From Verrucomicrobiota bacterium (lineage in GTDB: Bacteria; Verrucomicrobiota; Verrucomicrobiia; Chthoniobacterales; JAFAMB01): DNA of 64,000 bases. The translations under genes and the position numbers were made by a program. The notes under the pieces are model-generated. The model was not told the origin of the DNA. It saw only the letters and a program-made list of their open reading frames with translations, and ran no database searches. The DNA is taken from the NCBI GenBank assembly GCA_019247695.1, contig JAFBAP010000117.1:1-64000 (forward strand). The letters run 5' to 3'. Of the stretch, positions 1 to 64,000 are shown in pieces (position 1 is the first letter of the stretch; the number at the start of each line of letters is the position of its first letter).

Positions 1-295
1 GCTGATCGCAGGCAGGTGCTTTAGTGCATGTGCGGGCGTTCCCCCGGGGTTGAGATTCCCTGCCAGCTTTACACCTATCAGACCGTATAAACGGTCTTGG
101 CCCAACGGGCCGAGAGACGGTTTGATGGCCTGAAGGGCCAAAGGAACATAGCCCAGGGTTTACCCTGGGAAGGCGTTTTTCCCTCGATCGAGCCCTGAAG
201 GGGCGGCGGAAAGCGTTGCCGTCGGGTTCTGCCGCCCCTTCAGGGCTCGATCGTGATTTGACGGTTATGCAGGGTAAACCCTGGGCTAAGTTCTC
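1..295. repeat. Composite palindromic repeat cluster (family A)
   Basis: No gene is visible. The stretch holds a palindrome CCCAGGGTTTACCCTGGG at 152-169, a second copy (CAGGGTAAACCCTGGG) at 270-285, and between them a perfect 23-bp inverted repeat (185-207 with 231-253, 23-nt loop) built around GAGCCCTGAAGGGGCGGC. Positions about 24-110, including TATCAGACCGTATAAACGGTCT, recur almost unchanged at about 39237-39321 and inverted near 39950-40030. The layout resembles REP/BIME-type intergenic elements that fold into long hairpins. The repeat runs into the open frame of the next gene, which is why a downstream start was chosen there. Confidence 0.8.
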
Positions 296-373
296 TTGGC
301 CCTTCGGGCCGTAAGGCGGTGGCGCTATTGCAAATTACTTGCAAAATGGCCGTGGCCCTCTACGCTTTTTTGC

Positions 374-1264
374 GTGAGGTTTGCGCTGCTGGTTTGCTGC
401 TGCCTTTTGGTTTCTAAGCCTGCGGGCCGGGCGGAGGCCGGCTTTAGAGTGGCCTCGTTTTCGACGGTGCTCAGCGAGGTGGCGGAAAGGGTCGGGGGCG
501 AGCACGTGACGGTGGCAGCGCTCGTTAAACCCGGCATTGACCCGCACGAATACCAGCCGACGCCGGGCGACCTCGCCCAGGCAAGCGACGCCCGGCTCAT
601 TCTCATTTCGGGCAAAGGGCTGGAGAATTACCTCGACAAGATCGAACAGGTCACCGGCGGCAAGGTCGAGGTATTGGCGGTGGGTGATCAACTGCCTTCG
701 CTGACCCTTAGACCCGGCGATCAAACGGGCAGCGCAGGCGCCCCCGCCCTGGATCCGCACTGGTGGAACAGCGTTCCCAACATGATCCGGGCCGCCGGGG
801 TTGTTGCGGACGGTTTTGCGCGGCTCGATCCTGCGCACGCCGCGGATTACGAACGGAACGCGTCGGCGTACCGCGCCGACCTGTCCGCGCTGGATAAAGA
901 ACTGAGGCGGAAGATTACTCAACTGCCGCGAGACCGCCGGATCCTGGTCACGTCGCACGATGCGTTCCAATATTTCGCGGCGACCTACGGGTTTACGATC
1001 GCCAGCATCGAAGGGGTGAGCACCGAGACCGAGCCGTCGAACAAACACGTGAGCGAACTGATTGAGGAGATCAAGCGGCGCGGGGTCAAGGCCATCTTCC
1101 TGGAGAGCACGCTCAACCCCAAGGTCAGCCGGGAAATTACCCGTGAAACCGGCGCAACTATCGGCGGTACATTGTACGCCGACGGGTTAGGGGAGGCAGA
1201 CGCGGCAACGTACGCCGGCATGATGCGCCACAATGTGGATACCATCGTCGACGGGTTGAAATAA
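374..1264 (+). CDS. Metal ABC transporter substrate-binding protein (ZnuA/TroA family)
   Basis: Secreted or periplasmic cluster A-I solute-binding protein that delivers a divalent metal, probably zinc or manganese, to the permease and ATPase encoded just downstream. Visible signatures are the N-lobe metal loop DPHEYQPTPGDL, a second ligand motif DPHWWNS, the third His in SHDAFQYF, and a C-lobe segment ESTLNPKVS. His rather than Glu at the third ligand position favours a zinc-type site; the long His-rich loop of many ZnuA proteins is absent. The open frame extends to a TTG at 296, but its first residues are encoded by dispersed repeat DNA. GTG at 374 gives a short signal peptide (MRFALLVCCCLL...AEA) and is preferred, although no clear Shine-Dalgarno precedes it. 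Confidence 0.88.
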   Translation: MRFALLVCCCLLVSKPAGRAEAGFRVASFSTVLSEVAERVGGEHVTVAALVKPGIDPHEYQPTPGDLAQASDARLILISGKGLENYLDKIEQVTGGKVEVLAVGDQLPSLTLRPGDQTGSAGAPALDPHWWNSVPNMIRAAGVVADGFARLDPAHAADYERNASAYRADLSALDKELRRKITQLPRDRRILVTSHDAFQYFAATYGFTIASIEGVSTETEPSNKHVSELIEEIKRRGVKAIFLESTLNPKVSREITRETGATIGGTLYADGLGEADAATYAGMMRHNVDTIVDGLK

Positions 1265-1684
1265 ATGCGAGGAGCCCCGTTAATTGAGGCGTTGGTTGCA
1301 TTGGGGGCGCTGCTGTTGCTGGCCCTGCCGATCCGGGAGCTGACGGCGCGGTCCCGGTCGAAGCCTGCGCCGGCCGTACAGGCGGCTCCGGACAGATCGG
1401 TGCGCCTTGAAATAACAGGAACGGCCTCTGCATTCGAATTCAACGTCAGTTACCTCGGCCGGGAGATCTGGTCGGGGACAGGTCACCAGGCGCCGAGCCA
1501 CGCCGATTTCAAGCTGCCGGTGCCGAAAGAGGGAATTGACCTTGAGGTCAGCGCCCGGTTTCCTGATGCGAGCCTGCACGCGTTGCGGCTCACCTTCTCG
1601 ACCGGGGACGGGATCGGAATCGAGCGTTCGGCCTGGGGCACGGATACCTTGGACGAGGTGCTTACGTATCAACCGGCCCCATGA
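1265..1684 (+). CDS. Small membrane-anchored protein of the metal importer operon
   Basis: Unrecognised 139-residue protein that begins directly after the stop codon of the binding protein. Residues about 7-25 form one hydrophobic segment (LIEALVALGALLLLALPI), followed by a polar, probably beta-rich extracytoplasmic domain of about 100 residues with no recognisable catalytic motif. Its position inside the importer operon suggests an accessory role, for example metal delivery or a partner of the binding protein, but nothing in the sequence shows this. It lacks a metal-binding Cys/His cluster. Confidence 0.7.
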   Translation: MRGAPLIEALVALGALLLLALPIRELTARSRSKPAPAVQAAPDRSVRLEITGTASAFEFNVSYLGREIWSGTGHQAPSHADFKLPVPKEGIDLEVSARFPDASLHALRLTFSTGDGIGIERSAWGTDTLDEVLTYQPAP

Positions 1685-1714
1685 GCAACGTAACCCAGGA
1701 ACAAGTCAGGTAAG

Positions 1715-2461
1715 ATGCCCGATCACCGCCTTCTCGTTCGAGATTTGACCGTCGCGTACCGCCGCGTTCCGGCGATCCATCACGTTGGTTTCGAGATCGC
1801 CTGCGGGCGGTGCGTCGGCCTGTTAGGACCGAACGGCGCGGGCAAAACCTCGCTTTTCAAAGCGCTCGTGGGACTGCTCCCGATGGAAACGGGCTCCGTG
1901 GAACTGCATGGGCATTCCGGCAAAGCCGGCCGAAACGCGATTGCGTACCTGCCCCAGCGCAGCCAGGTCGACTGGGATTTTCCGATCACCGTGCGCGGCC
2001 TGGTGGAAATGGGCCGCTACCAAGCCCTGGGGCCCTGGGGACCTTTCAGCGAACGGGACCGGCAGGCGGTTGACCATTCCCTGGCGGAGATGGAATTGGC
2101 GAACCTGAGCGAGCGCCAGATCAGCGCCCTGTCCGGGGGCCAACAGCAGCGGGCGTTTCTCGCCCGGTCGCTCGCGCAGGAAGCGCACGTTTTTCTGCTC
2201 GACGAACCGTTTACCGGCCTGGACCGGCCGTCCCAGCAGGTCCTGGTGCAGGTCATCCATAAACTCGCGGCGGCAGGGAACCTGGTGATTGCGTCGCATC
2301 ATGACCTGAAGAGTGTGCCGGATCTTTTCGATGAGGTCATTTTCCTGAACGGTGAGCTCATCGCCTATGGTCCGACCGCGGTGACCTTCAATAAACAAAA
2401 CGTCGAGCGCACGTTTGGAACCCCGCCCTTTGCAGGAGGAGACGGCCACCATGGATGGTAG
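1715..2461 (+). CDS. Metal ABC transporter ATP-binding protein (ZnuC/MntB-like)
   Basis: Cytoplasmic ATPase that powers the metal importer. The 248-residue protein carries Walker A GPNGAGKTS at about residues 38-46, a Q-loop in LPQRSQVDW, the ABC signature LSGGQQQR, Walker B HVFLLDEPFTGLD, and the H-loop His in IASHHDL. Length and motif spacing are those of the ZnuC/MntA/TroB group. The gene ends 11 bases inside the permease gene, so translation of the two is probably coupled. The substrate cannot be told from this subunit alone. Confidence 0.93.
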   Translation: MPDHRLLVRDLTVAYRRVPAIHHVGFEIACGRCVGLLGPNGAGKTSLFKALVGLLPMETGSVELHGHSGKAGRNAIAYLPQRSQVDWDFPITVRGLVEMGRYQALGPWGPFSERDRQAVDHSLAEMELANLSERQISALSGGQQQRAFLARSLAQEAHVFLLDEPFTGLDRPSQQVLVQVIHKLAAAGNLVIASHHDLKSVPDLFDEVIFLNGELIAYGPTAVTFNKQNVERTFGTPPFAGGDGHHGW

Positions 2462-3389
2462 CGCGGGCGCGATCCTGCTGGAACCGTTCCGGCACGATTT
2501 TATGCAGCGCGCCTTCCTCGGGTGCGTGCTGATCGGATTTACAAACGGCGCCCTGAGCATTTTCATCGTGCTGCGCCGGTTGGCCCTGATGGCTGACGCG
2601 ATGGCGCATTCGCTGCTGCCCGGGTTAGCCCTCGCGCTGATCCTGTTCGGGGTTGCGCCGGGTTCGCTGTTTTTCGGCGCCCTGGTGGCGGCGCTGCTGG
2701 TGGCGCTGGGGACTCAGCTTATTTCCGGGAGCTCACGGATAAAGGAGGACACATCGCTCGGTCTGCTGTTTGCCTGCTCGTTCTCGCTCGGCCTGGTGCT
2801 GCTGAACTTTGCGCCGGTACGGGTGGATATCAGCCACTACCTGTTCGGCAACATCCTCGGACTCAGCGACGCGGACCTTTGGACCACGCACGTCATCAGC
2901 ATTATCTCCGTCCCGACGCTGGTGGCCTTACGCCGGCCCTTGCTGCTGATGATGTTTGAACCTTCGGTGGCCGCGAGCCAAGGCGTGCCCGTAAGCGGGC
3001 TCCGCTATCTTCTGATGGGGATCCTGGTGCTTTCCATGATTTCATCGCTGCAAGCGGTCGGGGTCGTGCTGGCCCTGGGCATGTTGATCGCTCCGGCCGC
3101 GACCCTCTACCTGGTGACGGATTCGTTTACCGTGATTTTCTGGGCGGCAGGCTTTTTAGGGGCGTTCGGGTCGTGCCTTGGGCTTTGGTTTTCCTACCTC
3201 TTGAATCTGCCGTCGGGCGCCTGCATTGTCCTGGTTCTGAGCGGTTTCTTCCTGCTGGCGTACGTTTTCAGCCCGCGCTACGGGCTCATCACCAAGTTCC
3301 TGCGACGGCAGCACCTTCATGAGGAATCATTGGCGCGGTGGCGCCGGCAGGGCGAAGCCGGAGAGGGCTCAGGGGACCGCCAGGCCTGA
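2451..3389 (+). CDS. Metal ABC transporter permease (ABC-3 family)
   Basis: Integral membrane permease of the zinc/manganese-type importer. About nine hydrophobic segments are visible (for example FLGCVLIGFTNGALSIFIVLRR, LLFACSFSLGLVLLNF, LVLSMISSLQAVGVVLALGML), with the family-typical LRRLALMADAMAHSLLPG loop near residue 45 and the GVVLALGMLIAPAAT segment that contacts the ATPase. The frame is open from a TTG at 2415, but ATG 2451 has a strong Shine-Dalgarno (AGGAGG, 2434-2439), so that start is used. It overlaps the ATPase gene by 11 bases. The C-terminus is charged and basic. Confidence 0.92.
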   Translation: MDGSAGAILLEPFRHDFMQRAFLGCVLIGFTNGALSIFIVLRRLALMADAMAHSLLPGLALALILFGVAPGSLFFGALVAALLVALGTQLISGSSRIKEDTSLGLLFACSFSLGLVLLNFAPVRVDISHYLFGNILGLSDADLWTTHVISIISVPTLVALRRPLLLMMFEPSVAASQGVPVSGLRYLLMGILVLSMISSLQAVGVVLALGMLIAPAATLYLVTDSFTVIFWAAGFLGAFGSCLGLWFSYLLNLPSGACIVLVLSGFFLLAYVFSPRYGLITKFLRRQHLHEESLARWRRQGEAGEGSGDRQA

Positions 3390-3457
3390 CCCGGACGCGC
3401 GCGATCCTTTCCGCCGTCCTTCCGCGCGGCGCCCACGCCCACCGCCGTGTCCTTGTC

Positions 3458-3754
3458 CTACCCGAGGTAAACGACGTCATTCGCCCCGTCACGCACCGAA
3501 ACCGAGTTTCCCGCATTGGCCAGCCGCAGCACCAGTTTGCGGTCGCCTTCGAACCAAATTTCCATGCTGAGATCCTCTTCCAGCACCTGACGGACTTTGG
3601 AGAGCTTCTCGATGCCCGACGCAACTTTGGCCTCGGCATGAATGCGCATGACCAGCCCGTCCTGGAAAACAACGGTTACCGTCGTCTGTTCTTCCTCGAT
3701 GCTCGTGACGGCGCGACCGCGCACGAGGTCGGTCAGATCTGCGTTCTGCCTCAT
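3458..3754 (-). CDS. Conserved-looking small cytoplasmic protein, function unknown
   Basis: 98-residue soluble protein with no transmembrane segment and no recognised domain. The sequence alternates short beta-like stretches (TTVTVVFQDGLVMRIHAEAKV, MEIWFEGDRKLVLRLA) with an amphipathic helix (SGIEKLSKVRQVLEEDL), which suggests a compact alpha-beta fold. It lies tail-to-tail with the metal importer. Several longer open frames on the plus strand across the same bases have biased composition and no start context and are treated as shadows. Confidence 0.6.
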   Translation of the reverse strand: MRQNADLTDLVRGRAVTSIEEEQTTVTVVFQDGLVMRIHAEAKVASGIEKLSKVRQVLEEDLSMEIWFEGDRKLVLRLANAGNSVSVRDGANDVVYLG

Positions 3755-3769
3755 GATGTCCGAAACGAA

Positions 3770-3797
3770 GGCGCCCGGCAGATCAACACCGGGCGCC
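3770..3797. terminator. Perfect hairpin, probable terminator
   Basis: A 9-bp perfect stem (GGCGCCCGG / CCGGGCGCC) with a 10-nt loop. It lies between two minus-strand genes, downstream of the gene at 3889-4029 and just upstream of the start of the gene at 3754. On the plus strand it is followed by TTT, on the minus strand by TTCGTTT. Either strand could use it; the minus-strand reading ends the small membrane protein transcript. Confidence 0.55.
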
Positions 3798-3888
3798 TTT
3801 AAAACTCCACCATCCGATCTTTCGAGGGGGAACCTGAGACCGGCTCAAACTACTCTAATTCGCGGCGAGCAAGACAGGAACCCTCCCG

Positions 3889-4029
3889 CTACAAACGGCC
3901 TTGCACCAGCCGCACCACGGCCACGATTAAAGCAATGACCAACAGAATGTGGATCAACGACCCTGCTACGTGCGTCGCGAGGCCTAACGCCCAGAGAATG
4001 ACGAGAATGACGACGATGGTCCAGAGCAT
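3889..4029 (-). CDS. Small two-helix membrane protein, lmo0937 type (DUF5670-like)
   Basis: 46-residue inner-membrane protein consisting almost entirely of two hydrophobic helices, MLWTIVVILVILWALGL and IHILLVIALIVAVVRLV, ending in QGRL. This arrangement and the motif IHILLVIA are typical of the widespread lmo0937-type membrane proteins, often linked to stress, whose role is unknown. The frame is open 51 bases further upstream, but the ATG at 4029 matches the family length and has an AGGG-like ribosome site upstream. Confidence 0.75.
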   Translation of the reverse strand: MLWTIVVILVILWALGLATHVAGSLIHILLVIALIVAVVRLVQGRL

Positions 4030-4078
4030 AACACCCTGACTTCGTTTCAGATTCGCCCCCCGGATGTGCAACCCGCTC

Positions 4079-4208
4079 ACACCACGGGCACACGGCGGGC
4101 GCGGAGGAAGAGAGCGGGCACAACGACGGAGTTCACACGGCGAACACGGCGGAACACGGCGGGAAGGGGAAGAGTTTGGAGTTCGGAGTTTGGAGTTCGG
4201 AGTTTGGG
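4079..4208. repeat. Dispersed repeat family B (forward) plus heptamer array
   Basis: Positions 4079-4168 hold a forward copy of the motif CACACGGCGGGCACAACG...GAGTTCACACGGCGAACACGGCG, which recurs at 25997-26083 and 48734-48843 and, inverted, at 4774-4846, 26270-26326 and 48981-49048. Positions 4172-4208 are a tandem array of a 7-mer (GAGTTCGG/GAGTTTGG). The same 7-mer appears as its complement at 48934-48969, again next to family B copies. The repeats are intergenic and encode nothing plausible. Confidence 0.8.
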
Positions 4209-4246
4209 ACTATGGGCGACCTAGCAACCGGCCCCCCGGCGAAGAA

Positions 4247-4645
4247 TCAAAAGCGCGTGGGCCGCGCCGTGACCACCTGCACCTGCCTCGCGTCAATCGG
4301 GATCGGGAAACTGGTTCCACCCTGCGGTTCAAGGACGAACCTCTCTTCGTGGGATTTGTCCGGGCTCCAGCTTTTTGAGGTTGTGAAGCGGATGACCACC
4401 TGGAGGTGATCGGAGCCGTTGTTGTGGACCAGGACGGTATAGTTAGGTGCGTCGCCCTTGATGACGTCGATGCGCAGACTTGGGAAGGCGTTATCGACCC
4501 GCGGTGTAGTCCAGTGGCAACCCGTCATGGATAAAACCAGCCATGCCGTGCACGCCAGCAGGGTGTAACGCCACCTCGGAAAATGCCGCGAATGCCACAA
4601 CCCGAAAAATGCCACAAATGTGGAGAATAGCCGGTACCCACTCAT
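4247..4645 (-). CDS. Putative small lipoprotein, function unknown
   Basis: 132-codon frame. The part after residue about 43 looks like a genuine protein: a hydrophobic stretch ending in a lipobox-like LSMTGC, then about 90 residues with beta-strand character (YTVLVHNNGSDHLQVVIRF, ERFVLEPQGGTSFPI), compatible with a small immunoglobulin-like secreted domain. The first 25 or so residues are encoded by dispersed repeat E (AATGCCACAAATG-type DNA at 4580-4622), so the true start is probably internal. A TTG around residue 16 or a rare start after GAGGTGG are options. Function unknown. Confidence 0.5.
   Translation of the reverse strand: MSGYRLFSTFVAFFGLWHSRHFPRWRYTLLACTAWLVLSMTGCHWTTPRVDNAFPSLRIDVIKGDAPNYTVLVHNNGSDHLQVVIRFTTSKSWSPDKSHEERFVLEPQGGTSFPIPIDARQVQVVTARPTRF
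4580..4622. repeat. Dispersed repeat family E (AATGCCACAAATG)
   Basis: Tandem degenerate copies of AAAATGCCACAAATG. The same motif recurs at 38901-38942, inverted at 40130-40172, and at both ends of the palindromic element at 53717-53987. Here it overlaps the apparent N-terminus of the minus-strand lipoprotein frame. Confidence 0.7.
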
Positions 4646-5021
4646 CCGTCATCGGCGCTGATCCACGTAATTTGTGAATCCCGTCGGCCGGACTGCCGGG
4701 GACCGTGTCCGGCGTTCGGAGCACCAGCGTGAGGGCGGACGCCGGCCTGCACCCCGGATCCAAAAGAAATGTGTGTTGCCGCCGTGGTCGCCGTGCTCCG
4801 CCGTGGCGCCGTGTGATCCTTTTCCGCCGTGACCACCGTGTGACGAGAATCGACCAACCCGGCTAAGATCAGCCGTTGATTTCGTGAATCGCCATAACCG
4901 GTCCGAGTGCGGCTGCAGGAGGCCAAGGACCGGACTGCTCGGGTACGCCACCTGGCACGGCGGCTGCTCGCGTCGACTCCGAGTAATACTCGGATACGAA
5001 ATCGTGATACCGGAAACGCAC
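4646..5021. promoter_or_regulatory. Leader and upstream region of the guanidine/urea-carboxylase operon
   Basis: No gene is visible. The left part carries an inverted family B repeat (4774-4846). Closer to the operon there is a 7-bp perfect stem CCGGTCC (4898-4904) with GGACCGG (4927-4933), and a 17-nt palindrome TCCGAGTAATACTCGGA at 4978-4994, 27 bases before the first start codon. The element CCGGTCCGAG resembles one conserved block of the guanidine-I (ykkC) riboswitch, but the other blocks were not found. The palindrome is a candidate operator for the NikR-like regulator of the same operon (inference). Confidence 0.45.
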
Positions 5022-6008
5022 ATGATCAAATCGATGCAGACAACGGTTCGCAAATGGCTGGCGGGCCTGGCCACCTTGGCCGCGTTAGCGGCTACGCTCC
5101 AGGCTGAACCCCTGAAACTCGGGTACAGCGACTGGCCGGGATGGACGGTCCTGGAAATCGCCAATCAAAAAGGCTGGTTCAAGGAAGCCGGCGTTGTCAC
5201 CGACCTGGTCTGGTTCGATTATTCGGCTTCTCTCGACGCGTTTTCTGCCGGCAAGATCGACGGCGTTACCGTGGTTCCGACCGACGCCTTGGTGCTCGGA
5301 GCGTCCGGCAACAAGAGTAAGTTGATCGCGATCACGGATTACAGCGATGGCAATGACAAAATCATCGGGGAACCGGGCATTGATTCGATCGCGGCGCTCA
5401 AGGGGAAGAAAGTCGCGGTTGAGTTCACCCTGGTCGATCACCTGCTCCTTCTGCAGGCGCTCAAGGTCAACGGCATGTCGCAATCGGACGTCGTCCTGGT
5501 TAACACCCCAACCAATAACACGCCCCAGGTCCTGGGGTCCAGGCAGGTCGCGGCGGTTGCGGCCTGGTACCCGGTTGCAGGGCAAGCGCTGAAGCAGGTG
5601 CCGGGATCAAAGCCGCTATTTACGAGTCACGAAGCGCCGGGATTGATCTACGACGTGATCGCCGTCAGCCCGACGAGTTATGCGCAGCACAAGGCTGACT
5701 GGGCGAAAATCGTAAAAGTTTTCTACCGCTGCGTTGACTACCTTCAGAGCCCGGCAACGCACGATGACGCCATCAAGATCATGGCTGCCCGGGTTGGGGC
5801 CGACCCTGCCGAATACGCGAAAAACCTTCCCGGAACCCATTTCATGACCATACCGGAAGCCAAGAAGGCGTTTACGAAGGGGCCCGGGCTGGACTCAATT
5901 TACGGGTCGATGGAGAACGGAAACAGGTTTAACCTGGACAACAAGGTCTACCAGCAAACGCAAAATCCCGCGAGTTACCTGGCGCCCACCATTACCAACG
6001 AGTTGTGA
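5022..6008 (+). CDS. ABC transporter substrate-binding protein of the urea/guanidine carboxylase locus
   Basis: Secreted NitT/TauT-family binding protein that starts with a cleavable signal peptide (MIKSMQTTVRKWLAGLATLAALAATLQAE). Motifs typical of the carboxylase-linked subgroup are LGYSDWPGWTVLEIANQKGWF at the mature N-terminus and VWFDYSASLDAFSAGKIDGV. ATG 5022 (or 5034) places the signal peptide at the N-terminus; the open frame upstream is leader DNA. It is followed by its permease and ATPase. In related loci this importer was annotated for urea. The downstream DUF1989 genes suggest that the ligand is guanidine or a related amidine, but the ligand pocket cannot be read from sequence by eye. 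Confidence 0.88.
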   Translation: MIKSMQTTVRKWLAGLATLAALAATLQAEPLKLGYSDWPGWTVLEIANQKGWFKEAGVVTDLVWFDYSASLDAFSAGKIDGVTVVPTDALVLGASGNKSKLIAITDYSDGNDKIIGEPGIDSIAALKGKKVAVEFTLVDHLLLLQALKVNGMSQSDVVLVNTPTNNTPQVLGSRQVAAVAAWYPVAGQALKQVPGSKPLFTSHEAPGLIYDVIAVSPTSYAQHKADWAKIVKVFYRCVDYLQSPATHDDAIKIMAARVGADPAEYAKNLPGTHFMTIPEAKKAFTKGPGLDSIYGSMENGNRFNLDNKVYQQTQNPASYLAPTITNEL

Positions 6009-6051
6009 GCCGGCGAACGGAAGGATCAAGGAAGGATCAAGGAGGGCGACG

Positions 6052-7080
6052 ATGGCGAATCACGACCGGCTCGGCTTGAAAGAACCGCTTTCGGAACGCA
6101 CGCAGGTATTCCTTACCTTTCTCTCATTTGCGGTTCCGGTCCTGGTCTGGTGCGCAGTCAGTTACATCCCGTGGCTCTGGCATCCGGTGGTCAAAGTCAC
6201 GAACATAGGCTCCGTCGACTATTTCGTGGAAGGAATGGAAGTTCCCTGTGCGGAATTCGATCAGCAGGCGGCGAAGGCGAAGGCGGAAGGGGGCGATCCG
6301 CCGCAAGGTGACCGGGTGAACCCGGCTTACCTGCCGGCGCCGCACGAGGTGGTGCGCGCCTTTTACACGGCGTTCACGACGCCGCCCCGTTTACCGAACG
6401 AGCCGTGGCTGCACCAAAGCCTTGGGCACAGCATCCGGACGATCCTGCTCGGATTCCTGATTTCGTCCGTGATCGGGGTGCCGTTGGGGATCCTGTGCGG
6501 TGCGTACCGCTTTTTTTCACGGCTGCAGGAACCATTCATTGAATTCTTCCGGTACCTGCCTGCACCTGCTTTCGGCGCGCTCTGCGTCGCAGTTTTGGGA
6601 ATTGAGGACGGGCCAAAGATCGCGATCATCTTTATCGGCACGTTTTTCCAGCAGGTGCTGGTGATTGCCAACACGGTGCGCAAGGTAGATCCTACCTTGA
6701 TCGAGGCCGCGCAAACCCTGGGCGCGAAAGGCGGGCAACTGGTCACCCAGGTGATCGTCCCCGCGACGATCACGGACATTTATACCGACATGCGCATCCT
6801 GCTCGGTTGGGCGTGGACTTACCTGATCGTCGCCGAGGTAGTCGGAACGATGTCAGGGATCACCTTCTTCATCAACCAGCAGGCGCGCTACCGGAATTTC
6901 GACAACGTTTACGCGGCGATCATGATGATCGGCATCATCGGGCTGACGAGCGATTTCCTCCTGGCCTGGCTCGGGACCAAGCTCTTTCCCTGGAAACGGC
7001 GGCGTTCCGCGGCGGCCGGGCGGTCCCGCTGGTGGGCCAGGCTCTGGCCCAAGGCGGTTCCCGTGCCGGATACTCCCTGA
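6052..7080 (+). CDS. ABC transporter permease (NitT/TauT type), carboxylase-linked
   Basis: Inner-membrane permease of the same importer, 342 residues. It has an N-terminal membrane segment (VFLTFLSFAVPVLVWCAV), then an unusual extracytoplasmic insert of about 80 residues (about 45-125), then the BPD_transp_1 core with the ATPase-coupling EAA loop EAAQTLGAKGGQLVTQVIVPA. The insert is longer than in SsuC/TauC and is characteristic of the carboxylase-linked permeases. A strong GGAGG at 6041-6045 precedes ATG 6052. The C-terminus is basic and cytoplasmic. Confidence 0.9.
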   Translation: MANHDRLGLKEPLSERTQVFLTFLSFAVPVLVWCAVSYIPWLWHPVVKVTNIGSVDYFVEGMEVPCAEFDQQAAKAKAEGGDPPQGDRVNPAYLPAPHEVVRAFYTAFTTPPRLPNEPWLHQSLGHSIRTILLGFLISSVIGVPLGILCGAYRFFSRLQEPFIEFFRYLPAPAFGALCVAVLGIEDGPKIAIIFIGTFFQQVLVIANTVRKVDPTLIEAAQTLGAKGGQLVTQVIVPATITDIYTDMRILLGWAWTYLIVAEVVGTMSGITFFINQQARYRNFDNVYAAIMMIGIIGLTSDFLLAWLGTKLFPWKRRRSAAAGRSRWWARLWPKAVPVPDTP

Positions 7081-7125
7081 TCCCCGGCACGGGGCACTTG
7101 CGTATGCGTCCACAACACTCCGGCT

Positions 7126-8028
7126 ATGTCGTTGAGCGATCTTGAACTGCCTGATTATCGCGCCCAGTCGCCTGAGGTGGCGGCGCGGTTCGCGCGGATC
7201 CGGGAACGGCCCGTAATCCTGAGCGTCCGGGACCTGTGCAAATCGTTTGCGGCGGACGACCGGACCCACGTGGTCCTTGACCGGGTGTCGCTGGACATTC
7301 ACCGGCGCGAATTCATTTGCGTCATCGGGCCCTCCGGGTGCGGCAAGTCGACTTTTCTTCGCATCGTGGCCGGGCTGGATCGGGCGACCGGCGGCGACGT
7401 GCTGCTGGACGGCAGGCCCGTCTTCGGCCCCGGGCCGGACCGCGGCATGGTTTTCCAGGGCTACACCCTTTTTCCCTGGCTTACCGTCAAGCAGAACGTC
7501 ATGTTCGGCTTGCGCATGAGCGGCAAACCGACGCAAACCCAGCAAGGGGAAGCCAGCCAGTGGCTCGAGATGGTGGGTCTGAGTAAGTTTGAGAAATCCT
7601 ACCCGCACGAACTATCCGGCGGGATGAAACAGCGGGTCGCAATCGCTCGCGCGCTTGCGAACGAACCGCGCATCCTGATCATGGACGAACCGTTCGGAGC
7701 GCTTGACGCGCAGACGCGCGCCCAGATGCAGGGCTACCTTCTCCAGATCTGGAAACAAGTCGACGTGACTATCCTTTTTATCACGCATGACCTGGATGAA
7801 GCGGTCTACCTGTCCGATCGCATCCTCGTGATGGGGAGCAATCCGGGCCGGGTGCTCGAGTTTCTTGAAAATCCCGTTCCGCGCCCCCATACGCCGGCGC
7901 AGTTCGTGACGCCGGCATTTCTGTCGCTTAAAGCCCGTTTGGAGCACCTCATCCATCCACCGGTGCAAGTTGCGGAGGACAAACTACCACTCGTGAAACT
8001 TACCCTGGCGGGCGATGACGTCGAGTAA
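7126..8028 (+). CDS. ABC transporter ATP-binding protein (NitT/TauT type), carboxylase-linked
   Basis: 300-residue ATPase of the importer. It has Walker A GPSGCGKST, Q-loop MVFQGYTLFPWLTV, signature LSGGMKQR, Walker B ILIMDEPFGALD and H-loop LFITHDLDEAVY. The C-terminal tail after residue 240 is longer than in SsuB/TauB. Its last 14 bases overlap a possible upstream start of the regulator gene, so all four genes are likely cotranscribed. Confidence 0.92.
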   Translation: MSLSDLELPDYRAQSPEVAARFARIRERPVILSVRDLCKSFAADDRTHVVLDRVSLDIHRREFICVIGPSGCGKSTFLRIVAGLDRATGGDVLLDGRPVFGPGPDRGMVFQGYTLFPWLTVKQNVMFGLRMSGKPTQTQQGEASQWLEMVGLSKFEKSYPHELSGGMKQRVAIARALANEPRILIMDEPFGALDAQTRAQMQGYLLQIWKQVDVTILFITHDLDEAVYLSDRILVMGSNPGRVLEFLENPVPRPHTPAQFVTPAFLSLKARLEHLIHPPVQVAEDKLPLVKLTLAGDDVE

Positions 8029-8092
8029 TACGGAGTGCGGATCGAATGGACAACCTACACCCGACGAGAAGCTTGGTTGGTCTGATATCCGT

Positions 8093-8593
8093 ATGAAAGA
8101 GATCTCCGTAAACGATGCCAGCGCAAAGCGCGGCACCGGCTCCGTCCGGCGCGTGAGCATCTCACTGCCTGAGGACGTCTTTCGCGAGCTGGACGAACTG
8201 GTGGCGGACCGGGGCCTGGAGAACCGTTCGAAAGCGATCGCCGAGATGATTTCCCATTTTGCCCTGAAACGCCGTGAGGCGCAGGGGGACGGCATCATGG
8301 CGGGGATGATTTCCCTGGTTTACGACGCCTCGAAAGGCAACCTTGTTCAACAGTTGTTCGAACTTGAACGCCGGTACCTGAAAGAGGTGATCAGCTCGAT
8401 GCACGTCCAGCTCGAGGAGAATCATCGGATGGAAGTCATGATCGTCCAGGGTCCCGTTGACACCCTGAAGCGAATCACCAACCATATCATCGCCTGCACG
8501 GGGGTGATCTCATGCAAGCTGACCCTGGTTCAGCCGCTGATTCCGCAGGTCCACTTTGCCGGTGGCCGGAGCGAGCGTGCCGTTCCGGTGTGA
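8093..8593 (+). CDS. NikR-like ribbon-helix-helix regulator lacking canonical nickel ligands
   Basis: Two-domain regulator: an N-terminal ribbon-helix-helix DNA-binding motif (VRRVSISLPEDVFRELDELVADRGL then NRSKAIAEMI) and a C-terminal ACT-like NikR domain (MISLVYDASKGNLVQQL, SSMHVQLEENHRMEVMIVQGP, GVISCKLTLVQP). In E. coli NikR the high-affinity Ni2+ ligands are His76, His87, His89 and Cys95. Here only the His87 equivalent (MHVQL) aligns; the others read Tyr, Gln and Arg by my hand alignment. It probably senses another ligand and controls this operon (inference). ATG 8093 fits the family length; an ATG at 8015 inside the ATPase gene would add 26 unremarkable residues. Confidence 0.82.
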   Translation: MKEISVNDASAKRGTGSVRRVSISLPEDVFRELDELVADRGLENRSKAIAEMISHFALKRREAQGDGIMAGMISLVYDASKGNLVQQLFELERRYLKEVISSMHVQLEENHRMEVMIVQGPVDTLKRITNHIIACTGVISCKLTLVQPLIPQVHFAGGRSERAVPV

Positions 8594-8620
8594 GACCGGC
8601 GCCGCCTTTGGTTTTGCGTT

Positions 8621-9355
8621 ATGACAAGCACTTCAACTCCCACAAACGTGCGTCCGTTGTTTACGGAAGGCATTCCCGGGGGCGCCATGTGGTCCATGCG
8701 CATCCCCCGTCACCGTCTCGTCCGGCTGACGGCCCTTGATGCCGGGGCAAATGTTTCCGCCCTCTTCTACAACGCGTTACATCCGCTTGACCGGCTCAAC
8801 CTTCCGGACACGCTCAAGGCGCTGCATACGGCGAAGCTAACCAGGGGCCACATTCTGATGACCGACATGGGCCATGCGCTCGCGTCCATCACGGCCGATT
8901 CGCTCGGCTGGCATGACCCGCTCGGCGGCCACATCAATGCGGCCCAGGTCGCGGCGAAGTTCGGCCTGCATAACTACCAGCGGTACCGGAATGATTTTTA
9001 CCGCAACGCGCGTGACAACTTCCTCATCGAACTCTCCAAGTACGGGCTTGGCCTGCCCGACATCGTGGCGAACGTCAATTTCTTCAGCAAAATCGTCGTC
9101 GGGGACGATGGCCGGATGCAGCTGATTCCCGATCATTGCCCGGCCGGGGCGAGTATCGACCTGCGCACCGACATGGACGTGCTTTTCCTCCTGGCCAACT
9201 GCCCGCACCCCCTGACCGTTGCCGGTGATTACCCTCGCGTGCGCGTCCAGATCGAAATCTTTCCGTGCGACCCGCCCGGGCCGGACGACTACTGCCGCAA
9301 CTTTCGTCCGGAATGCGGCCGGACGCTCGCCCTGACCGAACGACTCTATCTATGA
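8621..9355 (+). CDS. DUF1989 urea-carboxylase-associated protein 1 / carboxyguanidine deiminase subunit
   Basis: 244-residue protein of the urea-carboxylase-associated family 1. Family features are [62 protein letters not shown] and the C-terminal [16 protein letters not shown]. Published work on members of this family assigns the two DUF1989 subunits (CgdA/CgdB) as a deiminase that converts carboxyguanidine to allophanate. With the downstream carboxylase and allophanate hydrolase this completes guanidine degradation. It is cytoplasmic. Its stop codon overlaps the next start (ATGA at 9352-9355), so the two subunits are translationally coupled. Confidence 0.88.
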
Positions 9356-10002
9356 GCACCCTCGTCTACACCGAAAGTAAACTCGTTCCTGAGGACGCGG
9401 TCTACCGGGAAACCATTCCCGCGGGGGACGGCTGGTTCCACCCGGTGAAGGCCGGTCAGAGTCTGCGCATCGTCGACCTGGAGGGAAATCAGGCTGCGGA
9501 CACCTTCTTTTTCAACGAACACGATCCAACTGAGCGTTACAGCGCGCAGGACACAATCCGTGAGCAGGCATCAATCTACCTGACAACCGGCACCAAACTG
9601 ATGTCTAACTTGTGCAACGTGATGCTTACGATCACGGCTGACACCTGCGGGCGTCACGACACGCTCGGGGGCGCCTGCGCGGCCGAGAGCAACATGGTCC
9701 GCTATTCATTGGATAAGCGCTTTATGCACGCCTGCCGGGACACCTTCCTGCTCCAGATGGCGCGTTCGGGTCTGCCGGTAGGCAAACGCGATCTGGCGCA
9801 TAACATTAACTTCTTCATGAACGTTCCGGTGACTCCGGAAGGCGGATTGAAGTTCGACGACGGTGTTTCCGAACCCGGAAAATACGTTGAGATGAAGGCG
9901 GAGATGGACGTGCTTTGCCTGATTTCGAACTGCCCGCAGCTGAACAATCCATGCAACGCCTACAACCCGACGCCTATTCAGGTGCTGATCTGGACCCCTT
10001 GA
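9352..10002 (+). CDS. DUF1989 urea-carboxylase-associated protein 2 / carboxyguanidine deiminase subunit
   Basis: 216-residue partner of the preceding gene, with the family 2 signature [76 protein letters not shown] and the C-terminal [18 protein letters not shown]. The pair is homologous throughout (compare [12 protein letters not shown] with [12 protein letters not shown]), which suggests an ancient duplication giving a heteromeric enzyme. The start at 9352 overlaps the upstream stop. A 217-base gap separates it from the carboxylase gene. Confidence 0.88.
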
Positions 10003-10219
10003 GATCAAGGAAGACGATCGTCGCACGGCCGTTGGAAACCGCCCATGATTACACGATTTAAATGCTCGGTGCGAGTTACATCTACGGATAGTCTGCAGGC
10101 CGTCTTCCGCTCCTTCAGGGCGCAAAACGGCTTTGGAGCTGCCCGTGCCAGGAAGCTTCATTCGCCCCACGCGGTTATGTCTCAATCGGACCTGACCGGA
10201 ACCTAACCAGCCTTACGTC
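10003..10219. other. Gap inside the carboxylase operon, no feature recognised
   Basis: 217 bases between the DUF1989 pair and the carboxylase. No convincing reading frame, terminator or RNA element was found. It is the only sizeable gap in an otherwise compact operon, so an internal promoter is possible, but no clear -35/-10 pair was seen. Confidence 0.4.
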
Positions 10220-13200
10220 ATGTTTTCGAAGGTCCTGATCGCCAACCGGGGGGAGATCGCCCTGCGGATTCTGCGCACCCTGCGCAAACTCGACGTCCGC
10301 GGCGCGACGATACACTCTGAAGCCGAGCCGCTTGCGCCCTGGGTCCGCGAGGCTGATGAAAGTTACTGCGTCGGCCCCGGGCCCGCGCGCGACAGTTACA
10401 TCAGCATCCCGGCGGTTCTTAAAGCGATTCAGGACTCCGGGGCGCAAGCGGTGCACCCCGGGTATGGATTTCTCAGCGAGAACCCTGATTTTGCCGAGGC
10501 GTGCACCTCGGCGGGAATCGCGTTTCTGGGGCCGGCGCCTGAGCAGATCCGCCTGTTCGGCCTTAAACATACCGCGCGCGATCTGGCTTCGAGGAGCGGC
10601 GCGCCCTTGCTGCCGGGCACGGACCTGGTCACGTCGGCGGACGAAGCCGTGGAGCGCGCCCGGACGATCGGATTTCCGGTGATGTTGAAGTCGACGGCGG
10701 GCGGCGGCGGCATCGGGATGCAGGTCTGCGAAGGTGAGGCAGAGTTACGCGACGCCTTTGATCGCGTGCGCCGGTTAGGGCAATCGAATTTCGGGAATGC
10801 CGGCGCGTTCGTGGAGAAATTCGTGGCGCGAGCCCGGCACGTGGAGGTGCAGATCTTCGGTGACGGGACGGGCCGCGTCCTGGCGCTGGGGGTGCGGGAT
10901 TGTTCCCTGCAGCGGCGCAACCAGAAGGTTGTCGAGGAGACTCCTGCGCCTAACCTGCCCGAAGGGGTTGCGAGACAGTTGATGGCGGACGCGGTAGGTC
11001 TGGCGGCCTCGGTAAATTACCGGTCTGCCGGAACGGTGGAGTTCCTGTACGACACGACCGCACGGCAGCACTACTTTCTCGAAGTTAACACCCGCCTTCA
11101 GGTTGAGCATTGCGTGACCGAAGAGGTCATGGGGGTTGATCTGGTCGAATGGATGGTGCGCCTGGGGGCGGGGGACCCCGGTTTCTGGCCGGACAAACCC
11201 CTGGTTCCAGCCGGCCATTCCATGCAGGCGCGAATCTACGGGGAAGATCCGGGCAGAAATTTCCAGCCTTCGCCCGGAGAACTGACGGAGGTCGCCTTTC
11301 CGGCGAACTGCCGGGTCGACGCCTGGGTCGAATCCGGAACGGTTGTGTCTCCGTTTTACGATCCGATGCTGGCGAAGATCATCGTGCATGGTTCTGACCG
11401 CGAGGCCGCGGTGGAACGTCTCCGGCGCGCGCTGGCCGAGACCCGGTTGGCCGGAATTGTCACCAACCTGGAATACCTGCGCGAGGTCACGGCCGAACCC
11501 TTCTTTACGGAAGGCAAAGTCATCACGCGCAGCCTGGCCGATTTCCATTACCATCCGCCCACGGTCCGGGTAATTGCGCCCGGTACGTTTACGACCATCC
11601 AGGATTACCCGGGCCGCATCGGGTACTGGGAGGTAGGAGTTCCTCCGTCGGGCCCGATGGACGACTATGCGTTCCGGCTTGCCAACCGGATCGCCGGCAA
11701 CGACGAGGGCGCCCCGGCGCTCGAGTGCACGGTGACCGGTCCGTCGCTTCATTTTGATGCCGGCACCACCATTTGCGTGGCGGGCGCCGACATGAGGCCG
11801 GAGGTGGACGGCGCGCCGGTCCCGCTCTGGCAACCCGTGCCGGTGCGCGCCGGGCAAGAACTTGAGCTGATCAGCATCACGGGGGAGGGGTGCCGGACCT
11901 ACATCGCCTTTCGGGGCGGCCTGGACGTACCGCTCTACCTTGGAAGCTGCGCCACGTTCACCCTCGGCCAATTCGGCGGGCACGGCGGGCGCGTGCTGCA
12001 CGCGGGCGACCTGCTCTACCTTCGGAAGGAAGGACCGAGGCTGCCGCCGGCCGGTGTACCGGATCCTTCGAGCGTCCGGATCCCGGTCTATACGAACCGC
12101 TGGGAAATCAAGGTGATCTATGGTCCCCACGGGGCGCCCGATTTTTTCACCCCGGGCGATATCGACACGTTTTTTTCAACCGATTGGGTCATTCATTACA
12201 ACTCATCCCGGACCGGGGTACGCCTGATCGGGCCGAAACCGGTCTGGGCGCGTCCGGATGGGGGCGAGGCCGGGTTACACCCGTCTAACATCCACGACAA
12301 TGCCTACGCGATCGGCACGGTCGACTTCACGGGCGATATGCCGATCATCCTGGGTCCGGACGGGCCGAGCCTCGGCGGGTTCGTCTGTCCGGTGACCATT
12401 CGATCGGACGAGCTTTGGAAGGTGGGACAGCTCCGGCCGGGCGACAAGGTGCGTTTTGTGCTGACGGATGCGCAGGGAGACCGGCAGGACGGCGTACCGG
12501 ATTCGGCGATTTTGCGCGCGCCGGAGTTACCGCCGGACCTGCCCCGGGTGGTTTACCGGCCCTGCGGCGACTCCAACCTCCTCGTTGAGTACGGTCCGCT
12601 GGAACTCGATCTCGGCCTGCGCCTGCGCGCTCACGCGTTGATGACGTGGCTGAGGGAACGGCAAATTCCCGGGATCATCGATCTGACGCCGGGTGTGCGC
12701 TCGCTCCAGGTGCACTTCGACCGGCGACGGTGGTCTTTGGAAAGCATGGCCGATCTCCTTGCGGAAGCTGAAAAGCAACTGCCCGACATGGAACACCTCG
12801 AGGTTCCGTCGCGGATCGTCCGCCTCCCCCTCTCGTGGGATGATCCCGCGACGCGGCTGGCCATTGAGAAATACATGCAGTCGGTGCGTAAAGATGCGCC
12901 GTGGTGCCCGAGCAACATCGAGTTTATCCGGCGCATCAACGGCCTGGAATCGATCGACGACGTCCGTGAAATCGTTTTCAACGCCAGCTATCTGGTGCTG
13001 GGTCTGGGAGACGTCTACCTGGGAGCGCCGGTCGCGACTCCGGTCGACCCGCGTCACCGCCTGGTGACGACCAAGTACAATCCGGCCCGGACCTGGACGC
13101 CGGAAAACGCGGTTGGCATCGGAGGCGCTTACCTGTGCGTTTACGGGATGGAGGGTCCGGGAGGATACCAGTTTGTCGGGCGAACCATCCAGATGTGGAA

Positions 13201-13762
13201 CCGCTACCGCGTGACCCCGGTCTTTTCCGAACCGTGGCTCCTTCGTCATTTTGATCAGATAAAATTTTATCCGGTCACCGCCGACAAGTTGCTGCGGGCG
13301 AGGGAGCAGTTTCCTTACGGGCGTTACCCGTTGCAGATAACGGAAACCACCTTCCGTTTGTCTGAGTACCGCAAATTTCTGGCGACCATCGCCGGCGACG
13401 CCGTACGGTTCAAGACCCGGCAGCAAGCCGCCTTTACGGCGGAGCGCGAGCGCTGGGCCGGTTTGCCCGTGGCCTACGAGGCCGAGGCGCAGACGGCCCC
13501 TTCGCCAGGCAGTGAAGGGGAGTTGCTCGAGGGGGCAACGGCCGTGGACTCGCCCGTCACGGCGAACGTGTGGAAGTGCGAGGTGCAAGCCGGCGACCGC
13601 GTCGCCAAAGGACAGACGCTCATCATTCTCGAAGCGATGAAAATGGAGATCGGCGTGGCGGCGCCCTGCGACGGCGCGGTGGCGGCCGTGACGTGCAAGC
13701 CCGGACAGATGGTCATGCCCGGCCAACGCCTGGCGGTCATCGCTCGGGAGATTGAAAACTGA
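10220..13762 (+). CDS. Biotin-dependent urea/guanidine carboxylase
   Basis: 1180-residue multidomain enzyme that carboxylates an amide or amidine nitrogen using ATP and bicarbonate. Order: biotin carboxylase with ATP-grasp (residues about 1-450; SKVLIANRGEIALRI, HPGYGFLSEN, KSTAGGGGIGM, EVNTRLQVEH), KipA/AHS2-like carboxyltransferase half (about 450-760; TTIQDYPGRIGYWEVGVPPS, NIHDNAYAIGTVDFTGDMP), KipI/AHS1-like half (about 775-990), and a biotinyl domain with biotin attachment at about Lys1141 in EAMKME. Such proteins were named urea carboxylase, but those beside DUF1989 genes act on guanidine in published cases. The Asp in GTVDFTGD lies in the region said to separate the two specificities; this needs an alignment. 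Confidence 0.92.
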   Translation: MFSKVLIANRGEIALRILRTLRKLDVRGATIHSEAEPLAPWVREADESYCVGPGPARDSYISIPAVLKAIQDSGAQAVHPGYGFLSENPDFAEACTSAGIAFLGPAPEQIRLFGLKHTARDLASRSGAPLLPGTDLVTSADEAVERARTIGFPVMLKSTAGGGGIGMQVCEGEAELRDAFDRVRRLGQSNFGNAGAFVEKFVARARHVEVQIFGDGTGRVLALGVRDCSLQRRNQKVVEETPAPNLPEGVARQLMADAVGLAASVNYRSAGTVEFLYDTTARQHYFLEVNTRLQVEHCVTEEVMGVDLVEWMVRLGAGDPGFWPDKPLVPAGHSMQARIYGEDPGRNFQPSPGELTEVAFPANCRVDAWVESGTVVSPFYDPMLAKIIVHGSDREAAVERLRRALAETRLAGIVTNLEYLREVTAEPFFTEGKVITRSLADFHYHPPTVRVIAPGTFTTIQDYPGRIGYWEVGVPPSGPMDDYAFRLANRIAGNDEGAPALECTVTGPSLHFDAGTTICVAGADMRPEVDGAPVPLWQPVPVRAGQELELISITGEGCRTYIAFRGGLDVPLYLGSCATFTLGQFGGHGGRVLHAGDLLYLRKEGPRLPPAGVPDPSSVRIPVYTNRWEIKVIYGPHGAPDFFTPGDIDTFFSTDWVIHYNSSRTGVRLIGPKPVWARPDGGEAGLHPSNIHDNAYAIGTVDFTGDMPIILGPDGPSLGGFVCPVTIRSDELWKVGQLRPGDKVRFVLTDAQGDRQDGVPDSAILRAPELPPDLPRVVYRPCGDSNLLVEYGPLELDLGLRLRAHALMTWLRERQIPGIIDLTPGVRSLQVHFDRRRWSLESMADLLAEAEKQLPDMEHLEVPSRIVRLPLSWDDPATRLAIEKYMQSVRKDAPWCPSNIEFIRRINGLESIDDVREIVFNASYLVLGLGDVYLGAPVATPVDPRHRLVTTKYNPARTWTPENAVGIGGAYLCVYGMEGPGGYQFVGRTIQMWNRYRVTPVFSEPWLLRHFDQIKFYPVTADKLLRAREQFPYGRYPLQITETTFRLSEYRKFLATIAGDAVRFKTRQQAAFTAERERWAGLPVAYEAEAQTAPSPGSEGELLEGATAVDSPVTANVWKCEVQAGDRVAKGQTLIILEAMKMEIGVAAPCDGAVAAVTCKPGQMVMPGQRLAVIAREIEN

Positions 13763-13774
13763 AGCCGACTGGTC

Positions 13775-15499
13775 ATGAAACTGGCGATCCCGGCTTTACT
13801 GGAAGGCTACCGCAACAGGGCGTTCACCCCCGAAGATGTGGTCGGCGAGGTTTACCGGCGCCTTGCGGAGCAGAGCGACGGGGCGATCTGGATTTCCGTC
13901 GTACCGCGCGAACAGGCGCTGGAACGGGCCAGGGCGCTGGGGAACGCTTCGCCGGACTTGCCCCTGTACGGGGTCCCGTTTGCGATTAAGGACAACATCG
14001 ATTTCGTCGACTTGCCGACGACCGCAGCCTGTCCGGATTTCGCTTACCGGCCTGAAGGTTCCGCCCGGTGCGTCAGTGACCTGCTCGCCGCCGGGGCGAT
14101 CCCGATCGGGAAAACCAATCTTGACCAGTTTGCCGCCGGATTGGTGGGGGCACGCTCGCCGTATGGGATACCGCGTTCGGTGTTTGACTCCTCCCTGATC
14201 AGCGGAGGCTCGAGTTCCGGGTCAGCCGTTGCCGTCGCGGCAGATCTCTGCGCATTCGCACTCGGCACCGATACGGCAGGGTCCGGGCGCGTTCCCGCGG
14301 CTTTCAACGAATTAACGGGCCTGAAACCGACGCGGGGCCGGGTCTCGACCGCGGGCGTGGTGCCCGCGTGCCGTTCACTGGATTGCGTCTCGATTTTTAC
14401 CAGGACCGCGGCCGAAGCGGAGGCGGTCTTTGCCGTCATCGATCGATTCGATCCCAACGACCCTTACTCGCGTCAACGTCGCGCGCCCGCGGTCCCGGCT
14501 TCCTTTCCCCCGCGCGTGGGCATTCCTGCGCAGCCCGAGTTTTTCGGGAACAAGCCGTACCGGACGGCCTTTGAAGCCGCGGTTGAACGGGTGCGCTTTC
14601 TGGGATGGAACATCAGCGAGATCGATTTTACCCCGTTCCGCGAAGTTGCGGAATTGCTCTACGGGGGCCCGTGGGTGGCCGAGCGCGTGGCGGCGATCCG
14701 GCGGTTTTTCGAGACCCGACCGGAATCACTTCATCCGGTTACCCGCGCCATTTTACAGAACGAGCAAAAATACAATGCCGTGGACGTATTTGCGGCTTTT
14801 GACCGCTTGGCCGCGTTACGGCGGGCGACTCTGCCGGTTTGGGATCGTATCGATGCGATGCTGTTGCCGACGGCGCCGGGCCACTACCGGGTTGAGGATG
14901 TGCTGGACGATCCGGTCGGCCTCAACACCCGCCTCGGTTACTATACGAACTTCGTCAACCTGCTCGACCTTTGTGCCCTGGCGGTCCCCGCGGGCCGGAC
15001 ATCGGACGGATTGCCTTTCGGGATCACCTGGGTAGCGCCGGCCTGGCAGGACGAGGCCCTCGGGCGAATCGGCAAGGCGTGGCTCGGCGAACCTGTTCCC
15101 GACAGCGGCGCCGGAGGAGGGGTCGAACTGGCGGTCGTCGGGGCGCACCTGCGTGGTCTACCCCTGCACCGCGAACTTCAGGAACTCGATGCCCGTTTTG
15201 TGGAGAAGACCCGGACGGCGCCGTTATACCGTCTCTATGCGCTGCCGGGCACCACGCCGCCCAAACCGGGTTTGGTACGTGCCGAGGCCGGAACTGCGGT
15301 CGAGGTCGAAGTCTACCGGCTTTCCCACGACGCCTTCGGCCGGTTTGTAGGCCGGGTCCCGGCGCCGCTTGCGATCGGCACCGTTTTTCTGGCCGCGGGC
15401 CGGGGGGTCAAAGGTTTTCTTTGCGAGTCGGTCGCGGTTTCCAATGCGACGGACATTTCCCACTACGGTGGGTGGCGCAACTATGTTGAGGGATCGTGA
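13775..15499 (+). CDS. Allophanate hydrolase (amidase signature family)
   Basis: 574-residue enzyme that hydrolyses allophanate to ammonia and CO2, the last step of the pathway. The amidase domain has the Lys-Ser-Ser triad: Lys72 in FAIKDN, cis-Ser about 146 in SGGSSSGS and nucleophile about Ser170 in GTDTAGSGR, followed by RVPAAFNELTGLKPTRGRVS. The C-terminal part (about 460-574, VELAVVGAHLRGLPLHRELQ) matches the small allophanate-hydrolase C-terminal domain, so the protein is full length. It starts 12 bases after the carboxylase stop. The gene pair corresponds to the two halves of yeast urea amidolyase, here unfused. Confidence 0.93.
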   Translation: MKLAIPALLEGYRNRAFTPEDVVGEVYRRLAEQSDGAIWISVVPREQALERARALGNASPDLPLYGVPFAIKDNIDFVDLPTTAACPDFAYRPEGSARCVSDLLAAGAIPIGKTNLDQFAAGLVGARSPYGIPRSVFDSSLISGGSSSGSAVAVAADLCAFALGTDTAGSGRVPAAFNELTGLKPTRGRVSTAGVVPACRSLDCVSIFTRTAAEAEAVFAVIDRFDPNDPYSRQRRAPAVPASFPPRVGIPAQPEFFGNKPYRTAFEAAVERVRFLGWNISEIDFTPFREVAELLYGGPWVAERVAAIRRFFETRPESLHPVTRAILQNEQKYNAVDVFAAFDRLAALRRATLPVWDRIDAMLLPTAPGHYRVEDVLDDPVGLNTRLGYYTNFVNLLDLCALAVPAGRTSDGLPFGITWVAPAWQDEALGRIGKAWLGEPVPDSGAGGGVELAVVGAHLRGLPLHRELQELDARFVEKTRTAPLYRLYALPGTTPPKPGLVRAEAGTAVEVEVYRLSHDAFGRFVGRVPAPLAIGTVFLAAGRGVKGFLCESVAVSNATDISHYGGWRNYVEGS

Positions 15500-15672
15500 C
15501 CGCGGCGTCCCGACGCCGGCCGTCGTCCCCGGCCGATGGACCGGTGATCCTTGTTGCATCAGCCATCACCCCTCGGCTATGGTCAGTTCTGCCGGTTGCG
15601 GCTCCTCTTTGCATTTGAAGGAATCCAACCCTGATCTGTGAACGTAAACCGGCCGCAGGCCCGCTTCCTCCC

Positions 15673-17019
15673 ATGATAACCAATACCACTGCTCCCCGAA
15701 AACCCTGGTACCGGATCCTTTACGTCCAGGTGTTGGTAGCTGTCGCCCTTGGCATCGTGATCGGGTATTTGTTTCCCGGATTAGGCAAGAATCTCAAGCC
15801 GCTCGGCGACGGGTTTGTCAAACTGGTGAAGATGATCATTGCGCCGATCATCTTCTGCACGGTCGTGCACGGAATTGCTTCGATGAGCGACCTGAAACGG
15901 CTGGGACGGGTAGGATTCCGGGCGCTGCTCTACTTTGAAGTTGTCTCGACGTTTGCACTCATCCTCGGGTTGATCATCGTGAACCTCCTGCAACCCGGGG
16001 CCGGATTTAACATCGACGTCAAGACGCTGGATCCGAAGGTGAGCCAGACCTACGCGCAGCAGGCCCATTCTTTAAACCCCACGGATTTTCTCCTGAACGT
16101 CATTCCTAACTCTTTTTTCGAGGGCCTGGTTCACGGCGACATCCTGCAGGTGCTTTTTATCGCGATTCTGTCGGGGTTCGCGATCTCGTTCATGGGCGCG
16201 AAGGGCCAGCCGATTCTTCATGTCATCGAGCAGGCTTCCGAAATCTTTTTCAGGATCATGGGAATGATCGTGAAGGTGGCGCCGCTCGGCGCGTTCGGTG
16301 CGATGGCGTTCACGGTTGGGAGCTACGGCCTGGCTGCGCTGGACAAGCTGGTGATGTTGATGCTCTGCTTCTACCTGACTTCGATTATCTTTGTGATAGT
16401 CGTATTGGGACCGATCACCTGGTTAAACGGGTTTTCGATTTTTTCGTACCTGAATTATATCAAGGAGGAACTGCTGCTGGTGCTCGGGACGAGTTCCTCG
16501 GAAGCCGCCCTGCCGGGTATGCTGGCCAAAATGCGCAGAGCCGGTTGCGCGGAGTCGACGGTTGGGCTGGTCATCCCCGCCGGGTACAGCTTCAATCTCG
16601 ACGGCACGAACATATACATGACGATGGCGGCGATGTTCCTTGCCCAGGCGACGAACACGCACCTTGACCTGGGCCAGCAGATCAGTTTGCTGGTCGTTGC
16701 GATGCTCTCCTCGAAAGGGGCCACCGGGGTAACCGGCGCGGGTTTTATCACCCTGGCCGCTACCCTGGCGATCGTTCCGTCGGTTCCGATCCAGTCGCTT
16801 GCGCTGATCGTCGGGATTGACCGGTTCATGAGCGAATGCCGCGCGTTGACCAACCTGGTCGGGAACGGAGTCGCGACCCTGGTGATCAGCCGGTGGGAAA
16901 AGGAGATTTCGGCCGAGGAACTCAGGGCCAACCTGCGGCATCCGACGACGCTGGTGAGCTTGGCGGCGGAAGAGCAGCCGGTGGAAGAAGCAGCCCCGAC
17001 AAACGTCCGGAGCCATTAG
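15673..17019 (+). CDS. Dicarboxylate/amino acid:cation symporter (DctA/GltP family)
   Basis: 448-residue inner-membrane symporter for C4-dicarboxylates or acidic amino acids with Na+ or H+. Typical landmarks are [12 protein letters not shown] near the N-terminus, [19 protein letters not shown], the re-entrant serine-rich hairpin [36 protein letters not shown], the second hairpin [13 protein letters not shown], and the substrate helix [22 protein letters not shown]. The DctA-type NDGT-like region is LDGTNIYM. It lies 173 bases after the allophanate hydrolase with no clear terminator between, so a shared transcript is possible but unproven. Confidence 0.92.
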
Positions 17020-17253
17020 GACTGGAACGAGGTGCTGTAGACTTTTACTCGGCACAAAGGGACTCGCAGAGCGAGGCTGCGCGTTTGAGCGGGACGCTTC
17101 CCGCTTGCCTTCAACACCGGCCGGGCCCTGGACGCACCCCTTGCCGCAGCGACGCACTCGGCCGTGGCGCCCGCAGGCCCATTCTCGTCCGTCCCGTCAC
17201 GGGCGACGAAAAGACGGTTGTGATTCACCGCATTTTCCCCTAATCTTACCTAT
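17020..17253. other. Spacer with hairpin, end of symporter transcript
   Basis: No gene. Two perfect hairpins follow the symporter: CTCGCagaGCGAG near 17063-17075, and a 7-bp stem AGCGGGA/TCCCGCT with a 4-nt loop at 17088-17105. The second lacks a T-run, so it is at best a weak intrinsic terminator. It separates the GC-rich symporter gene from the less GC-rich module that follows. Confidence 0.4.
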
Positions 17254-18633
17254 ATGGCGGCTGAACGTCCCCTTTGCCTCGTGATGATGCCTTTCGGTAT
17301 CAAAAAGGACGCAGCGACTTCGGCCGAAATCAATTTCGACTTTATCTACCATCAGGCAATCCGACCGGCAATCAACGCTGCGGACATGGAGCCGGTCCGG
17401 GCCGATGAAGAACGCGTAGGATGGCTTATTCACAGGCAGACGTTTGAGCGGTTGCTGCTCTGTGACTATGCAATTGCTGATCTGACGACCGGTAATCCGA
17501 ACGTCTACTACGAATTAGGTGTACGGCATGCAACCCGTCCGAGGACAACATTGGCAGTCTTCGCCGAGTATCAGAATCCGCCTTTTGATGTCAACCTACT
17601 GCGAGCCCTGTCTTACCGGCTCGGTGAAGGCAACCGTTTCGGTCCGCGCGAGGCGGCCGAACTAACGAGCAATCTTATCCGACGTCTTAGGGAATTGCGA
17701 GAACTCGCCGGCAACGGCCCGGTCGACAGCCCATTGTTTCAGTTGATGACGGGCTATAAGGGACCGGATACGGCTTTTCTTAACACACACGTCTCTCGCG
17801 AGCGGGAAGTCCATTCGGCGAGGCTGAAAGGTGACCTCGCCAGAGCGCGTGAACTCGGCGATGCGCATGCTGTTGAGCGGATCGAGTCGGCACTTGGTGA
17901 GTTTTATGCCGTCGATCCTGGTCTGGTAGTTGATCTGTTTTTGACCTGGCGAGCACTCTCAGAGTGGGACCGTATGATTTCGCTTTATGAGCGGTTGCCT
18001 CCGGCCCTGAAACGCTCCATGACGATCCGTGTACAATTCGGGTTTGCGCTCAACCGGGCAAACCGGACGAATGAAGCGCTTAAAGTTCTCGAGATGGTTG
18101 TGCAGGAGCAGGGCCCCAGCTCCGAGACACTTGGGCTGATCGGACGTATTTACAAAGACCGGTGGCTTGAAGCGAGCAGTCAGGCGCAGATCAGGACGGC
18201 GTTGATATACCTGGACAAGGCAATCGCATCTTACATCTCGGGATTTGAAGTTGATCCAAGGGACGCATATCCCGGTATAAATGCGGTAACTCTCCTGGAT
18301 ATCAAGGGTGATGAGGAATCGCTCCAAAAGAAACGGGACCTGCTTCCGGTTGTCAAATTCGCGGTGGAACGGCGGCTCAAGCATACCAGGCTCATCTACT
18401 GGGATTATGCTACCTTGCTGGAGCTCGCGGTCTTACAAGAGAATGAGGACGATGCGTTCCAATATCTGTCAGACGCGTTGGCCGGTGTGCGCGAGCCTTG
18501 GGAGGCTGAAACCACGGCCAATAACCTGCGCCTCATCTTCGAATCGAGAGAAGAACGGAATGCTTCCCAGCCATGGCTTGGTATTATCATCCGCCAGCTT
18601 GAGGAAAGGAGTAAGACCGCTGCGATGGCGTGA
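17254..18633 (+). CDS. TIR/deoxyribosyltransferase-like domain with MAP3K TRAF-binding (TPR-S-like) region
   Basis: 459-residue soluble protein. Residues about 5-110 form a TIR/nucleoside-deoxyribosyltransferase-like alpha-beta domain (LCLVMMPFG, FDFIYHQAIRPAINAADMEPVRAD, CDYAIADLT, NPNVYYELGVRHA with Glu87 in the position of the family's catalytic acid). Residues about 150-440 are a helical repeat resembling the TRAFs-binding/TPR-S region of bacterial homologues of ASK-type MAP3 kinases (RLKGDLARARELGD, ALNRANRTNEALKVLEMVV, DKAIASYISGFEVDPRDAYPGINAVTLL). Such domain pairs have been proposed as parts of bacterial immune or stress signalosomes. It lies 9 bases before a second protein with the same NPNV...E motif. 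Composition is less GC-rich than its neighbours, suggesting transfer. Confidence 0.8.
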   Translation: MAAERPLCLVMMPFGIKKDAATSAEINFDFIYHQAIRPAINAADMEPVRADEERVGWLIHRQTFERLLLCDYAIADLTTGNPNVYYELGVRHATRPRTTLAVFAEYQNPPFDVNLLRALSYRLGEGNRFGPREAAELTSNLIRRLRELRELAGNGPVDSPLFQLMTGYKGPDTAFLNTHVSREREVHSARLKGDLARARELGDAHAVERIESALGEFYAVDPGLVVDLFLTWRALSEWDRMISLYERLPPALKRSMTIRVQFGFALNRANRTNEALKVLEMVVQEQGPSSETLGLIGRIYKDRWLEASSQAQIRTALIYLDKAIASYISGFEVDPRDAYPGINAVTLLDIKGDEESLQKKRDLLPVVKFAVERRLKHTRLIYWDYATLLELAVLQENEDDAFQYLSDALAGVREPWEAETTANNLRLIFESREERNASQPWLGIIIRQLEERSKTAAMA

Positions 18634-18642
18634 CTTCGTGCT

Positions 18643-19326
18643 ATGCCTACGATCGCTCAAGTGATTCTGCAGATGGAGCAATACTTCAGGTCGAAACAGA
18701 CGACGCAAACCCAGCTGGCGGAACTACGGCCGGAAAATTTCTTCGATTCGACAGCCTACGATAGCCAAAAGCGTGCCTTGGAAGACAGGCTCCGGAGTGA
18801 CCAAAGGAACCTGGAACAGACGCTCGAGCAGTTTGACCGTTTTCCGCCGCGTCATCACATGCGTCACCAGGCAAAGTTGTCGGACTTACATCAAGCCGGC
18901 AACTACGAGGCTTCGGTGTTCATCATGACTAAGTTTCCCGATAAAGGGAGTCCGGAGGCGGATCGGCTCACGCAGATTATCGAGACGGTGAAGAAGGCTA
19001 TCAAAGCGAGCGGTTATGTGCCAAGAATCGCGCAAGGCCCTAAATACTACCGCTGGCTGTGGGACAATGTGGAATTGTATCTGCTCGGGTGCGCACGTGG
19101 GGTCGCAATTGTCGAGGCCAGATATTTGCCCGAGCTTAATCCGAATGTCGCGCTTGAGTGGGGCTGGATGGTTGGGATGGGCCGCGAAGTCCTTTTTTTG
19201 CGGGAGTCGAGCTTTAAACACGACCGCGCGGACTGGGCGGGCCTGCTGAGCAGCTCATTCGACTGGGACGACTACGAGCCGGCTATTTCCACCGCGATCG
19301 CGGAATTCCTGCCCGGCCAGAGATGA
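18643..19326 (+). CDS. Helical region plus TIR-like nucleotide-hydrolase-type domain
   Basis: 227-residue protein. Residues 1-85 are strongly helical and charged (RALEDRLRSDQRNLEQTLEQ), probably an oligomerisation or sensor segment. Residues about 88-225 form a TIR-like/deoxyribosyltransferase-like domain: SVFIMTKFPD, IIETVKKAIKASGYVPRIA, LWDNVELYLLGCARGVAIVE, then NPNVALEWGWM with Glu172 as likely catalytic acid, and VLFLRESSFK. Proteins of this kind occur as effectors in bacterial conflict systems, where related domains degrade NAD+ or nucleotides. That activity is inferred here. It starts 9 bases after the preceding gene and surely shares its transcript. Confidence 0.78.
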   Translation: MPTIAQVILQMEQYFRSKQTTQTQLAELRPENFFDSTAYDSQKRALEDRLRSDQRNLEQTLEQFDRFPPRHHMRHQAKLSDLHQAGNYEASVFIMTKFPDKGSPEADRLTQIIETVKKAIKASGYVPRIAQGPKYYRWLWDNVELYLLGCARGVAIVEARYLPELNPNVALEWGWMVGMGREVLFLRESSFKHDRADWAGLLSSSFDWDDYEPAISTAIAEFLPGQR

Positions 19327-19592
19327 GCACCCGCGACGCCTTCTCGAAAGGATATGGGGCGAGCCGCCGGTCCTTTTCGAAGCCGGGTCAATGGTGGGAC
19401 AAGCCAGGACCGCTTGCCAAAAAGAATTTCCGAACAGGCCGGTGGCGCTTTCGGGAAATCCGGGGCCGCGCAAGGACCAACCGCCCCGCCGAGTCAACGA
19501 TCGGTGCAACCGGTTTGTAAACCGGTACAACATGTCAAACAAGTGTCCTGACAACGGCGGGCCATCCGTCATATGCTGAAACAGCAAATGGC
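19327..19592. other. Spacer with 18-nt palindrome
   Basis: No convincing gene; three short overlapping frames have low-complexity translations. A perfect 18-nt palindrome ACCGGTTTGTAAACCGGT lies at 19509-19526, about 20 bases upstream of the promoter candidate at 19548-19577, where a regulator could bind. Confidence 0.4.
19548..19577 (+). promoter_or_regulatory. Possible sigma-70 type promoter
   Basis: CTGACA at 19548-19553 and TATGCT at 19572-19577 with an 18-nt spacer, placing transcription start just upstream of the ATG at 19593. The palindrome at 19509-19526 lies immediately upstream. Promoter consensus in this lineage is not known, so this is only a pattern match. Confidence 0.3.
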
Positions 19593-20708
19593 ATGAGCAG
19601 CGTACGAGTACTGGTTGGAACAAGAAAAGGAGCATTTATCCTGACCGCCGACGGCACGCGCGACCGGTGGGAAATCAGCGGACCGCACTTCGCGGGGTGG
19701 GAGATATATCACGTGAAAGGCTCGCCCGCCGAGCCGGCGCGGCTCTACGCGTCGCAGACCAGCGGCTGGTTCGGCCAGGTTATCCAGCGCTCGGAGGACG
19801 GCGGCAAAACCTGGGAGGCTGCCGGCAGTGATTTCAGGTATGACGGGACTCCCGGCACTCACAAGTGGTACGACGGCACGCAACATCCGTGGGAGTTCAA
19901 GCGGGTCTGGCACCTCGAGCCTTCGCGGACGGATCCGGATACCGTGTACGCCGGCGCGGAGGACGCGGCGCTGTTCAAGACGACCGACGGCGGCCGCAGC
20001 TGGGAGGAGCTCCCGGCCTTACGCACCGCCAAAGGTCACCTCTGGCAGCCGGGGGCAGGGGGCATGTGCCTGCACACGATCATTCTGGATCGCGAACGCG
20101 CCGGGCGGATCTTTGTTGCCATTTCCGCAGCAGGCGCCTTCCGCAGCGATGATGACGCAAAGACCTGGAAGCCGGTGAATTGCGGGCTCAAGTCCCCCTG
20201 GGAATTGCCGGATCCGGATGCCGAAGTCGGGCACTGCGTCCACCGCATCGCGATGCATCCCTCTCGCCCTGACGTTTTGTTCATGCAAAAGCACTGGGAC
20301 GTGTTGCGTACGGACAACGCCGGCGAAAGTTGGCACGAGGTCAGCGGCAATCTGCCGTCGGACTTCGGGTTTCCCATCGACGTCCACACGCACGAGCCCG
20401 AGACGATCTATGTCGTTCCGATCAAGAGCGATTCAGAGCATTTTCCGCCCGAGGGGAAACTGCGAGTGTACCGCAGCCGGACGGGCGGAAACGATTGGGA
20501 AGCGCTGACGAGAGGTCTGCCGCAGAGGGACTGTTACGTAAACGTCCTGCGCGACGCGATGGCCGTTGACTCCCTGGAGCCGTGCGGCGTGTATTTCGGA
20601 ACGACGGGCGGGCAGGTTTATGTATCGCCTGACAGCGGCGACACATGGGCCCCCATCGTGCACGATCTGCCGGCGGTTCTGTCTGTCGAGGTGCAGACCT
20701 TATCATGA
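19593..20708 (+). CDS. Asp-box (BNR/sialidase-like) beta-propeller protein
   Basis: 371-residue protein without a signal peptide, built from blades carrying Asp-box motifs: [40 protein letters not shown] and [10 protein letters not shown]. It begins [14 protein letters not shown]. Such proteins are often annotated as exo-alpha-sialidase or WD40/YVTN/BNR-like, but no sialidase Arg triad or catalytic Tyr/Glu set is evident, so a glycosidase role is not supported. It is coupled by ATGA overlap (20705-20708) to a MoaD-like gene, hinting at a role with a sulfur-carrier or modifier protein. Confidence 0.8.
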
Positions 20709-21001
20709 TCAGGGTGGTGCTTCCGTATCACCTGCGCACGTTGGTGCGGTTGGAAGGCGAGGTGCAGCTTGAGGTTGAAGGGGTGACAACGTTGCACTCG
20801 GTGCTCGACGCCCTCGAAACGCGGTACCCGGTGCTGCGCGGGACGATCCGTGACCGGGTCACGTTGCGTCGCAGGCCGTTTGTTCGATTCTATGCCTGTA
20901 AACAGGACTTATCCCACGAACCGCCGGATAGAAAGCTGCCGGAGCAAGTGGTGAGCAGTGCCGAGCCGCTGCTCATCATCGGAGCGATGGCGGGAGGTTG
21001 A
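20705..21001 (+). CDS. MoaD/ThiS-like ubiquitin-fold protein with C-terminal GG
   Basis: 98-residue beta-grasp protein that begins [20 protein letters not shown] and ends IIGAMAGG, the Gly-Gly tail used by MoaD and ThiS for adenylation and thiocarboxylate formation. The longer open frame upstream is rejected because the ATG at 20705 overlaps the stop of the propeller gene, giving translational coupling. No MoaE, MoeB or ThiF gene is nearby, so the partner is elsewhere or the protein works directly with the propeller. Confidence 0.82.
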
Positions 21002-21376
21002 GAGGCGTAATCATTCGCGGGAGATGCACGCGCCGGTGGCGCTGGATTTGCCGAAGCGGTGGCAGAACCCGGGAGCGACGCCCTCTGCCGCCCTTTCAGG
21101 GTTCGTCATGATTTTACGGTTTCCCAGGGTAAACCCTGGGCTATGTTCCCGCGCTCCTTCGGGGCTGAAAGCGGCCCGGAGGTTCGGCCGCTTTCGCCCG
21201 TCACGATGAAAAACGCTCACCGGCCTCAAGCATTAAAGTCCCCGGATAATACCATTCCGGCGGCCGTGGAGGTAAAAATTTTGTCCCGGCCCGTTGGGCC
21301 TAAGACAAAATTTTACCTCGATGGCCATCTAAACGGCATAACGCCAACGAATGCACAGGGCGAAGCTTCCGGATGC
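21002..21376. repeat. Family A palindromic repeat
   Basis: 375 bases without a gene. It contains CCCAGGGTAAACCCTGGG at 21124-21141, a partly degenerate copy of the CTGCCGCCC...CAGGGTTCG arm at about 21063-21108, and near 21280-21320 an inverted pair (AAAATTTTGTC...GACAAAATTTTACCTC) around a GGCCCGTTGGGCC core. The parts match the repeat clusters at 1-295 and 39100-40060. Confidence 0.75.
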
Positions 21377-21886
21377 TCAGGCGTTATTTGCAGCGCTATC
21401 CTTGGCGGCCTGGGGAGAGGTTCGTTTGCGTCTGCGCCGTTCGACCACGAACAAGGTGATATAATACGTCATGATTGAGATCGGGATCGCCAGGATGAAT
21501 GATCCGACCAGTAACGGGCGGCCCACGGTCAGGAACGTGGACCAGTGCAGCCAGACCGACGGCCTGGCGTGCACCAGGTGCAGGCGCGGCGGCAGTTGGT
21601 GAGGATTGCTGAGGAGCCAGTAGCCGACTTCGTATTCCCAGCGCAGCAACAGCGGGACAACCGGCAGGATAACGTCGTGGAGCGTCACCCCGACCGCCGC
21701 AGCGATCAGGTTGCTTCCCAGTAGGCGCGCCAAAGCGAGCGCCAGGAGGGTCTTCAAGCCCCACAACGGGCTGAGTCCGAAAAACATACCCACCCCCATG
21801 CCCATCGCGATCGCGTGGGGCGTATCCTTCAAGCTCAGCAGCCGTCTGGCCTGTTCGCGGAGGCCTGTAATCGGATTTGTTTTCAT
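21377..21886 (-). CDS. DUF2062 membrane protein
   Basis: 169-residue protein with the DUF2062 pattern: a short N-terminal amphipathic part, then DTPHAIAMGMGVGMFFGLSPLWGLKTLLALALARLLGSNLIAAAVGV and two further membrane segments ending in a basic, cytoplasmic tail (VVERRRRKR). DUF2062 proteins are widespread small inner-membrane proteins with no established biochemical role. ATG 21886 was chosen because it precedes the conserved region; the frame upstream has no homology-like character. Confidence 0.8.
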   Translation of the reverse strand: MKTNPITGLREQARRLLSLKDTPHAIAMGMGVGMFFGLSPLWGLKTLLALALARLLGSNLIAAAVGVTLHDVILPVVPLLLRWEYEVGYWLLSNPHQLPPRLHLVHARPSVWLHWSTFLTVGRPLLVGSFILAIPISIMTYYITLFVVERRRRKRTSPQAAKDSAANNA

Positions 21887-22101
21887 AGCGCTCGCCAAAA
21901 TTCGTTTCGAACCAAAGGCGGTTTCGGCCGTGCACCGATGGGAACGCAACCGCTCCCCCCCTGGAAAAGGTCAAACTTGATGCTGTAAACGAGAGACTGA
22001 GCAATTTAGGCTCGAAGCGGAACCCGGTTTGCAGCGCACCCCTTTTTGCATCGTTTGTTGCCGGGCAAATGCTTAAATGAACGGAATGCGGCAAATTGAC
22101 T

Positions 22102-22983
22102 ATGATCAGGTTATCCCCTTCGGTGTTGCAACAGATTCTGGTTCTTAATCCGGTCAAGGATAATCAGCGGATCATGTTTCTCAGTTGCCGGTGTGACTTC
22201 CCGTTTGACACCACCCGGGCTCTCGAACTTGCCCTGTTTCGCACCTTTGTGGTGCCGAGCATCGGAGGGTTACTCGACCGGACCGGTGAGTTCGGAAGGC
22301 GCACCCAGAAGCGGTATGATGACACGGATCTGATCCTCAGCGAGATCATCGAGCACGGCTATGAAAGCGAGCGTGGCACGCGCGCGATTGCCCGGATGAA
22401 TGAGCTTCATGGGCATTTCAGGATATCGAACGCTGATTTTCTCTACGTTCTCTCGACGTTTGTTTTTGAACCGATCCGATGGAACGCGCAATTCGGCTGG
22501 CGCCGGTTGTGCCGGCAGGAACGCCTGGCGATGTTTTATTTCTGGCGCGAGGTCGGCCGGCGCATGCACATCCGGGATTTGCCTGCCGACTACGCTCAGT
22601 TCGACGCGCTCAATCGGGCGTACGAGGCCGAGCATTTCCGCTCAAATGCGGCGAGCCGCCGCGTGGCCGATGCGACGCTGCGGATGTTCACCACTTGGGC
22701 GCCGCAACCCCTGCAATGGGCGGTGCCGCCGATGATACGAGCGATCATGGACCGGCCTTTACTGGACGCACTTGGGTTCAACCCCGCACCCGGGTGGGTG
22801 CGAGGTTTGGTCGAATCCGGTCTGCGGGTCCGGGGCCGGCTTGCGCATACGGTCGGCAGGGGCCGCCCGAGTTTGCGGACGGAAATGCGTCACCGGACCT
22901 ATCCCAAAAGTTACGTCATCGAAGACCTTGGGCCTTCCGCTCCCGAGACGCAAGGCCGGCCAGCGGGACCGGCCGGCCCCTGA
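22102..22983 (+). CDS. MpaB/DUF2236-type oxygenase
   Basis: 293-residue protein of the MpaB (latex-clearing-like, DUF2236) family, a group of heme b oxygenase-like proteins. Recognisable pieces are ALELALFRTFVVPSIGGLLDRTGEFGRRTQKRYDDTDLILSEIIEHGYES, ARMNELHGHFRISNADFLYVLSTFVFEPIRWNAQFGWR and FYFWREVGRRMHIRDLP. The His in NELHGHF and Arg/Tyr around RRTQKRYDD are likely heme-pocket residues by analogy. Substrate unknown. ATG 22102 is preferred to the TTG at 22096. Confidence 0.78.
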   Translation: MIRLSPSVLQQILVLNPVKDNQRIMFLSCRCDFPFDTTRALELALFRTFVVPSIGGLLDRTGEFGRRTQKRYDDTDLILSEIIEHGYESERGTRAIARMNELHGHFRISNADFLYVLSTFVFEPIRWNAQFGWRRLCRQERLAMFYFWREVGRRMHIRDLPADYAQFDALNRAYEAEHFRSNAASRRVADATLRMFTTWAPQPLQWAVPPMIRAIMDRPLLDALGFNPAPGWVRGLVESGLRVRGRLAHTVGRGRPSLRTEMRHRTYPKSYVIEDLGPSAPETQGRPAGPAGP

Positions 22984-23647
22984 ATGGACCCGGCGGAACC
23001 GTGGACGGGTTGGCGGCCGGGCCCCTCTTGTTGGCCCCACGCAGTGTGAACGCGGTTGCCGGGGTGAGCGGGTCGAGAACCAGGATTTCAGCGCACGCTT
23101 CGAACCAAGCGGCCGCGACGGCTTTCATGGCGCAGCCACGGTGCCGTCTATTTGCCGTCTATTTCCAGGCATTCTTCCCCATAGCCGGATGCAGCCGATC
23201 GGGGAGGGGCCGTGGCGCTCGCATCGGATGCGGACGACCGTTCTGAGGATGCGACCTCGCCAAAGCCGCAACGAGCATCGTGCCGCCGATTGGCCGGCCC
23301 GCCTCCGGTCGCTCAACCAGTGGGGTGAGCCTCGCCGTCTCGACCGGCGGCCGGTTTAGAAAACCAGCGGTCCAGACCACGACCGCACAGGGCCAGACGG
23401 CGCCTCGAAAAAGCAGGGGTAAGATTCGCATGGGGACGGAACGGTTGCGACTCGGCAGAACTTCGGGATTTGATAGAACTACTTTCGCTAACGAACGCCC
23501 ATGCGGAGGGGTTGCGCACAGGGGTTGGAGGGCGGAAGCGCGAAAACCAAGCGGAGACTAGCGAGATGCACCGGGCAACGCAACGAAAAAATAACGCGTA
23601 ACAAGTAGCCGGCAAAGAAGGGAACGGCCCGGCTTGGCGCGTGTCAG
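22984..23647. other. Gene-free GC-rich stretch
   Basis: 664 bases in which every long frame is compositionally a shadow and none has a start context. A short fragment of the ACGCGTAAC-type repeat (family C) lies at about 23591-23611. Nothing else was recognised. A decayed gene cannot be excluded. Confidence 0.4.
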
Positions 23648-24751
23648 CTAATCGGGCCAATGGTTCGGCGGTATAAGCGGGACTGGGCCGACTGACTTTC
23701 TGACCACGAGTTCTACCGGCAGCCGGATGGCCTCGTTGCGATTTTGCAGCAGGAGCAGGGCTGCAGTCCGGCCCTTACCACGCGCCGGCTGCCGTACGGT
23801 GGTCAGCGGCGGATCGGCCATCGCCGCGCCCGGGATATCGTCGAAACCCGTAATTGAAATGTCGCCGGGAATCTTGAAGCCGCACGCTCTGGCCGCCCCC
23901 ATGACTCCGAGCGCGATGCGGTCGCTCATGCACAGGATTGCGGTAGGCTGCTTTTTTTCGTTTTCAAACAGATCCTGGGCCAGCAGATACGCCTGCTCTG
24001 CGTCGTTACGAAAGACCTCAAAGCAGCGAACGCGCTCAACGGCGACGCTGTGCTGGTCGAAAGCTTCGCGGAAGCCTCGTGCCCGTTCCCGCGTGACGGT
24101 GCAGGCGGCTTTTTCAAGTTGTGCAAAGGTAACCGGGCGGGACTGCATCCCTGCATCAATCTCCATCCCGAACACGGCGCAGCGTCGATGGCCGTGAGCC
24201 AGAACCAGGTCCGCGATTTCACGGGCACCCGGACGGTCTTCGATGCTGACGCTGGGCAAGCCGGAACGCCGTTTACCGTCCACCGTCACGATGGGCAGCG
24301 GCTTGCGAAGAACGCGCTCGAGGAAGGGGCCGGCGTCAGGGGCTGCGTAAAGGATGATGCCGTCGAGGGCGACGCTGTCCAGGGCGGAGGAGTGACCGGC
24401 ATCGGCGAATCCCGGGAGGATGGTGAGGGCAACCTGGCGTTCCTGACAAACCTCGGCGATGCCTTTCATGAACTCGGCGGCATTCGGATCGGCGAAAAGA
24501 TGGCTGATCGGGTCCGGGCAGCAGAGCCCGAGGGCGTGGGCTTTACCGGTCCGGAGCATGCGGCCGGAAGGGGCCGGCGCATCATAGCCGAGTTCGTTGG
24601 CGGTGCGCAGGATCCGGGAGCGCAACCCCGGCGACAGTTGGTCGGGCCGGTTAAAGGCATTTGAGACGGTCATGGCGGAGACGCCGAGGCGCGCGGCGAG
24701 CGCCTTGAGGGTCAACTTGGCCGGGGTCGCAGGGGGGATGGGACGCGTCAC
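23648..24751 (-). CDS. LacI-family transcriptional regulator
   Basis: 367-residue repressor. The N-terminal LacI helix-turn-helix is clear (LTLKALAARLGVSAMTVSNAFNRPDQLSPGLRSRILRTANELGY), followed by a periplasmic-binding-protein-like sensor domain (ALGLCCPDPISHLFADPNAAEFMKGIAEV, GIILYAAPDAGPF, ILCMSDRIALGVMGAARACGFKIPGDISITGFDDIP). It is divergent from an MFS transporter gene with a perfect LacI-type operator just before that gene's start, so it very likely represses the transporter. The inducer is unknown; the sensor domain resembles sugar-binding members. Confidence 0.9.
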   Translation of the reverse strand: MTRPIPPATPAKLTLKALAARLGVSAMTVSNAFNRPDQLSPGLRSRILRTANELGYDAPAPSGRMLRTGKAHALGLCCPDPISHLFADPNAAEFMKGIAEVCQERQVALTILPGFADAGHSSALDSVALDGIILYAAPDAGPFLERVLRKPLPIVTVDGKRRSGLPSVSIEDRPGAREIADLVLAHGHRRCAVFGMEIDAGMQSRPVTFAQLEKAACTVTRERARGFREAFDQHSVAVERVRCFEVFRNDAEQAYLLAQDLFENEKKQPTAILCMSDRIALGVMGAARACGFKIPGDISITGFDDIPGAAMADPPLTTVRQPARGKGRTAALLLLQNRNEAIRLPVELVVRKSVGPVPLIPPNHWPD

Positions 24752-24797
24752 ACAATTGCGTTTGACGATAGCCGGGTGTCATGGGAAGTAAAACGGA

Positions 24798-24811
24798 CTT
24801 TAACGTTAAAG
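24798..24811. promoter_or_regulatory. LacI-type operator CTTTAACGTTAAAG
   Basis: A perfect 14-bp palindrome with the central CG typical of LacI-family operators, 47 bases from the regulator start and only 7 bases before the MFS start codon. A repressor bound here would block the ribosome-binding and early transcribed region of the transporter gene and could also autoregulate the divergent repressor. Confidence 0.8.
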
Positions 24812-24818
24812 ATAGATT

Positions 24819-25991
24819 ATGCATGCCCCGTTTGTCCCTCCGGCTCCTTCAGCCGCGGTTGCCCGGGCCCGCCGGGCAATCGCCGCCGTCTTTTTCATCA
24901 ACGGCGCCGTTATGGGTTCATGGGCGCCGCTGATCCCTTTGGTGCAGCTGAAACTGCACCTCGGCCCGGCCCAGCTCGGCCTCTGCCTTCTGGGCATGGC
25001 AGTCGGCGGGATTGCGGCCATGCCCTTGGCGGGCGGCCTGGTCAACCGGTTCGGAAGTGCTCCGGTAGTGCGGTGCTCCACGTTGGGTCTCTGCGGGGCG
25101 ATTTTGCTGCCGATGGCCATGCCGGATGCCCGCCTGTTATTCCTTGCGCTGTTAGTCGTTGGAGGGGTGAACGGGGTGATGGATGTCGCGATGAATGCAC
25201 ACGGGATCGCCGTCGAGCAGGCTTTGGGACGACCGGTGATGTCGTCCTATCACGCCATGTACAGCCTGGGCGGGTTTACGGGTGCGCTCGGCGGCGCAGC
25301 CCTGTTGCGCGCAACGGGGCATCCGCTGGCGGAAGCGGCCACAGTGGGACTGAGCTTCGGCGCGTTCGGTCTGGTGGTTTTGAGGTTCCTCCTGGCCAGT
25401 ACGGTCGATCAAGGCGCACCCGGTCACGCCGCGTTCGTTTTCCCGAAGGGGCTGGCGGTGATCCTGGGCCTGTTATGCTTTTTGGTGATGATGGCCGAAG
25501 GGTCCATGCTCGACTGGACTGCGGTCTACCTGCACCGGGTCCTCGGTGCCGACGCGAGCCTGGCCGCGCTCGGTTTTTCCGCCTTTTCGGTGGCGATGGC
25601 CACCGGCCGGTTTGCAGGCGACTGGCTCCGGCAAAGGTTCGGCGCCGCCGCATTGGTAAGTTCGAGCGCGGTTCTGGCTGCGGGCGGCTTGCTCCTGGCC
25701 GTGGCCGTTTCCGCGATTCCCGTGGCCGTTTTAGGGTTTGGTTTCTGCGGTTTAGGGCTTTCCAACGCCGTTCCGGTGCTTTTTTCGGCCGGCGGTAATT
25801 TGCCCGGGCAAAGTGCCGGTTCAGGTGTGGCGGCCGTGGCAACCCTCGGGTACGCGGGCTTCCTGGTCGGCCCGCCCCTGATCGGTTTTTCGGCCCAACT
25901 GGTTTCGCTCAGGTTCGGCCTCGGGCTGGTGGCGCTCGGGTGCACGGTGGTCGCCGTCTTCGCACGCCGCGTCGTGGGAAGAGGCGGGTAA
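24819..25991 (+). CDS. MFS transporter, YbjJ-like
   Basis: 390-residue protein with about 12 hydrophobic segments. The stretch GGVNGVMDVAMNAHGIAVEQ followed by GRPVMSSYHAMYSLGGFTGALGG is characteristic of the YbjJ-type MFS subgroup, whose substrates are not well defined. The gene is divergent from the LacI repressor and has the operator immediately upstream. A role in sugar or sugar-derivative transport is suggested only by the regulator family. Confidence 0.87.
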   Translation: MHAPFVPPAPSAAVARARRAIAAVFFINGAVMGSWAPLIPLVQLKLHLGPAQLGLCLLGMAVGGIAAMPLAGGLVNRFGSAPVVRCSTLGLCGAILLPMAMPDARLLFLALLVVGGVNGVMDVAMNAHGIAVEQALGRPVMSSYHAMYSLGGFTGALGGAALLRATGHPLAEAATVGLSFGAFGLVVLRFLLASTVDQGAPGHAAFVFPKGLAVILGLLCFLVMMAEGSMLDWTAVYLHRVLGADASLAALGFSAFSVAMATGRFAGDWLRQRFGAAALVSSSAVLAAGGLLLAVAVSAIPVAVLGFGFCGLGLSNAVPVLFSAGGNLPGQSAGSGVAAVATLGYAGFLVGPPLIGFSAQLVSLRFGLGLVALGCTVVAVFARRVVGRGG

Positions 25992-25996
25992 CGGGT

Positions 25997-26326
25997 CACA
26001 CGGCGGGCACGGCGATTTGGCGGGCACAACGTAAGAGTTCACACGGCGAACACGGCGAGCCACGGCGAACACGGCGGGAAGAGGGGGTTACTTGGCACCC
26101 GACCCTGAATTCGGCACTTGGCAAGGAGTACGCCGTCTTTGCCCCGGAGCGGCGGCGAGAGTACTTGGCACTAAAGTTCCCGGCTACCGCCAACCGCCGC
26201 TCCGGGACAAAGACGGCGTAGATTCCCGGCGTGCCTAACCCGCAGCCCTCATTGGTGGCATTCTTCTCCCCGCCGTGTTCGCCGTGTGAACTCCTACGTT
26301 GTGCCCGCCAAACCCGCCGTGTGCGT
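25997..26326. repeat. Paired inverted family B repeats around a 27-bp inverted repeat
   Basis: Forward family B copy at 25997-26083 and inverted copy at 26270-26326. Between them lies a 27-bp inverted repeat (26129-26155 with 26194-26220, 26 of 27 positions pairing, 38-nt loop) built on TACGCCGTCTTTG...CCGGAGCGGCGG. This could act as a bidirectional terminator between the convergent MFS and slipin genes. The nesting of arms matches other composite repeats in the window. Confidence 0.75.
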
Positions 26327-26388
26327 GTTGGCCTTCGGGGGAGATCGGACCCGGTTCTACGACGCCCCCGAGCTCCGAACTCTCCCGG

Positions 26389-27150
26389 TTATTTCTTTAT
26401 GAACGGCGCGAACAAGTCGATCGGCACGGGCACGAACGTGGTCGTGTTATGTTCACTCGAGATTTCCCTGATCGTTTGCAGGAAGCGCAGTTGCAGCGCG
26501 ATCGGTTCGGCAGCGATCATCCCAGCGGCCTGGACCAGCTTTTCCGCCGCCTGATATTCGCCTTCCGCATTAATTATTTTCGCGCGCCGCTCGCGCTCGG
26601 TCTCGGCCTGGCGGGCCATGGCCCGTTTCATGCCGTCGGGCAGGGCCACATCTCTGACCTCGACCGCCGTCACCTTGACGCCCCACGGGTCGGTCTGCCG
26701 GTCGATGATGGATTGCAGGGTCAGGTTGATCTTGTCGCGCTGTGACAAGACTTCGTCGAGTTCGGCCTGTCCGAGCACGCTGCGCAACGCCGTTTGCGAG
26801 AGCAACGAGGTGGCTCGAAGGTAATTTTCAACCCGCACCACTGCAGATTCCGGGTTGGTGACGTGGAAGTAAACGACGGCATCGACCGTCACCGGGACGT
26901 TGTCGCGGGTCATGATTTCCTGGCGCGGCACGTCGATGGTGACGATCCGCAGGTCCATACGGACCATGCGATCGACAATCGGGATAAGCACGATCAGTCC
27001 GGGGCCTTTCGCCCCGATCAGCTTTCCGAGGCGAAAGATGACCCCGCGTTCATACTCACGCAGGACGCGGAGGGTTTGCGGCAGCAGGAACAGCAACAAA
27101 ATGATGAGCGGGATAAACCAAACCAAGGCATCTGCGGCTCTCTCCAACAT
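26389..27150 (-). CDS. Slipin (SPFH/band 7 membrane protein)
   Basis: 253-residue stomatin-like protein: one N-terminal membrane segment ([19 protein letters not shown]), then the band 7 domain ([81 protein letters not shown]) and the helical [27 protein letters not shown] tail that drives oligomerisation. Slipins scaffold membrane microdomains, often with an NfeD protease partner, which is not present here. ATG 27150 is preferred over the TTG at 27171. Confidence 0.9.
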
Positions 27151-27349
27151 GGTAGTTTCTTTCCGGGACAAGGTACGCTGCGGAACTCGTCCGGTCCAGG
27201 TTCGGCCTTCGGGGGCGCTTACCTCGGCGCATAAAGATCCCCCATGGCACCCGGTTGGCGCCTGACGGAAGGGTTGGGTATCCTCTCAACAATAGGGTTG
27301 AACCGGACCACGGTTATGGCTCAGACTCCCGCTCGAGCTCGAACGAGCG

Positions 27350-30300
27350 GTGATCTGCATGCACGATGATGTTTGCGTTAGCGCACCGCCTGCGTGGTGG
27401 TGGCGTTTTGAACCTGTTTGGACCGCACTGACGCTTTTTGCCGTCCTGGTCTGTCCCTTGGAGGCTGCCGGTGAGCTCCAGTTGGACCGGGCTGAACAGG
27501 CATGGCTGAAGATGCACCCGGTCTGGCGCGCCGCCGGGGGGCCTTCACCGCCGTTCCAATGGACTGATGAACGAGGGAAATTCCAGGGGATGGCGGCTGA
27601 CTACAAGCGGCTGATCGAAAGCCACCTCCGCGTTGACGTCAAACCGGTGGCGGCGGCTTCCTGGAGCGACAGCCTCGAGCAGTTGCGACGCCGGGAATGC
27701 GACTTGTCCTTCCTTACCGCAGACACGCCGGAGCGCGAAGCCTTTCTCCTTTTCACCGATGAATTGCTTGAGCTTCCGCTGGTTATTCTGACCCGTTCGG
27801 ACGAACAGCACATTGCCGCCCTTCGGGACCTCGCGGGCAAACCGGTCGCGATCACTCGCAACTGGCCGATCCACGAGTACCTGAAGCGGGATCACCCTGA
27901 GATCCCGCTGGTGCCGCGGGATGACGTCGGGAGCGCGATCAGCGCGGTTGCCTTGGGAAACGCCGAGGCGTTCATCGGTGACCTGGCGTCGGCGACGAAT
28001 GCACTCGAGACGCTCGGCGTTGGCAACCTTAAGGTTGCCGGCGAGACGCCGTATGTGGCGCCGTTCCGGATCGCGGTGCGAAAGGATTGGCCGGAAGCCA
28101 TACCCATTCTGAACAAGGCAATCCACGCGATCACACCTGCGGAACAAGCGGGCATTCGGCGGCGCTGGATCAGTATCCGGCAGGAAGGCATTTCGCTGCA
28201 GCGGGTTTTGACCGTCGCGGTGCCGGCCTTGATCGGCGCGGTCATCGTGACGTTGCTTGTTGCCAACCGGCACCTGGCGCGTGAAGTCCAACGCCGCAGA
28301 AGAACCGAGGCCGCATTGAAAGCGAGCGAAGAGCGCTGGAGCTTCGCGCTTGAAGGCAGCGGAGACGGCGTCTGGGACTGGAATGTAAAAACGAACCAGG
28401 TCTTCTTCTCCAGGCAGTGGAAGGCGTTACTGGGCTTTGAGGAGCACGAGTTGGCCAACCGGTTCGAGGAATGGGTGTCGCGCGTTCATCCCGATGACCT
28501 CGAACGGGTAACTTCAGAGGTGAGCCGTTACCTCTCCGGCGTGGCGGAGACGGGCTACGAGACCGAGCACCGGATGAGGGCGAAGGATGGTTCCTGTCGC
28601 TGGATCCTGGCCCGGGGCCGTCTTGTCTCGCGGGCTGAAGACGGAACTCCTCTGCGCATGGTCGGCACGCATCGGGACATCACTTCCCGGCGCCAGGCTG
28701 ACGAGGAGCTCCGGCAGCACCGCGAGCACCTCGAGGAGACGGTGGCGGCGCGCACGGCGCAGCTTATCGAGCAGCATGAGACCCTGGCCTCGGTGCTCGA
28801 CGCCACACCGGAAAGCGTCCTGTTGTTGGATGCGACCGGGCGGGTGCTCACCTGCAACGAGGTTGCCGCAGCGCGCTTCAGGAAGAAGGTGTCCGAAGTT
28901 ATCGGGGCGCACTATTCGGCATTGCTTCCTCCCGAGACGCTGCCCCGTTACGAGCAGTTGATCCGCCGCGCTCTGGAGACGGGCACCATGGTCAGTGACG
29001 AGGACGGTCGCGCGCGGTCGGGCCGCCATTTCCGGACGTGTTGCAATCCCATCCTGAACGCCAGGAACGAAGTTACCGGCCTTGCCGTGTTGGCGGTGGA
29101 CATCACCGAGCTGAAACGCGCGGAACAGCGTATCCAGGAAGCGGAGTCGAGGCTTCGAGACATTACGGACAGCATTCCGGGCGCCCTTTACCAATGCGTC
29201 ATGGGTCAGGATGGCGCCCTTTCATTTACGTTTTCAAGCGAGGGCGTCAAGGACCTGATCGGTGTGGAGGCTGAGGACGCGGTGCGCGACGCCAGCACCG
29301 TTTTCGAAACGTTCCATCCGGAGGACGCCGCGCTCATTGACGAGAAAGCGCGCCTCTCGGCCGAAACGCTGGCCCGCTACACCCAGGACCTCCGGGTGTG
29401 CCACCCCGACGGCAGAATGACCTGGGTGCGGGCTGAAGCCGTTCCGCGGCGCGTGCCGGATGGAACCACGCTCTGGAACGGGCACGTGACGGATATCACG
29501 CACCGGAAGCATCTGGAGGACGAACTCGCGAAGGCTAAAGCCGCCGCAGAAGCGGCAAACCGGGCGAAGAGCATTTTTCTGGCGCAAATGTCGCACGAGA
29601 TCCGGACGCCGATGAATGCCATCCTTGGCTTTTCGCAACTCATGATGCGCGATGCCGCGCTTTCGCCGGCGCAACGGCGCCACCTGGAGACGATCAACCG
29701 GAGCGGCGAGCATCTCCTAACGGTCATCAACGATATCCTCGAGATGTCCAAGATCGAAGCCGGCCGGATCACGCTGCAACCCGGCACCTTCGATCTTTAC
29801 GCGATGCTCGACGACCTCGAGCGCATGTTCCGGGTCCGCGCCGAGGCCCGGCAGATCCGGTTCGGCGTGGAGCGAACCGGCCGCGTGCCGCAGTTCGTGT
29901 ACGCGGACGAAGGCAAGCTCCGGCAGATCTTTATCAACCTGATCGGCAACGCCGTAAAGTTCACCAAACGCGGCCGGGTGATCGCCCGGTTGGGAGCCGT
30001 TGACGGGCCGGGGAAATCGTTGCGGCTGTACGGTGAGGTTGAAGACACCGGCCCCGGTATCTCGACGGAAGAGTTGCCGAAACTTTTCAGGCAGTTCGAG
30101 CAGACGGCGGCCGGGGCGCAGTCGGGCGAAGGGACAGGTCTTGGCCTCGCGATCAGCCGGGAATTTGTGCGATTGATGGGCGGTGACATCCAGGTCGCGA
30201 GCGAACCCGGGCAGGGAACCACATTCCGGTTCGAGCTCATCGTCGAGCAGGGTAACCCGGCGACGCTCGGGCTCAAAGCGCACGACGACGGGCGCGGGTT

Positions 30301-30979
30301 GCGCCTGCGGCCCGGACAACGGCCTTTATGGATTCTGATCGCCGACGACAAAGTTGAGAACCGAACACTTTTCCAGGAGGTGCTGCAATCTGCCGGTTTC
30401 GAGACCATCACCGCGGGAGACGGTGCGCAGGCAGTCGAGGAATTTTCAAGGTGGCTGCCGCAGGTCGTCCTGATGGATTTACGGATGCCGGTGCTTGATG
30501 GCCGTGAAGCGATTCGCCGGATTCGTGCACTGCCGAGTGGGGCCGCAACATCGATCATTGCAGTGACGGCGAGCGCTTTTGAAGATGACCGTCGTGAGAC
30601 GATCGAAGCAGGGGCAAACGATTTTCTCAGCAAACCATTTCGCAACCGGGATCTCTTGGAGAAGATCGGGCGGTTAGCCGGTGCGGAATACGTCTTTGAA
30701 AAGCTTTCCCCGGATGATTCGGATGATTCTCCGGATGATCAAGGATACGGCGCGGAGGGGGCCGTTGCGTCGACCGAGGCCGCGGGCGCGTTCTCGAGCG
30801 GTCTGCGGGAACGGCTGCACCAGGCAGCGATCCGCGCCGACTTCGATGAACTCCTGGGCTTGCTGGATGAAGCGGCAACCCAGGCTCCGGGCATCGCCGG
30901 CCGGCTGCGCGAACGCCTTGAAAGGTTTGATTACCCCAGCATGCTCGCGCTCTTGCAACCGGGAGAAGTCGAGGCATGA
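27350..30979 (+). CDS. Hybrid sensor histidine kinase with periplasmic binding domain and three PAS domains
   Basis: 1209-residue protein. After a signal/anchor segment (about 20-40) comes a bacterial solute-binding family 3 sensor (about 45-275, periplasmic), a membrane helix near 285-305, PAS domains at about 325-450, 475-590 and 600-720, a coiled linker, HisKA with phospho-acceptor His in QMSHEIRTPMNAIL, HATPase (INLIGNAVKFTK, DTGPGIS, GTGLGLAIS) and a receiver domain (about 990-1105; acceptor Asp in VVLMDLRMPVLDG). The C-terminal helical tail may be a phosphotransfer-like piece but no HPt His motif is clear. GTG 27350 or ATG 27359 could start it; a 6-bp hairpin (27330-27349) abuts the start. 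Coupled by ATGA to the next gene. Confidence 0.88.
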   Translation: MICMHDDVCVSAPPAWWWRFEPVWTALTLFAVLVCPLEAAGELQLDRAEQAWLKMHPVWRAAGGPSPPFQWTDERGKFQGMAADYKRLIESHLRVDVKPVAAASWSDSLEQLRRRECDLSFLTADTPEREAFLLFTDELLELPLVILTRSDEQHIAALRDLAGKPVAITRNWPIHEYLKRDHPEIPLVPRDDVGSAISAVALGNAEAFIGDLASATNALETLGVGNLKVAGETPYVAPFRIAVRKDWPEAIPILNKAIHAITPAEQAGIRRRWISIRQEGISLQRVLTVAVPALIGAVIVTLLVANRHLAREVQRRRRTEAALKASEERWSFALEGSGDGVWDWNVKTNQVFFSRQWKALLGFEEHELANRFEEWVSRVHPDDLERVTSEVSRYLSGVAETGYETEHRMRAKDGSCRWILARGRLVSRAEDGTPLRMVGTHRDITSRRQADEELRQHREHLEETVAARTAQLIEQHETLASVLDATPESVLLLDATGRVLTCNEVAAARFRKKVSEVIGAHYSALLPPETLPRYEQLIRRALETGTMVSDEDGRARSGRHFRTCCNPILNARNEVTGLAVLAVDITELKRAEQRIQEAESRLRDITDSIPGALYQCVMGQDGALSFTFSSEGVKDLIGVEAEDAVRDASTVFETFHPEDAALIDEKARLSAETLARYTQDLRVCHPDGRMTWVRAEAVPRRVPDGTTLWNGHVTDITHRKHLEDELAKAKAAAEAANRAKSIFLAQMSHEIRTPMNAILGFSQLMMRDAALSPAQRRHLETINRSGEHLLTVINDILEMSKIEAGRITLQPGTFDLYAMLDDLERMFRVRAEARQIRFGVERTGRVPQFVYADEGKLRQIFINLIGNAVKFTKRGRVIARLGAVDGPGKSLRLYGEVEDTGPGISTEELPKLFRQFEQTAAGAQSGEGTGLGLAISREFVRLMGGDIQVASEPGQGTTFRFELIVEQGNPATLGLKAHDDGRGLRLRPGQRPLWILIADDKVENRTLFQEVLQSAGFETITAGDGAQAVEEFSRWLPQVVLMDLRMPVLDGREAIRRIRALPSGAATSIIAVTASAFEDDRRETIEAGANDFLSKPFRNRDLLEKIGRLAGAEYVFEKLSPDDSDDSPDDQGYGAEGAVASTEAAGAFSSGLRERLHQAAIRADFDELLGLLDEAATQAPGIAGRLRERLERFDYPSMLALLQPGEVEA

Positions 30980-32169
30980 ACCTGACGCCCGCGTCGTTCC
31001 CGGCGGATATTCTCATCGTGGACGATACGCCGGCAAACCTCCGGCTGATCACGGAGATGTTGCGCGAACGCGGTTTCAAGACGCGGCCGGTTTTGAGCGG
31101 GAAGCTGGCGCTCCAAGCGGCGAGGAGCTCTCCGCCGGACCTCGTTTTGCTCGATATCAACATGCCGGAACTCGACGGCTACGAGGTTTGTCAGCAGTTA
31201 AAGACCGACCCGCGGATGCGCGAGGTGCCGGTCGTATTTCTCAGCGCGCGCGATGAAACGATTGACAAAGTCCGCGCCTTCCGAGCAGGCGCCGTTGATT
31301 ACATCAGCAAGCCGTTTCACATCGAAGAAGTTGAAGCCCGGGTGAACGTGCACCTCAAGCTAAAGGCGCTTCGCCAGGAGAGCGAAGAGCGGTCCCGCCA
31401 GGTCGAGGCAGCCCTCAGGGCCCTGCAGGCAGCCCAGGCTAAGCTGCGTGCGGAACTGTCGCGGGCGGCTGAATACGTTTTGTCGCTACTGCCTGCGCGC
31501 CTGGAGAAGGGACAGGTTCGAACGGACTGGCGGATGATCCCGTCAACCCAACTCGGGGGAGATGCCCTCGGCTATCATTGGCTGGATCAGGAAAACTTTG
31601 TGTTTTATCTGCTCGACGTCAGCGGCCATGGCGTGGGCCCGGCGCTGCACTCGGTCTCCATCCTGAACACGCTGCGGAACCGTAACCTGTCTGGGATCGA
31701 TTTCAGCGACCCGGGAGAGGTGTTGACCGCGCTGAACGAGGTATACTCAATGCGCCGGTACGCCTCATTCTACTTCACCATCGGCTACGGGGTCCTGCAC
31801 CTGCCGGATGGCGCATTGCGCTATGCGGGCGGAGGACACCCGGCGACGATTGTCCGCATGCCCACCGGCGCACGTGTGAAATTAGACTCCGGAGGTCCGC
31901 CGATCGGATGTTTTGAGGGTACCCGTTATGCCAGCACCGTGCTCGCGGGGGTCGCGCCCGCCGAGTTGTGCGTCTTCTCCGACGGCGTTTACGACGTGCG
32001 GCGACCGGGGGGAAGCCGCTGGTCGTTCAACGGGTTTGTCGAATACCTGGCCAGCGGCGCGGCCGGCGATCCTCCGGACCTTGACGCGGTGCACCGGCAC
32101 GTGATCGGCGTTTCCGGTGGCGGCCCCCTGGCCGATGATTTCTCGATCCTCAGGGTTTCTGTCGGCTGA
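30976..32169 (+). CDS. Response regulator with PP2C-type (RsbU/SpoIIE) phosphatase domain
   Basis: 397-residue cytoplasmic output protein: receiver domain at about 10-125 (ILIVDDTPANLRLI, acceptor Asp in LVLLDINMPELDGYEV, Lys in YISKPF), a coiled-coil linker (about 130-165), then a SpoIIE/RsbU phosphatase (about 175-395: GGDALGYHWL, FYLLDVSGHGVGPAL, YAGGGHPA, FSDGVYD, ADDFSILRV) with the metal-binding Asp residues present. Proteins of this design control anti-sigma-factor antagonists through dephosphorylation. The start overlaps the kinase stop (30976-30979), so the hybrid kinase is the obvious phosphodonor. No STAS or RsbW-like gene is adjacent. Confidence 0.9.
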   Translation: MNLTPASFPADILIVDDTPANLRLITEMLRERGFKTRPVLSGKLALQAARSSPPDLVLLDINMPELDGYEVCQQLKTDPRMREVPVVFLSARDETIDKVRAFRAGAVDYISKPFHIEEVEARVNVHLKLKALRQESEERSRQVEAALRALQAAQAKLRAELSRAAEYVLSLLPARLEKGQVRTDWRMIPSTQLGGDALGYHWLDQENFVFYLLDVSGHGVGPALHSVSILNTLRNRNLSGIDFSDPGEVLTALNEVYSMRRYASFYFTIGYGVLHLPDGALRYAGGGHPATIVRMPTGARVKLDSGGPPIGCFEGTRYASTVLAGVAPAELCVFSDGVYDVRRPGGSRWSFNGFVEYLASGAAGDPPDLDAVHRHVIGVSGGGPLADDFSILRVSVG

Positions 32170-32551
32170 TGCATGCGGTCGCGGCGTTATGATCTGCCGG
32201 CGGTCTTCTCCCGCCACCCCGCAGGCTGCGGCCCATCTGGTGGAGCGTTGGGCCTTCTATTTTGCCCGGGAATGCGTCGAGGCCGTCAACGGGCTGTGGC
32301 GGGCGTCGACGGCAAACGCTGAGACGCCGACGTGAGGCCCTCGGCCGCTGCGGTCCGACTGGCTCCGTGTCCTCACCGCACTACACCCCATACGGTTCCG
32401 GGTCAGTCTACGCTGGCCCGGATTGACCCCGGGCTGGCCCGGGTTAGCGAATGGCCGGCCCGGGCCGAGGCCTCCGCGCTTTCCCGAGGAGAAAACCCGG
32501 GGTGCGTTACGAAAACAACGCCCCGATATCAATCGACACGTCCGGGTAGGC
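32170..32551. other. Gene-poor stretch with short possible frame
   Basis: 382 bases. A 48-codon plus-strand frame from ATG 32189 to 32335 (translation includes AAAHLVERWAFYFARECVEAV) is not recognised and has no clear ribosome site; it could be a small gene or a remnant. The rest contains GGCCCGGGT-like repeats (about 32410-32465) and no supported gene. Long overlapping frames here extend into the antisense of the Uma2 gene and are rejected. Confidence 0.35.
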
Positions 32552-33046
32552 CTAGGGGCTTAAAGCGCCCGGCGGCTCGAAGGCCTCCGGGGCATAGTCC
32601 GGCGCTAGGTGGCGCAGCACGCGGCGCCCCTGCACGTCCACGACCCAGTACTCGGGCACGCCGGCGGCCTGGTAAGCCCGCCGTTTATCGCCGGTGTCGT
32701 AATCGAGGGTCGAATCGGAGACCTCGACGACCAGTCGGGCCGTGCGGGCGGCCGGGTTGCCGCCGCCTTGGCGCCGGGTTTCCAGCAGACACAAGTCGGG
32801 CCAAAACTCCGTCGTTTCGCTCAGGCGCAGCCCCCCAGACGAAACGCAAAGGCCGGGGCGACGTTGCATGCGGAATTGGTCGTCCAGTTCGTCCAAGACG
32901 CTGGAATGCGGGTTACCGGGCGGGGACATGACGTAGATCTGGCCGTCGAGCAGTTCGTGGCGGCGGTCCGGGGAGAGGAACGCTTCCAAGGCGTGGAACT
33001 CCCGGACCGTGAGTTTGTGGACTTCAACCGTTTCGGGCAAGCTCAT
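32552..33046 (-). CDS. Uma2-family (DUF820) PD-(D/E)XK nuclease-like protein
   Basis: 164-residue protein with the Uma2 pattern: VREFHALEAFLSPDRRHELLDGQIYVMSPPGNPHSSV at the N-terminus, FWPDLCLLE with the catalytic Asp, LVVEVSDST with Glu, and the Lys of GDKRRAYQAAGVPEYWVVDVQGR. The residues form a PD-(D/E)XK active site. Uma2 proteins are abundant in cyanobacteria and some other lineages; their role is uncertain and may be linked to mobile DNA. It begins 2 bases after the stop of a small upstream gene, so the two form a unit beside a transposase remnant. Confidence 0.82.
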   Translation of the reverse strand: MSLPETVEVHKLTVREFHALEAFLSPDRRHELLDGQIYVMSPPGNPHSSVLDELDDQFRMQRRPGLCVSSGGLRLSETTEFWPDLCLLETRRQGGGNPAARTARLVVEVSDSTLDYDTGDKRRAYQAAGVPEYWVVDVQGRRVLRHLAPDYAPEAFEPPGALSP

Positions 33047-33048
33047 GG

Positions 33049-33312
33049 CTATCCTTCGACGATAAACGGCACGCGCTCATTGGCCAAGCGTTCGGCACGT
33101 TGCTTCGCTTCGTCCAAGCTGAAACCGTCCATCTCCCAAACCCCCAGGGGCCAATCCACCGGGCAGGTATGCCACACGTGCAGCAGGTATCCCCTGCCGG
33201 GTTCAAGCGCTGCGCTAATCTCGAAAACGTACTGAGCGCACTCGGCCGCGTGCAGTTCCGCGGGCTCGGGCACGGCTTTGGTCCAGGTTAGTCGGGGTTC
33301 GGTGGTCGACAT
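33049..33312 (-). CDS. Small partner protein of the Uma2 gene, unknown
   Basis: 87-residue soluble acidic protein (STTEPRLTWTKAVPEPAELHAAEC..., FEISAALEPGRGYLLHVWH, GFSLDEAKQRAERLANERV). No recognised domain. Its stop lies 2 bases from the Uma2 start, so the two are cotranscribed and probably coupled. The pairing of a small protein with a nuclease-like one looks like a toxin-antitoxin arrangement, but nothing more supports that. Confidence 0.6.
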   Translation of the reverse strand: MSTTEPRLTWTKAVPEPAELHAAECAQYVFEISAALEPGRGYLLHVWHTCPVDWPLGVWEMDGFSLDEAKQRAERLANERVPFIVEG

Positions 33313-33321
33313 TTTGCTTTA

Positions 33322-33645
33322 TTAATTCGAAATTTTTTTAGATTGAAAAATTATCAAATGGCTAAGTTGTTTATCCCTTCCCCGTGTCCCGTCCAGTTCC
33401 TCATCGAACGCGGCGCGGATCTCCTCGTCGGTCCACTGGCGGGAAGCCCACAGCCGGAAGGCCACGCGCACCGTTTCGTTGAAAGTCGGGCTCCGGAACC
33501 CTTTGCGGCCGCTACAGGCGGCCACGGCGGCGCCCACCAGCACGGCGCGCTGGGTGAGCCGGGCGTCGCCCAAGGCGGTGTGGCCCCATTGCTGGTAGGC
33601 CCAGCTGTTGAGTTCCGGCAGGACGAAGCAGGGCGTCTGGCTCAT
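33322..33645 (-). pseudogene. Remnant of Tn5/IS4-type transposase (N-terminal part)
   Basis: 107-codon frame whose first 75 or so residues (WAYQQWGHTALGDARLTQRAVLVGAAVAAC, RLWASRQWTDEEIRAAFDEE) resemble the N-terminal DNA-binding domain of Tn5-like transposases, in which LGDARL is a hallmark. Full proteins are about 450 residues and carry a DDE catalytic core, which is missing. The last 25 residues (GRDKQLSHLIIFQSKKISN) no longer look like the family and run into an AT-rich junction at about 33311-33375, so a deletion or insertion truncated the gene. Confidence 0.65.
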
Positions 33646-34032
33646 AGGGGCAAAAAGGAGTTCTCAACCCCAAAATGTGGGTGACGTCAAGCCCTGAAGG
33701 GCGGGGTTGCTTCCCCCTTTGATGATGTGCCGGCCGGCCGGTGTGAGGGACGATCGCCCGATTTCGGATGCACGTAGAACGAGTCTACGCCTGCAATCGC
33801 ATTGCATCTTTTATCCCGGCAAAACACCGGGCCGCGACGCATATGCGGAATGGCCGGTACGCCGCTTTTTATCGCACGACAAACGCTGGAGCTTGCAAGA
33901 GTCGTTTGAAGGTGGGGTAAGCTTTGCTAGGATGGTGAGTCTTGCGCCCGTGTCCGCTTCCGGATTGGCATGGGCGGGGTGGCCGGTCGAATAAGGCCGA
34001 GGGCCTGACTTCTACCTCTATAGATACCACTG
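33646..34032. other. Spacer containing a solo IS605-type end
   Basis: 387 bases without a gene. The only recognised feature is the isolated IS end at 33687-33720 (separate entry). The remainder, up to the OmpA-family gene, shows no terminator or reading frame I can support. Confidence 0.4.
33687..33720. mobile_element. Solo IS200/IS605-type end
   Basis: The hairpin GCCCTGAAGGGC followed by GGGGTTGCTTCCCCCTT and TGATGA matches, with three or four differences, the left end of the tnpB element at 36873-36903 (GCCCTGAAGGGC, GAGGTTCCTTCCCCCTT, TGATGA). No transposase lies beside it. It is probably what remains of a second copy, or the end of a short non-autonomous derivative. Confidence 0.6.
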
Positions 34033-35463
34033 ATGCCTTATTACCTGTGTGATAATTTCGGAAAGTGCGACCTTGCGGACGGCGGCGAACCGATCGAGCT
34101 GCCCCCGGGGGCCGAGCCGATCTGCCCGGCACCGACGTGCCACGAACCGTTAAGCCCGGCCGGCAATTCCACGGCCGATCCGGTTTTTCTCACTTCGTTC
34201 GGGGCGCCGGATCCGCAGGGAGGTCGCCTGCTCTTTCCCGTCGCGCTTATCATTTTGTTAACCATCGGGCTCGTGGCCGGGGTTGCTTACCTGTTGACCA
34301 ACCCGGCTGGTCCCGAAAACCTGGTTTTGGAAGTTCCGCCCCAGGTGATGGCATCGGTTGGGGAGAGCGTTCAGATCCCCATTGCGGTCAAGCCGTCAGC
34401 AGCCGGCGATGTAACGCTTACGGCGGAAGGTAAGTTGCCGCCTGGAATGCTGCTGAATGCTTCGGACAGGCGCCTCGACGGCACGGTTCAGAGCCCCGGT
34501 TCGTTTCCGGTGGTGTTGCATGCGGAGTCGTCGCGCTTCGGACCCGCGTCGGCCTCGACGACGATAGTGGTCAACCAGAAACGAGGGGTTCCGGCCAGTC
34601 TGATGCTGTGGGCGGAACCTCGCGTCCTGGGTCGCGTCGGGGAACCTTTGGAAGTGCCTATCGGCATCGGACCGGCCGGGATGGAGGGTGCGACCCTCAG
34701 CGTACAGGGGAACCTCCCGGCAGGGGTGCACCTCGATGGCGCAGGCAGGCGGCTGTACGGAACGCCGGAGCGGGCTGATTCTTCAGACGTGGTCCTTACG
34801 GCCAGCGCGCCGGGTTACGCGGCTGCGCTGGCGCCAATGAACCTCACCATTCTGGAAGCGAAACGCAATCCGGTGCGAGCGGAGGTCACGCCGAGCCCGC
34901 CGGCGGAGGTAGCGCCGACTCCCGGCTCGGCCGCGCAGGCGCCGGACGTGCAGAGCGCGCATGGCCCGGCGGTGCGGACAGAGGTTGTGCCGAACCCGGT
35001 AAAGCCTTCTCCGGCGCCGGCCGCCGCTGTCGAAGGCGCGCCTGAGGATCTGTTGGCCGAACCAGCGTTCAAAGACGAGGCTGACCCCGCAGTTCGAAAC
35101 GTCCTGCGCCACTGCGACCGGGTGAACCTGAGTTTCCATTTCAACCGCCGGGAATTTGGTTCCCTTGACCGGAGCAGCATTCAGAATCTGGATCGGCTGG
35201 TTGCCTTGCTCCGCAAACCCGGCATGTCCAAGCGGCATCTGGTCGTGGTCGGCTGCACCGACGGCACCGGCACGCAGCTGGAAAACAACTTTTTTGCGCG
35301 GTCACGCGCCGAGTCCTTTGCCGCCTACCTGCAAGAGGCAGGGATCAAAAATCCCGTCGACCAACTGATGGGAAGCAGTGGCGACTACCTGGTTCTCAGA
35401 AAAGATTCGTCCGCCCGTGACCCGCAAAGTAATCGCCGGGTGGACGTTTACCTTAAGAGGTGA
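34033..35463 (+). CDS. Zinc-ribbon/Ig-like/OmpA domain envelope protein
   Basis: 476-residue protein. It starts with a short Cys-rich segment (YYLCDNFGKCDLAD, ICPAPTCHEPL) that could be a zinc ribbon, then one membrane helix at about 72-95 (LLFPVALIILLTIGLVAGVAYLL). Two putative Ig (He_PIG-like) repeats follow at about 98-185 and 195-280 (MASVGESVQIPIAVKP and VLGRVGEPLEVPIGIGP), then a Pro/Ala-rich linker and a C-terminal OmpA-like peptidoglycan-binding domain (about 355-476: LSFHFNRREFGSLDRSSIQNLDRL, VVGCTDGTGTQLENNFFARSRAESFAAYL). The topology implies a cytoplasmic N-terminus and a cell-wall-binding periplasmic part. Function unknown. Confidence 0.8.
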   Translation: MPYYLCDNFGKCDLADGGEPIELPPGAEPICPAPTCHEPLSPAGNSTADPVFLTSFGAPDPQGGRLLFPVALIILLTIGLVAGVAYLLTNPAGPENLVLEVPPQVMASVGESVQIPIAVKPSAAGDVTLTAEGKLPPGMLLNASDRRLDGTVQSPGSFPVVLHAESSRFGPASASTTIVVNQKRGVPASLMLWAEPRVLGRVGEPLEVPIGIGPAGMEGATLSVQGNLPAGVHLDGAGRRLYGTPERADSSDVVLTASAPGYAAALAPMNLTILEAKRNPVRAEVTPSPPAEVAPTPGSAAQAPDVQSAHGPAVRTEVVPNPVKPSPAPAAAVEGAPEDLLAEPAFKDEADPAVRNVLRHCDRVNLSFHFNRREFGSLDRSSIQNLDRLVALLRKPGMSKRHLVVVGCTDGTGTQLENNFFARSRAESFAAYLQEAGIKNPVDQLMGSSGDYLVLRKDSSARDPQSNRRVDVYLKR

Positions 35464-35590
35464 CCAGACGATGGCGGACGAGGATCTGCCTGGGGGCCGC
35501 ATTGGAGGAGCAACTTTTCCCGGAATGTAGAACTATGGCCGGATCCGCAATCCGTGCGGGAACAGCCAGGCGTATAGAAAGCGCCGACGC

Positions 35591-35760
35591 TTGACATCCT
35601 CCCCGGCCTGAAGGCCGAGGATTCCTAAAACCATGTTAGCTTGCGCTAAAGATTTCAGGCTGGTTCCTCCTTCGACGGGACTTGCCCAACCGGATCGAAA
35701 CCCGTTTGGGTCTTACGGTCCCTCCAGAGGCCGCAACCGCCTGCCCGGCGGCCAGGATGT
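35591..35760 (-). ncRNA. Predicted omega (re)RNA region of tnpB, approximate
   Basis: In characterised IS605-type elements the guide RNA is transcribed with the 3' part of tnpB, ends at the right-end hairpin, and takes its guide from the flanking host DNA. Here that scaffold would end near 35591 with GGATGTCAA on the minus strand, and the guide would correspond to host bases 35590 down to about 35571. The extent into tnpB is a guess and no structure was computed. Confidence 0.35.
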
Positions 35761-36826
35761 TTTTCGCTGCATTCTCATCCCGGTCGTGCTCAGTCGAGCA
35801 TTCGGGACACCTCCAGCGCCGCACATCCAACGGCAACGTTTCCACAATGTGCCCGCAGCAACTACACCGCTTCGAGGAGGGAAAGAACCGGTCGATCTTG
35901 ACCAGCCTCCTGCCGTACCGCTCGGCTTTGTAGCTGAATTGGCGGGTGAGCTCAAACCAACCGCAGTCGCCAATGGCTTGGGCGAGGGAACGGTTGGCCA
36001 TCATATTGCGCACCGACAAGTCTTCCAGGTGGATCGCCTGGTTTTCGCGAACCACCTGGGTCGTTGCTTTGTGCGCAAAATCTCGGCGGCAATCGCCGAT
36101 CTTGGCGTGAAGACGGGCCACTTTAAGCTCGGCCTGGCGCCAGTTAGACGAGCCTTTAGCTTTTCGGCTCAATCGCCGCTGGAGCCTGCGCAACCCCGCG
36201 GCGTACTTCGCCGTGTAGCGCGGGTTGCCAAACCGGGTGCCGTCCGAAAGGGTCATCGTGCGGTTGATGCCCAAGTCCACGCCCACGCTGGCCGTGGCCG
36301 CCGGCAGTTGCTTAACGGGTTCCTCCAGCCGCAGCGACACGAAGTAACGGCCCGCCGGGTCTTTGCTCAGCGTTACCGTGGTCGGCTCAGAAGTGAACGC
36401 GCGGCTTCATTTAATTTTGAGCCGGCCCAACCGGGCAATGGTCAGGTTGCGATTTCCCGCCTCCCATTTGAAGCCCGATCGGGTATACTCCGCCGATTGC
36501 TTCTGGCCTTTGCGCTTGAAGGTCGGGTAAGCCGCCCGCTGCTCAAAGAAGTTGGCAAAGGCGCCCTGCAAGTGGCGCAGCGCCTGTTGGAGCGGCACGC
36601 TGGACACTTCGTTAAGCCACTGGGTTTGCTTGGCCTGCTTCAACTGGGTCAATGCCGCGCTGGTGGCGTTGTAATTGATCCGCTTGCCCTGGTGCCATGC
36701 GTCGGTTCGAAGCCGCAGCGCCCAATTGTAAACGTAGCGAACGCAACCAAAGGTCCGGGCCAGGAGGTGTTGCTGTTCGGGCGTGGGGTAGAAGCGGGAA
36801 CGGTAGCCCACCTGCATTCCTGACAA
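35636..36826 (-). pseudogene. tnpB RNA-guided nuclease gene interrupted by one in-frame stop
   Basis: Read through, this is a 396-residue TnpB. Codon 140 is TGA (plus-strand TCA at 36407-36409) in the context GRLKIK-stop-SRAF, where family members usually have Trp (LKIRWSR), so a single G-to-A change explains it. Both halves are in the same frame and otherwise intact: N-terminal RYVYNWALRLRTDAWHQ and PTFKRKG, then RuvC residues Asp184 (GVDLGI), Glu268 (HLEDL) and the DRDENAAKNI Asp near 350, and the zinc finger CSCCG...CPEC. Without readthrough it yields only a 139-residue fragment. A 396-codon plus-strand frame opposite it is a shadow. Confidence 0.85.
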
Positions 36827-36906
36827 AGGAACATGTCAATGCGTAAAGTCAACCCAACCCTTAACCCTCGACCCCGCCCTGAAGGGCGAGGTTCCTTCCC
36901 CCTTTG

Positions 36907-38895
<1,989 letters not shown>

Positions 38896-40188
38896 GGGAA
38901 GAAATGCCACAAATGCCATAAGCGGAAAAATGCCGCAAATGCAGTGGCGCGTGGCGGCGTGGTGAGCAGCGCCTAACGAGTAATACCACTCAGACAGTAT
39001 CTGGGTAGAATGCCGGCGCAGGGGGTGTCGGCGCCAGAGGATGCTCTGTACCGGGTTGAATCGGACTTATACCATTCAGACAATTATCTCGGTCACATTT
39101 CGACCGGATTTCAGCCCCGAAGGGGTGCTGGAACATAGCCCAGGGTTTACCCGACTGCCATTTAGTTAAGGGCCGTCGGGTGGGGGGCTTTCGTCCCGCA
39201 GGGATGGCTGAGGTTAGCCAGGGACTTCAGTGTCTGTGCGTGCGGGCGTTCCCCAGGGGTTGAGGTGCCCTGCCAGCTTTACACCTATCAGACCGTATAA
39301 ACGGTCTAGGTCCAACGGGCCGGCAGAACCTAGCCCAGGGTTTCACCCTGGGAACGCACCCCTCCCCGATCGAGCCCTGAAGGGGCGGCAGAACCCGCGA
39401 GCGACGCCTTCTGCCGCCCCTTCAGCAAATCCAACCCGGCGGGGCGGGTGTTTGTTAGGGAGGGCGTAAAGGCGTGACGCCTTAGGAGGGCTGGATCGTG
39501 ATTTGACGATCTCCCAGGGTAAACCCTGGGCTAGGTTCTGCCGGCCCGTTGGGCCTAAGACCAATTGAACCAAGTGCGGAGCATCACCCGGCGGCGACAC
39601 CCCCTTGAGCCGGCATTCTACCGAGATAGCTGCCTGCATGGTATAGGATCAGCTGTCCCTCCGGGACGAAAGCAGCAATACCCGGCCTGCCGTCCTTAAC
39701 TATATGGCAGTGGGGTTTACCCTGGAGCTTTATCCACCCTTTTAAGGGCAGCACGGGGAGAGCCGTGACCGTCTTACGGCCCGAAGGGGCAAGAGAACCT
39801 AGCCCAGGGTTTACCCTGGGTAACCGTCAACTCACAATCGAGCCCTGAAGTGGCGGCAGAACCCGCGAGCGACGCCTTCTGCCGCCCCATCAGGGCTGGT
39901 TTGGGGGAAAACGCCTTCCCAGGGTGAAACCCTGGGCTAAGTTCCTTAGGCCCTTCAGGCCATCAAACCGTCTGCCGGCCCGTTGAGCCCAGACCGTTTA
40001 TACGGTTTGGCAGGTCTAACGCCGGCAGGGCACCCGGGAAGGAAGACAAAATTTTTCCTCCATGGCCGTCGGGATGGCATAACGGGTACAAACTCGATCC
40101 TGTCTCCCCGCCGGGAAAAAGCGGTTCCGTCATTTGTGGCGTTTTTCCGCTTGTGGCATTTGTGGCATTATGGTTGCGGCATCGTGGC
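38896..40188. repeat. 1.3 kb cluster of composite palindromic repeats (families A and E)
   Basis: No gene. Five copies of the CCCAGGGTTTACCCTGGG-type palindrome lie at 39139-39152 (truncated), 39334-39352, 39513-39530, 39803-39820 and 39918-39936. They alternate with GAGCCCTGAAGGGGCGGCAGAA arms and their complements (about 39369-39425 and 39838-39898). Positions about 39237-39321 repeat the sequence at 24-110; an inverted copy lies near 39950-40030. One arm is split by about 63 bases (39426-39488). Family E copies sit at both ends, direct at 38901-38942 and inverted at 40130-40172, so the whole cluster is bracketed by inverted repeats. Confidence 0.85.
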
Positions 40189-42366
40189 TCACCCGGTGAA
40201 GACTTCCTGGAGAAACTGCCGGAACTCGGCCGGACCGGCGACCCGGTAGCGCGCCTGGGTCGGCCCGTCGCCTACCTTGAAGGTCAGCAGGCGGGGCGAG
40301 TTTAGCCGGAACATGGTCTCGTCAGTCTGGTCGTCACCGGCACAGAGCGCGAGTCCATAATCCTGATCCTGCTCCAGGAGGCGGGCCACCGCGGCTCCTT
40401 TGTTTACCTCTGCCGCCGTGACCTCGACAATTTTCCGGCCGCGGCGCACCTGGATCGGCGCATTGGCAGTCAGCGCGACCAGTTCCTCCGCGAGTTCGCG
40501 TGCCTTCCAGGCACCGAATTGCGGATCGGCCTGGCGATAATGCCACACGAGCGAGGTGCGCTTTTCCTCCACGAAGCTGCCGGGGGTTGCCTCTTCGTAC
40601 AGGTGCAGGATGGGGAGGAGTTCCGCTTTCCAGGCATAGCTGACGGTGCGATCCAGTTGCTCCCACTCCTTTTGGCCGTGCCGGCGCGCGCTGGCGCCGT
40701 GTTCGGCAATCAGGCTGAACGGATAAACGCCGAACCATTTCTCGAGATCTTCCTGCTTGCGGCCGCTGATCAGGGTAACGTCGGCGCCTGGGCGGTCCTG
40801 CAACTTACGCAGCAAGGCGTCGATCACGGGGCTGGGAGCTGCGGCCTGGGGGTCGCGTTCAATCTCCCGTAAGGTGCCGTCGTAGTCCAGGAAGAGGGCC
40901 AGGCGCTTGTTTTCCGAGAGAGCGTGCGTGATGGCGGCGCGGGCTTCCATGAGGTCGGACCCGGCGACCGTGGAGTCCGAAGCCGGGCTGGCAGCCAGAT
41001 CATTGATGAAGGTCCGTGCCCAATGCTGCGCGTCATAACGCATCACGCGTTCCCGCAGGGGTTGGTTGCGCGCCCGCTTTTCATCGGGTGATAACATCAG
41101 GGCCGCATCCAGGGTTTCAGCGACGGCCCGCGCGTCGTACGGATTGACGAGGAAAGCGTTGAAGAGTTCCTCGGCAGCGCCGGCGAACTCGCTCAGGATC
41201 AGCAATCCCGGGTTGTCGCGCTGGCAGGCGAGGTATTCTTTCGCCACCAGGTTCATCCCGTCGATCAGGGGCGTCACGAGCGCGACGTCAGCCAGGGAAT
41301 ACATCGCGCAAAGGTCGGTGAACTCGACTGAGCCGTGGATAAAATGGATCGGGCTATTGCGCAGGGTGGCATACTTTCCGTTCAGCCGTCCAATCCCGGC
41401 TTCGACCTCTTCGCGCAACGCCTGATACTCCTCGATGCCTTCCCGGGAGGGCACGCTGACAAAGATGAACCGGACGTCGTCGGTGCGCTTCGAACCGGCC
41501 AGGAACTGGTCGATGGCTTCCAGGCGATGGAGAATGCCTTTCGTGTAGTCCATCCGTTCGACCGAGAGGACGATTTGCTTGCCTCCGTGAACGGCACAGA
41601 ATTCCTCGCGACGCCGGGCGAACTCCGGTGAGTTGAGCGTTTCTTCAAATTTGGGCGCGTTAATCCCGATCGGGTACACGCCCAGCGCGGTTGAGTACCC
41701 GCCCGTGCGGATGTGGGTAAGTTCCGGGTCCAGGTCCAGGAGCCGCTGCGCCGTGGCGAAGAAATGGCGCAGGTAGCCGAAGGTGTGAAAGCCGATCCGG
41801 TCTGCGCCGAGCATCCCGGCGATCAGTTCGCGACCACGCGGGTGGCACCGAAAGATTTCATAAACAGGGAAGGGGGTGTGGAGAAAGAACCCGACCCGCA
41901 GACGAGGAGCGGCCGCCTTCAGCAAGGCCGGTAACAACATGAGCTGATAATCATGCACCCAGACCAGGTCATCGTCCTGCGCATTTTCGATTACCTTCTC
42001 GGCAAAACGCCGGTTCACGTTCTGGTAATGGTCCCACCACGCCGGTTCATAATGCATGTAGTTCGGCAGGTAATGCAGCAAAGGCCAGATGCTCGAGTTG
42101 GAAAACCCTTCGTAAAAAGCGTCCGTTTCTTCCTTTTCCAAAAAGACGGGGCTGCAGCCATGTTCGTCGCGTAACACGCGCTCGACCTCCTGCTGGCGCA
42201 CCGGATCGGAGAAGGTGGCCCCCGGCCAACCGATCCAAGTCGTTTTGTACTCGTGTTTGGAAAGTCCTTCCAAAGCGGCCACAAGGCCACCCGAAGATTT
42301 CGTGATTTTATCCTCTCCGACTGTTACGGGGAGACGATTCGAAACGTTAATCAGGGTTGTTGGCAT
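40189..42366 (-). CDS. Bifunctional trehalose-6-phosphate synthase/phosphatase (OtsA-OtsB fusion)
   Basis: 725-residue fusion that makes trehalose from UDP-glucose and glucose-6-phosphate. Residues about 1-470 are a GT20 synthase (LINVSNRLPVTV, WIGWPG, HYEPAWWDHYQNVNRRFAEKV, LVWVHDYQLMLLPALL, FFLHTPFP, SVERMDYTKGI, TPLIDGMNLVAKEY). Residues about 490-725 are a HAD phosphatase with motif I DYDGTL, motif II LISGR and the late GDDQTDE. Domains are in the usual order and intact. The open frame extends 99 bases upstream; MPTTLINVSNRLP fits the family start. Trehalose serves osmotic and desiccation tolerance, consistent with a soil habitat. Confidence 0.92.
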   Translation of the reverse strand: MPTTLINVSNRLPVTVGEDKITKSSGGLVAALEGLSKHEYKTTWIGWPGATFSDPVRQQEVERVLRDEHGCSPVFLEKEETDAFYEGFSNSSIWPLLHYLPNYMHYEPAWWDHYQNVNRRFAEKVIENAQDDDLVWVHDYQLMLLPALLKAAAPRLRVGFFLHTPFPVYEIFRCHPRGRELIAGMLGADRIGFHTFGYLRHFFATAQRLLDLDPELTHIRTGGYSTALGVYPIGINAPKFEETLNSPEFARRREEFCAVHGGKQIVLSVERMDYTKGILHRLEAIDQFLAGSKRTDDVRFIFVSVPSREGIEEYQALREEVEAGIGRLNGKYATLRNSPIHFIHGSVEFTDLCAMYSLADVALVTPLIDGMNLVAKEYLACQRDNPGLLILSEFAGAAEELFNAFLVNPYDARAVAETLDAALMLSPDEKRARNQPLRERVMRYDAQHWARTFINDLAASPASDSTVAGSDLMEARAAITHALSENKRLALFLDYDGTLREIERDPQAAAPSPVIDALLRKLQDRPGADVTLISGRKQEDLEKWFGVYPFSLIAEHGASARRHGQKEWEQLDRTVSYAWKAELLPILHLYEEATPGSFVEEKRTSLVWHYRQADPQFGAWKARELAEELVALTANAPIQVRRGRKIVEVTAAEVNKGAAVARLLEQDQDYGLALCAGDDQTDETMFRLNSPRLLTFKVGDGPTQARYRVAGPAEFRQFLQEVFTG

Positions 42367-42688
42367 TCGGGCAGGGAACCGGGCTCCCGTGACGGTAACG
42401 CCGTTTCCGCCCTCGGGCAGTAATTTTTTGAAGTGCGCCGCCCGGTATTTGAGCCGGTGCCTCACCTACCGGTACGCTAGGGGAACGATCGGTTTCCCTT
42501 TAGGGCCGCCGAGGAGAGTGGGAATGCGCCGTCCGGACGGACAACCCGGGAACAGCCGGCAAAAGCGGTCGAAATGCAGTCCAGCCCCAATCGATGGGCC
42601 CGGGATCGCGCCGTCAATGCCAAGAACGACAGCCTGCACCAGCCGCCGGTACCGGCGAGTCTGGTGACCGTGATTCAACGCCTGGGTT
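42367..42688. other. Spacer, nothing recognised
   Basis: 322 bases between two minus-strand genes. The short frames have no start context. No hairpin followed by a T-run was found by eye. Confidence 0.35.
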
Positions 42689-43057
42689 TCACCCGGCGTT
42701 GGCGCCTGCGGGAACCGCCGCTCTCGCCAGGACGGTAATGGTGCCGGTCGCCTTGTTTACCCGGACCGCAAGCCTCTGCCAATCCAAGGTTTCGGGTCCT
42801 CGGTCAAAGCGGATGAAAACATCTCTGCCATGATCCGCAGCGTAGGTAACGCTCCAGGACGAATCCAGAGCTTCTGCGCCACGCGTCCGCTCAACGGCTT
42901 GTTGTACGTCGCGCATGAACCTCCGGGCAAAGTTTGCGCCGATCCGCACCGGCGCAAGAAGCCATTTCATCCATTGGGTATGCGACCATTCCGTAGCCTT
43001 CTTTAGCCGTGCACTCCTTGCACTGGGTACCGGGACGAGTGTTAATAGCGGAGCCAT
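42689..43057 (-). CDS. Small hypothetical protein
   Basis: 122-codon frame from ATG 43057. The C-terminal half (FARRFMRDVQQAVERTRGAEALDSSWSVTYAADHGRDVFIRFDRGPETLDWQRLAVRVNKATGTITVLARAAV) has the alternating helix and strand look of a real small domain, while the N-terminal part is basic. No family recognised. A later start (MKWLLAPVRIGANF) is possible. It is a weak call, made because no frame on the other strand is better. Confidence 0.4.
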   Translation of the reverse strand: MAPLLTLVPVPSARSARLKKATEWSHTQWMKWLLAPVRIGANFARRFMRDVQQAVERTRGAEALDSSWSVTYAADHGRDVFIRFDRGPETLDWQRLAVRVNKATGTITVLARAAVPAGANAG

Positions 43058-43278
43058 TATGTCAGGATGAGGAAGTAGCCTTGCCGAGCAGCTGTGAACG
43101 GCGTGTGCGGGGCAGGCTCGGATCCTATTACAAAAACTACTGACTCCTACGACATTGCAAGTCAGAAAGTCAAACCTTTGGAACTTATTGCGAGAGGACG
43201 AGAAAATCAGACGCGCCCTGGCGTTCTGCTGCAGGTACGCCGCCGGCATCCCCCGGGGTGGTTCCGGTGGACTACGGC

Positions 43279-44955
43279 TCAGAGGGCCGTGGAGGTCACC
43301 CCGTCAACGCTGAGGGGTGCTTCCGGCATACTTGACGGTCTGGTCACCAGGTGATGCCTGGTATGGAGTTCCCGGTTCACGCAAAGGAAATGGCGTATTT
43401 CCGGGGGATTGGGGTTGATGTGGAACGACCAGGCTCTATCGACCGCGGCTTTTTCGTCTTTCGTCAGCCGTTCCTGTTCCAGCAGGTACTCGGTCCAGGA
43501 TGGCACGGTCATTTCGATGCGGTACGTGTTCACACGGCCGAGATCTTCGTGGAGCCGCCAGCTGAAGGCGCCATTGCGGAGATGAATCAGCCGGACCTCC
43601 CGTAGTGCATTGAGGAAGTCGCGACCGTTCTTGTGGTCGATTTCAAACTCGAACGTAACCGCGATCGGCCCGTCGTGCGGGTGCGGCACGTGGATGAGCC
43701 GGTGAGCGTGGCCCGCCGTGGGTGCGGGCTCGAAATCGAGTTTGCTCGTAAAGTCGATTGAGAGCTGCGACAAAAGCAGGAGGCTAAGCAGCAGGAGCAC
43801 CGCCGCGGCGAGCAACGTCGATGGAGCGCCCCACATGGAGACGGCAGCGCCCCAGATGATCCCCCCGAGGGCGACTGCGCCCTGGGAGGCCATAATGACC
43901 GTCGCATTCATACGGCCGCGCGCCCAGGAGGGCATCGCCCGTTGCCCGGCTACCCAGAGCTCGGCGGCAGCCATGGTCCAGGCCGCCCCGGCGAGGGCAG
44001 CCGCGACCAGAAACAGTGCGTGGTTGCGCACGAGCGCCATGATCAGAAAAACAACGCCTACCAGGATGTTAGCGATCAGCGTGATGGCATTGGATGAAAA
44101 CCTCCCCCGCGCCCAGGGCAGCACCGTGACTGCGGTAAACACCGATCCGATCCCCATGCAGGTGTAAACCAGCCCGAGACTTGAAGGGTCAATGTGCAGC
44201 TCCTTAAGCGCGACGATCGGCAGCAGCGCAGGGACGATCGAAATAAAGAACGCGAAGAGGATATTGCGAACCAGCACGACCCGGATCCCGGGCGCGTAAC
44301 GGACGTAGCGAATCGCGGTGAGGAAGGATTCGAGGAAGTTTTCCAGGGGGAGGTTTGAAGGCGCCTTCTTGCGCCGCAGTTGTGCAATCGCAAAAATCAA
44401 CACGAGAAAACAGCAGGCATTCAAAGCAAACACCGAATTTGCGCCGATAAAGGGCAGCAGGAAGCCGCCAAGGGCCGGCCCGATAATTCCCGAGATGTTC
44501 AGCTGCAAGCCACCCAGGGTGGCGGCGGAAGGCAGTTCCTCATTCGAGACGATCTCAGGCTGAATGGCGGTCCAGGCCGGCGAGTTGAAGGCGAACCCGA
44601 CGCCGATAAGGAAGACGGCTGCGAGCAGGACGTAAGGATTAATCACGTGCAGCCACCCGGCAATGGCGAGGCCGCCGGCGGACACCGCGAGCCAGACGTT
44701 CATTACGCACATCAGCCGCTTGCGATCCACCATGTCGGCAAGCGCGCCGGCCGGCAGGGTAAACAGGAAGAACGGCAGCGAGGCGACCGTTGACATCAGC
44801 GACAGGAACAAAGGCGAAGTTGCCACCATGTTCATGGTCCAGGTTGCCGCGGTGTCGTGCGCTGCGACGCACGTGCCGGATATCAGGCTCGCAAGCCAGA
44901 GCGTGCGAAACGCCGGGTTTCGCAGCGCCGTCCAAGTGGATGATTGTTTCTTCAC
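43279..44955 (-). CDS. MFS transporter (MFS_3/EntS-like) with C-terminal ferredoxin-like domain
   Basis: 558-residue protein. Residues about 1-400 are a 12-helix MFS_3 exporter (NPAFRTLWLASLISGTCVAAHDTA, LPAGALADMVDRKRLM, PEIVSNEELPSAATLGGLQLNISGIIGPALGGFL). Residues about 430-550 form an extra soluble domain (PIAVTFEFEIDHKNGRDFLNALREVRLIHLRNGAFSWRLHEDL, TYRIEMTVPSWTEYLLEQERLTKDEK) reminiscent of antibiotic-monooxygenase/NIPSNAP ferredoxin-like folds. GTG 44955 was chosen because GGAGG (44964-44968) sits 8 bases upstream; ATG at 44982 lacks a site. It follows the pentapeptide gene by 4 bases in the bufferin-linked gene string and is a candidate exporter; the substrate is unknown. Confidence 0.87.
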   Translation of the reverse strand: MKKQSSTWTALRNPAFRTLWLASLISGTCVAAHDTAATWTMNMVATSPLFLSLMSTVASLPFFLFTLPAGALADMVDRKRLMCVMNVWLAVSAGGLAIAGWLHVINPYVLLAAVFLIGVGFAFNSPAWTAIQPEIVSNEELPSAATLGGLQLNISGIIGPALGGFLLPFIGANSVFALNACCFLVLIFAIAQLRRKKAPSNLPLENFLESFLTAIRYVRYAPGIRVVLVRNILFAFFISIVPALLPIVALKELHIDPSSLGLVYTCMGIGSVFTAVTVLPWARGRFSSNAITLIANILVGVVFLIMALVRNHALFLVAAALAGAAWTMAAAELWVAGQRAMPSWARGRMNATVIMASQGAVALGGIIWGAAVSMWGAPSTLLAAAVLLLLSLLLLSQLSIDFTSKLDFEPAPTAGHAHRLIHVPHPHDGPIAVTFEFEIDHKNGRDFLNALREVRLIHLRNGAFSWRLHEDLGRVNTYRIEMTVPSWTEYLLEQERLTKDEKAAVDRAWSFHINPNPPEIRHFLCVNRELHTRHHLVTRPSSMPEAPLSVDGVTSTAL

Positions 44956-44959
44956 AGGT

Positions 44960-45748
44960 TTATCCTCCGTTGGGTCCCGCATGTTGCAGCATGGCCAGCC
45001 ACTCGCTGTCCGATTCGACCGCGACGGCGCCTTGCTGCCGGGCCCATTCGATGAAACCAGGGGGGGCATTTTGGATGCCGAACACGTTGGCCTGTTTCAT
45101 ACTGGAAATTTTCCGCCACCTGGCATCCCGCCAGTCGCTCCGGCGAAGGTCTGCCCGGGTAAGGTTAGCATTCTCCAAATCGGCCTCGGCAAGGCTGGCC
45201 CCGTTGAGGTCTGCATCCTCAAGGTCAGCTTCGCGCAGGTCGGCGCGCTGCAAATCGCCGCCGCGCAAGTTCGTCGAGGCCAGCGTCGCGTACTGCAGGC
45301 CGGTCCGAACCAATTTGCAGTTTCGCATGTCGGCGGCACTCAGATTGGCGCGCAGCAGGTTGGCATGTCCTAGGTCAATGCCCATAAGAAATGCGCCGCT
45401 GACGTCGACGCCGACCAGTGGAACCTTGTCGGCCGCCAGTTCCTCAAGCGCCTCAATCCGGCCGCCGCTGCCCCCCTTGGACTGGGCGGAGTTGATGACC
45501 TGCCATGCCTGGTAATGCTTCTGTTTAACACGGTCGCCGCTCTCCGCGAAGTAGGAAATGACGGCGATGAGGATCGACAAGGTGCCCAGGTATTCCAGCA
45601 CCTCCAGGAAGGCCCAGCCGCTCAGCCAATAGGCAACCCAGGTCCATCCCCACTCGAACCCGTATAACGGTACCAGCCAACCGTGTCGGGCTCGGGTCCG
45701 GTGGCGGGCCCACGGCTCAGGTCGCGTTCTCCGTTTGAACACCGGCAT
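44960..45748 (-). CDS. Membrane-anchored pentapeptide-repeat protein
   Basis: 262-residue protein with one or two hydrophobic segments near the N-terminus (WTWVAYWLSGWAFLEVLEYLGTLSILIAVISYFAES) and a cytoplasmic pentapeptide-repeat solenoid at about 118-210, with A(D/N)LxxADL-type units such as LLRANLSAADMRNCKL, GGDLQRADLREADLEDADLNGASLAEADLENANLTRADL. This builds a right-handed quadrilateral beta-helix of roughly four coils. A short C-terminal domain follows. It lies 12 bases after doxX and 4 bases before the MFS gene, so the three are one unit. Function unknown; the repeat suggests a scaffold. Confidence 0.85.
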   Translation of the reverse strand: MPVFKRRTRPEPWARHRTRARHGWLVPLYGFEWGWTWVAYWLSGWAFLEVLEYLGTLSILIAVISYFAESGDRVKQKHYQAWQVINSAQSKGGSGGRIEALEELAADKVPLVGVDVSGAFLMGIDLGHANLLRANLSAADMRNCKLVRTGLQYATLASTNLRGGDLQRADLREADLEDADLNGASLAEADLENANLTRADLRRSDWRDARWRKISSMKQANVFGIQNAPPGFIEWARQQGAVAVESDSEWLAMLQHAGPNGG

Positions 45749-45760
45749 AACTGCGGGCGC

Positions 45761-46300
45761 TTAGCTCCGATCAAAGCTCGACGTGGCGTCACGAACCCGG
45801 CCGGGAGCGCCGATTCTCCCCGGAGCGGCCTTCCCGGTCCGGCGCCAGCCGATCCAGGCGTCGATGGAAAACCGGCCCGGGCCGAACGCGAGCACAATGA
45901 GCGCAGCCAGCAGGAAGGGAAACGGGGCGGCCTGCACAAACTTGTCAGGATCACTGAAAATGTGGGTCACCGCTTCGAAATCCGCCGCCAGGTAGGCGAC
46001 GATCATGTTTATCGTGACCGCGAGGGCGGCAAGGCGGGAAGCCAGTCCCGCAATCAGGAGCACGCTGCCGAACGTTTCGACCGCCCCCGCCAGAAAAGCA
46101 TTAAACATGGGAAACGGCAGACCGAGGCTGGCGAAATACTCGGAAACTTTTGGAAGGTTGGTAAGCTTACCTTGTCCGGTGAGAAACAGCTGCCAGAAAA
46201 AGTAGAGCCTGAACGCGAGCAGCAGGGGTGAGCGCAGCAGGTTAGTGCAGCGGACGAGCAGGTCGTAGCCGCGCCCGGACAGGTCAACAAACGTGTTCAT
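45761..46300 (-). CDS. DoxX-family membrane protein of the bufferin locus
   Basis: 179-residue protein with four hydrophobic segments typical of DoxX: PLLLAFRLYFFWQLFLTGQGKLTNLPKVSEYFASLGLPFPMFNAFLAGAVETFGSVLLIAGLASRLAALAVTINMIVAYLAA and FPFLLAALIVLAFGPGRFSIDAWIG. DoxX proteins regularly accompany DUF692/DUF2063 bufferin clusters and are thought to support redox or export steps, although their exact role is not settled. ATG 46300 starts the conserved part. It lies 118 bases after bufC. Confidence 0.85.
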   Translation of the reverse strand: MNTFVDLSGRGYDLLVRCTNLLRSPLLLAFRLYFFWQLFLTGQGKLTNLPKVSEYFASLGLPFPMFNAFLAGAVETFGSVLLIAGLASRLAALAVTINMIVAYLAADFEAVTHIFSDPDKFVQAAPFPFLLAALIVLAFGPGRFSIDAWIGWRRTGKAAPGRIGAPGRVRDATSSFDRS

Positions 46301-46418
46301 ACTGAAGGCAAGAGGTATTTGCGCGCGGGGTGAGCGGGCCGGGTGCATCCGCTCTGCGCCGCCTTATGAGGGCCGGCCGTAACCGGCAGGTAATAGCCAT
46401 TTTGTGACCGGAATGGTT

Positions 46419-47381
46419 TCATGAGGCGCGCCAAAACCACCCGAGAGCTGACCAGTGATTGAACCATTCCCTGAGCCGGGCCGGCCAGTCTGTTTCCTGC
46501 CGCTCACTAGCCTCCAGTGCCAGCACGCAAGCCGTTTCCACGGTTTCGCCGCGGCCCAGGGCCGACAGGATGGCGAAAGCCTCCGGTTCAAGCCGTTTGA
46601 AGTAGATCTGGTTCTGGTGTCGATGGACGGCAAGGTAGACGCTCTGTTGAGCCGGCAGGCGCGGCGGCCGCCGTCGTTTGGGCGTCGTCGGGACCGAGCC
46701 CACGGCGTTGCTTGCCTCTTTGCGCAAGCCTTCGGATTCCCGCGCCTTGACCGCCAGCAGGAAGTCGTCCACGGCGTAATCCAGTTCCAGCAATGAAAGG
46801 TAGGGTTGCAGGTTGAGCCGCAGCCGGTCAGGCGGCAGATCAAGCACGTCATCAGGTGAAATCGCCGGTTTGGACGGCCCGTCAAAAGCCACGACCTGCG
46901 CCCATTCAAAGCGGACCATCTCGAGGGCCAGTTTCTCGCGGGGCGCGGCCCAGTGCGGTTCCTCGCGCAGGAAGTTCTCCAGCCGGCTGCCGAGGTCGCG
47001 TAAACTGTAAGAGGTTGATGGGTACCGCGCCAGGTAGGCCGTCGCAAGCTTCATAAACGCGCGCTGCCCGACGACGGCGCGAAAGCCGGGATAATCGTCG
47101 TGCAGGCAATCCAGCAGGCGGAACCAATATTGGCGATTATAGATTTCAAGCCGCTCAAAAGAACTCAGCCGGTCGTTCGGCTTGATGAATTCACCGGCCA
47201 CTTCGTCCATGGCCCGGCCGTCCATCCACCGTTTCTGCATGCCCCACCCGGGGTCAAGGGGTCGAAACAGCGCGGCTGCCATCACGCGTTGCAGTTCACG
47301 CAATTGGGTGCGGGAACCGATTTTACGCGGCGGTCGAGGTGAGTTGTTGCTCACTGAACCGGCTGGCTTTGAGCGCTTCAT
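46419..47381 (-). CDS. BufC-like DUF2063 partner protein
   Basis: 320-residue protein with an N-terminal DUF2063 domain (LRELQRVMAAALFRPL, ERLEIYNRQYWFRLLDCLHDDYPGFRAVVGQRAFMKLATAYLARYPSTSYSLRDLGSRLENFL) and a C-terminal winged-helix-like part (about 200-320). In MNIO systems this type of protein brings the precursor peptide to the DUF692 oxidase and is needed for Cys modification. ATG 47381 has GAGG 7 bases upstream; the gene overlaps bufB by 59 bases, indicating tight coupling. Starts at 47414 or GTG 47354 cannot be excluded. Confidence 0.85.
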   Translation of the reverse strand: MKRSKPAGSVSNNSPRPPRKIGSRTQLRELQRVMAAALFRPLDPGWGMQKRWMDGRAMDEVAGEFIKPNDRLSSFERLEIYNRQYWFRLLDCLHDDYPGFRAVVGQRAFMKLATAYLARYPSTSYSLRDLGSRLENFLREEPHWAAPREKLALEMVRFEWAQVVAFDGPSKPAISPDDVLDLPPDRLRLNLQPYLSLLELDYAVDDFLLAVKARESEGLRKEASNAVGSVPTTPKRRRPPRLPAQQSVYLAVHRHQNQIYFKRLEPEAFAILSALGRGETVETACVLALEASERQETDWPARLREWFNHWSALGWFWRAS

Positions 47382-48174
47382 GGTGAACCTCGTCAAAGGA
47401 GGGAATTCGGTCATCCCATTCCAACAAGGTCGCAGTGGGTCCGACCTGCTTCAGGGCGTGCGCGTACAACCCCCATACCGGATCAAGCACCGGGTGATCG
47501 TGGGTGTCGAGCGTATATTTTTCGAACTTCGAATGACCGGCGATATGGATCTGGCCGACCCGGTGATGCGGGATATGGTTCAGGTAGTCGTACGGATTGA
47601 AGTTATGGTTCTGGGACGAGACATAGATGTTGTTGACGTCCAGGAGGATGCCGCAGTCGGCCAGTTCCACCACCTCGCTCAGGAACTCCCATTCGGTCAT
47701 TTCGGAGGCATGGTACTCGGCATAGCTGCTGACGTTTTCCACGCAAATGGGCACTTCCAGGTAGTCACGGGCCGCCCGGATTTTCTCGGCCGTGTGCCGC
47801 GCGACTGAAAAGGTGTAAGGCATCGGCAGCAAGTCGTGGGTATAACGGCCGTCGATGCTGCCCCAGCAGAGGTGGTCCGAGAGCCAGGGGGTATGAGTGC
47901 GCTGGACCAGGCGCTTGAGGCGCTTAAGGTGCTCGCGATTAAGTTTGTCGGCTGAACCGAAGTAAATAGCCACGCCGTGCTGAACGACCCGGTACTGTTC
48001 GAGGATGGCGTCGAGGACTTCGAGCGGCCGTCCTCCGTCGACCATAAAGTTCTCCGAGATGATCTCGAACCAGTCGACGACCGGTTTGTTGGCGAGGATA
48101 TGGCGGTAGTGCGGCACACGCAGGCCGATGCCGATGCCGTACTCGGTAAAGCCGTTGAAAGTGTTTGCAGGCAT
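47323..48174 (-). CDS. BufB-like multinuclear non-heme iron oxidase (DUF692)
   Basis: 283-residue TIM-barrel enzyme of the MNIO (MbnB/DUF692) family. Landmarks: EYGIGIGLRVPHYRHI, VDWFEIISENFMVDGGRPLEVLD, HGVAIYFGSADKLNREHL, WLSDHLCWG, LLPMPYT, CVENVSSYAEY with metal-ligand Glu, LLDVNNIYVSSQNHNF, IHIAGHSKFEKYTLDTHDHPV. These enzymes use mixed-valent iron to convert Cys residues of precursor peptides into thiooxazole- or oxazolone-type groups. The frame is open 300 bases further upstream over the precursor gene in another frame, but ATG 48174 begins the conserved domain. Confidence 0.9.
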   Translation of the reverse strand: MPANTFNGFTEYGIGIGLRVPHYRHILANKPVVDWFEIISENFMVDGGRPLEVLDAILEQYRVVQHGVAIYFGSADKLNREHLKRLKRLVQRTHTPWLSDHLCWGSIDGRYTHDLLPMPYTFSVARHTAEKIRAARDYLEVPICVENVSSYAEYHASEMTEWEFLSEVVELADCGILLDVNNIYVSSQNHNFNPYDYLNHIPHHRVGQIHIAGHSKFEKYTLDTHDHPVLDPVWGLYAHALKQVGPTATLLEWDDRIPSFDEVHHEALKASRFSEQQLTSTAA

Positions 48175-48274
48175 GTCTGCGGATCGGTTGGGAACCGGTG
48201 ACGGTTCGGCTGCGGCGGGAGCCGAAGGTTTGCCTTCCTCTCCCGCCGCGCCGTCGACCGGTCTGAATGGGGGG

Positions 48275-48553
48275 TTACTGCGCCTTGCTGCCGTCGGTAG
48301 CGCAGCCGCCTTTACCCTTGCAAGAATTCTTCCCCTTGCAACCATTGTCGCTGCCCTTGCACCCGCCTTGCCCCTTGCAGGCGTTCTTGCCTTGACAGGA
48401 ATGTTTGCCCGCCGCTTGGTCGTCAGCCAGGGTGTGAAGCGTGAAGCCCGGCGGCGCCGTGACGCTTGCGGCATAGGCGCGCACGGCTGTGGACCCGGTT
48501 AAGAGGCCGGCCATGGCCGCCCCTGCGATCGCTGCTTTGGATGGTTTGATCAT
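48275..48553 (-). CDS. BufA2-like bufferin precursor peptide
   Basis: 92-residue precursor with a signal peptide (about 1-29: MIKPSKAAIAGAAMAGLL...AYAA), a short linker, and a low-complexity core with six Cys in two similar halves: HSCQGKNACKGQGGC and GCKGKNSCKGKGGC. The spacing C-x5-C-x5-C is the pattern of BufA2-type bufferins, periplasmic RiPP metallophores induced by copper or other metals. Length and composition fit. It is first in a minus-strand series with the DUF692 and DUF2063 genes. The upstream region (48554-48730) is the likely promoter but no box was recognised. Confidence 0.88.
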   Translation of the reverse strand: MIKPSKAAIAGAAMAGLLTGSTAVRAYAASVTAPPGFTLHTLADDQAAGKHSCQGKNACKGQGGCKGSDNGCKGKNSCKGKGGCATDGSKAQ

Positions 48554-49131
48554 TGGTCGCTTTTTTGTCTTGGTGATTTGTAGTTTCGGCCTAAACGAGA
48601 GAGCTCAAGGGGAAAAAAACAACTGCAAGCCTGGGCTGGCCTCTCATTCGTCCTCTTCAGAATCAGAGCTAACCCGGGCGTCCGTATTCCGCGCGGCGAA
48701 AGTTTTTTGTGCCATTCGCGCCGGACCGGCCGGCCACAACGTAAGAGTTCACACGGTCACACGGCGGGCACAGCGGGTGTGGCGGGCACAACGTGAGAGT
48801 TCACACGGCGAACACGGCGAGCCACGGCGAACACGGCGGGAAGACAGGAATCATCCGCAGAACACGCAGAAGAACGCAGAAAAAGATCCACGAAACCGGA
48901 GCTTGACACCGGCAGCTCGCCCCCAGGATGCCGCTCCGAACTCCGAACTCCGAACTCCGAACTCCGAACCCCCTCCTCTTCCCGCCGTGGTCGCCGTGGA
49001 CCGCCGTGTTCGCCGTGTGAACTCTTACGTTGTGCCCGCCGTGTGACCGACGCCCGACACCCGGCACCCGCAAATGCCTGATTGCGGCGGCGAAGGTTAC
49101 ATGCTAGCCTGCGGCAAAAGGAGGGTCGGCG
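48554..49131. repeat. Repeat-rich spacer: paired inverted family B copies and heptamer array
   Basis: Divergent spacer between the bufferin precursor and UspA gene. It holds a double forward family B copy (48734-48843), a CTCCGAA heptamer array (48934-48969, complement of that at 4172-4208), and an inverted family B copy (48981-49048), then a short ACACCCGGCACCC fragment (family D). About 170 bases next to the precursor gene are repeat-free and probably hold its promoter. A strong ribosome site AAAGGAGGG lies just before 49132. Confidence 0.8.
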
Positions 49132-49824
49132 ATGGAACCTGTTTCGCAAGGTGAACTGCTCGTCGAAGACTGTCCCCAGGAAGATGTATTGAGTCGCATT
49201 CGAATCCGGCCCGTTCGAATCCTCGTCCCGATTGACTTGGAGAGTGCGCCGGCGGCCGTTCTCCGGTATGCGTCAGGCGCGGCGTTGAAATTCGGCTCCG
49301 AGTTGGTCCTTTTTTATGCGTTTGACGATCCCGAGTGCCGGCATGCATCGCGCGTGGAAAAGCAACTTTGGAAGTATCTCTCGGCCGTCCGGACCCGGCA
49401 CCCGACGGCGCGCCTTTTCGTACGTGCCGGGGTTGTCGGCGATGAGGTCAAAGCCGTGGCCGCGTCGGTCGGGGCAGGTTTGATTGTGATGTCGCGCGAT
49501 TATTATCACCGGTTTCTAAGTTGGATGGTGCGGGAAGAAGCCGGCCTCCTTACGATTCAGGGTATGCCGTGCCCGGTGGCGCTGGTGGACGCTCCGGATG
49601 CCGCAACTGACGGTGCCGGAGGAGAAGCGAGTATTGTCCCGGCCTTCGGCGGCAGTCCGGGAACCTCAATCATGCTCACAGAGCAGTCCCCGGAGCACCC
49701 GCCTGCGATGGTGCGGTACGCCGTATGGTCGTTGTCGGCGCGGTCGCGATTAAGAGATAGAGATGCACGCACCCGGCTGAATCGAGGCAGGTTTCGAGGA
49801 CGGCATTGCATGCATAACGGCTGA
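49132..49824 (+). CDS. Universal stress protein (UspA) family
   Basis: 230-residue protein with one UspA domain at about 25-155: RILVPIDLESAPAAVLRYASGAALKFGSELVLFYAFD, then AVAASVGAGLIVMSRDYYHRFLSWMVREEAGLLTIQGMPCPVALVDA. The usual ATP-binding Gly-x2-Gly-x9-Gly-Ser pattern is not clearly preserved, since SRDYYHRF replaces the G-rich loop, so ATP binding is doubtful. The last 70 residues are unrelated and basic. AAAGGAGGG precedes the ATG. Confidence 0.75.
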   Translation: MEPVSQGELLVEDCPQEDVLSRIRIRPVRILVPIDLESAPAAVLRYASGAALKFGSELVLFYAFDDPECRHASRVEKQLWKYLSAVRTRHPTARLFVRAGVVGDEVKAVAASVGAGLIVMSRDYYHRFLSWMVREEAGLLTIQGMPCPVALVDAPDAATDGAGGEASIVPAFGGSPGTSIMLTEQSPEHPPAMVRYAVWSLSARSRLRDRDARTRLNRGRFRGRHCMHNG

Positions 49825-49887
49825 ACCCGGACGGCGCTGCACGAGGTGTCCAGCCGCTGCCTTAACCGCGCTCTGAAGGATGTTTCG

Positions 49888-50355
49888 ATGAAGGTATCTT
49901 TTCTCTCGATCGGGATTGACGTGGCCGAAGCCGTCGTGGAAGTCTTCGCTTCTGAGGCGTCTCCGGACCCCGAGCGATCTGAAGGTGCCGGCGTTCACAT
50001 TCTCGCTTCGATCCCCCGACATTATCGTGCGGAGGTCGCGGTCGTTTTTGGATCGCCTGCCGCTCGGGAAACCTTGGCTCAGGTACAAGACGGGAATCCC
50101 GCGGGCCAACTGCCCGAAACGTTGTCCTCGTTCCTCGCGCAATCGGGACGGCTCGGAATAAAAACGGTGCTGGCACGCGGCGCGCTGGTTGCTCTGCCCG
50201 CGCTCGCGGTACTGGTTGTGCCAAGGATTGCAAGAGCCGCGCTCCCTGCAGCCGGAAAAAGCACCCGCCTGCGGAGCTGGGTGAGGGGACTCCTGCCCGC
50301 TCCGCCGCCGCGCCTTCCTCCTTCCGGCGCTTGCACCCCTTCTCGAAACGGTTGA
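49888..50355 (+). CDS. Doubtful small hypothetical protein
   Basis: 155-codon frame from ATG 49888 (or 49846). The first part (VSFLSIGIDVAEAVVEVFASEA, HILASIPRHYRAEVAVVFGS) looks protein-like and a hydrophobic stretch lies at about 93-115 (VLARGALVALPALAVLVVPRIARA), but the C-terminus is low-complexity Pro/Arg. A 253-codon frame covers the opposite strand and looks worse. No family recognised. Confidence 0.35.
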   Translation: MKVSFLSIGIDVAEAVVEVFASEASPDPERSEGAGVHILASIPRHYRAEVAVVFGSPAARETLAQVQDGNPAGQLPETLSSFLAQSGRLGIKTVLARGALVALPALAVLVVPRIARAALPAAGKSTRLRSWVRGLLPAPPPRLPPSGACTPSRNG

Positions 50356-50420
50356 GCCCGTCTCTGCCGGATCGAAGCGGTGTTTCGTCGTTGATGAAGC
50401 GGCCCGCGATGCCAGGCAAG

Positions 50421-50909
50421 CTAGGGAGCATCGTCCGGCTCATTCCATTCGCCGGGACCGGACGCGCCTTCGGAGCGCAATTTTCGCAACTCGTCGCTGA
50501 CGTCTTCGACCTGGTTCCACACGTCGCGGTCGACATAGATCGGCGCACCCTGGCGGGCGGCCAGAGCGATACAGTCACTCGGCCGCGCATCCAGTTCGAG
50601 CAGACGCTTGCGCAGCAGTTCATTCTCCGCCGTCACCACGAGAGTCGCGAAAAACGTGTCGTGCTCGAAATTGTTGATGACAACCCGCTCCAGTTTTGCG
50701 CCGAGCGCGCGCAATACCGTCGCCACGAGTTCGTGGGTAAGGGGACGCTCCGTCGGTGTGCCCTGAATGGCGAGCGCGATCGCAACGCCGACGCTCTGAT
50801 CCACCAGGATCAGGAACACCTTTTCGGCGTTGCCTAAAAACACCGCGCAGCCCCCGTCCGCTGCGGCCAGGGCGCGGACCTGCACTTCGACCACGGCATT
50901 ACTACTCAT
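50421..50909 (-). CDS. Bifunctional nuclease (BFN, DUF151) family protein
   Basis: 162-residue protein with the BFN domain: VEVQVRALAAADGGCAVFLGN, LILVDQSVGVAIALAIQGTPTERPLTHELVATVLRALGAKLERVVINNFEHDTFFATLVV, LDARPSDCIALAARQGAPIYVDRDV. The conserved DARPSDCIALA segment is diagnostic. Plant members have combined DNase/RNase activity; bacterial roles are little studied. A short acidic tail follows. It lies 51 bases after a membrane-protein gene on the same strand. Confidence 0.88.
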   Translation of the reverse strand: MSSNAVVEVQVRALAAADGGCAVFLGNAEKVFLILVDQSVGVAIALAIQGTPTERPLTHELVATVLRALGAKLERVVINNFEHDTFFATLVVTAENELLRKRLLELDARPSDCIALAARQGAPIYVDRDVWNQVEDVSDELRKLRSEGASGPGEWNEPDDAP

Positions 50910-50960
50910 GAGGCATCCCCGGTTCGGCTCCCAACCCAGGACCGGCTTCCCCGGCGCACG

Positions 50961-51845
50961 CTACTCGGGACCCGTGGAAAATTCCGCGACCAGATATTCT
51001 TCCGCTTTGGTCAGCTCAAACTGATCAATCAGGTAGTAGCGGCTGCCAAAATGCTCACGCTTTTCCCCGATCAGCAGTGGGTCCAGCAAAGCGGATGCCG
51101 GCAGGGGCAGAAGTTCACTTTTCCACCGGTGCTGCTGGTCGACAACCAGGTAAAGGTTATCGAAAAGTTCTCGCGCCCGAAGGGCCTTTTCCCGGGTCTC
51201 TTTCGGGAGCAGCCCATCAAAGGTCGCCGTCAGCGAGAGGACCTTGGCGGGAAACCACTTGCTCACGACGCCGGCCGTGATCAGAAACCCCGTAATCAGG
51301 GTGGCGAAAAATGCGGCGCTGCAAAGGATCAGCACCTGGAAGATCGCGTCGGGCCCCTGAGCTGACGAAAAAGCCGGGTCGTCCATCAGGTGAGGGCCGG
51401 CGAGCAGACCGACGAGGGCCGCCGCCACTGCCGCGAGCAGGAGGTAGCAGAAGCTGGCTGCCCGATGGGCATTCAGGTTGCGCTGGTTGAGTGACTCGAT
51501 AAACTTCTGGGCCCTGGAGAATGGAAGGTGGTTTGCCAGGTTGAGCGTCGCGTCGTAAGACGGCTTCCGCTCGAGGCCGATCTCGGCGTGAAGTTCATGG
51601 CTCCCTTCAAGATTAAATACCGCGAAGACCGGCAGTTCCGCACCGGTTGCCTCGTCCCGATAGGTTTGGTTCAGGCCTGAGGGGTCGAATTCGAGATAGG
51701 GAAGGCGTTTCCAAGGCGCTTTGGCGACCAGCGTCCTTCCTTGTTTGCTGTTTGCCTCGAGCGCGAAAAGGCCTTTGTCCGCCTTTTCGATCAGGCCGGC
51801 AGGCCGGCAATGGTTTTCTCTGAGGAGGGTAAGCTTTTGGCTCAT
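50961..51845 (-). CDS. Hypothetical protein with two membrane helices
   Basis: 294-residue protein, unrecognised. Residues about 1-125 are soluble with beta-rich stretches (FALEANSKQGRTLVAKAPW, FNLEGSHELHAEIGLERKPSYDATL); two membrane helices at about 130-152 (AASFCYLLLAAVAAALVGLLAG) and 168-192 (AIFQVLILCSAAFFATLITGFLITAG); then a soluble C-terminal domain (LYLVVDQQHRWKSELLPL, FGSRYYLIDQFELTKAEEYLVAEF). Probably an inner-membrane protein with both soluble parts on one side. No motif points to function. Confidence 0.65.
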   Translation of the reverse strand: MSQKLTLLRENHCRPAGLIEKADKGLFALEANSKQGRTLVAKAPWKRLPYLEFDPSGLNQTYRDEATGAELPVFAVFNLEGSHELHAEIGLERKPSYDATLNLANHLPFSRAQKFIESLNQRNLNAHRAASFCYLLLAAVAAALVGLLAGPHLMDDPAFSSAQGPDAIFQVLILCSAAFFATLITGFLITAGVVSKWFPAKVLSLTATFDGLLPKETREKALRARELFDNLYLVVDQQHRWKSELLPLPASALLDPLLIGEKREHFGSRYYLIDQFELTKAEEYLVAEFSTGPE

Positions 51846-52224
51846 ACGGTTTTTAGAGCAGGGTTAAATTTCGGCCGGAACGGCCTTCAGAGTGGGCGTT
51901 TTGAAGTTCAGCGGGCTTTTGGAACTGCACGAAATCTCGGTTAATGGCGGAGGAACATAGCTGGGATTTGACCCGGCCAAGCTTCGGTTACAGCTAATCC
52001 GGACGGTACCACGCGCTTATCAGAATGAGAAGCAGTTTGCGCGATTCTCATGAGCGGAACGCCCGTCCGTTGGTCGGTGCGCCCGGACCGATTCCTCATG
52101 GACAGCGCTGCGTCCCGGCGTGACCGCCGGCCGGCGGGGCGCCTTGGTCTTTGGAAAATCTTTTGGAAAACGTGGAAAAACGCCAAACCCGGAACAAACA
52201 GTGCCGATTTCCCAAGGTATCGTT
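51846..52224. promoter_or_regulatory. Spacer with dyad upstream of the di-heme peroxidase
   Basis: 379 bases without a supported gene. An inverted repeat ATGAGAA (52025-52031) and TTCTCAT (52045-52051) with a 13-base spacer lies about 175 bases upstream of the peroxidase start and could be a regulator site. The peroxidase frame is open from 52120 but its first 35 codons look non-coding. Confidence 0.35.
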
Positions 52225-53715
52225 ATGCGCCGGAAATCCTGGGCTTTCGCCCTTTGTGCTGCCGCTTATCTCACCATCGTCGGCGGGCTCACCGCCCTCA
52301 ACTGGACGCAAACCGGCTCGATCGGTCCCGAACCGCGGCGGGACGGTCCCGAATGGGAGATCATCCGGACCTTGTCCCCGTTGCCGGAAACGCCGCCACC
52401 GGACACGACCAATGCGTTCGGGGACGATCCACGTGCCGCCAGGCTCGGCCAGATGCTGTTTTTCGAAAAAGGAATCGCGGGGCCAATCATCACGGGTAAC
52501 GACGGCCACAACGGCGGCCTGGGCCAACCGGGCCAAACGGGCAGAATTGCCTGCGCGTCGTGTCACCAACCGGATTCAGGCTGGATGTTCGATGTGCGTT
52601 CCAATACCGGTGTACCGCAGAATCCGCACGCCACCGCGCTCGGTGCAACCTGGACGGTCCGCAACGTGTCGAGCATCATTAACACGGCTTATTACCACAT
52701 CTGGCACGAGAACGACGGCGTCTCCGACTCCTCATGGGCCGATGCGCTTACGGACCCGGAGGATTATCACTCCCAGAACGGCAGCCGCCTGCAAGTCGCT
52801 CACGTTATCTGGAACAAGTATCACCAGGAGTACGACGCAATTTTCTCTCGCTCGCCGGCTCCGCTTGATCCCCGGCTGGATCCTCAGAACCCGCACGCAG
52901 CCGATTTCCCGCCGACCGGAAAACCGGGCGACCCGCAATGGGAAGCCATTCCTGACGCGGACAAGGACATCATCAACCACATTTTTGCAAACTTCGGTAA
53001 GGCGATCCAGGCTTACCTGCGTCGCTGCATCAGCCGGAACGCCCCATTCGACCGCTACGTGGCCGGCGATGACGATGCGATCAATCATTCCGCCAGACGC
53101 GGGTTGATGCTCTTCGTAAGCCAGCGGGTTAACTGCGTTGCGTGCCACTCCGGGCCCCTGTTCAGCGACAGCCAGTTCCATACCACCGGCCTCCACGTCA
53201 ACACGGACCTTTCGCCGCATGCGGACCCGACGGAACTCGGCCGGTTCTCCGCCCTGCAGTTGGTGCTTTCGGACGCGGAGGGCACCACGGGCGAGTTCAA
53301 CGTGAACAGCGAGTACAGCGACAATCCCAACACAGGATTTCTCACGGGCCTCGTCCCGACCGACGCGGATAAAGGCAAATGGCGTACGAAAGAGCTGAGG
53401 CAGGTGGGTGTGACGGCCCCTTACATGCATACCGGCCAGATGCCCACGCTGATGGACGTCATTAACTTCTACGACCGCGGAGGCGATCCGGCGGGAAGCT
53501 TCTTCGGAACCAAGAGCCCGTTGATGCACCCGCTGAACCTGACGCTGGAGGAGAAGTACGACCTGATTGCGTTTCTGAATACCCTTACGGGGGATCCGCT
53601 TCCTCCCTACCTGACGCAGGATACATCAAAGCCGGACCATTTCGCACCTCTGGATGATAACAACCCGCGCGACCGGCAAGGCACGCCACGGCACCGGGGC
53701 GACGGACGGCGGTAA
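52225..53715 (+). CDS. Di-heme cytochrome c peroxidase (CcpA/MauG-like)
   Basis: 496-residue secreted protein. An N-terminal membrane/signal segment (SWAFALCAAAYLTIVGGLTAL) precedes two c-type heme sites, CASCH and CVACH, each in a cytochrome c-like domain. Segments such as RLGQMLFFEKGIAGP, RNVSSIINTAYYHIWHENDG, KWRTKELRQVGVTAPYMHTGQMPTLMDVINFYDRGG and LTLEEKYDLIAFLNTLTG are typical of this superfamily. The role is H2O2 reduction or, as in MauG/MbnH, oxidation of a protein substrate; the sequence does not decide. ATG 52225 has AAGG upstream and starts the signal segment. Confidence 0.88.
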   Translation: MRRKSWAFALCAAAYLTIVGGLTALNWTQTGSIGPEPRRDGPEWEIIRTLSPLPETPPPDTTNAFGDDPRAARLGQMLFFEKGIAGPIITGNDGHNGGLGQPGQTGRIACASCHQPDSGWMFDVRSNTGVPQNPHATALGATWTVRNVSSIINTAYYHIWHENDGVSDSSWADALTDPEDYHSQNGSRLQVAHVIWNKYHQEYDAIFSRSPAPLDPRLDPQNPHAADFPPTGKPGDPQWEAIPDADKDIINHIFANFGKAIQAYLRRCISRNAPFDRYVAGDDDAINHSARRGLMLFVSQRVNCVACHSGPLFSDSQFHTTGLHVNTDLSPHADPTELGRFSALQLVLSDAEGTTGEFNVNSEYSDNPNTGFLTGLVPTDADKGKWRTKELRQVGVTAPYMHTGQMPTLMDVINFYDRGGDPAGSFFGTKSPLMHPLNLTLEEKYDLIAFLNTLTGDPLPPYLTQDTSKPDHFAPLDDNNPRDRQGTPRHRGDGRR

Positions 53716-53716
53716 A

Positions 53717-53987
53717 GAATGCCACGAATGGGGGAAGGTTACGGGTGCCGGGTGCCGGGTAACTGGTAACGCGTAACTCGTAGCTGGTAATGGGTGGCAT
53801 TCGGCCACACGGCGACCACGGCAGGGAAGACTATGATCGCCTTTCAATGCCAGGGCCTGACACTCGGCACCCGGTTCGCACACAGTGCTCCGACTACCGC
53901 CCGTTACCAGCTACGAGTTACGCGTTACCAGTTACCCGGCACCCGGCACCCGGCACTCATAACCTTGCCCCATTTGTGGCATTTCAC
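53717..53987. repeat. Large palindromic mosaic element (families C, E, B, D)
   Basis: A 52-bp inverted repeat with one mismatch (53743-53794 with 53900-53951) built from GGGTGCCGGGTGCC and GGTAACTGGTAACGCGTAACTCGTAGC, extended outward on both sides by AATGCCAC(A/G)AATGGGG and AAGGTTA in inverted orientation, so each arm is about 75-80 bases. The 105-base centre holds a family B piece (CCACACGGCGACCACGGCAGGG) and a family D piece (CTGACACTCGGCACCCGG). No gene. The right edge overlaps the 3' end of the GH2 gene by a few bases. Confidence 0.85.
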
Positions 53988-56014
53988 TCGGCGCTGCCTT
54001 CCCGGATGACGGCCTGAATCCGGTCCTGCACGGCGTCGGGCGGCACTTTGAATTTCGCCCGATCGTAAGTCATCAGCCCATTTACTTCGCCTTCCACGTC
54101 CGTGAGTTGCGTATAGATGGCGGCCCCCAACCCCTCACGGGCGAGCTCGCGGACGCGCGAGACGCCATCCAGAAATGCCTTTTTCAGCTGGGCTGCGTCC
54201 CTGAGTTCTTCATACCTCCAAAGGCCTTTATGCTTCCAGACGTGCGGCATAAACCCTTCCCCTTCAAGACCGGAATTACTGATGCCCCGGCCGCCGTATT
54301 CGCCAAGGACAATGACCCGGTTCAGGACGACATTCGGGTCAAGGCCGGCCACCTTGCCGAAGGGAACCTGGCCCTCGCGCTGGTAGGGTGAATTGTAATC
54401 GTGCTCATCGAACAGGTCGCCGCAACGCCGGTCGTTCCAGCCGCTGGCGTCATCCACGAGGCGGGTCGGGTCCCAACGCTTGAACAGGCCCGTAACACGC
54501 TGCGTATCGTACTGGCCCCATGCCTCGTTGAACACGGTCCAGATGATGATCGAAGGATGGCACGAGAGGGTCGCAACCATCCGCTGCATCTCCGTTTCAA
54601 TCTGCGCCTTGGCTTCCGGGGGGCGTGCAAAATCCGGGTGATTCACCGTATGAGCGCTGTCGAGCACCGGGCTCAACGCCGGGAAATCCTGCCATACCAG
54701 CAAGCCCAGGCGGTCGGCCCAGTAGTACCAGCGGGCCGGTTCGACCTTGATGTGCTTGCGCACGCAATTAAATCCGAACCGTTTCTCCACCTCCAGGTCG
54801 TGTCTGAGTGCCGCGTCGGTCGGGGCCGTGTAGACGCCGTCGGGCCAGAAGCCCTGGTCGAGGGGACCGTAAAGGAAGATCGGATGATTGTTGAGGTAGA
54901 ACCTGGTGATCCCGTGCGCGTCCTTGCGCCTCTCAATCTTCCGGAAACCGAAGTAGCTGGCGACCCGATCGGGGCCGAACGTAACCTCGAGGCCATAAAG
55001 AGCAGGGTGGCCGGGACTCCAGGCTTGCGGCGCAGGGACGGACAGGTGGACCGGCGCATTCGCCGGGCCCTGCTCCTCAGTTAGTCGCCGGCGGCCGTCG
55101 GGACTTTGCACGGCGACGGTGACCGGGCCATCGCCGCCTTCGGTGAGGACCGTGACGTCGACTTTTCCGGAGTCAAGGTCGGGATGCACTTCCAAGTTGC
55201 TGATGTACTGGCCGGGGACCTGCTCGAGCCACACCGTCTGCCAGATGCCGCTGACGGATGTGTAGGTAATGTCATGAAAAAAGTAGTCCGGGTCGTCAGC
55301 CAACAGCGTCTGTTTGCCTCGCGGCTGGTAGCTCTGGTTGTGCGGAGCCGGTTTGTTCTCGTCCGCTCCGGTCACCGGCTCGCCCTCGTCGGTCGCATCG
55401 AAAACCTGGACCGCCAGACTTTGGGTGTCGCCGTCACGCAGGAAAGGGGTGAGGTCAAGGGTGAACGGGTCGTACCCGCCCGCATGAATGCCTGCAAGGG
55501 TGCCGTTCAGAAAGACGACCGTGCGCCAGTCGCAAGCCCCGATATGCAGGAGGAGGTGGCCGCCGTCGGCCGGGCGCATGGCCGTGAAATCGCGGTGGTA
55601 CCAGAGGTAATTGGCGCCGGTGAACCGTTTCTGAACGCCGCTGAGCGAAGATTCGATGCAGAACGGCACGAGAATCGTGCCTTGCCAGGAGGATGGCGGC
55701 TTGACGGCCTGGCTGCCGGTGACGGCGTAATCCCACAAACCGTTCAGGTTCTGCCATTGCGCCCGTTCGAGTTCCGGCCGGGGATATTCGGGCAGGACCG
55801 ATTCGGGGCGGACCTGGTGGGCCCATCCGGTTTTCAGGTTGTCTCCGGCGGGCCGCCACCCTTGCGCGAAGACCGCTGCCGTCCAGAAGTAACAGAGCAA
55901 CAAGATCGGGATCAGCCGGTCGCCCGGGCGCGGAAAAAGCGCGACAGGGTCATGCGCCCGCCGACCGGTGACGAAGGGCCCGAACCTACGCTGCGTGAGG
56001 GAACGGTTGACCAT
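53984..56014 (-). CDS. Glycoside hydrolase family 2 protein
   Basis: 676-residue secreted enzyme. Order: a signal or anchor segment (LIPILLLCYFWTAAVFA at about 37-53), the sugar-binding jelly-roll domain (LNGLWDYAV, HLLLHIGACDWRTVVFLNGTLAGIHAGGYDPFTLDLTPFL), the Ig-like middle domain (VDVTVLTEGGDGPVTVAV), and the TIM barrel (FYLNNHPIFLYGPLDQGFWPDG, FGFNCVRKHIKVEPARWYYWADRLGLLVWQDFPAL, SIIIWTVFNEAWGQYD with the acid/base Glu of NE, VIVLGEYGG with the likely nucleophile Glu). GH2 covers beta-galactosidases, mannosidases and glucuronidases; specificity is open. The frame is open to 56062; ATG 56014 or a later start would serve. Confidence 0.9.
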   Translation of the reverse strand: MVNRSLTQRRFGPFVTGRRAHDPVALFPRPGDRLIPILLLCYFWTAAVFAQGWRPAGDNLKTGWAHQVRPESVLPEYPRPELERAQWQNLNGLWDYAVTGSQAVKPPSSWQGTILVPFCIESSLSGVQKRFTGANYLWYHRDFTAMRPADGGHLLLHIGACDWRTVVFLNGTLAGIHAGGYDPFTLDLTPFLRDGDTQSLAVQVFDATDEGEPVTGADENKPAPHNQSYQPRGKQTLLADDPDYFFHDITYTSVSGIWQTVWLEQVPGQYISNLEVHPDLDSGKVDVTVLTEGGDGPVTVAVQSPDGRRRLTEEQGPANAPVHLSVPAPQAWSPGHPALYGLEVTFGPDRVASYFGFRKIERRKDAHGITRFYLNNHPIFLYGPLDQGFWPDGVYTAPTDAALRHDLEVEKRFGFNCVRKHIKVEPARWYYWADRLGLLVWQDFPALSPVLDSAHTVNHPDFARPPEAKAQIETEMQRMVATLSCHPSIIIWTVFNEAWGQYDTQRVTGLFKRWDPTRLVDDASGWNDRRCGDLFDEHDYNSPYQREGQVPFGKVAGLDPNVVLNRVIVLGEYGGRGISNSGLEGEGFMPHVWKHKGLWRYEELRDAAQLKKAFLDGVSRVRELAREGLGAAIYTQLTDVEGEVNGLMTYDRAKFKVPPDAVQDRIQAVIREGSAE

Positions 56015-56179
56015 ACAATTCAGAGTTCGATCATCAGGTAGATCCGGCCGGTTGCCTTCCACCCGTTTGACGATTTATCGGCTTGCGTTGGGTCGAAGGT
56101 CCGAAACCGGGACTGCCTGCATTTGTTCCGCCACGAAGGGCACAGCAGGCGTCCCGACGCAGGAACCCATGCAGATTCC

Positions 56180-57172
56180 TCAGGATATGCGCGGCTTGAA
56201 GGGGGAAACCCCGGCCCCATCGATCGTGCTCGACTGGTGATTTCCAACCGCTACCGGCACGCCGGGCGAAACCGGGGAGCCGAATTGAGGCAGACCGTCG
56301 GCATCCCAGGTAAACCCCTGAGCGCGAATGTTTCGGTCGCGCCAGCCGTGTTTCAGACGCGTTTTGGCGTGGTAGAATATCAGATCGCCGCCGTGGTGCG
56401 TGGTGATGAAACTGCAATGGCCGATGCCCCAGACTTCGGGTGTGGGTTCAAATACCGGGCCGATTTTCCGCCAGGCGGCGCGGTCCAGGAAATCGCCGTG
56501 GCGGTTGACGATCAGGCCGAGGCAATGGTCCGGGGTCCATGACGCGCTGGCTGAATAAACGACGCAGGTCACGCCGTTCCGCTGCAGCAACGCCGGGCCT
56601 TCACAAACGGGTGCGCCCCGCCTTTCCCAGGGTTCCCCCGGTTCGGTGAGGAGCGTGCGTGCCTCTTTGACGGTAGCGGGGTCGCTCATTTCCGCGATGT
56701 AGAGGTTCTGCGGCCCCGGGCGTGGTCCCGGCCAGCCTGACCAGAGAAGAAAAAGCCGGCCACGCGCGTCACGGCCGAGGGTGCCGTCGATGGCCCAGCC
56801 GCCCGTCTGCAGCACGCCGCGGGAACGGTATCGGCCGGCGGGATCGCTGCCCGCCGATTCGAGCACCCAAAGACGATGGTTGCGGTTGCGCCCGTCGTCC
56901 GCGGCGTAGTAGATGAACCATCGGCCGTCGACAAAGTGTAATTCGGGCGCCCAGACGTGTTTCGAATTCGGGCCGCGACGGGGCGCGGTCCAGACGACCG
57001 TGGGTTCGCGGCGATAAAGCTCGATCACGTCGGGCGCTGAGCGCACGTACAGCACGCGCCCGTCGGTGCTGATGGCGTGGTAAATCCCATCCCGAAATAC
57101 GACGTAGGGGTCTTGCGAAGGTTTGGGCAGGAGCGGGTTTACGAAAAACGCACCGGGCGCCGGGTGATTCAT
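56180..57172 (-). CDS. Glycoside hydrolase family 43-like protein
   Basis: 330-residue five-bladed beta-propeller enzyme. KPSQDPYVVFRDGIYHAI supplies the catalytic-base Asp near the N-terminus; HVWAPELHFVDGRWFIYYAAD and WAIDGTLGRDARGRLFLLWSG hold the second Asp (GWAIDGT), and PVCEGPALL the acid Glu. No signal peptide is visible, so it may be cytoplasmic. GH43 enzymes are mostly arabinofuranosidases and xylosidases. It lies 165 bases upstream (in transcription) of the GH2 gene on the same strand, and together they suggest degradation of a plant-type polysaccharide. Confidence 0.88.
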   Translation of the reverse strand: MNHPAPGAFFVNPLLPKPSQDPYVVFRDGIYHAISTDGRVLYVRSAPDVIELYRREPTVVWTAPRRGPNSKHVWAPELHFVDGRWFIYYAADDGRNRNHRLWVLESAGSDPAGRYRSRGVLQTGGWAIDGTLGRDARGRLFLLWSGWPGPRPGPQNLYIAEMSDPATVKEARTLLTEPGEPWERRGAPVCEGPALLQRNGVTCVVYSASASWTPDHCLGLIVNRHGDFLDRAAWRKIGPVFEPTPEVWGIGHCSFITTHHGGDLIFYHAKTRLKHGWRDRNIRAQGFTWDADGLPQFGSPVSPGVPVAVGNHQSSTIDGAGVSPFKPRIS

Positions 57173-57233
57173 TCTGCTGGTTTCAAGGTTCGTCAAGTGA
57201 CGGCCGCGGTGCGCCGGCCTCGCCTTCTTACAG

Positions 57234-58652
57234 TCACAGGAACGAGTCGGCCAGCCGGGCGGTGTTCTGGGCCACCTTGAGCAGGAGGGGCCGGCCCTCC
57301 CAGTTCTCAGGCGTCAGCACGTCACTATCGGCAAAATACTTTTCCTGGAGGGTCCTGAGGCTGGCGACCACTTCCGGATCATAGATCACCAGCATGATCT
57401 CCGCGTTGAGGGCGAAGGAACGGATATCGATGTTCGTTGAGCCGACCAGGGCAACCGCGTTATCGACGGTCAGGTGTTTTGCATGCAGAAAGTGTGGCCG
57501 GTAGAGATGAATTTTCACCCCGGCATCGATCACAGCGCCGTAGTACGCCCGTTGGGCGAACTGGGTGAAGGTCTGGTTCGCGTGCAACGACAGCACCAGG
57601 TGCACGTCCACGCCCCTCAGAGCAGCCGAGCGCAGCGCCTGCAGAAAGACGTCGTCCGGGACAAAGTATGGCGTGGTGATCACGACCCGTTCACGAGCCG
57701 CGTAGAGCAACGCGATGATGAGTTCCTCGGCGTTCTCGCGGGCATACCCTGGTCCGCTCGGCACCACGTGGGCGGTCGATGTCCCTTTGCCGGTCAGCGC
57801 GGGAAACAATTCCTTCTCCGGGATCCGCGCACCGGTCTCAAAATAATGGTCGGCAAGAAAGACGGACTGCAATTGGGCAACGACCGGCCCGGTGAGGCGG
57901 ACGACGAGTTCCTCGTTCGGGTAATTCTTGACGAATGCAGGATCAGCGATGTTCTGCGAGCCGGCGTAACCGATGCGCCCATCGACAACGGCCAGTTTAC
58001 GGTGGTTGCGCAGGTCGAAGCGCGCCGCATTTCGCCGGAAAAATCCGACCGGGAGGGCGGCGTGCACTTCGACGCCGGCGGCGCGCAGCCGTGGTGCGAG
58101 CCGCCGGAGCGCCCGGCGCGATCCCACGGCGTCCAGCAACACGCGGCATGTGACGCCGCGTTTTGCCGCCTTGATGAGGGCGGCGGCAACCTGGCTGCCG
58201 GTGGCGTCCGGCTCAAAGATGTACGAGAGCAGGTGCACGTGGTGCCGGGCCGCCTCCACGTCGGCGATAAGCCGGTCGATTGACCCCTGATACTCAGGCA
58301 GCAACTCAACCGAGTTACCCCCGAATGGCTCGAAGTCTCCCAACCGGGTCGCAAGATCAGCGACCGGCAGCAGATTGGGCGGCAGATCGGGCGCGGCCAG
58401 CAGGCTCCTGGCCACCTGGGCCTGGGCCAGACGGATCATGCGGGACGCGCGCTGTTGCTGCGCGAGCCGGTGCTTAGGCAGCCGGATACGGCCGAACAGC
58501 GCATAAAGGAACAGGCCCGGCCACGGCAATAGAAAAATAAGAAGCAGCCAGGTCCGCGATGCCGCCGTGCTCCGTTTCTGCGGTACGTAGACCAGCATCA
58601 CCACCCGGACAATCCATGCACTCAGGAGATAAAGGACGCCCTTCTTGACCAT
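57234..58652 (-). CDS. Cardiolipin synthase (phospholipase D superfamily)
   Basis: 472-residue inner-membrane enzyme that joins two phosphatidylglycerols. Two N-terminal membrane segments (VLYLLSAWIVRVVMLVYV and TWLLLIFLLPWPGLFLYALFG), then two HKD motifs: NHRKLAVVDGRIGYAGSQNIAD and HAKHLTVDNAVALVGSTNIDIRS. Length and order match the ClsA type. ATG 58652 is used; the frame continues 36 bases upstream. It is convergent with no gene and followed directly by the GH43 gene on the same strand. Confidence 0.92.
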   Translation of the reverse strand: MVKKGVLYLLSAWIVRVVMLVYVPQKRSTAASRTWLLLIFLLPWPGLFLYALFGRIRLPKHRLAQQQRASRMIRLAQAQVARSLLAAPDLPPNLLPVADLATRLGDFEPFGGNSVELLPEYQGSIDRLIADVEAARHHVHLLSYIFEPDATGSQVAAALIKAAKRGVTCRVLLDAVGSRRALRRLAPRLRAAGVEVHAALPVGFFRRNAARFDLRNHRKLAVVDGRIGYAGSQNIADPAFVKNYPNEELVVRLTGPVVAQLQSVFLADHYFETGARIPEKELFPALTGKGTSTAHVVPSGPGYARENAEELIIALLYAARERVVITTPYFVPDDVFLQALRSAALRGVDVHLVLSLHANQTFTQFAQRAYYGAVIDAGVKIHLYRPHFLHAKHLTVDNAVALVGSTNIDIRSFALNAEIMLVIYDPEVVASLRTLQEKYFADSDVLTPENWEGRPLLLKVAQNTARLADSFL

Positions 58653-58820
58653 CCGCGCGACTAAAGCAGGAACGGGGCGCCAGCACAATGTTCCGGATCA
58701 TTCCCCCCTGATCAGCCGCTAAAGCCGGATCAAGGATAGCGGCGAGCAAGCGGCCATCCTCGTTCCCTCGGATACCCTGGGGAAACGCGTAAGCGGCACA
58801 CCGGCAGGCCGGAACCGGCG

Positions 58821-59012
58821 CTACATCATCGGGGGCATCGCCGGCGGAAGATTAGGCTTGTCGCTCGCGATATCCTCGTCCCCCGATTTCTCCGGCTCAT
58901 CCTCCACGGAAGACCTGACGACAGGTTTTTCCTTTGCGATTTCGTCCAGGGGCAGATCCTTTTCCGCAGCTTCATCCTGCCGGTCGGTGCTTTCTCCTTC
59001 TGGTGCGTTCAT
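58821..59012 (-). CDS. Small acidic disordered-looking protein
   Basis: 63 residues (MNAPEGESTDRQDEAAEKDLPLDEIAKEKPVV..., ending LPPAMPPMM), strongly acidic with no hydrophobic core, probably disordered. The frame is open to 59177, but that region covers repeat family D, so ATG 59012, with AGG upstream, is preferred. No family recognised. Confidence 0.45.
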   Translation of the reverse strand: MNAPEGESTDRQDEAAEKDLPLDEIAKEKPVVRSSVEDEPEKSGDEDIASDKPNLPPAMPPMM

Positions 59013-59140
59013 TCGAACCTGACCATATAACCTCAGGCGATCGGGCGTCCATTCCGAAGTTTGATGGTCCGGCGACGGGTCTTGACCGGAGAAACGGCCG
59101 ATCCGACAGTCCGCCGCCTCCCTTCCCACGCCCCATGCCG

Positions 59141-59178
59141 CACCGGACACCCGACACTCGACACTCGACACCGGCACC
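59141..59178. repeat. Dispersed repeat family D
   Basis: CCGGACACCCGACACTCGACACTCGACACCGGCAC, degenerate tandem copies of GACACTC/GACACCC. Related pieces occur near 49050-49072, in the centre of the palindromic element at 53861-53876, and as GGGTGCCGGGTGCC in its arms. Confidence 0.6.
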
Positions 59179-59180
59179 TG

Positions 59181-59702
59181 CTATCGGGACTGCGTAGATT
59201 CCTTGAGGCGCAGGTAACCGTGGTTACAGGCATCCGAGATCGCAACGGACGACAGGATGGAAGCCAGGAGCCGGGTAGGCCGCGGCGCAAAGACCAGCCC
59301 GAAAGCCAGCCCGGTCGCCACCCAGAGCCCGATGCAGTAGGGGCAGGTGACCATATCTCCGATTGCCCGCTGCAACCCCTCGCCGCGGGCATCTTCCTCC
59401 ACCTCGCCGGAGCCGGCGGCCTTTTCAAACCGCGTGAACGGTGCGCGTAATCCGCTCGTGACCTTGTCCTTGGTGATCAGACGGCTGAGCCGGAAGGTTG
59501 CCACACCGATCAGGCCGACATCGGCAAGCGCGATCTTTTCCGGCACCGCCGACGCCCGGTGTGCCGCTCCCAGTAACATCGAAAACACCGTGGTATACAC
59601 GGCCGCCAGCGCGCCGTAACCCAGCAAGGGTTCCCCCGAATCGCCATAGCCGCCGAACAGTTTCTGCGCGGCCGGCTTCACGTCCAACAACTTCGCATCC
59701 AT
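59181..59702 (-). CDS. DUF1360 membrane protein
   Basis: 173-residue protein of the DUF1360 family: GYGALAAVYTTVFSMLLGA, ALADVGLIGVATFRLSRLITKDKVTSGLRAPFTRFE and the diagnostic GDMVTCPYCIGLWVATGLAFGLVFAPRPTRLLASILSSVAISD, with the conserved CPYC pair. About three membrane helices. The function of the family is unknown; members are often near spore-coat or stress genes in Firmicutes. It is divergent from actA with a 220-base spacer that must hold both promoters. Confidence 0.82.
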   Translation of the reverse strand: MDAKLLDVKPAAQKLFGGYGDSGEPLLGYGALAAVYTTVFSMLLGAAHRASAVPEKIALADVGLIGVATFRLSRLITKDKVTSGLRAPFTRFEKAAGSGEVEEDARGEGLQRAIGDMVTCPYCIGLWVATGLAFGLVFAPRPTRLLASILSSVAISDACNHGYLRLKESTQSR

Positions 59703-59922
59703 GATAAATGCTCTTCGTTTGGCGGTTCCAGAATGGATGACTTTAGAGCCGAATCGCCGGGACGGATCCCTTTGGCGCTGGGGGGGAAACCGGAACCAAG
59801 TCGGGCAAAAAGCATCGCAATACGATCAACCAAGGGGCTATAGGTCCGGACACAGGAGCGCACGCGATAATCATCCTGGTGCGCCCCTTGTGCTGCCCCC
59901 GGCAGGGGGTGGCCGCTGGAGT

Positions 59923-60600
59923 ATGCCTCAGATCTTCTCGCCCAGGGTAAGTCTTTGGTTCAAGACCGCGGTGATCCTTGCACCGTTTGCAGTCGTCCTC
60001 GGAGGACTTGCGGCCTACCGGTTTTCCTACTCGCCGTACCCGACGCAGGTGGATCTGCCGCTGGATCAGCCGGTGCCGTTCAGCCACCAGCACCATGTGG
60101 GCGGGTTGGGCATCGACTGCCAGTACTGCCATACTACCGTCACCAAAACCGCGGATGCGGGTATGCCCGACACCCACACGTGCATGACCTGCCATTCCCA
60201 GATCTGGATCGAAGCGCCCGTCCTGCAGCCCGTGCGCGACAGCTTGAGTTCGCGTCTGCCGATCCGGTGGACCCGCCTCCATAACCTCGCGGACTACGTG
60301 TATTTCAATCACAGCATCCACGTGAACAAGGGGATCAGCTGCACCAAGTGTCACGGCGACGTCGAAACCATGCCGATCACCTGGAAAAAGGTAACCCTGC
60401 AGATGGGCTGGTGCCTGGAATGCCACCGGCACCCGGCAGCGGCCTTCAGCCCGCCCAACGACACTTTCCAACCGCCGCAGGTTTTTACGCTCAACTGGCG
60501 CCTGGACGCGGATCCGGATGCAAAACGCTTTGTGCAGAAACAACTCGAGGGCGTTGCCTCGGTCCGTGAGCTTACCGATTGCTGGACGTGCCACCGATGA
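59923..60600 (+). CDS. Alternative complex III pentaheme cytochrome subunit ActA
   Basis: 225-residue membrane-anchored cytochrome. One N-terminal helix (TAVILAPFAVVLGGLAAY), then five CxxCH heme sites: CQYCH, CMTCH, CTKCH, CLECH and CWTCH, the number found in ActA. It accepts electrons from quinol oxidation in alternative complex III, which replaces the bc1 complex. ATG 59923 is chosen because the upstream frame lacks homology-like sequence. Its stop overlaps the actB start (ATGA at 60597-60600). Confidence 0.93.
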   Translation: MPQIFSPRVSLWFKTAVILAPFAVVLGGLAAYRFSYSPYPTQVDLPLDQPVPFSHQHHVGGLGIDCQYCHTTVTKTADAGMPDTHTCMTCHSQIWIEAPVLQPVRDSLSSRLPIRWTRLHNLADYVYFNHSIHVNKGISCTKCHGDVETMPITWKKVTLQMGWCLECHRHPAAAFSPPNDTFQPPQVFTLNWRLDADPDAKRFVQKQLEGVASVRELTDCWTCHR

Positions 60601-63600
60601 CTGACCCCGATCCATCTCCCCGGCCGGAGGACCCGGCGTCCCGCCGTCGCTGGCGCAGCCTGGACGAATTATCGCAATCCGATGAATTCCGGGCGTGGGC
60701 TCAGCGGGAGTTTCCTGAAGGTGCCTCCGAATTCTCCGACGCGGTGGAACGCCGGGAATTCCTGCGAGTAATGGGGGCGGCCTTGGCGATGGCGGGTTTG
60801 GGCGCGTGTTCGCGGCCCCCGCAGTTGAAGATTGTGCCGTACGTCGAGCAGCCCGAAGAGATCCTGCCGGATCGTCCCCTCTATTTCAGCACGGCCATGA
60901 CGTTGGGAGGCTTTGCCACCGGCCTGGTGATACGGAGTAACGAGGGACGGCCGACGAAAGTCGAGGGCAACCTGTCCCACCCGTGCAGCCTGGGCGCGAC
61001 CGGACCGCTCGAACAGGCGGCCGTGCTTCAGCTTTATGACCCGGACCGTTCCCGGGTGGTGCTTCATGAGGGTAACATCGAACCGTTTGAGGCTTTGCTG
61101 GGCGCGGTCCTCGGCGAGATGGAACGGCAGCGACCCGAACGCGGCCGTCGCTTCCGATTGCTGACCGGAGCCGTCAGTTCGCCGACCCTGATCAGCCAAA
61201 TCAACGCGCTCCGGGCGGCCCTGCCGGAAATGAAGTGGCATCAATGGGAACCGTTCTCACGGTGGTCGATCTACCGTGCCGGCCAACTCACGACGGGCCA
61301 GCTCGCCGAACCTGATTACCGCCTTGAAAACGCGGATGTCATCGTCACCCTGGATTACGACTTTCTGGGGATCGCGCCGGACCGGCTAAGGCTCGCCAAG
61401 GCTTTCACCCGGCGCCGGCGGTTTGACCGGGACGATTTTCGCGACCCTAACACGTTATTTGTCGCGGAGCCGGCGTTGACGATCACCGGCTCGGTGGCAC
61501 AAGCGCGCCTGCCGTCGGCCGCGCGCGAGATCGACTGGCTTGCGCGAAACCTCGGGGCGCGGCTGCAGGTTTGCCCGGCGCCGGCCAAAGCAGCAGAAGG
61601 CTCGGCGCGAGATTGGCTGGACGCCGCCGTAGCCGCCTTGCAGGGGCACCCCGGCCGGAGCCTGGTGCTGGCCGGGCCGGGACAGCATACCGAAACGCAC
61701 GCCCTGATTCATTCCATAAACCAGAAGCTCGGCAACCTGGGCCAAACCATCACTTACAGGCAGGTGGCGGCCGCGGAGCCGGTCGACCACCCGGCTTCGC
61801 TTCGCGAGTTGGTACAGGACCTTGCCACCGGTGCGGCAGACAGCGTGTTGGTGCTGGGCGGCAATCCCGTGTTCACCGCACCCGCCGACTTCAAGCTGGG
61901 TGACAAGCTCGGGCGCGCCCGTTTCTCCCTGTATGCCGGGTTGTATGACGACGAGACCGCGGCTTGTTGCCGGTGGCACGTGCCGGAGCGGCACTTTCTG
62001 GAGGGCTGGTCGGACACGAGAGCGGTGCAGGGCGAATCGTCCATCGTTCAACCTTTGATTGCGCCGCTTTACGGCGGGATTTCTGTCCATCAACTGCTGG
62101 CGGCATTTCTGGGCCAACCGGCGGCGATCGATTATGACATCGTGCGCGATTATTGGCGCCGGCACGGCAACTGGGGCCCGGACTTCGAAAAACAGTGGCG
62201 CCAGGTCCTGAGCGACGGGGTGATCGCTAACAGCGCCACCCCCGAGATTACCTCGTCAGGTGCGTCGCCCGGACCCGGGGCGGCGCCGCCACCGGCGCCG
62301 GCGGGTGGGCCGGTCGGGAATGAAGGTTACGAGATCACGTTTGCCCCGGACCCGGCGTTATGGGATGGGCAGTTTGCCAACAACGCGTGGCTGCAGGAAC
62401 TGCCCAAGCCTTTTTCAAAAATTACCTGGGGGAATCCCGCCGTCATCAGCCCACGGGCGGCGCAACAACTCCGCGTCGAAAACGGCGACGTCGTCCGGCT
62501 CCGGCGCGAGGGCGCGGAATTGGAAATCCCGGTTTGGATCCAGCCCGGCCAGGCCGAACGCACCATTACCCTTTACCTGGGCAATGGGCGGCAGCGGGCC
62601 GGCCGCGTGGGCAACGGCACCGGTGTCGACACCTACCGCATGCGCTTATCATCCGGCCTATGGTTCTGCAGCGGGGTGCAGGTGGAGCGCGCCGGCCGCT
62701 ACGTCCAGCTCGCCCAGACTCACCTGCATCACTCCATGCATGGGCGGGACTTCCTCCGGACCCTGCCGTTGACCGAATTCCAAGCCGGCAAGCGGCCCGA
62801 AGGCCGTGAGCCGGATCCCGAACCGGATGACACGCTTTACAATCCCACGAAACTGTTGACGGCGGCACGCCAGTGGGGAATGTCGATCAACCTCAGCACC
62901 TGCATCGGGTGCGCGGCCTGCGTGATCGCCTGCCAGGCGGAAAACAACATCCCCTCAGTCGGGGCAGGCCAGGTGATCATGGGAAGAGAAATGCACTGGA
63001 TCCGGGTCGACCACTATTTCGAGGGGGATCCGGCCAATCCGCGGATCTACCAGCAGCCCGTTCCGTGCATGCACTGCGAGACCGCGCCGTGCGAACTGGT
63101 GTGCCCGGTGGAAGCCACGTTGCACAGCAGTGACGGCCTGAACCAACAGGTTTACAACCGTTGCGTCGGCACCCGCTACTGTTCCAACAACTGTCCGTAC
63201 AAGGTGCGCCGGTTCAACTTCCTGCAATTCGCGGACACCAGGACCCCGGGCTCGCAATTGGTCTGGAACCCGCAAGTGACGGTCCGAAGCCGGGGCGTGA
63301 TGGAGAAGTGCACTTATTGCGTTCAACGGATCCGCACCACCGAGATCCAGGCCGAGAATGAAAACCGGCCCATCGAGGATGGAGAAATCGTGCCGGCGTG
63401 CGCGCAGGCCTGCCCGGCCGACGCGATCGTCTTCGGCAACGTGGCGGATCCGCATTCGCAAGTTTCACGTCTGAAAGCCCTCCGTTTGGATTATTCCATG
63501 TTGGGCGACCTTAACACCCGTCCGCGGACCACCTACCTGGCCCGGGTTGAATGGACGGGCAAACCGGCGCCTGCGACTCCTGACGACAAACGGCCAACGA

Positions 63601-63605
63601 CATGA
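60597..63605 (+). CDS. Alternative complex III subunit ActB (molybdopterin-oxidoreductase-like plus 4Fe-4S)
   Basis: 1002-residue fusion. An N-terminal region with a Tat-like [20 protein letters not shown], perhaps lipidated at the Cys, precedes a molybdopterin oxidoreductase-like part (about 50-730), which in characterised ActB lacks a molybdenum cofactor. The C-terminal ferredoxin-like part (about 760-970) has four Cys clusters: [38 protein letters not shown] and CTYCVQ...CAQACP, enough for three or four Fe-S centres. It joins actA and actC by ATGA overlaps. Confidence 0.93.
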
Positions 63606-64000
63606 TCACGGACCAGACGCAGGCGAAGGAAGGAACGCGGGCTCAAGCGGAGAAGGAAGAAACGCCGGAACCGCTGGTGCGGCCGGGCGAAACCTTCAGG
63701 TCCGTAACCGAGAAGATCAGCGGCATCGTCCTGGACCGGCGCCATCCGTTACCCTGGTGGATCTGTTTCGGCGCGGGCTTTCTGCTGATGATGGGGTTCT
63801 TCTACGCGGTTTCCGTACTGCTGGCGGTCGGCGTCGGGATCTGGGGCATCAACATCCCGGTGGCGTGGGGTTTTGCGATCACGAACTTCGTCTGGTGGAT
63901 CGGGATCGGGCACGCCGGCACCCTGATCTCCGCCATTCTCCTCCTGCTGCTCCAAAAATGGCGCAACTCGATCAACCGGCTGGCTGAAGCGATGACGCTT
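63602..64000 (+). CDS. Alternative complex III membrane subunit ActC (NrfD-like), partial
   Basis: 133 codons visible, cut by the window edge. The N-terminus is cytoplasmic and charged ([20 protein letters not shown]), followed by the first helices ([29 protein letters not shown] and [47 protein letters not shown]). The [16 protein letters not shown] stretch is a hallmark of the NrfD/PsrC-type quinol-binding subunits. The start overlaps the actB stop. Confidence 0.92.

Follow-up and report, generated by a model that had tools for sequence, protein, structure and literature searches.

The closest described relatives of the regulator reported here are the NikR proteins of E. coli, H. pylori and P. 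horikoshii, with which it shares its domain architecture (a ribbon-helix-helix [RHH] domain followed by a NikR_C domain), its fold and the spacing of its predicted operator half-sites. In H. pylori NikR, the β-sheets of the C-terminal domain relay the signal to two lysines of the interdomain interface, Lys64 and Lys140 (PMC9860126). Delta-proteobacterial NikR proteins recognize the operator GTGTTAC-N13/14-GTAACAC, which has the same layout of two half-sites spanning about 27-28 bp overall, but their targets are hydrogenase genes and nikMQO, and their signal is presumed to be nickel (PMC545781). CdbA, another DNA-binding protein of the RHH type, has a small molecule, c-di-GMP, as its ligand, although its role is different and it lies outside the NikR-like family (PMC7156744).

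On the side of guanidine metabolism, the closest counterpart is the guanidine-I riboswitch (RF00442), which in other bacteria controls the same operons of carboxylase, CgdAB, AtzF and ABC transporter genes and presumably responds to the same signal, but is an RNA, whereas the regulator is a protein. A 2025 review knows of no guanidine-binding transcription factor (PMC12186494). Our survey of the open-access literature (subscription papers being beyond its scope) returned no report linking NikR to guanidine or urea carboxylases, and a NikR-related family of this kind has apparently not been described so far. We consider it probable that the members of this family are NikR-derived, nickel-free and dedicated local repressors of guanidine-carboxylase operons, responding to guanidine or to an early product of its degradation, and the family is a good candidate for the long-sought protein sensor of guanidine or of one of its breakdown products.

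The regulator gene and its guanidine operon

The window, that is, the whole 64,000-nucleotide stretch of Verrucomicrobiota DNA analyzed here, contains a genuine open reading frame on the plus strand that extends from an ATG at 8093 to a stop codon at 8593, encoding 166 amino acids (an alternative in-frame ATG lies at 8015). Pfam searches identify an N-terminal ribbon-helix-helix domain (RHH_1, 4.1e-7) and a full-length, ACT-like C-terminal NikR_C domain (3.8e-21), and the AlphaFold2 model of the protein, predicted from 16 aligned family members, presents a NikR fold (pLDDT 85.6), in agreement with the first-pass annotation of this DNA, which had described both domains as intact. Foldseek pairs this model with NikR structures throughout, and the predicted C-terminal domain superposes on that of H. 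pylori NikR (PDB ID: 2y3y) with a TM-score of 0.95 at 0.9 Å; in structural alignment, the protein is 34% identical to P. horikoshii NikR. Unlike NikR, however, it scores below the cut-off of all five NCBIfam NikR models (97.9 against 105, 93.9 against 111, 75.3 against 83, 67.1 against 175.45 and 59 against 119).

The regulator gene is placed between an SsuABC-like ABC importer and the genes for CgdA, CgdB, a carboxylase and an allophanate hydrolase, all of them on the plus strand. The importer, a putative guanidine transporter, consists of an NMT1/SsuA-like substrate-binding protein (5024-6008; Pfam NMT1_2, with NCBIfam TIGR03427 below its cut-off), a permease (6052-7080; Pfam BPD_transp_1) and an ATPase (7126-8028; Pfam ABC_tran). 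Downstream of the regulator gene lie the two DUF1989 subunits of carboxyguanidine deiminase, UAAP1/CgdA (8621-9355; NCBIfam TIGR03425) and UAAP2/CgdB (9349-10002; TIGR03424), the carboxylase (10220-13762; TIGR02712) and the allophanate hydrolase (13775-15499; TIGR02713), with TIGR03425, TIGR03424 and TIGR02713 matching above their cut-offs. Aspartates at positions 1330 and 1584 of the K. lactis enzyme serve as the criterion for a guanidine rather than a urea carboxylase (PMC11410670). Aligned to 5i8i, the window carboxylase presents both of them (Asp702 and Asp931, respectively), and its operon is thus, as judged from sequence, a true guanidine-carboxylase operon. The same two residues are found in all 45 readable carboxylases linked to the regulator.

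No nickel gene lies within the 64-kb window, as had been noted for the surroundings of the gene, and the regulator has no genomic link to nickel transport or nickel enzymes, its context being the guanidine operon. A zinc-type metal importer (296-3389), composed of a ZnuA-like binding protein, an ABC ATPase and an ABC-3 permease, ends about 1.6 kb upstream of the operon and carries no NikR-like operator. Elsewhere in the window, the region 17254-19326 contains a gene for a protein that combines MAP3K_TRAF_bd and TPR-S (tetratricopeptide sensor) domains and, after it, one that has no Pfam match, possibly part of a conflict or defense system.

Distribution of the regulator and of guanidine riboswitches

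Searches of 289 genomes of the phylum and of plasmids, together with a CgdB-centered scan of GTDB genomes, identified 48 regulators linked to guanidine operons in the Verrucomicrobiota, the Alpha-, Beta- and Gammaproteobacteria and the Thermodesulfobacteriota; these counts cover the matches of the phylum search apart from its 35 or so weakest. Members are currently annotated as CopG-family or transcriptional-regulator proteins. Within the phylum sample, CgdB is detected above cut-off in 35 genomes, 28 of which carry the regulator, and the sole family member among the other 254 genomes is a truncated fragment (G085). Plasmid pSA1 of Novosphingobium resinovorum (L037) encodes two copies of the regulator, at 9001-9420 and 12543-12977, about 3.5 kb apart.

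Among the CgdB loci, 51 of the 64 that lack the regulator have a guanidine-I riboswitch, compared to only 1 of the 16 that carry it (Fisher p 7e-8, on counts that include related, non-independent operons). In that single locus (L139), the riboswitch (14311-14432) belongs to a separate unit downstream of the operon, and none of the 16 regulator operons is headed by a guanidine-I riboswitch. When independent pairs are considered, the regulator and the riboswitch never appear together (on too small a number of pairs, with a median p of 0.125), and their mutual exclusivity is partly driven by lineage. With strict filters, no guanidine-I riboswitch was detected in the 289 phylum genomes, nor in the 28 regulator-bearing genomes when these were searched again; the window has no Rfam riboswitch match, and its genome presents no guanidine-I, -II or -III aptamer. 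As far as distribution is concerned, these results support the earlier proposal that the regulator is a protein-based alternative to the riboswitch, since it occurs mostly where the latter is absent.

This exclusivity is not absolute, and two loci indicate that protein and riboswitch control can coexist. On a plasmid of Acinetobacter sp. NCu2D-2 (L035), the regulator gene precedes atzF and a guanidine-I riboswitch lies upstream of cgdA, whereas a regulator operon of the Thiotrichales (L129) has guanidine-II elements inside or adjoining it, at 16325-16368 and at about 10675-10724. The Acinetobacter locus also presents a sub-threshold guanidine-II match (30.8 bits, with a cut-off of 32) near a gene for a 2OG-Fe(II) oxygenase, which may be a methylguanidine enzyme. 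In an unexpected place, a verrucomicrobial locus (L044) contains a match to the Rfam 5' ureB small RNA (RF02514, 55.2 bits; 3655-3953, minus strand).

Several CgdB loci carry neither the regulator nor a guanidine-I riboswitch. These comprise L066, L073, L078, L085 and L135 (Acidobacteriota) and seven Verrucomicrobiota genomes (G002, G009, G011, G070, G089, G112 and G211), six of which have three DUF1989 matches. Some of these loci are located on short contigs, and others may be under a third kind of control.

The guanidine operon is a nitrogen-assimilation pathway and residue conservation in the regulator does not single out a guanidine-specific pocket, as would be expected if the protein sensed nitrogen status, or an ammonia-linked metabolite, and repressed the operon when a better nitrogen source was present. 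We deem this unlikely, given that the regulator is encountered almost only with guanidine-carboxylase operons, and not with other nitrogen genes, and that it stands in for a riboswitch specific to guanidine. It is from this operon specificity, and from the trading of places with the guanidine-I riboswitch, that we infer induction by guanidine or by an early intermediate of its breakdown.

A predicted NikR-type operator

In an unbiased count of dyads in upstream regions, the number of unrelated loci exceeded that obtained with shuffled sequences for GTATTA-N16-TAATAC and for GTATGA-N16-TCATAC; the second of these, present in three groups of relatives, is the E. coli-type NikR site. When the pattern GTAT[TG]A-Nx-T[AC]ATAC was scored at every spacing x across 47 loci (threshold of at least 11 of 12 matches), 26 loci were recovered at x=16 and between 0 and 4 at any other value. 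The consensus derived from the relatives, GTATTAC-N14-GTAATAC, has the spacing of NikR operators and is located before the gene encoding the substrate-binding protein, before the regulator gene, or before both. At the same threshold, the motif was present in 11 of 12 regulator operons of the CgdB-centered set, compared to none of 37 riboswitch operons.

In the window, the predicted operator GTAATAC-N14-GTGATAC (4983-5010, plus strand) presents NikR-type half-sites and spacing, measures 28 bp overall with half-sites 21 bp apart, and lies 13 nt before the ATG at 5024, the start codon of the first gene of the operon. Scored with a matrix built from the relatives only, leaving out the window, it is the top site of the 64 kb (17.1 bits, with the second at 9.4), and none of 5000 simulated upstream regions scores as high. 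The complete genome contains five sites with at most two mismatches to the consensus and the reversed-pattern control yields four, so the case for this operator is based on its position and rank rather than on its uniqueness. The first-pass annotation had placed the operator on the dyad TCCGAGTAATACTCGGA (4978-4994), which has perfect 8-bp arms and overlaps the left half-site; this dyad is not common to the relatives, and the unit that they share is that of 4983-5010. A second operator before the regulator gene, suggested by a GTAATAC sequence at 8025-8031, was discarded for want of a partner at the right spacing. A consensus search for a sigma-70 promoter near the predicted operator returned none.

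Canonical NikR genes of the phylum carry GTGTTAC-N14-GTAACAC and GTATTAC-N14-GTAATAC operators, which belong to this class as well, suggesting a mode of DNA binding common to NikR and to the new family. In genomes of the same taxonomic class within the phylum search, no NikR-like match other than the operon-linked protein was returned, and the sites found there are therefore most likely its own. The window genome does encode a second, canonical NikR with an intact His-His-His-Cys (HHHC) set of ligands, whose gene has those for CbiM, CbiQ and an ABC ATPase as neighbors. Nickel control thus has its own gene in this genome, and there may be cross-talk between the two proteins at their operators.

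The lost nickel site and the proposed signal

We mapped the nickel ligands of the window protein in two ways, with HMMER against P. horikoshii NikR and with MAFFT against E. coli NikR, and both alignments gave the same assignment. The residues corresponding to E. coli His76, His87, His89 and Cys95 are Arg93 (8369-8371), His104 (8402-8404), Gln106 (8408-8410) and Arg112 (8426-8428), leaving a single retained ligand in place of the square-planar His3Cys Ni(II) site (His76', His87, His89 and Cys95). The first-pass annotation had likewise reported that three ligands were replaced and only His87 kept; its Gln and Arg assignments hold, but the Tyr that it placed at position 76 is Tyr95, two residues past Arg93, a misassignment that leaves the conclusion of ligand loss standing. 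The histidine of the EENHR segment, which might have occupied the metal site, is His111; it aligns with E. coli position 94 and is not conserved among relatives, so that the loss of ligands stands in this respect too. A C-terminal histidine, considered as a replacement ligand, is found in just 26 of the 48 linked members. Lacking the His3Cys site, the defining feature of NikR, the regulator is best filed as belonging to a distinct, non-nickel group within the NikR_C superfamily.

Ligand loss is consistent among the regulators found next to DUF1989 genes, the comparison that had been suggested for this purpose: Cys95 is missing in all 48 operon-linked proteins, most of which retain one or two ligands, His87 among them in the majority, whereas 40 of the 42 unlinked homologs present HHHC. 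Of the remaining two, L064 is a truncated protein of the new family and L185 a doubtful match with 28% identity. Position 76 is occupied by Arg, Ala, Gln, Leu or Tyr and position 89 by Leu, Phe, Gln, Met, Val or Asn, and the four positions together appear in about 24 combinations. In seven members (L048, L050, L053, L055, L060, L110 and L131), His76, His87 and His89 are kept and Cys95 is replaced by Tyr; these HHHY proteins, which show no clear GTATTAC-type operator, are possibly intermediates in the loss of nickel binding, or may respond to another metal or signal. An HHHT subgroup also retains the three histidines.

The family is further set apart from NikR by two conserved features. Position 102, where canonical NikR usually has Arg or Lys, is Gln in 47 of 47 linked regulators, and both Gln102 and Leu108 are invariant across the family; in the window protein, this Gln is the first residue of a Gln119-Gly-Pro turn (E. 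coli 102-104; 8447-8455). In addition, a C-terminal [LIM]P[PQ][LIVM] tail (LIPQVH in the window protein, 8537-8554), which comes after the last strand of the C-terminal domain, is present in 47 of 48 linked proteins and in none of 41 canonical ones. Tyr60 is retained and Glu97 mostly so. In an unrooted tree of 88 proteins, inferred after removing the ligand columns, the 47 usable linked proteins and the 41 canonical NikRs are split at one branch (support 100/96), a topology under which the family may either descend from canonical NikR or be its sister.

The retention of His87 in most members and of three histidines in the HHHY and HHHT subgroups, together with an operator of the class used by canonical NikR (PMC545781), would also be compatible with a protein that still senses nickel or another metal through an altered site, tying guanidine use to metal supply, for instance when urease or guanidinase is unavailable for lack of nickel. 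Such a role appears quite improbable in view of the universal absence of the cysteine, of the small number of ligands that most members keep, of the unrelated replacements at positions 76 and 89, with no conservation at the former ligand positions, and of the separate canonical NikR in the window genome. Furthermore, the guanidine-carboxylase pathway is not known to include a nickel enzyme. Free drift at the former ligand positions might alternatively denote an autorepressor that acts without any effector, or a NikR copy in decay, setting a basal level, but we give this very little credence, since a decaying copy would not be expected to gain, and conserve across phyla, invariant residues (Gln102 and Leu108), a new tail and operators.

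Returning to a dedicated repressor of the guanidine operon, its tetramer would probably bind the two half-sites at 4983-5010, before the first gene, and most likely repress transcription, as suggested by the position of the predicted operator, which overlaps the likely leader and lies 13 nt ahead of the first ATG of the operon. Guanidine or an early product (carboxyguanidine or allophanate), as the most likely signal, would then release the protein and induce guanidine import and degradation, with the regulator doing the job of the guanidine-I riboswitch. The first-pass annotation had envisaged that the ACT-like domain was repurposed for such an effector. As for the emptied nickel site, the variability of the former ligand positions, which hold no conserved polar replacement, speaks against a conserved new pocket there, and the effector probably binds outside any conserved version of the nickel site. 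The Gln-Gly-Pro turn and the C-terminal Pro tail appear, from their conservation, to be better candidates for the effector site. With somewhat less than even confidence, we propose that this family, which spans the Verrucomicrobiota, Pseudomonadota and Thermodesulfobacteriota, represents the first transcription factor known to sense guanidine or carboxyguanidine, replacing the guanidine-I riboswitch and binding its effector away from the nickel site, perhaps at this turn and the Pro-rich tail.

The predicted operator and the residue map make the question of a protein guanidine sensor directly testable. If the proposal is correct, a metalloregulator fold would have come to respond to an organic metabolite instead of a metal and yet retained its DNA site, a protein and a riboswitch would have traded places at one and the same operon, and proteins now annotated in general terms would gain a specific functional name.
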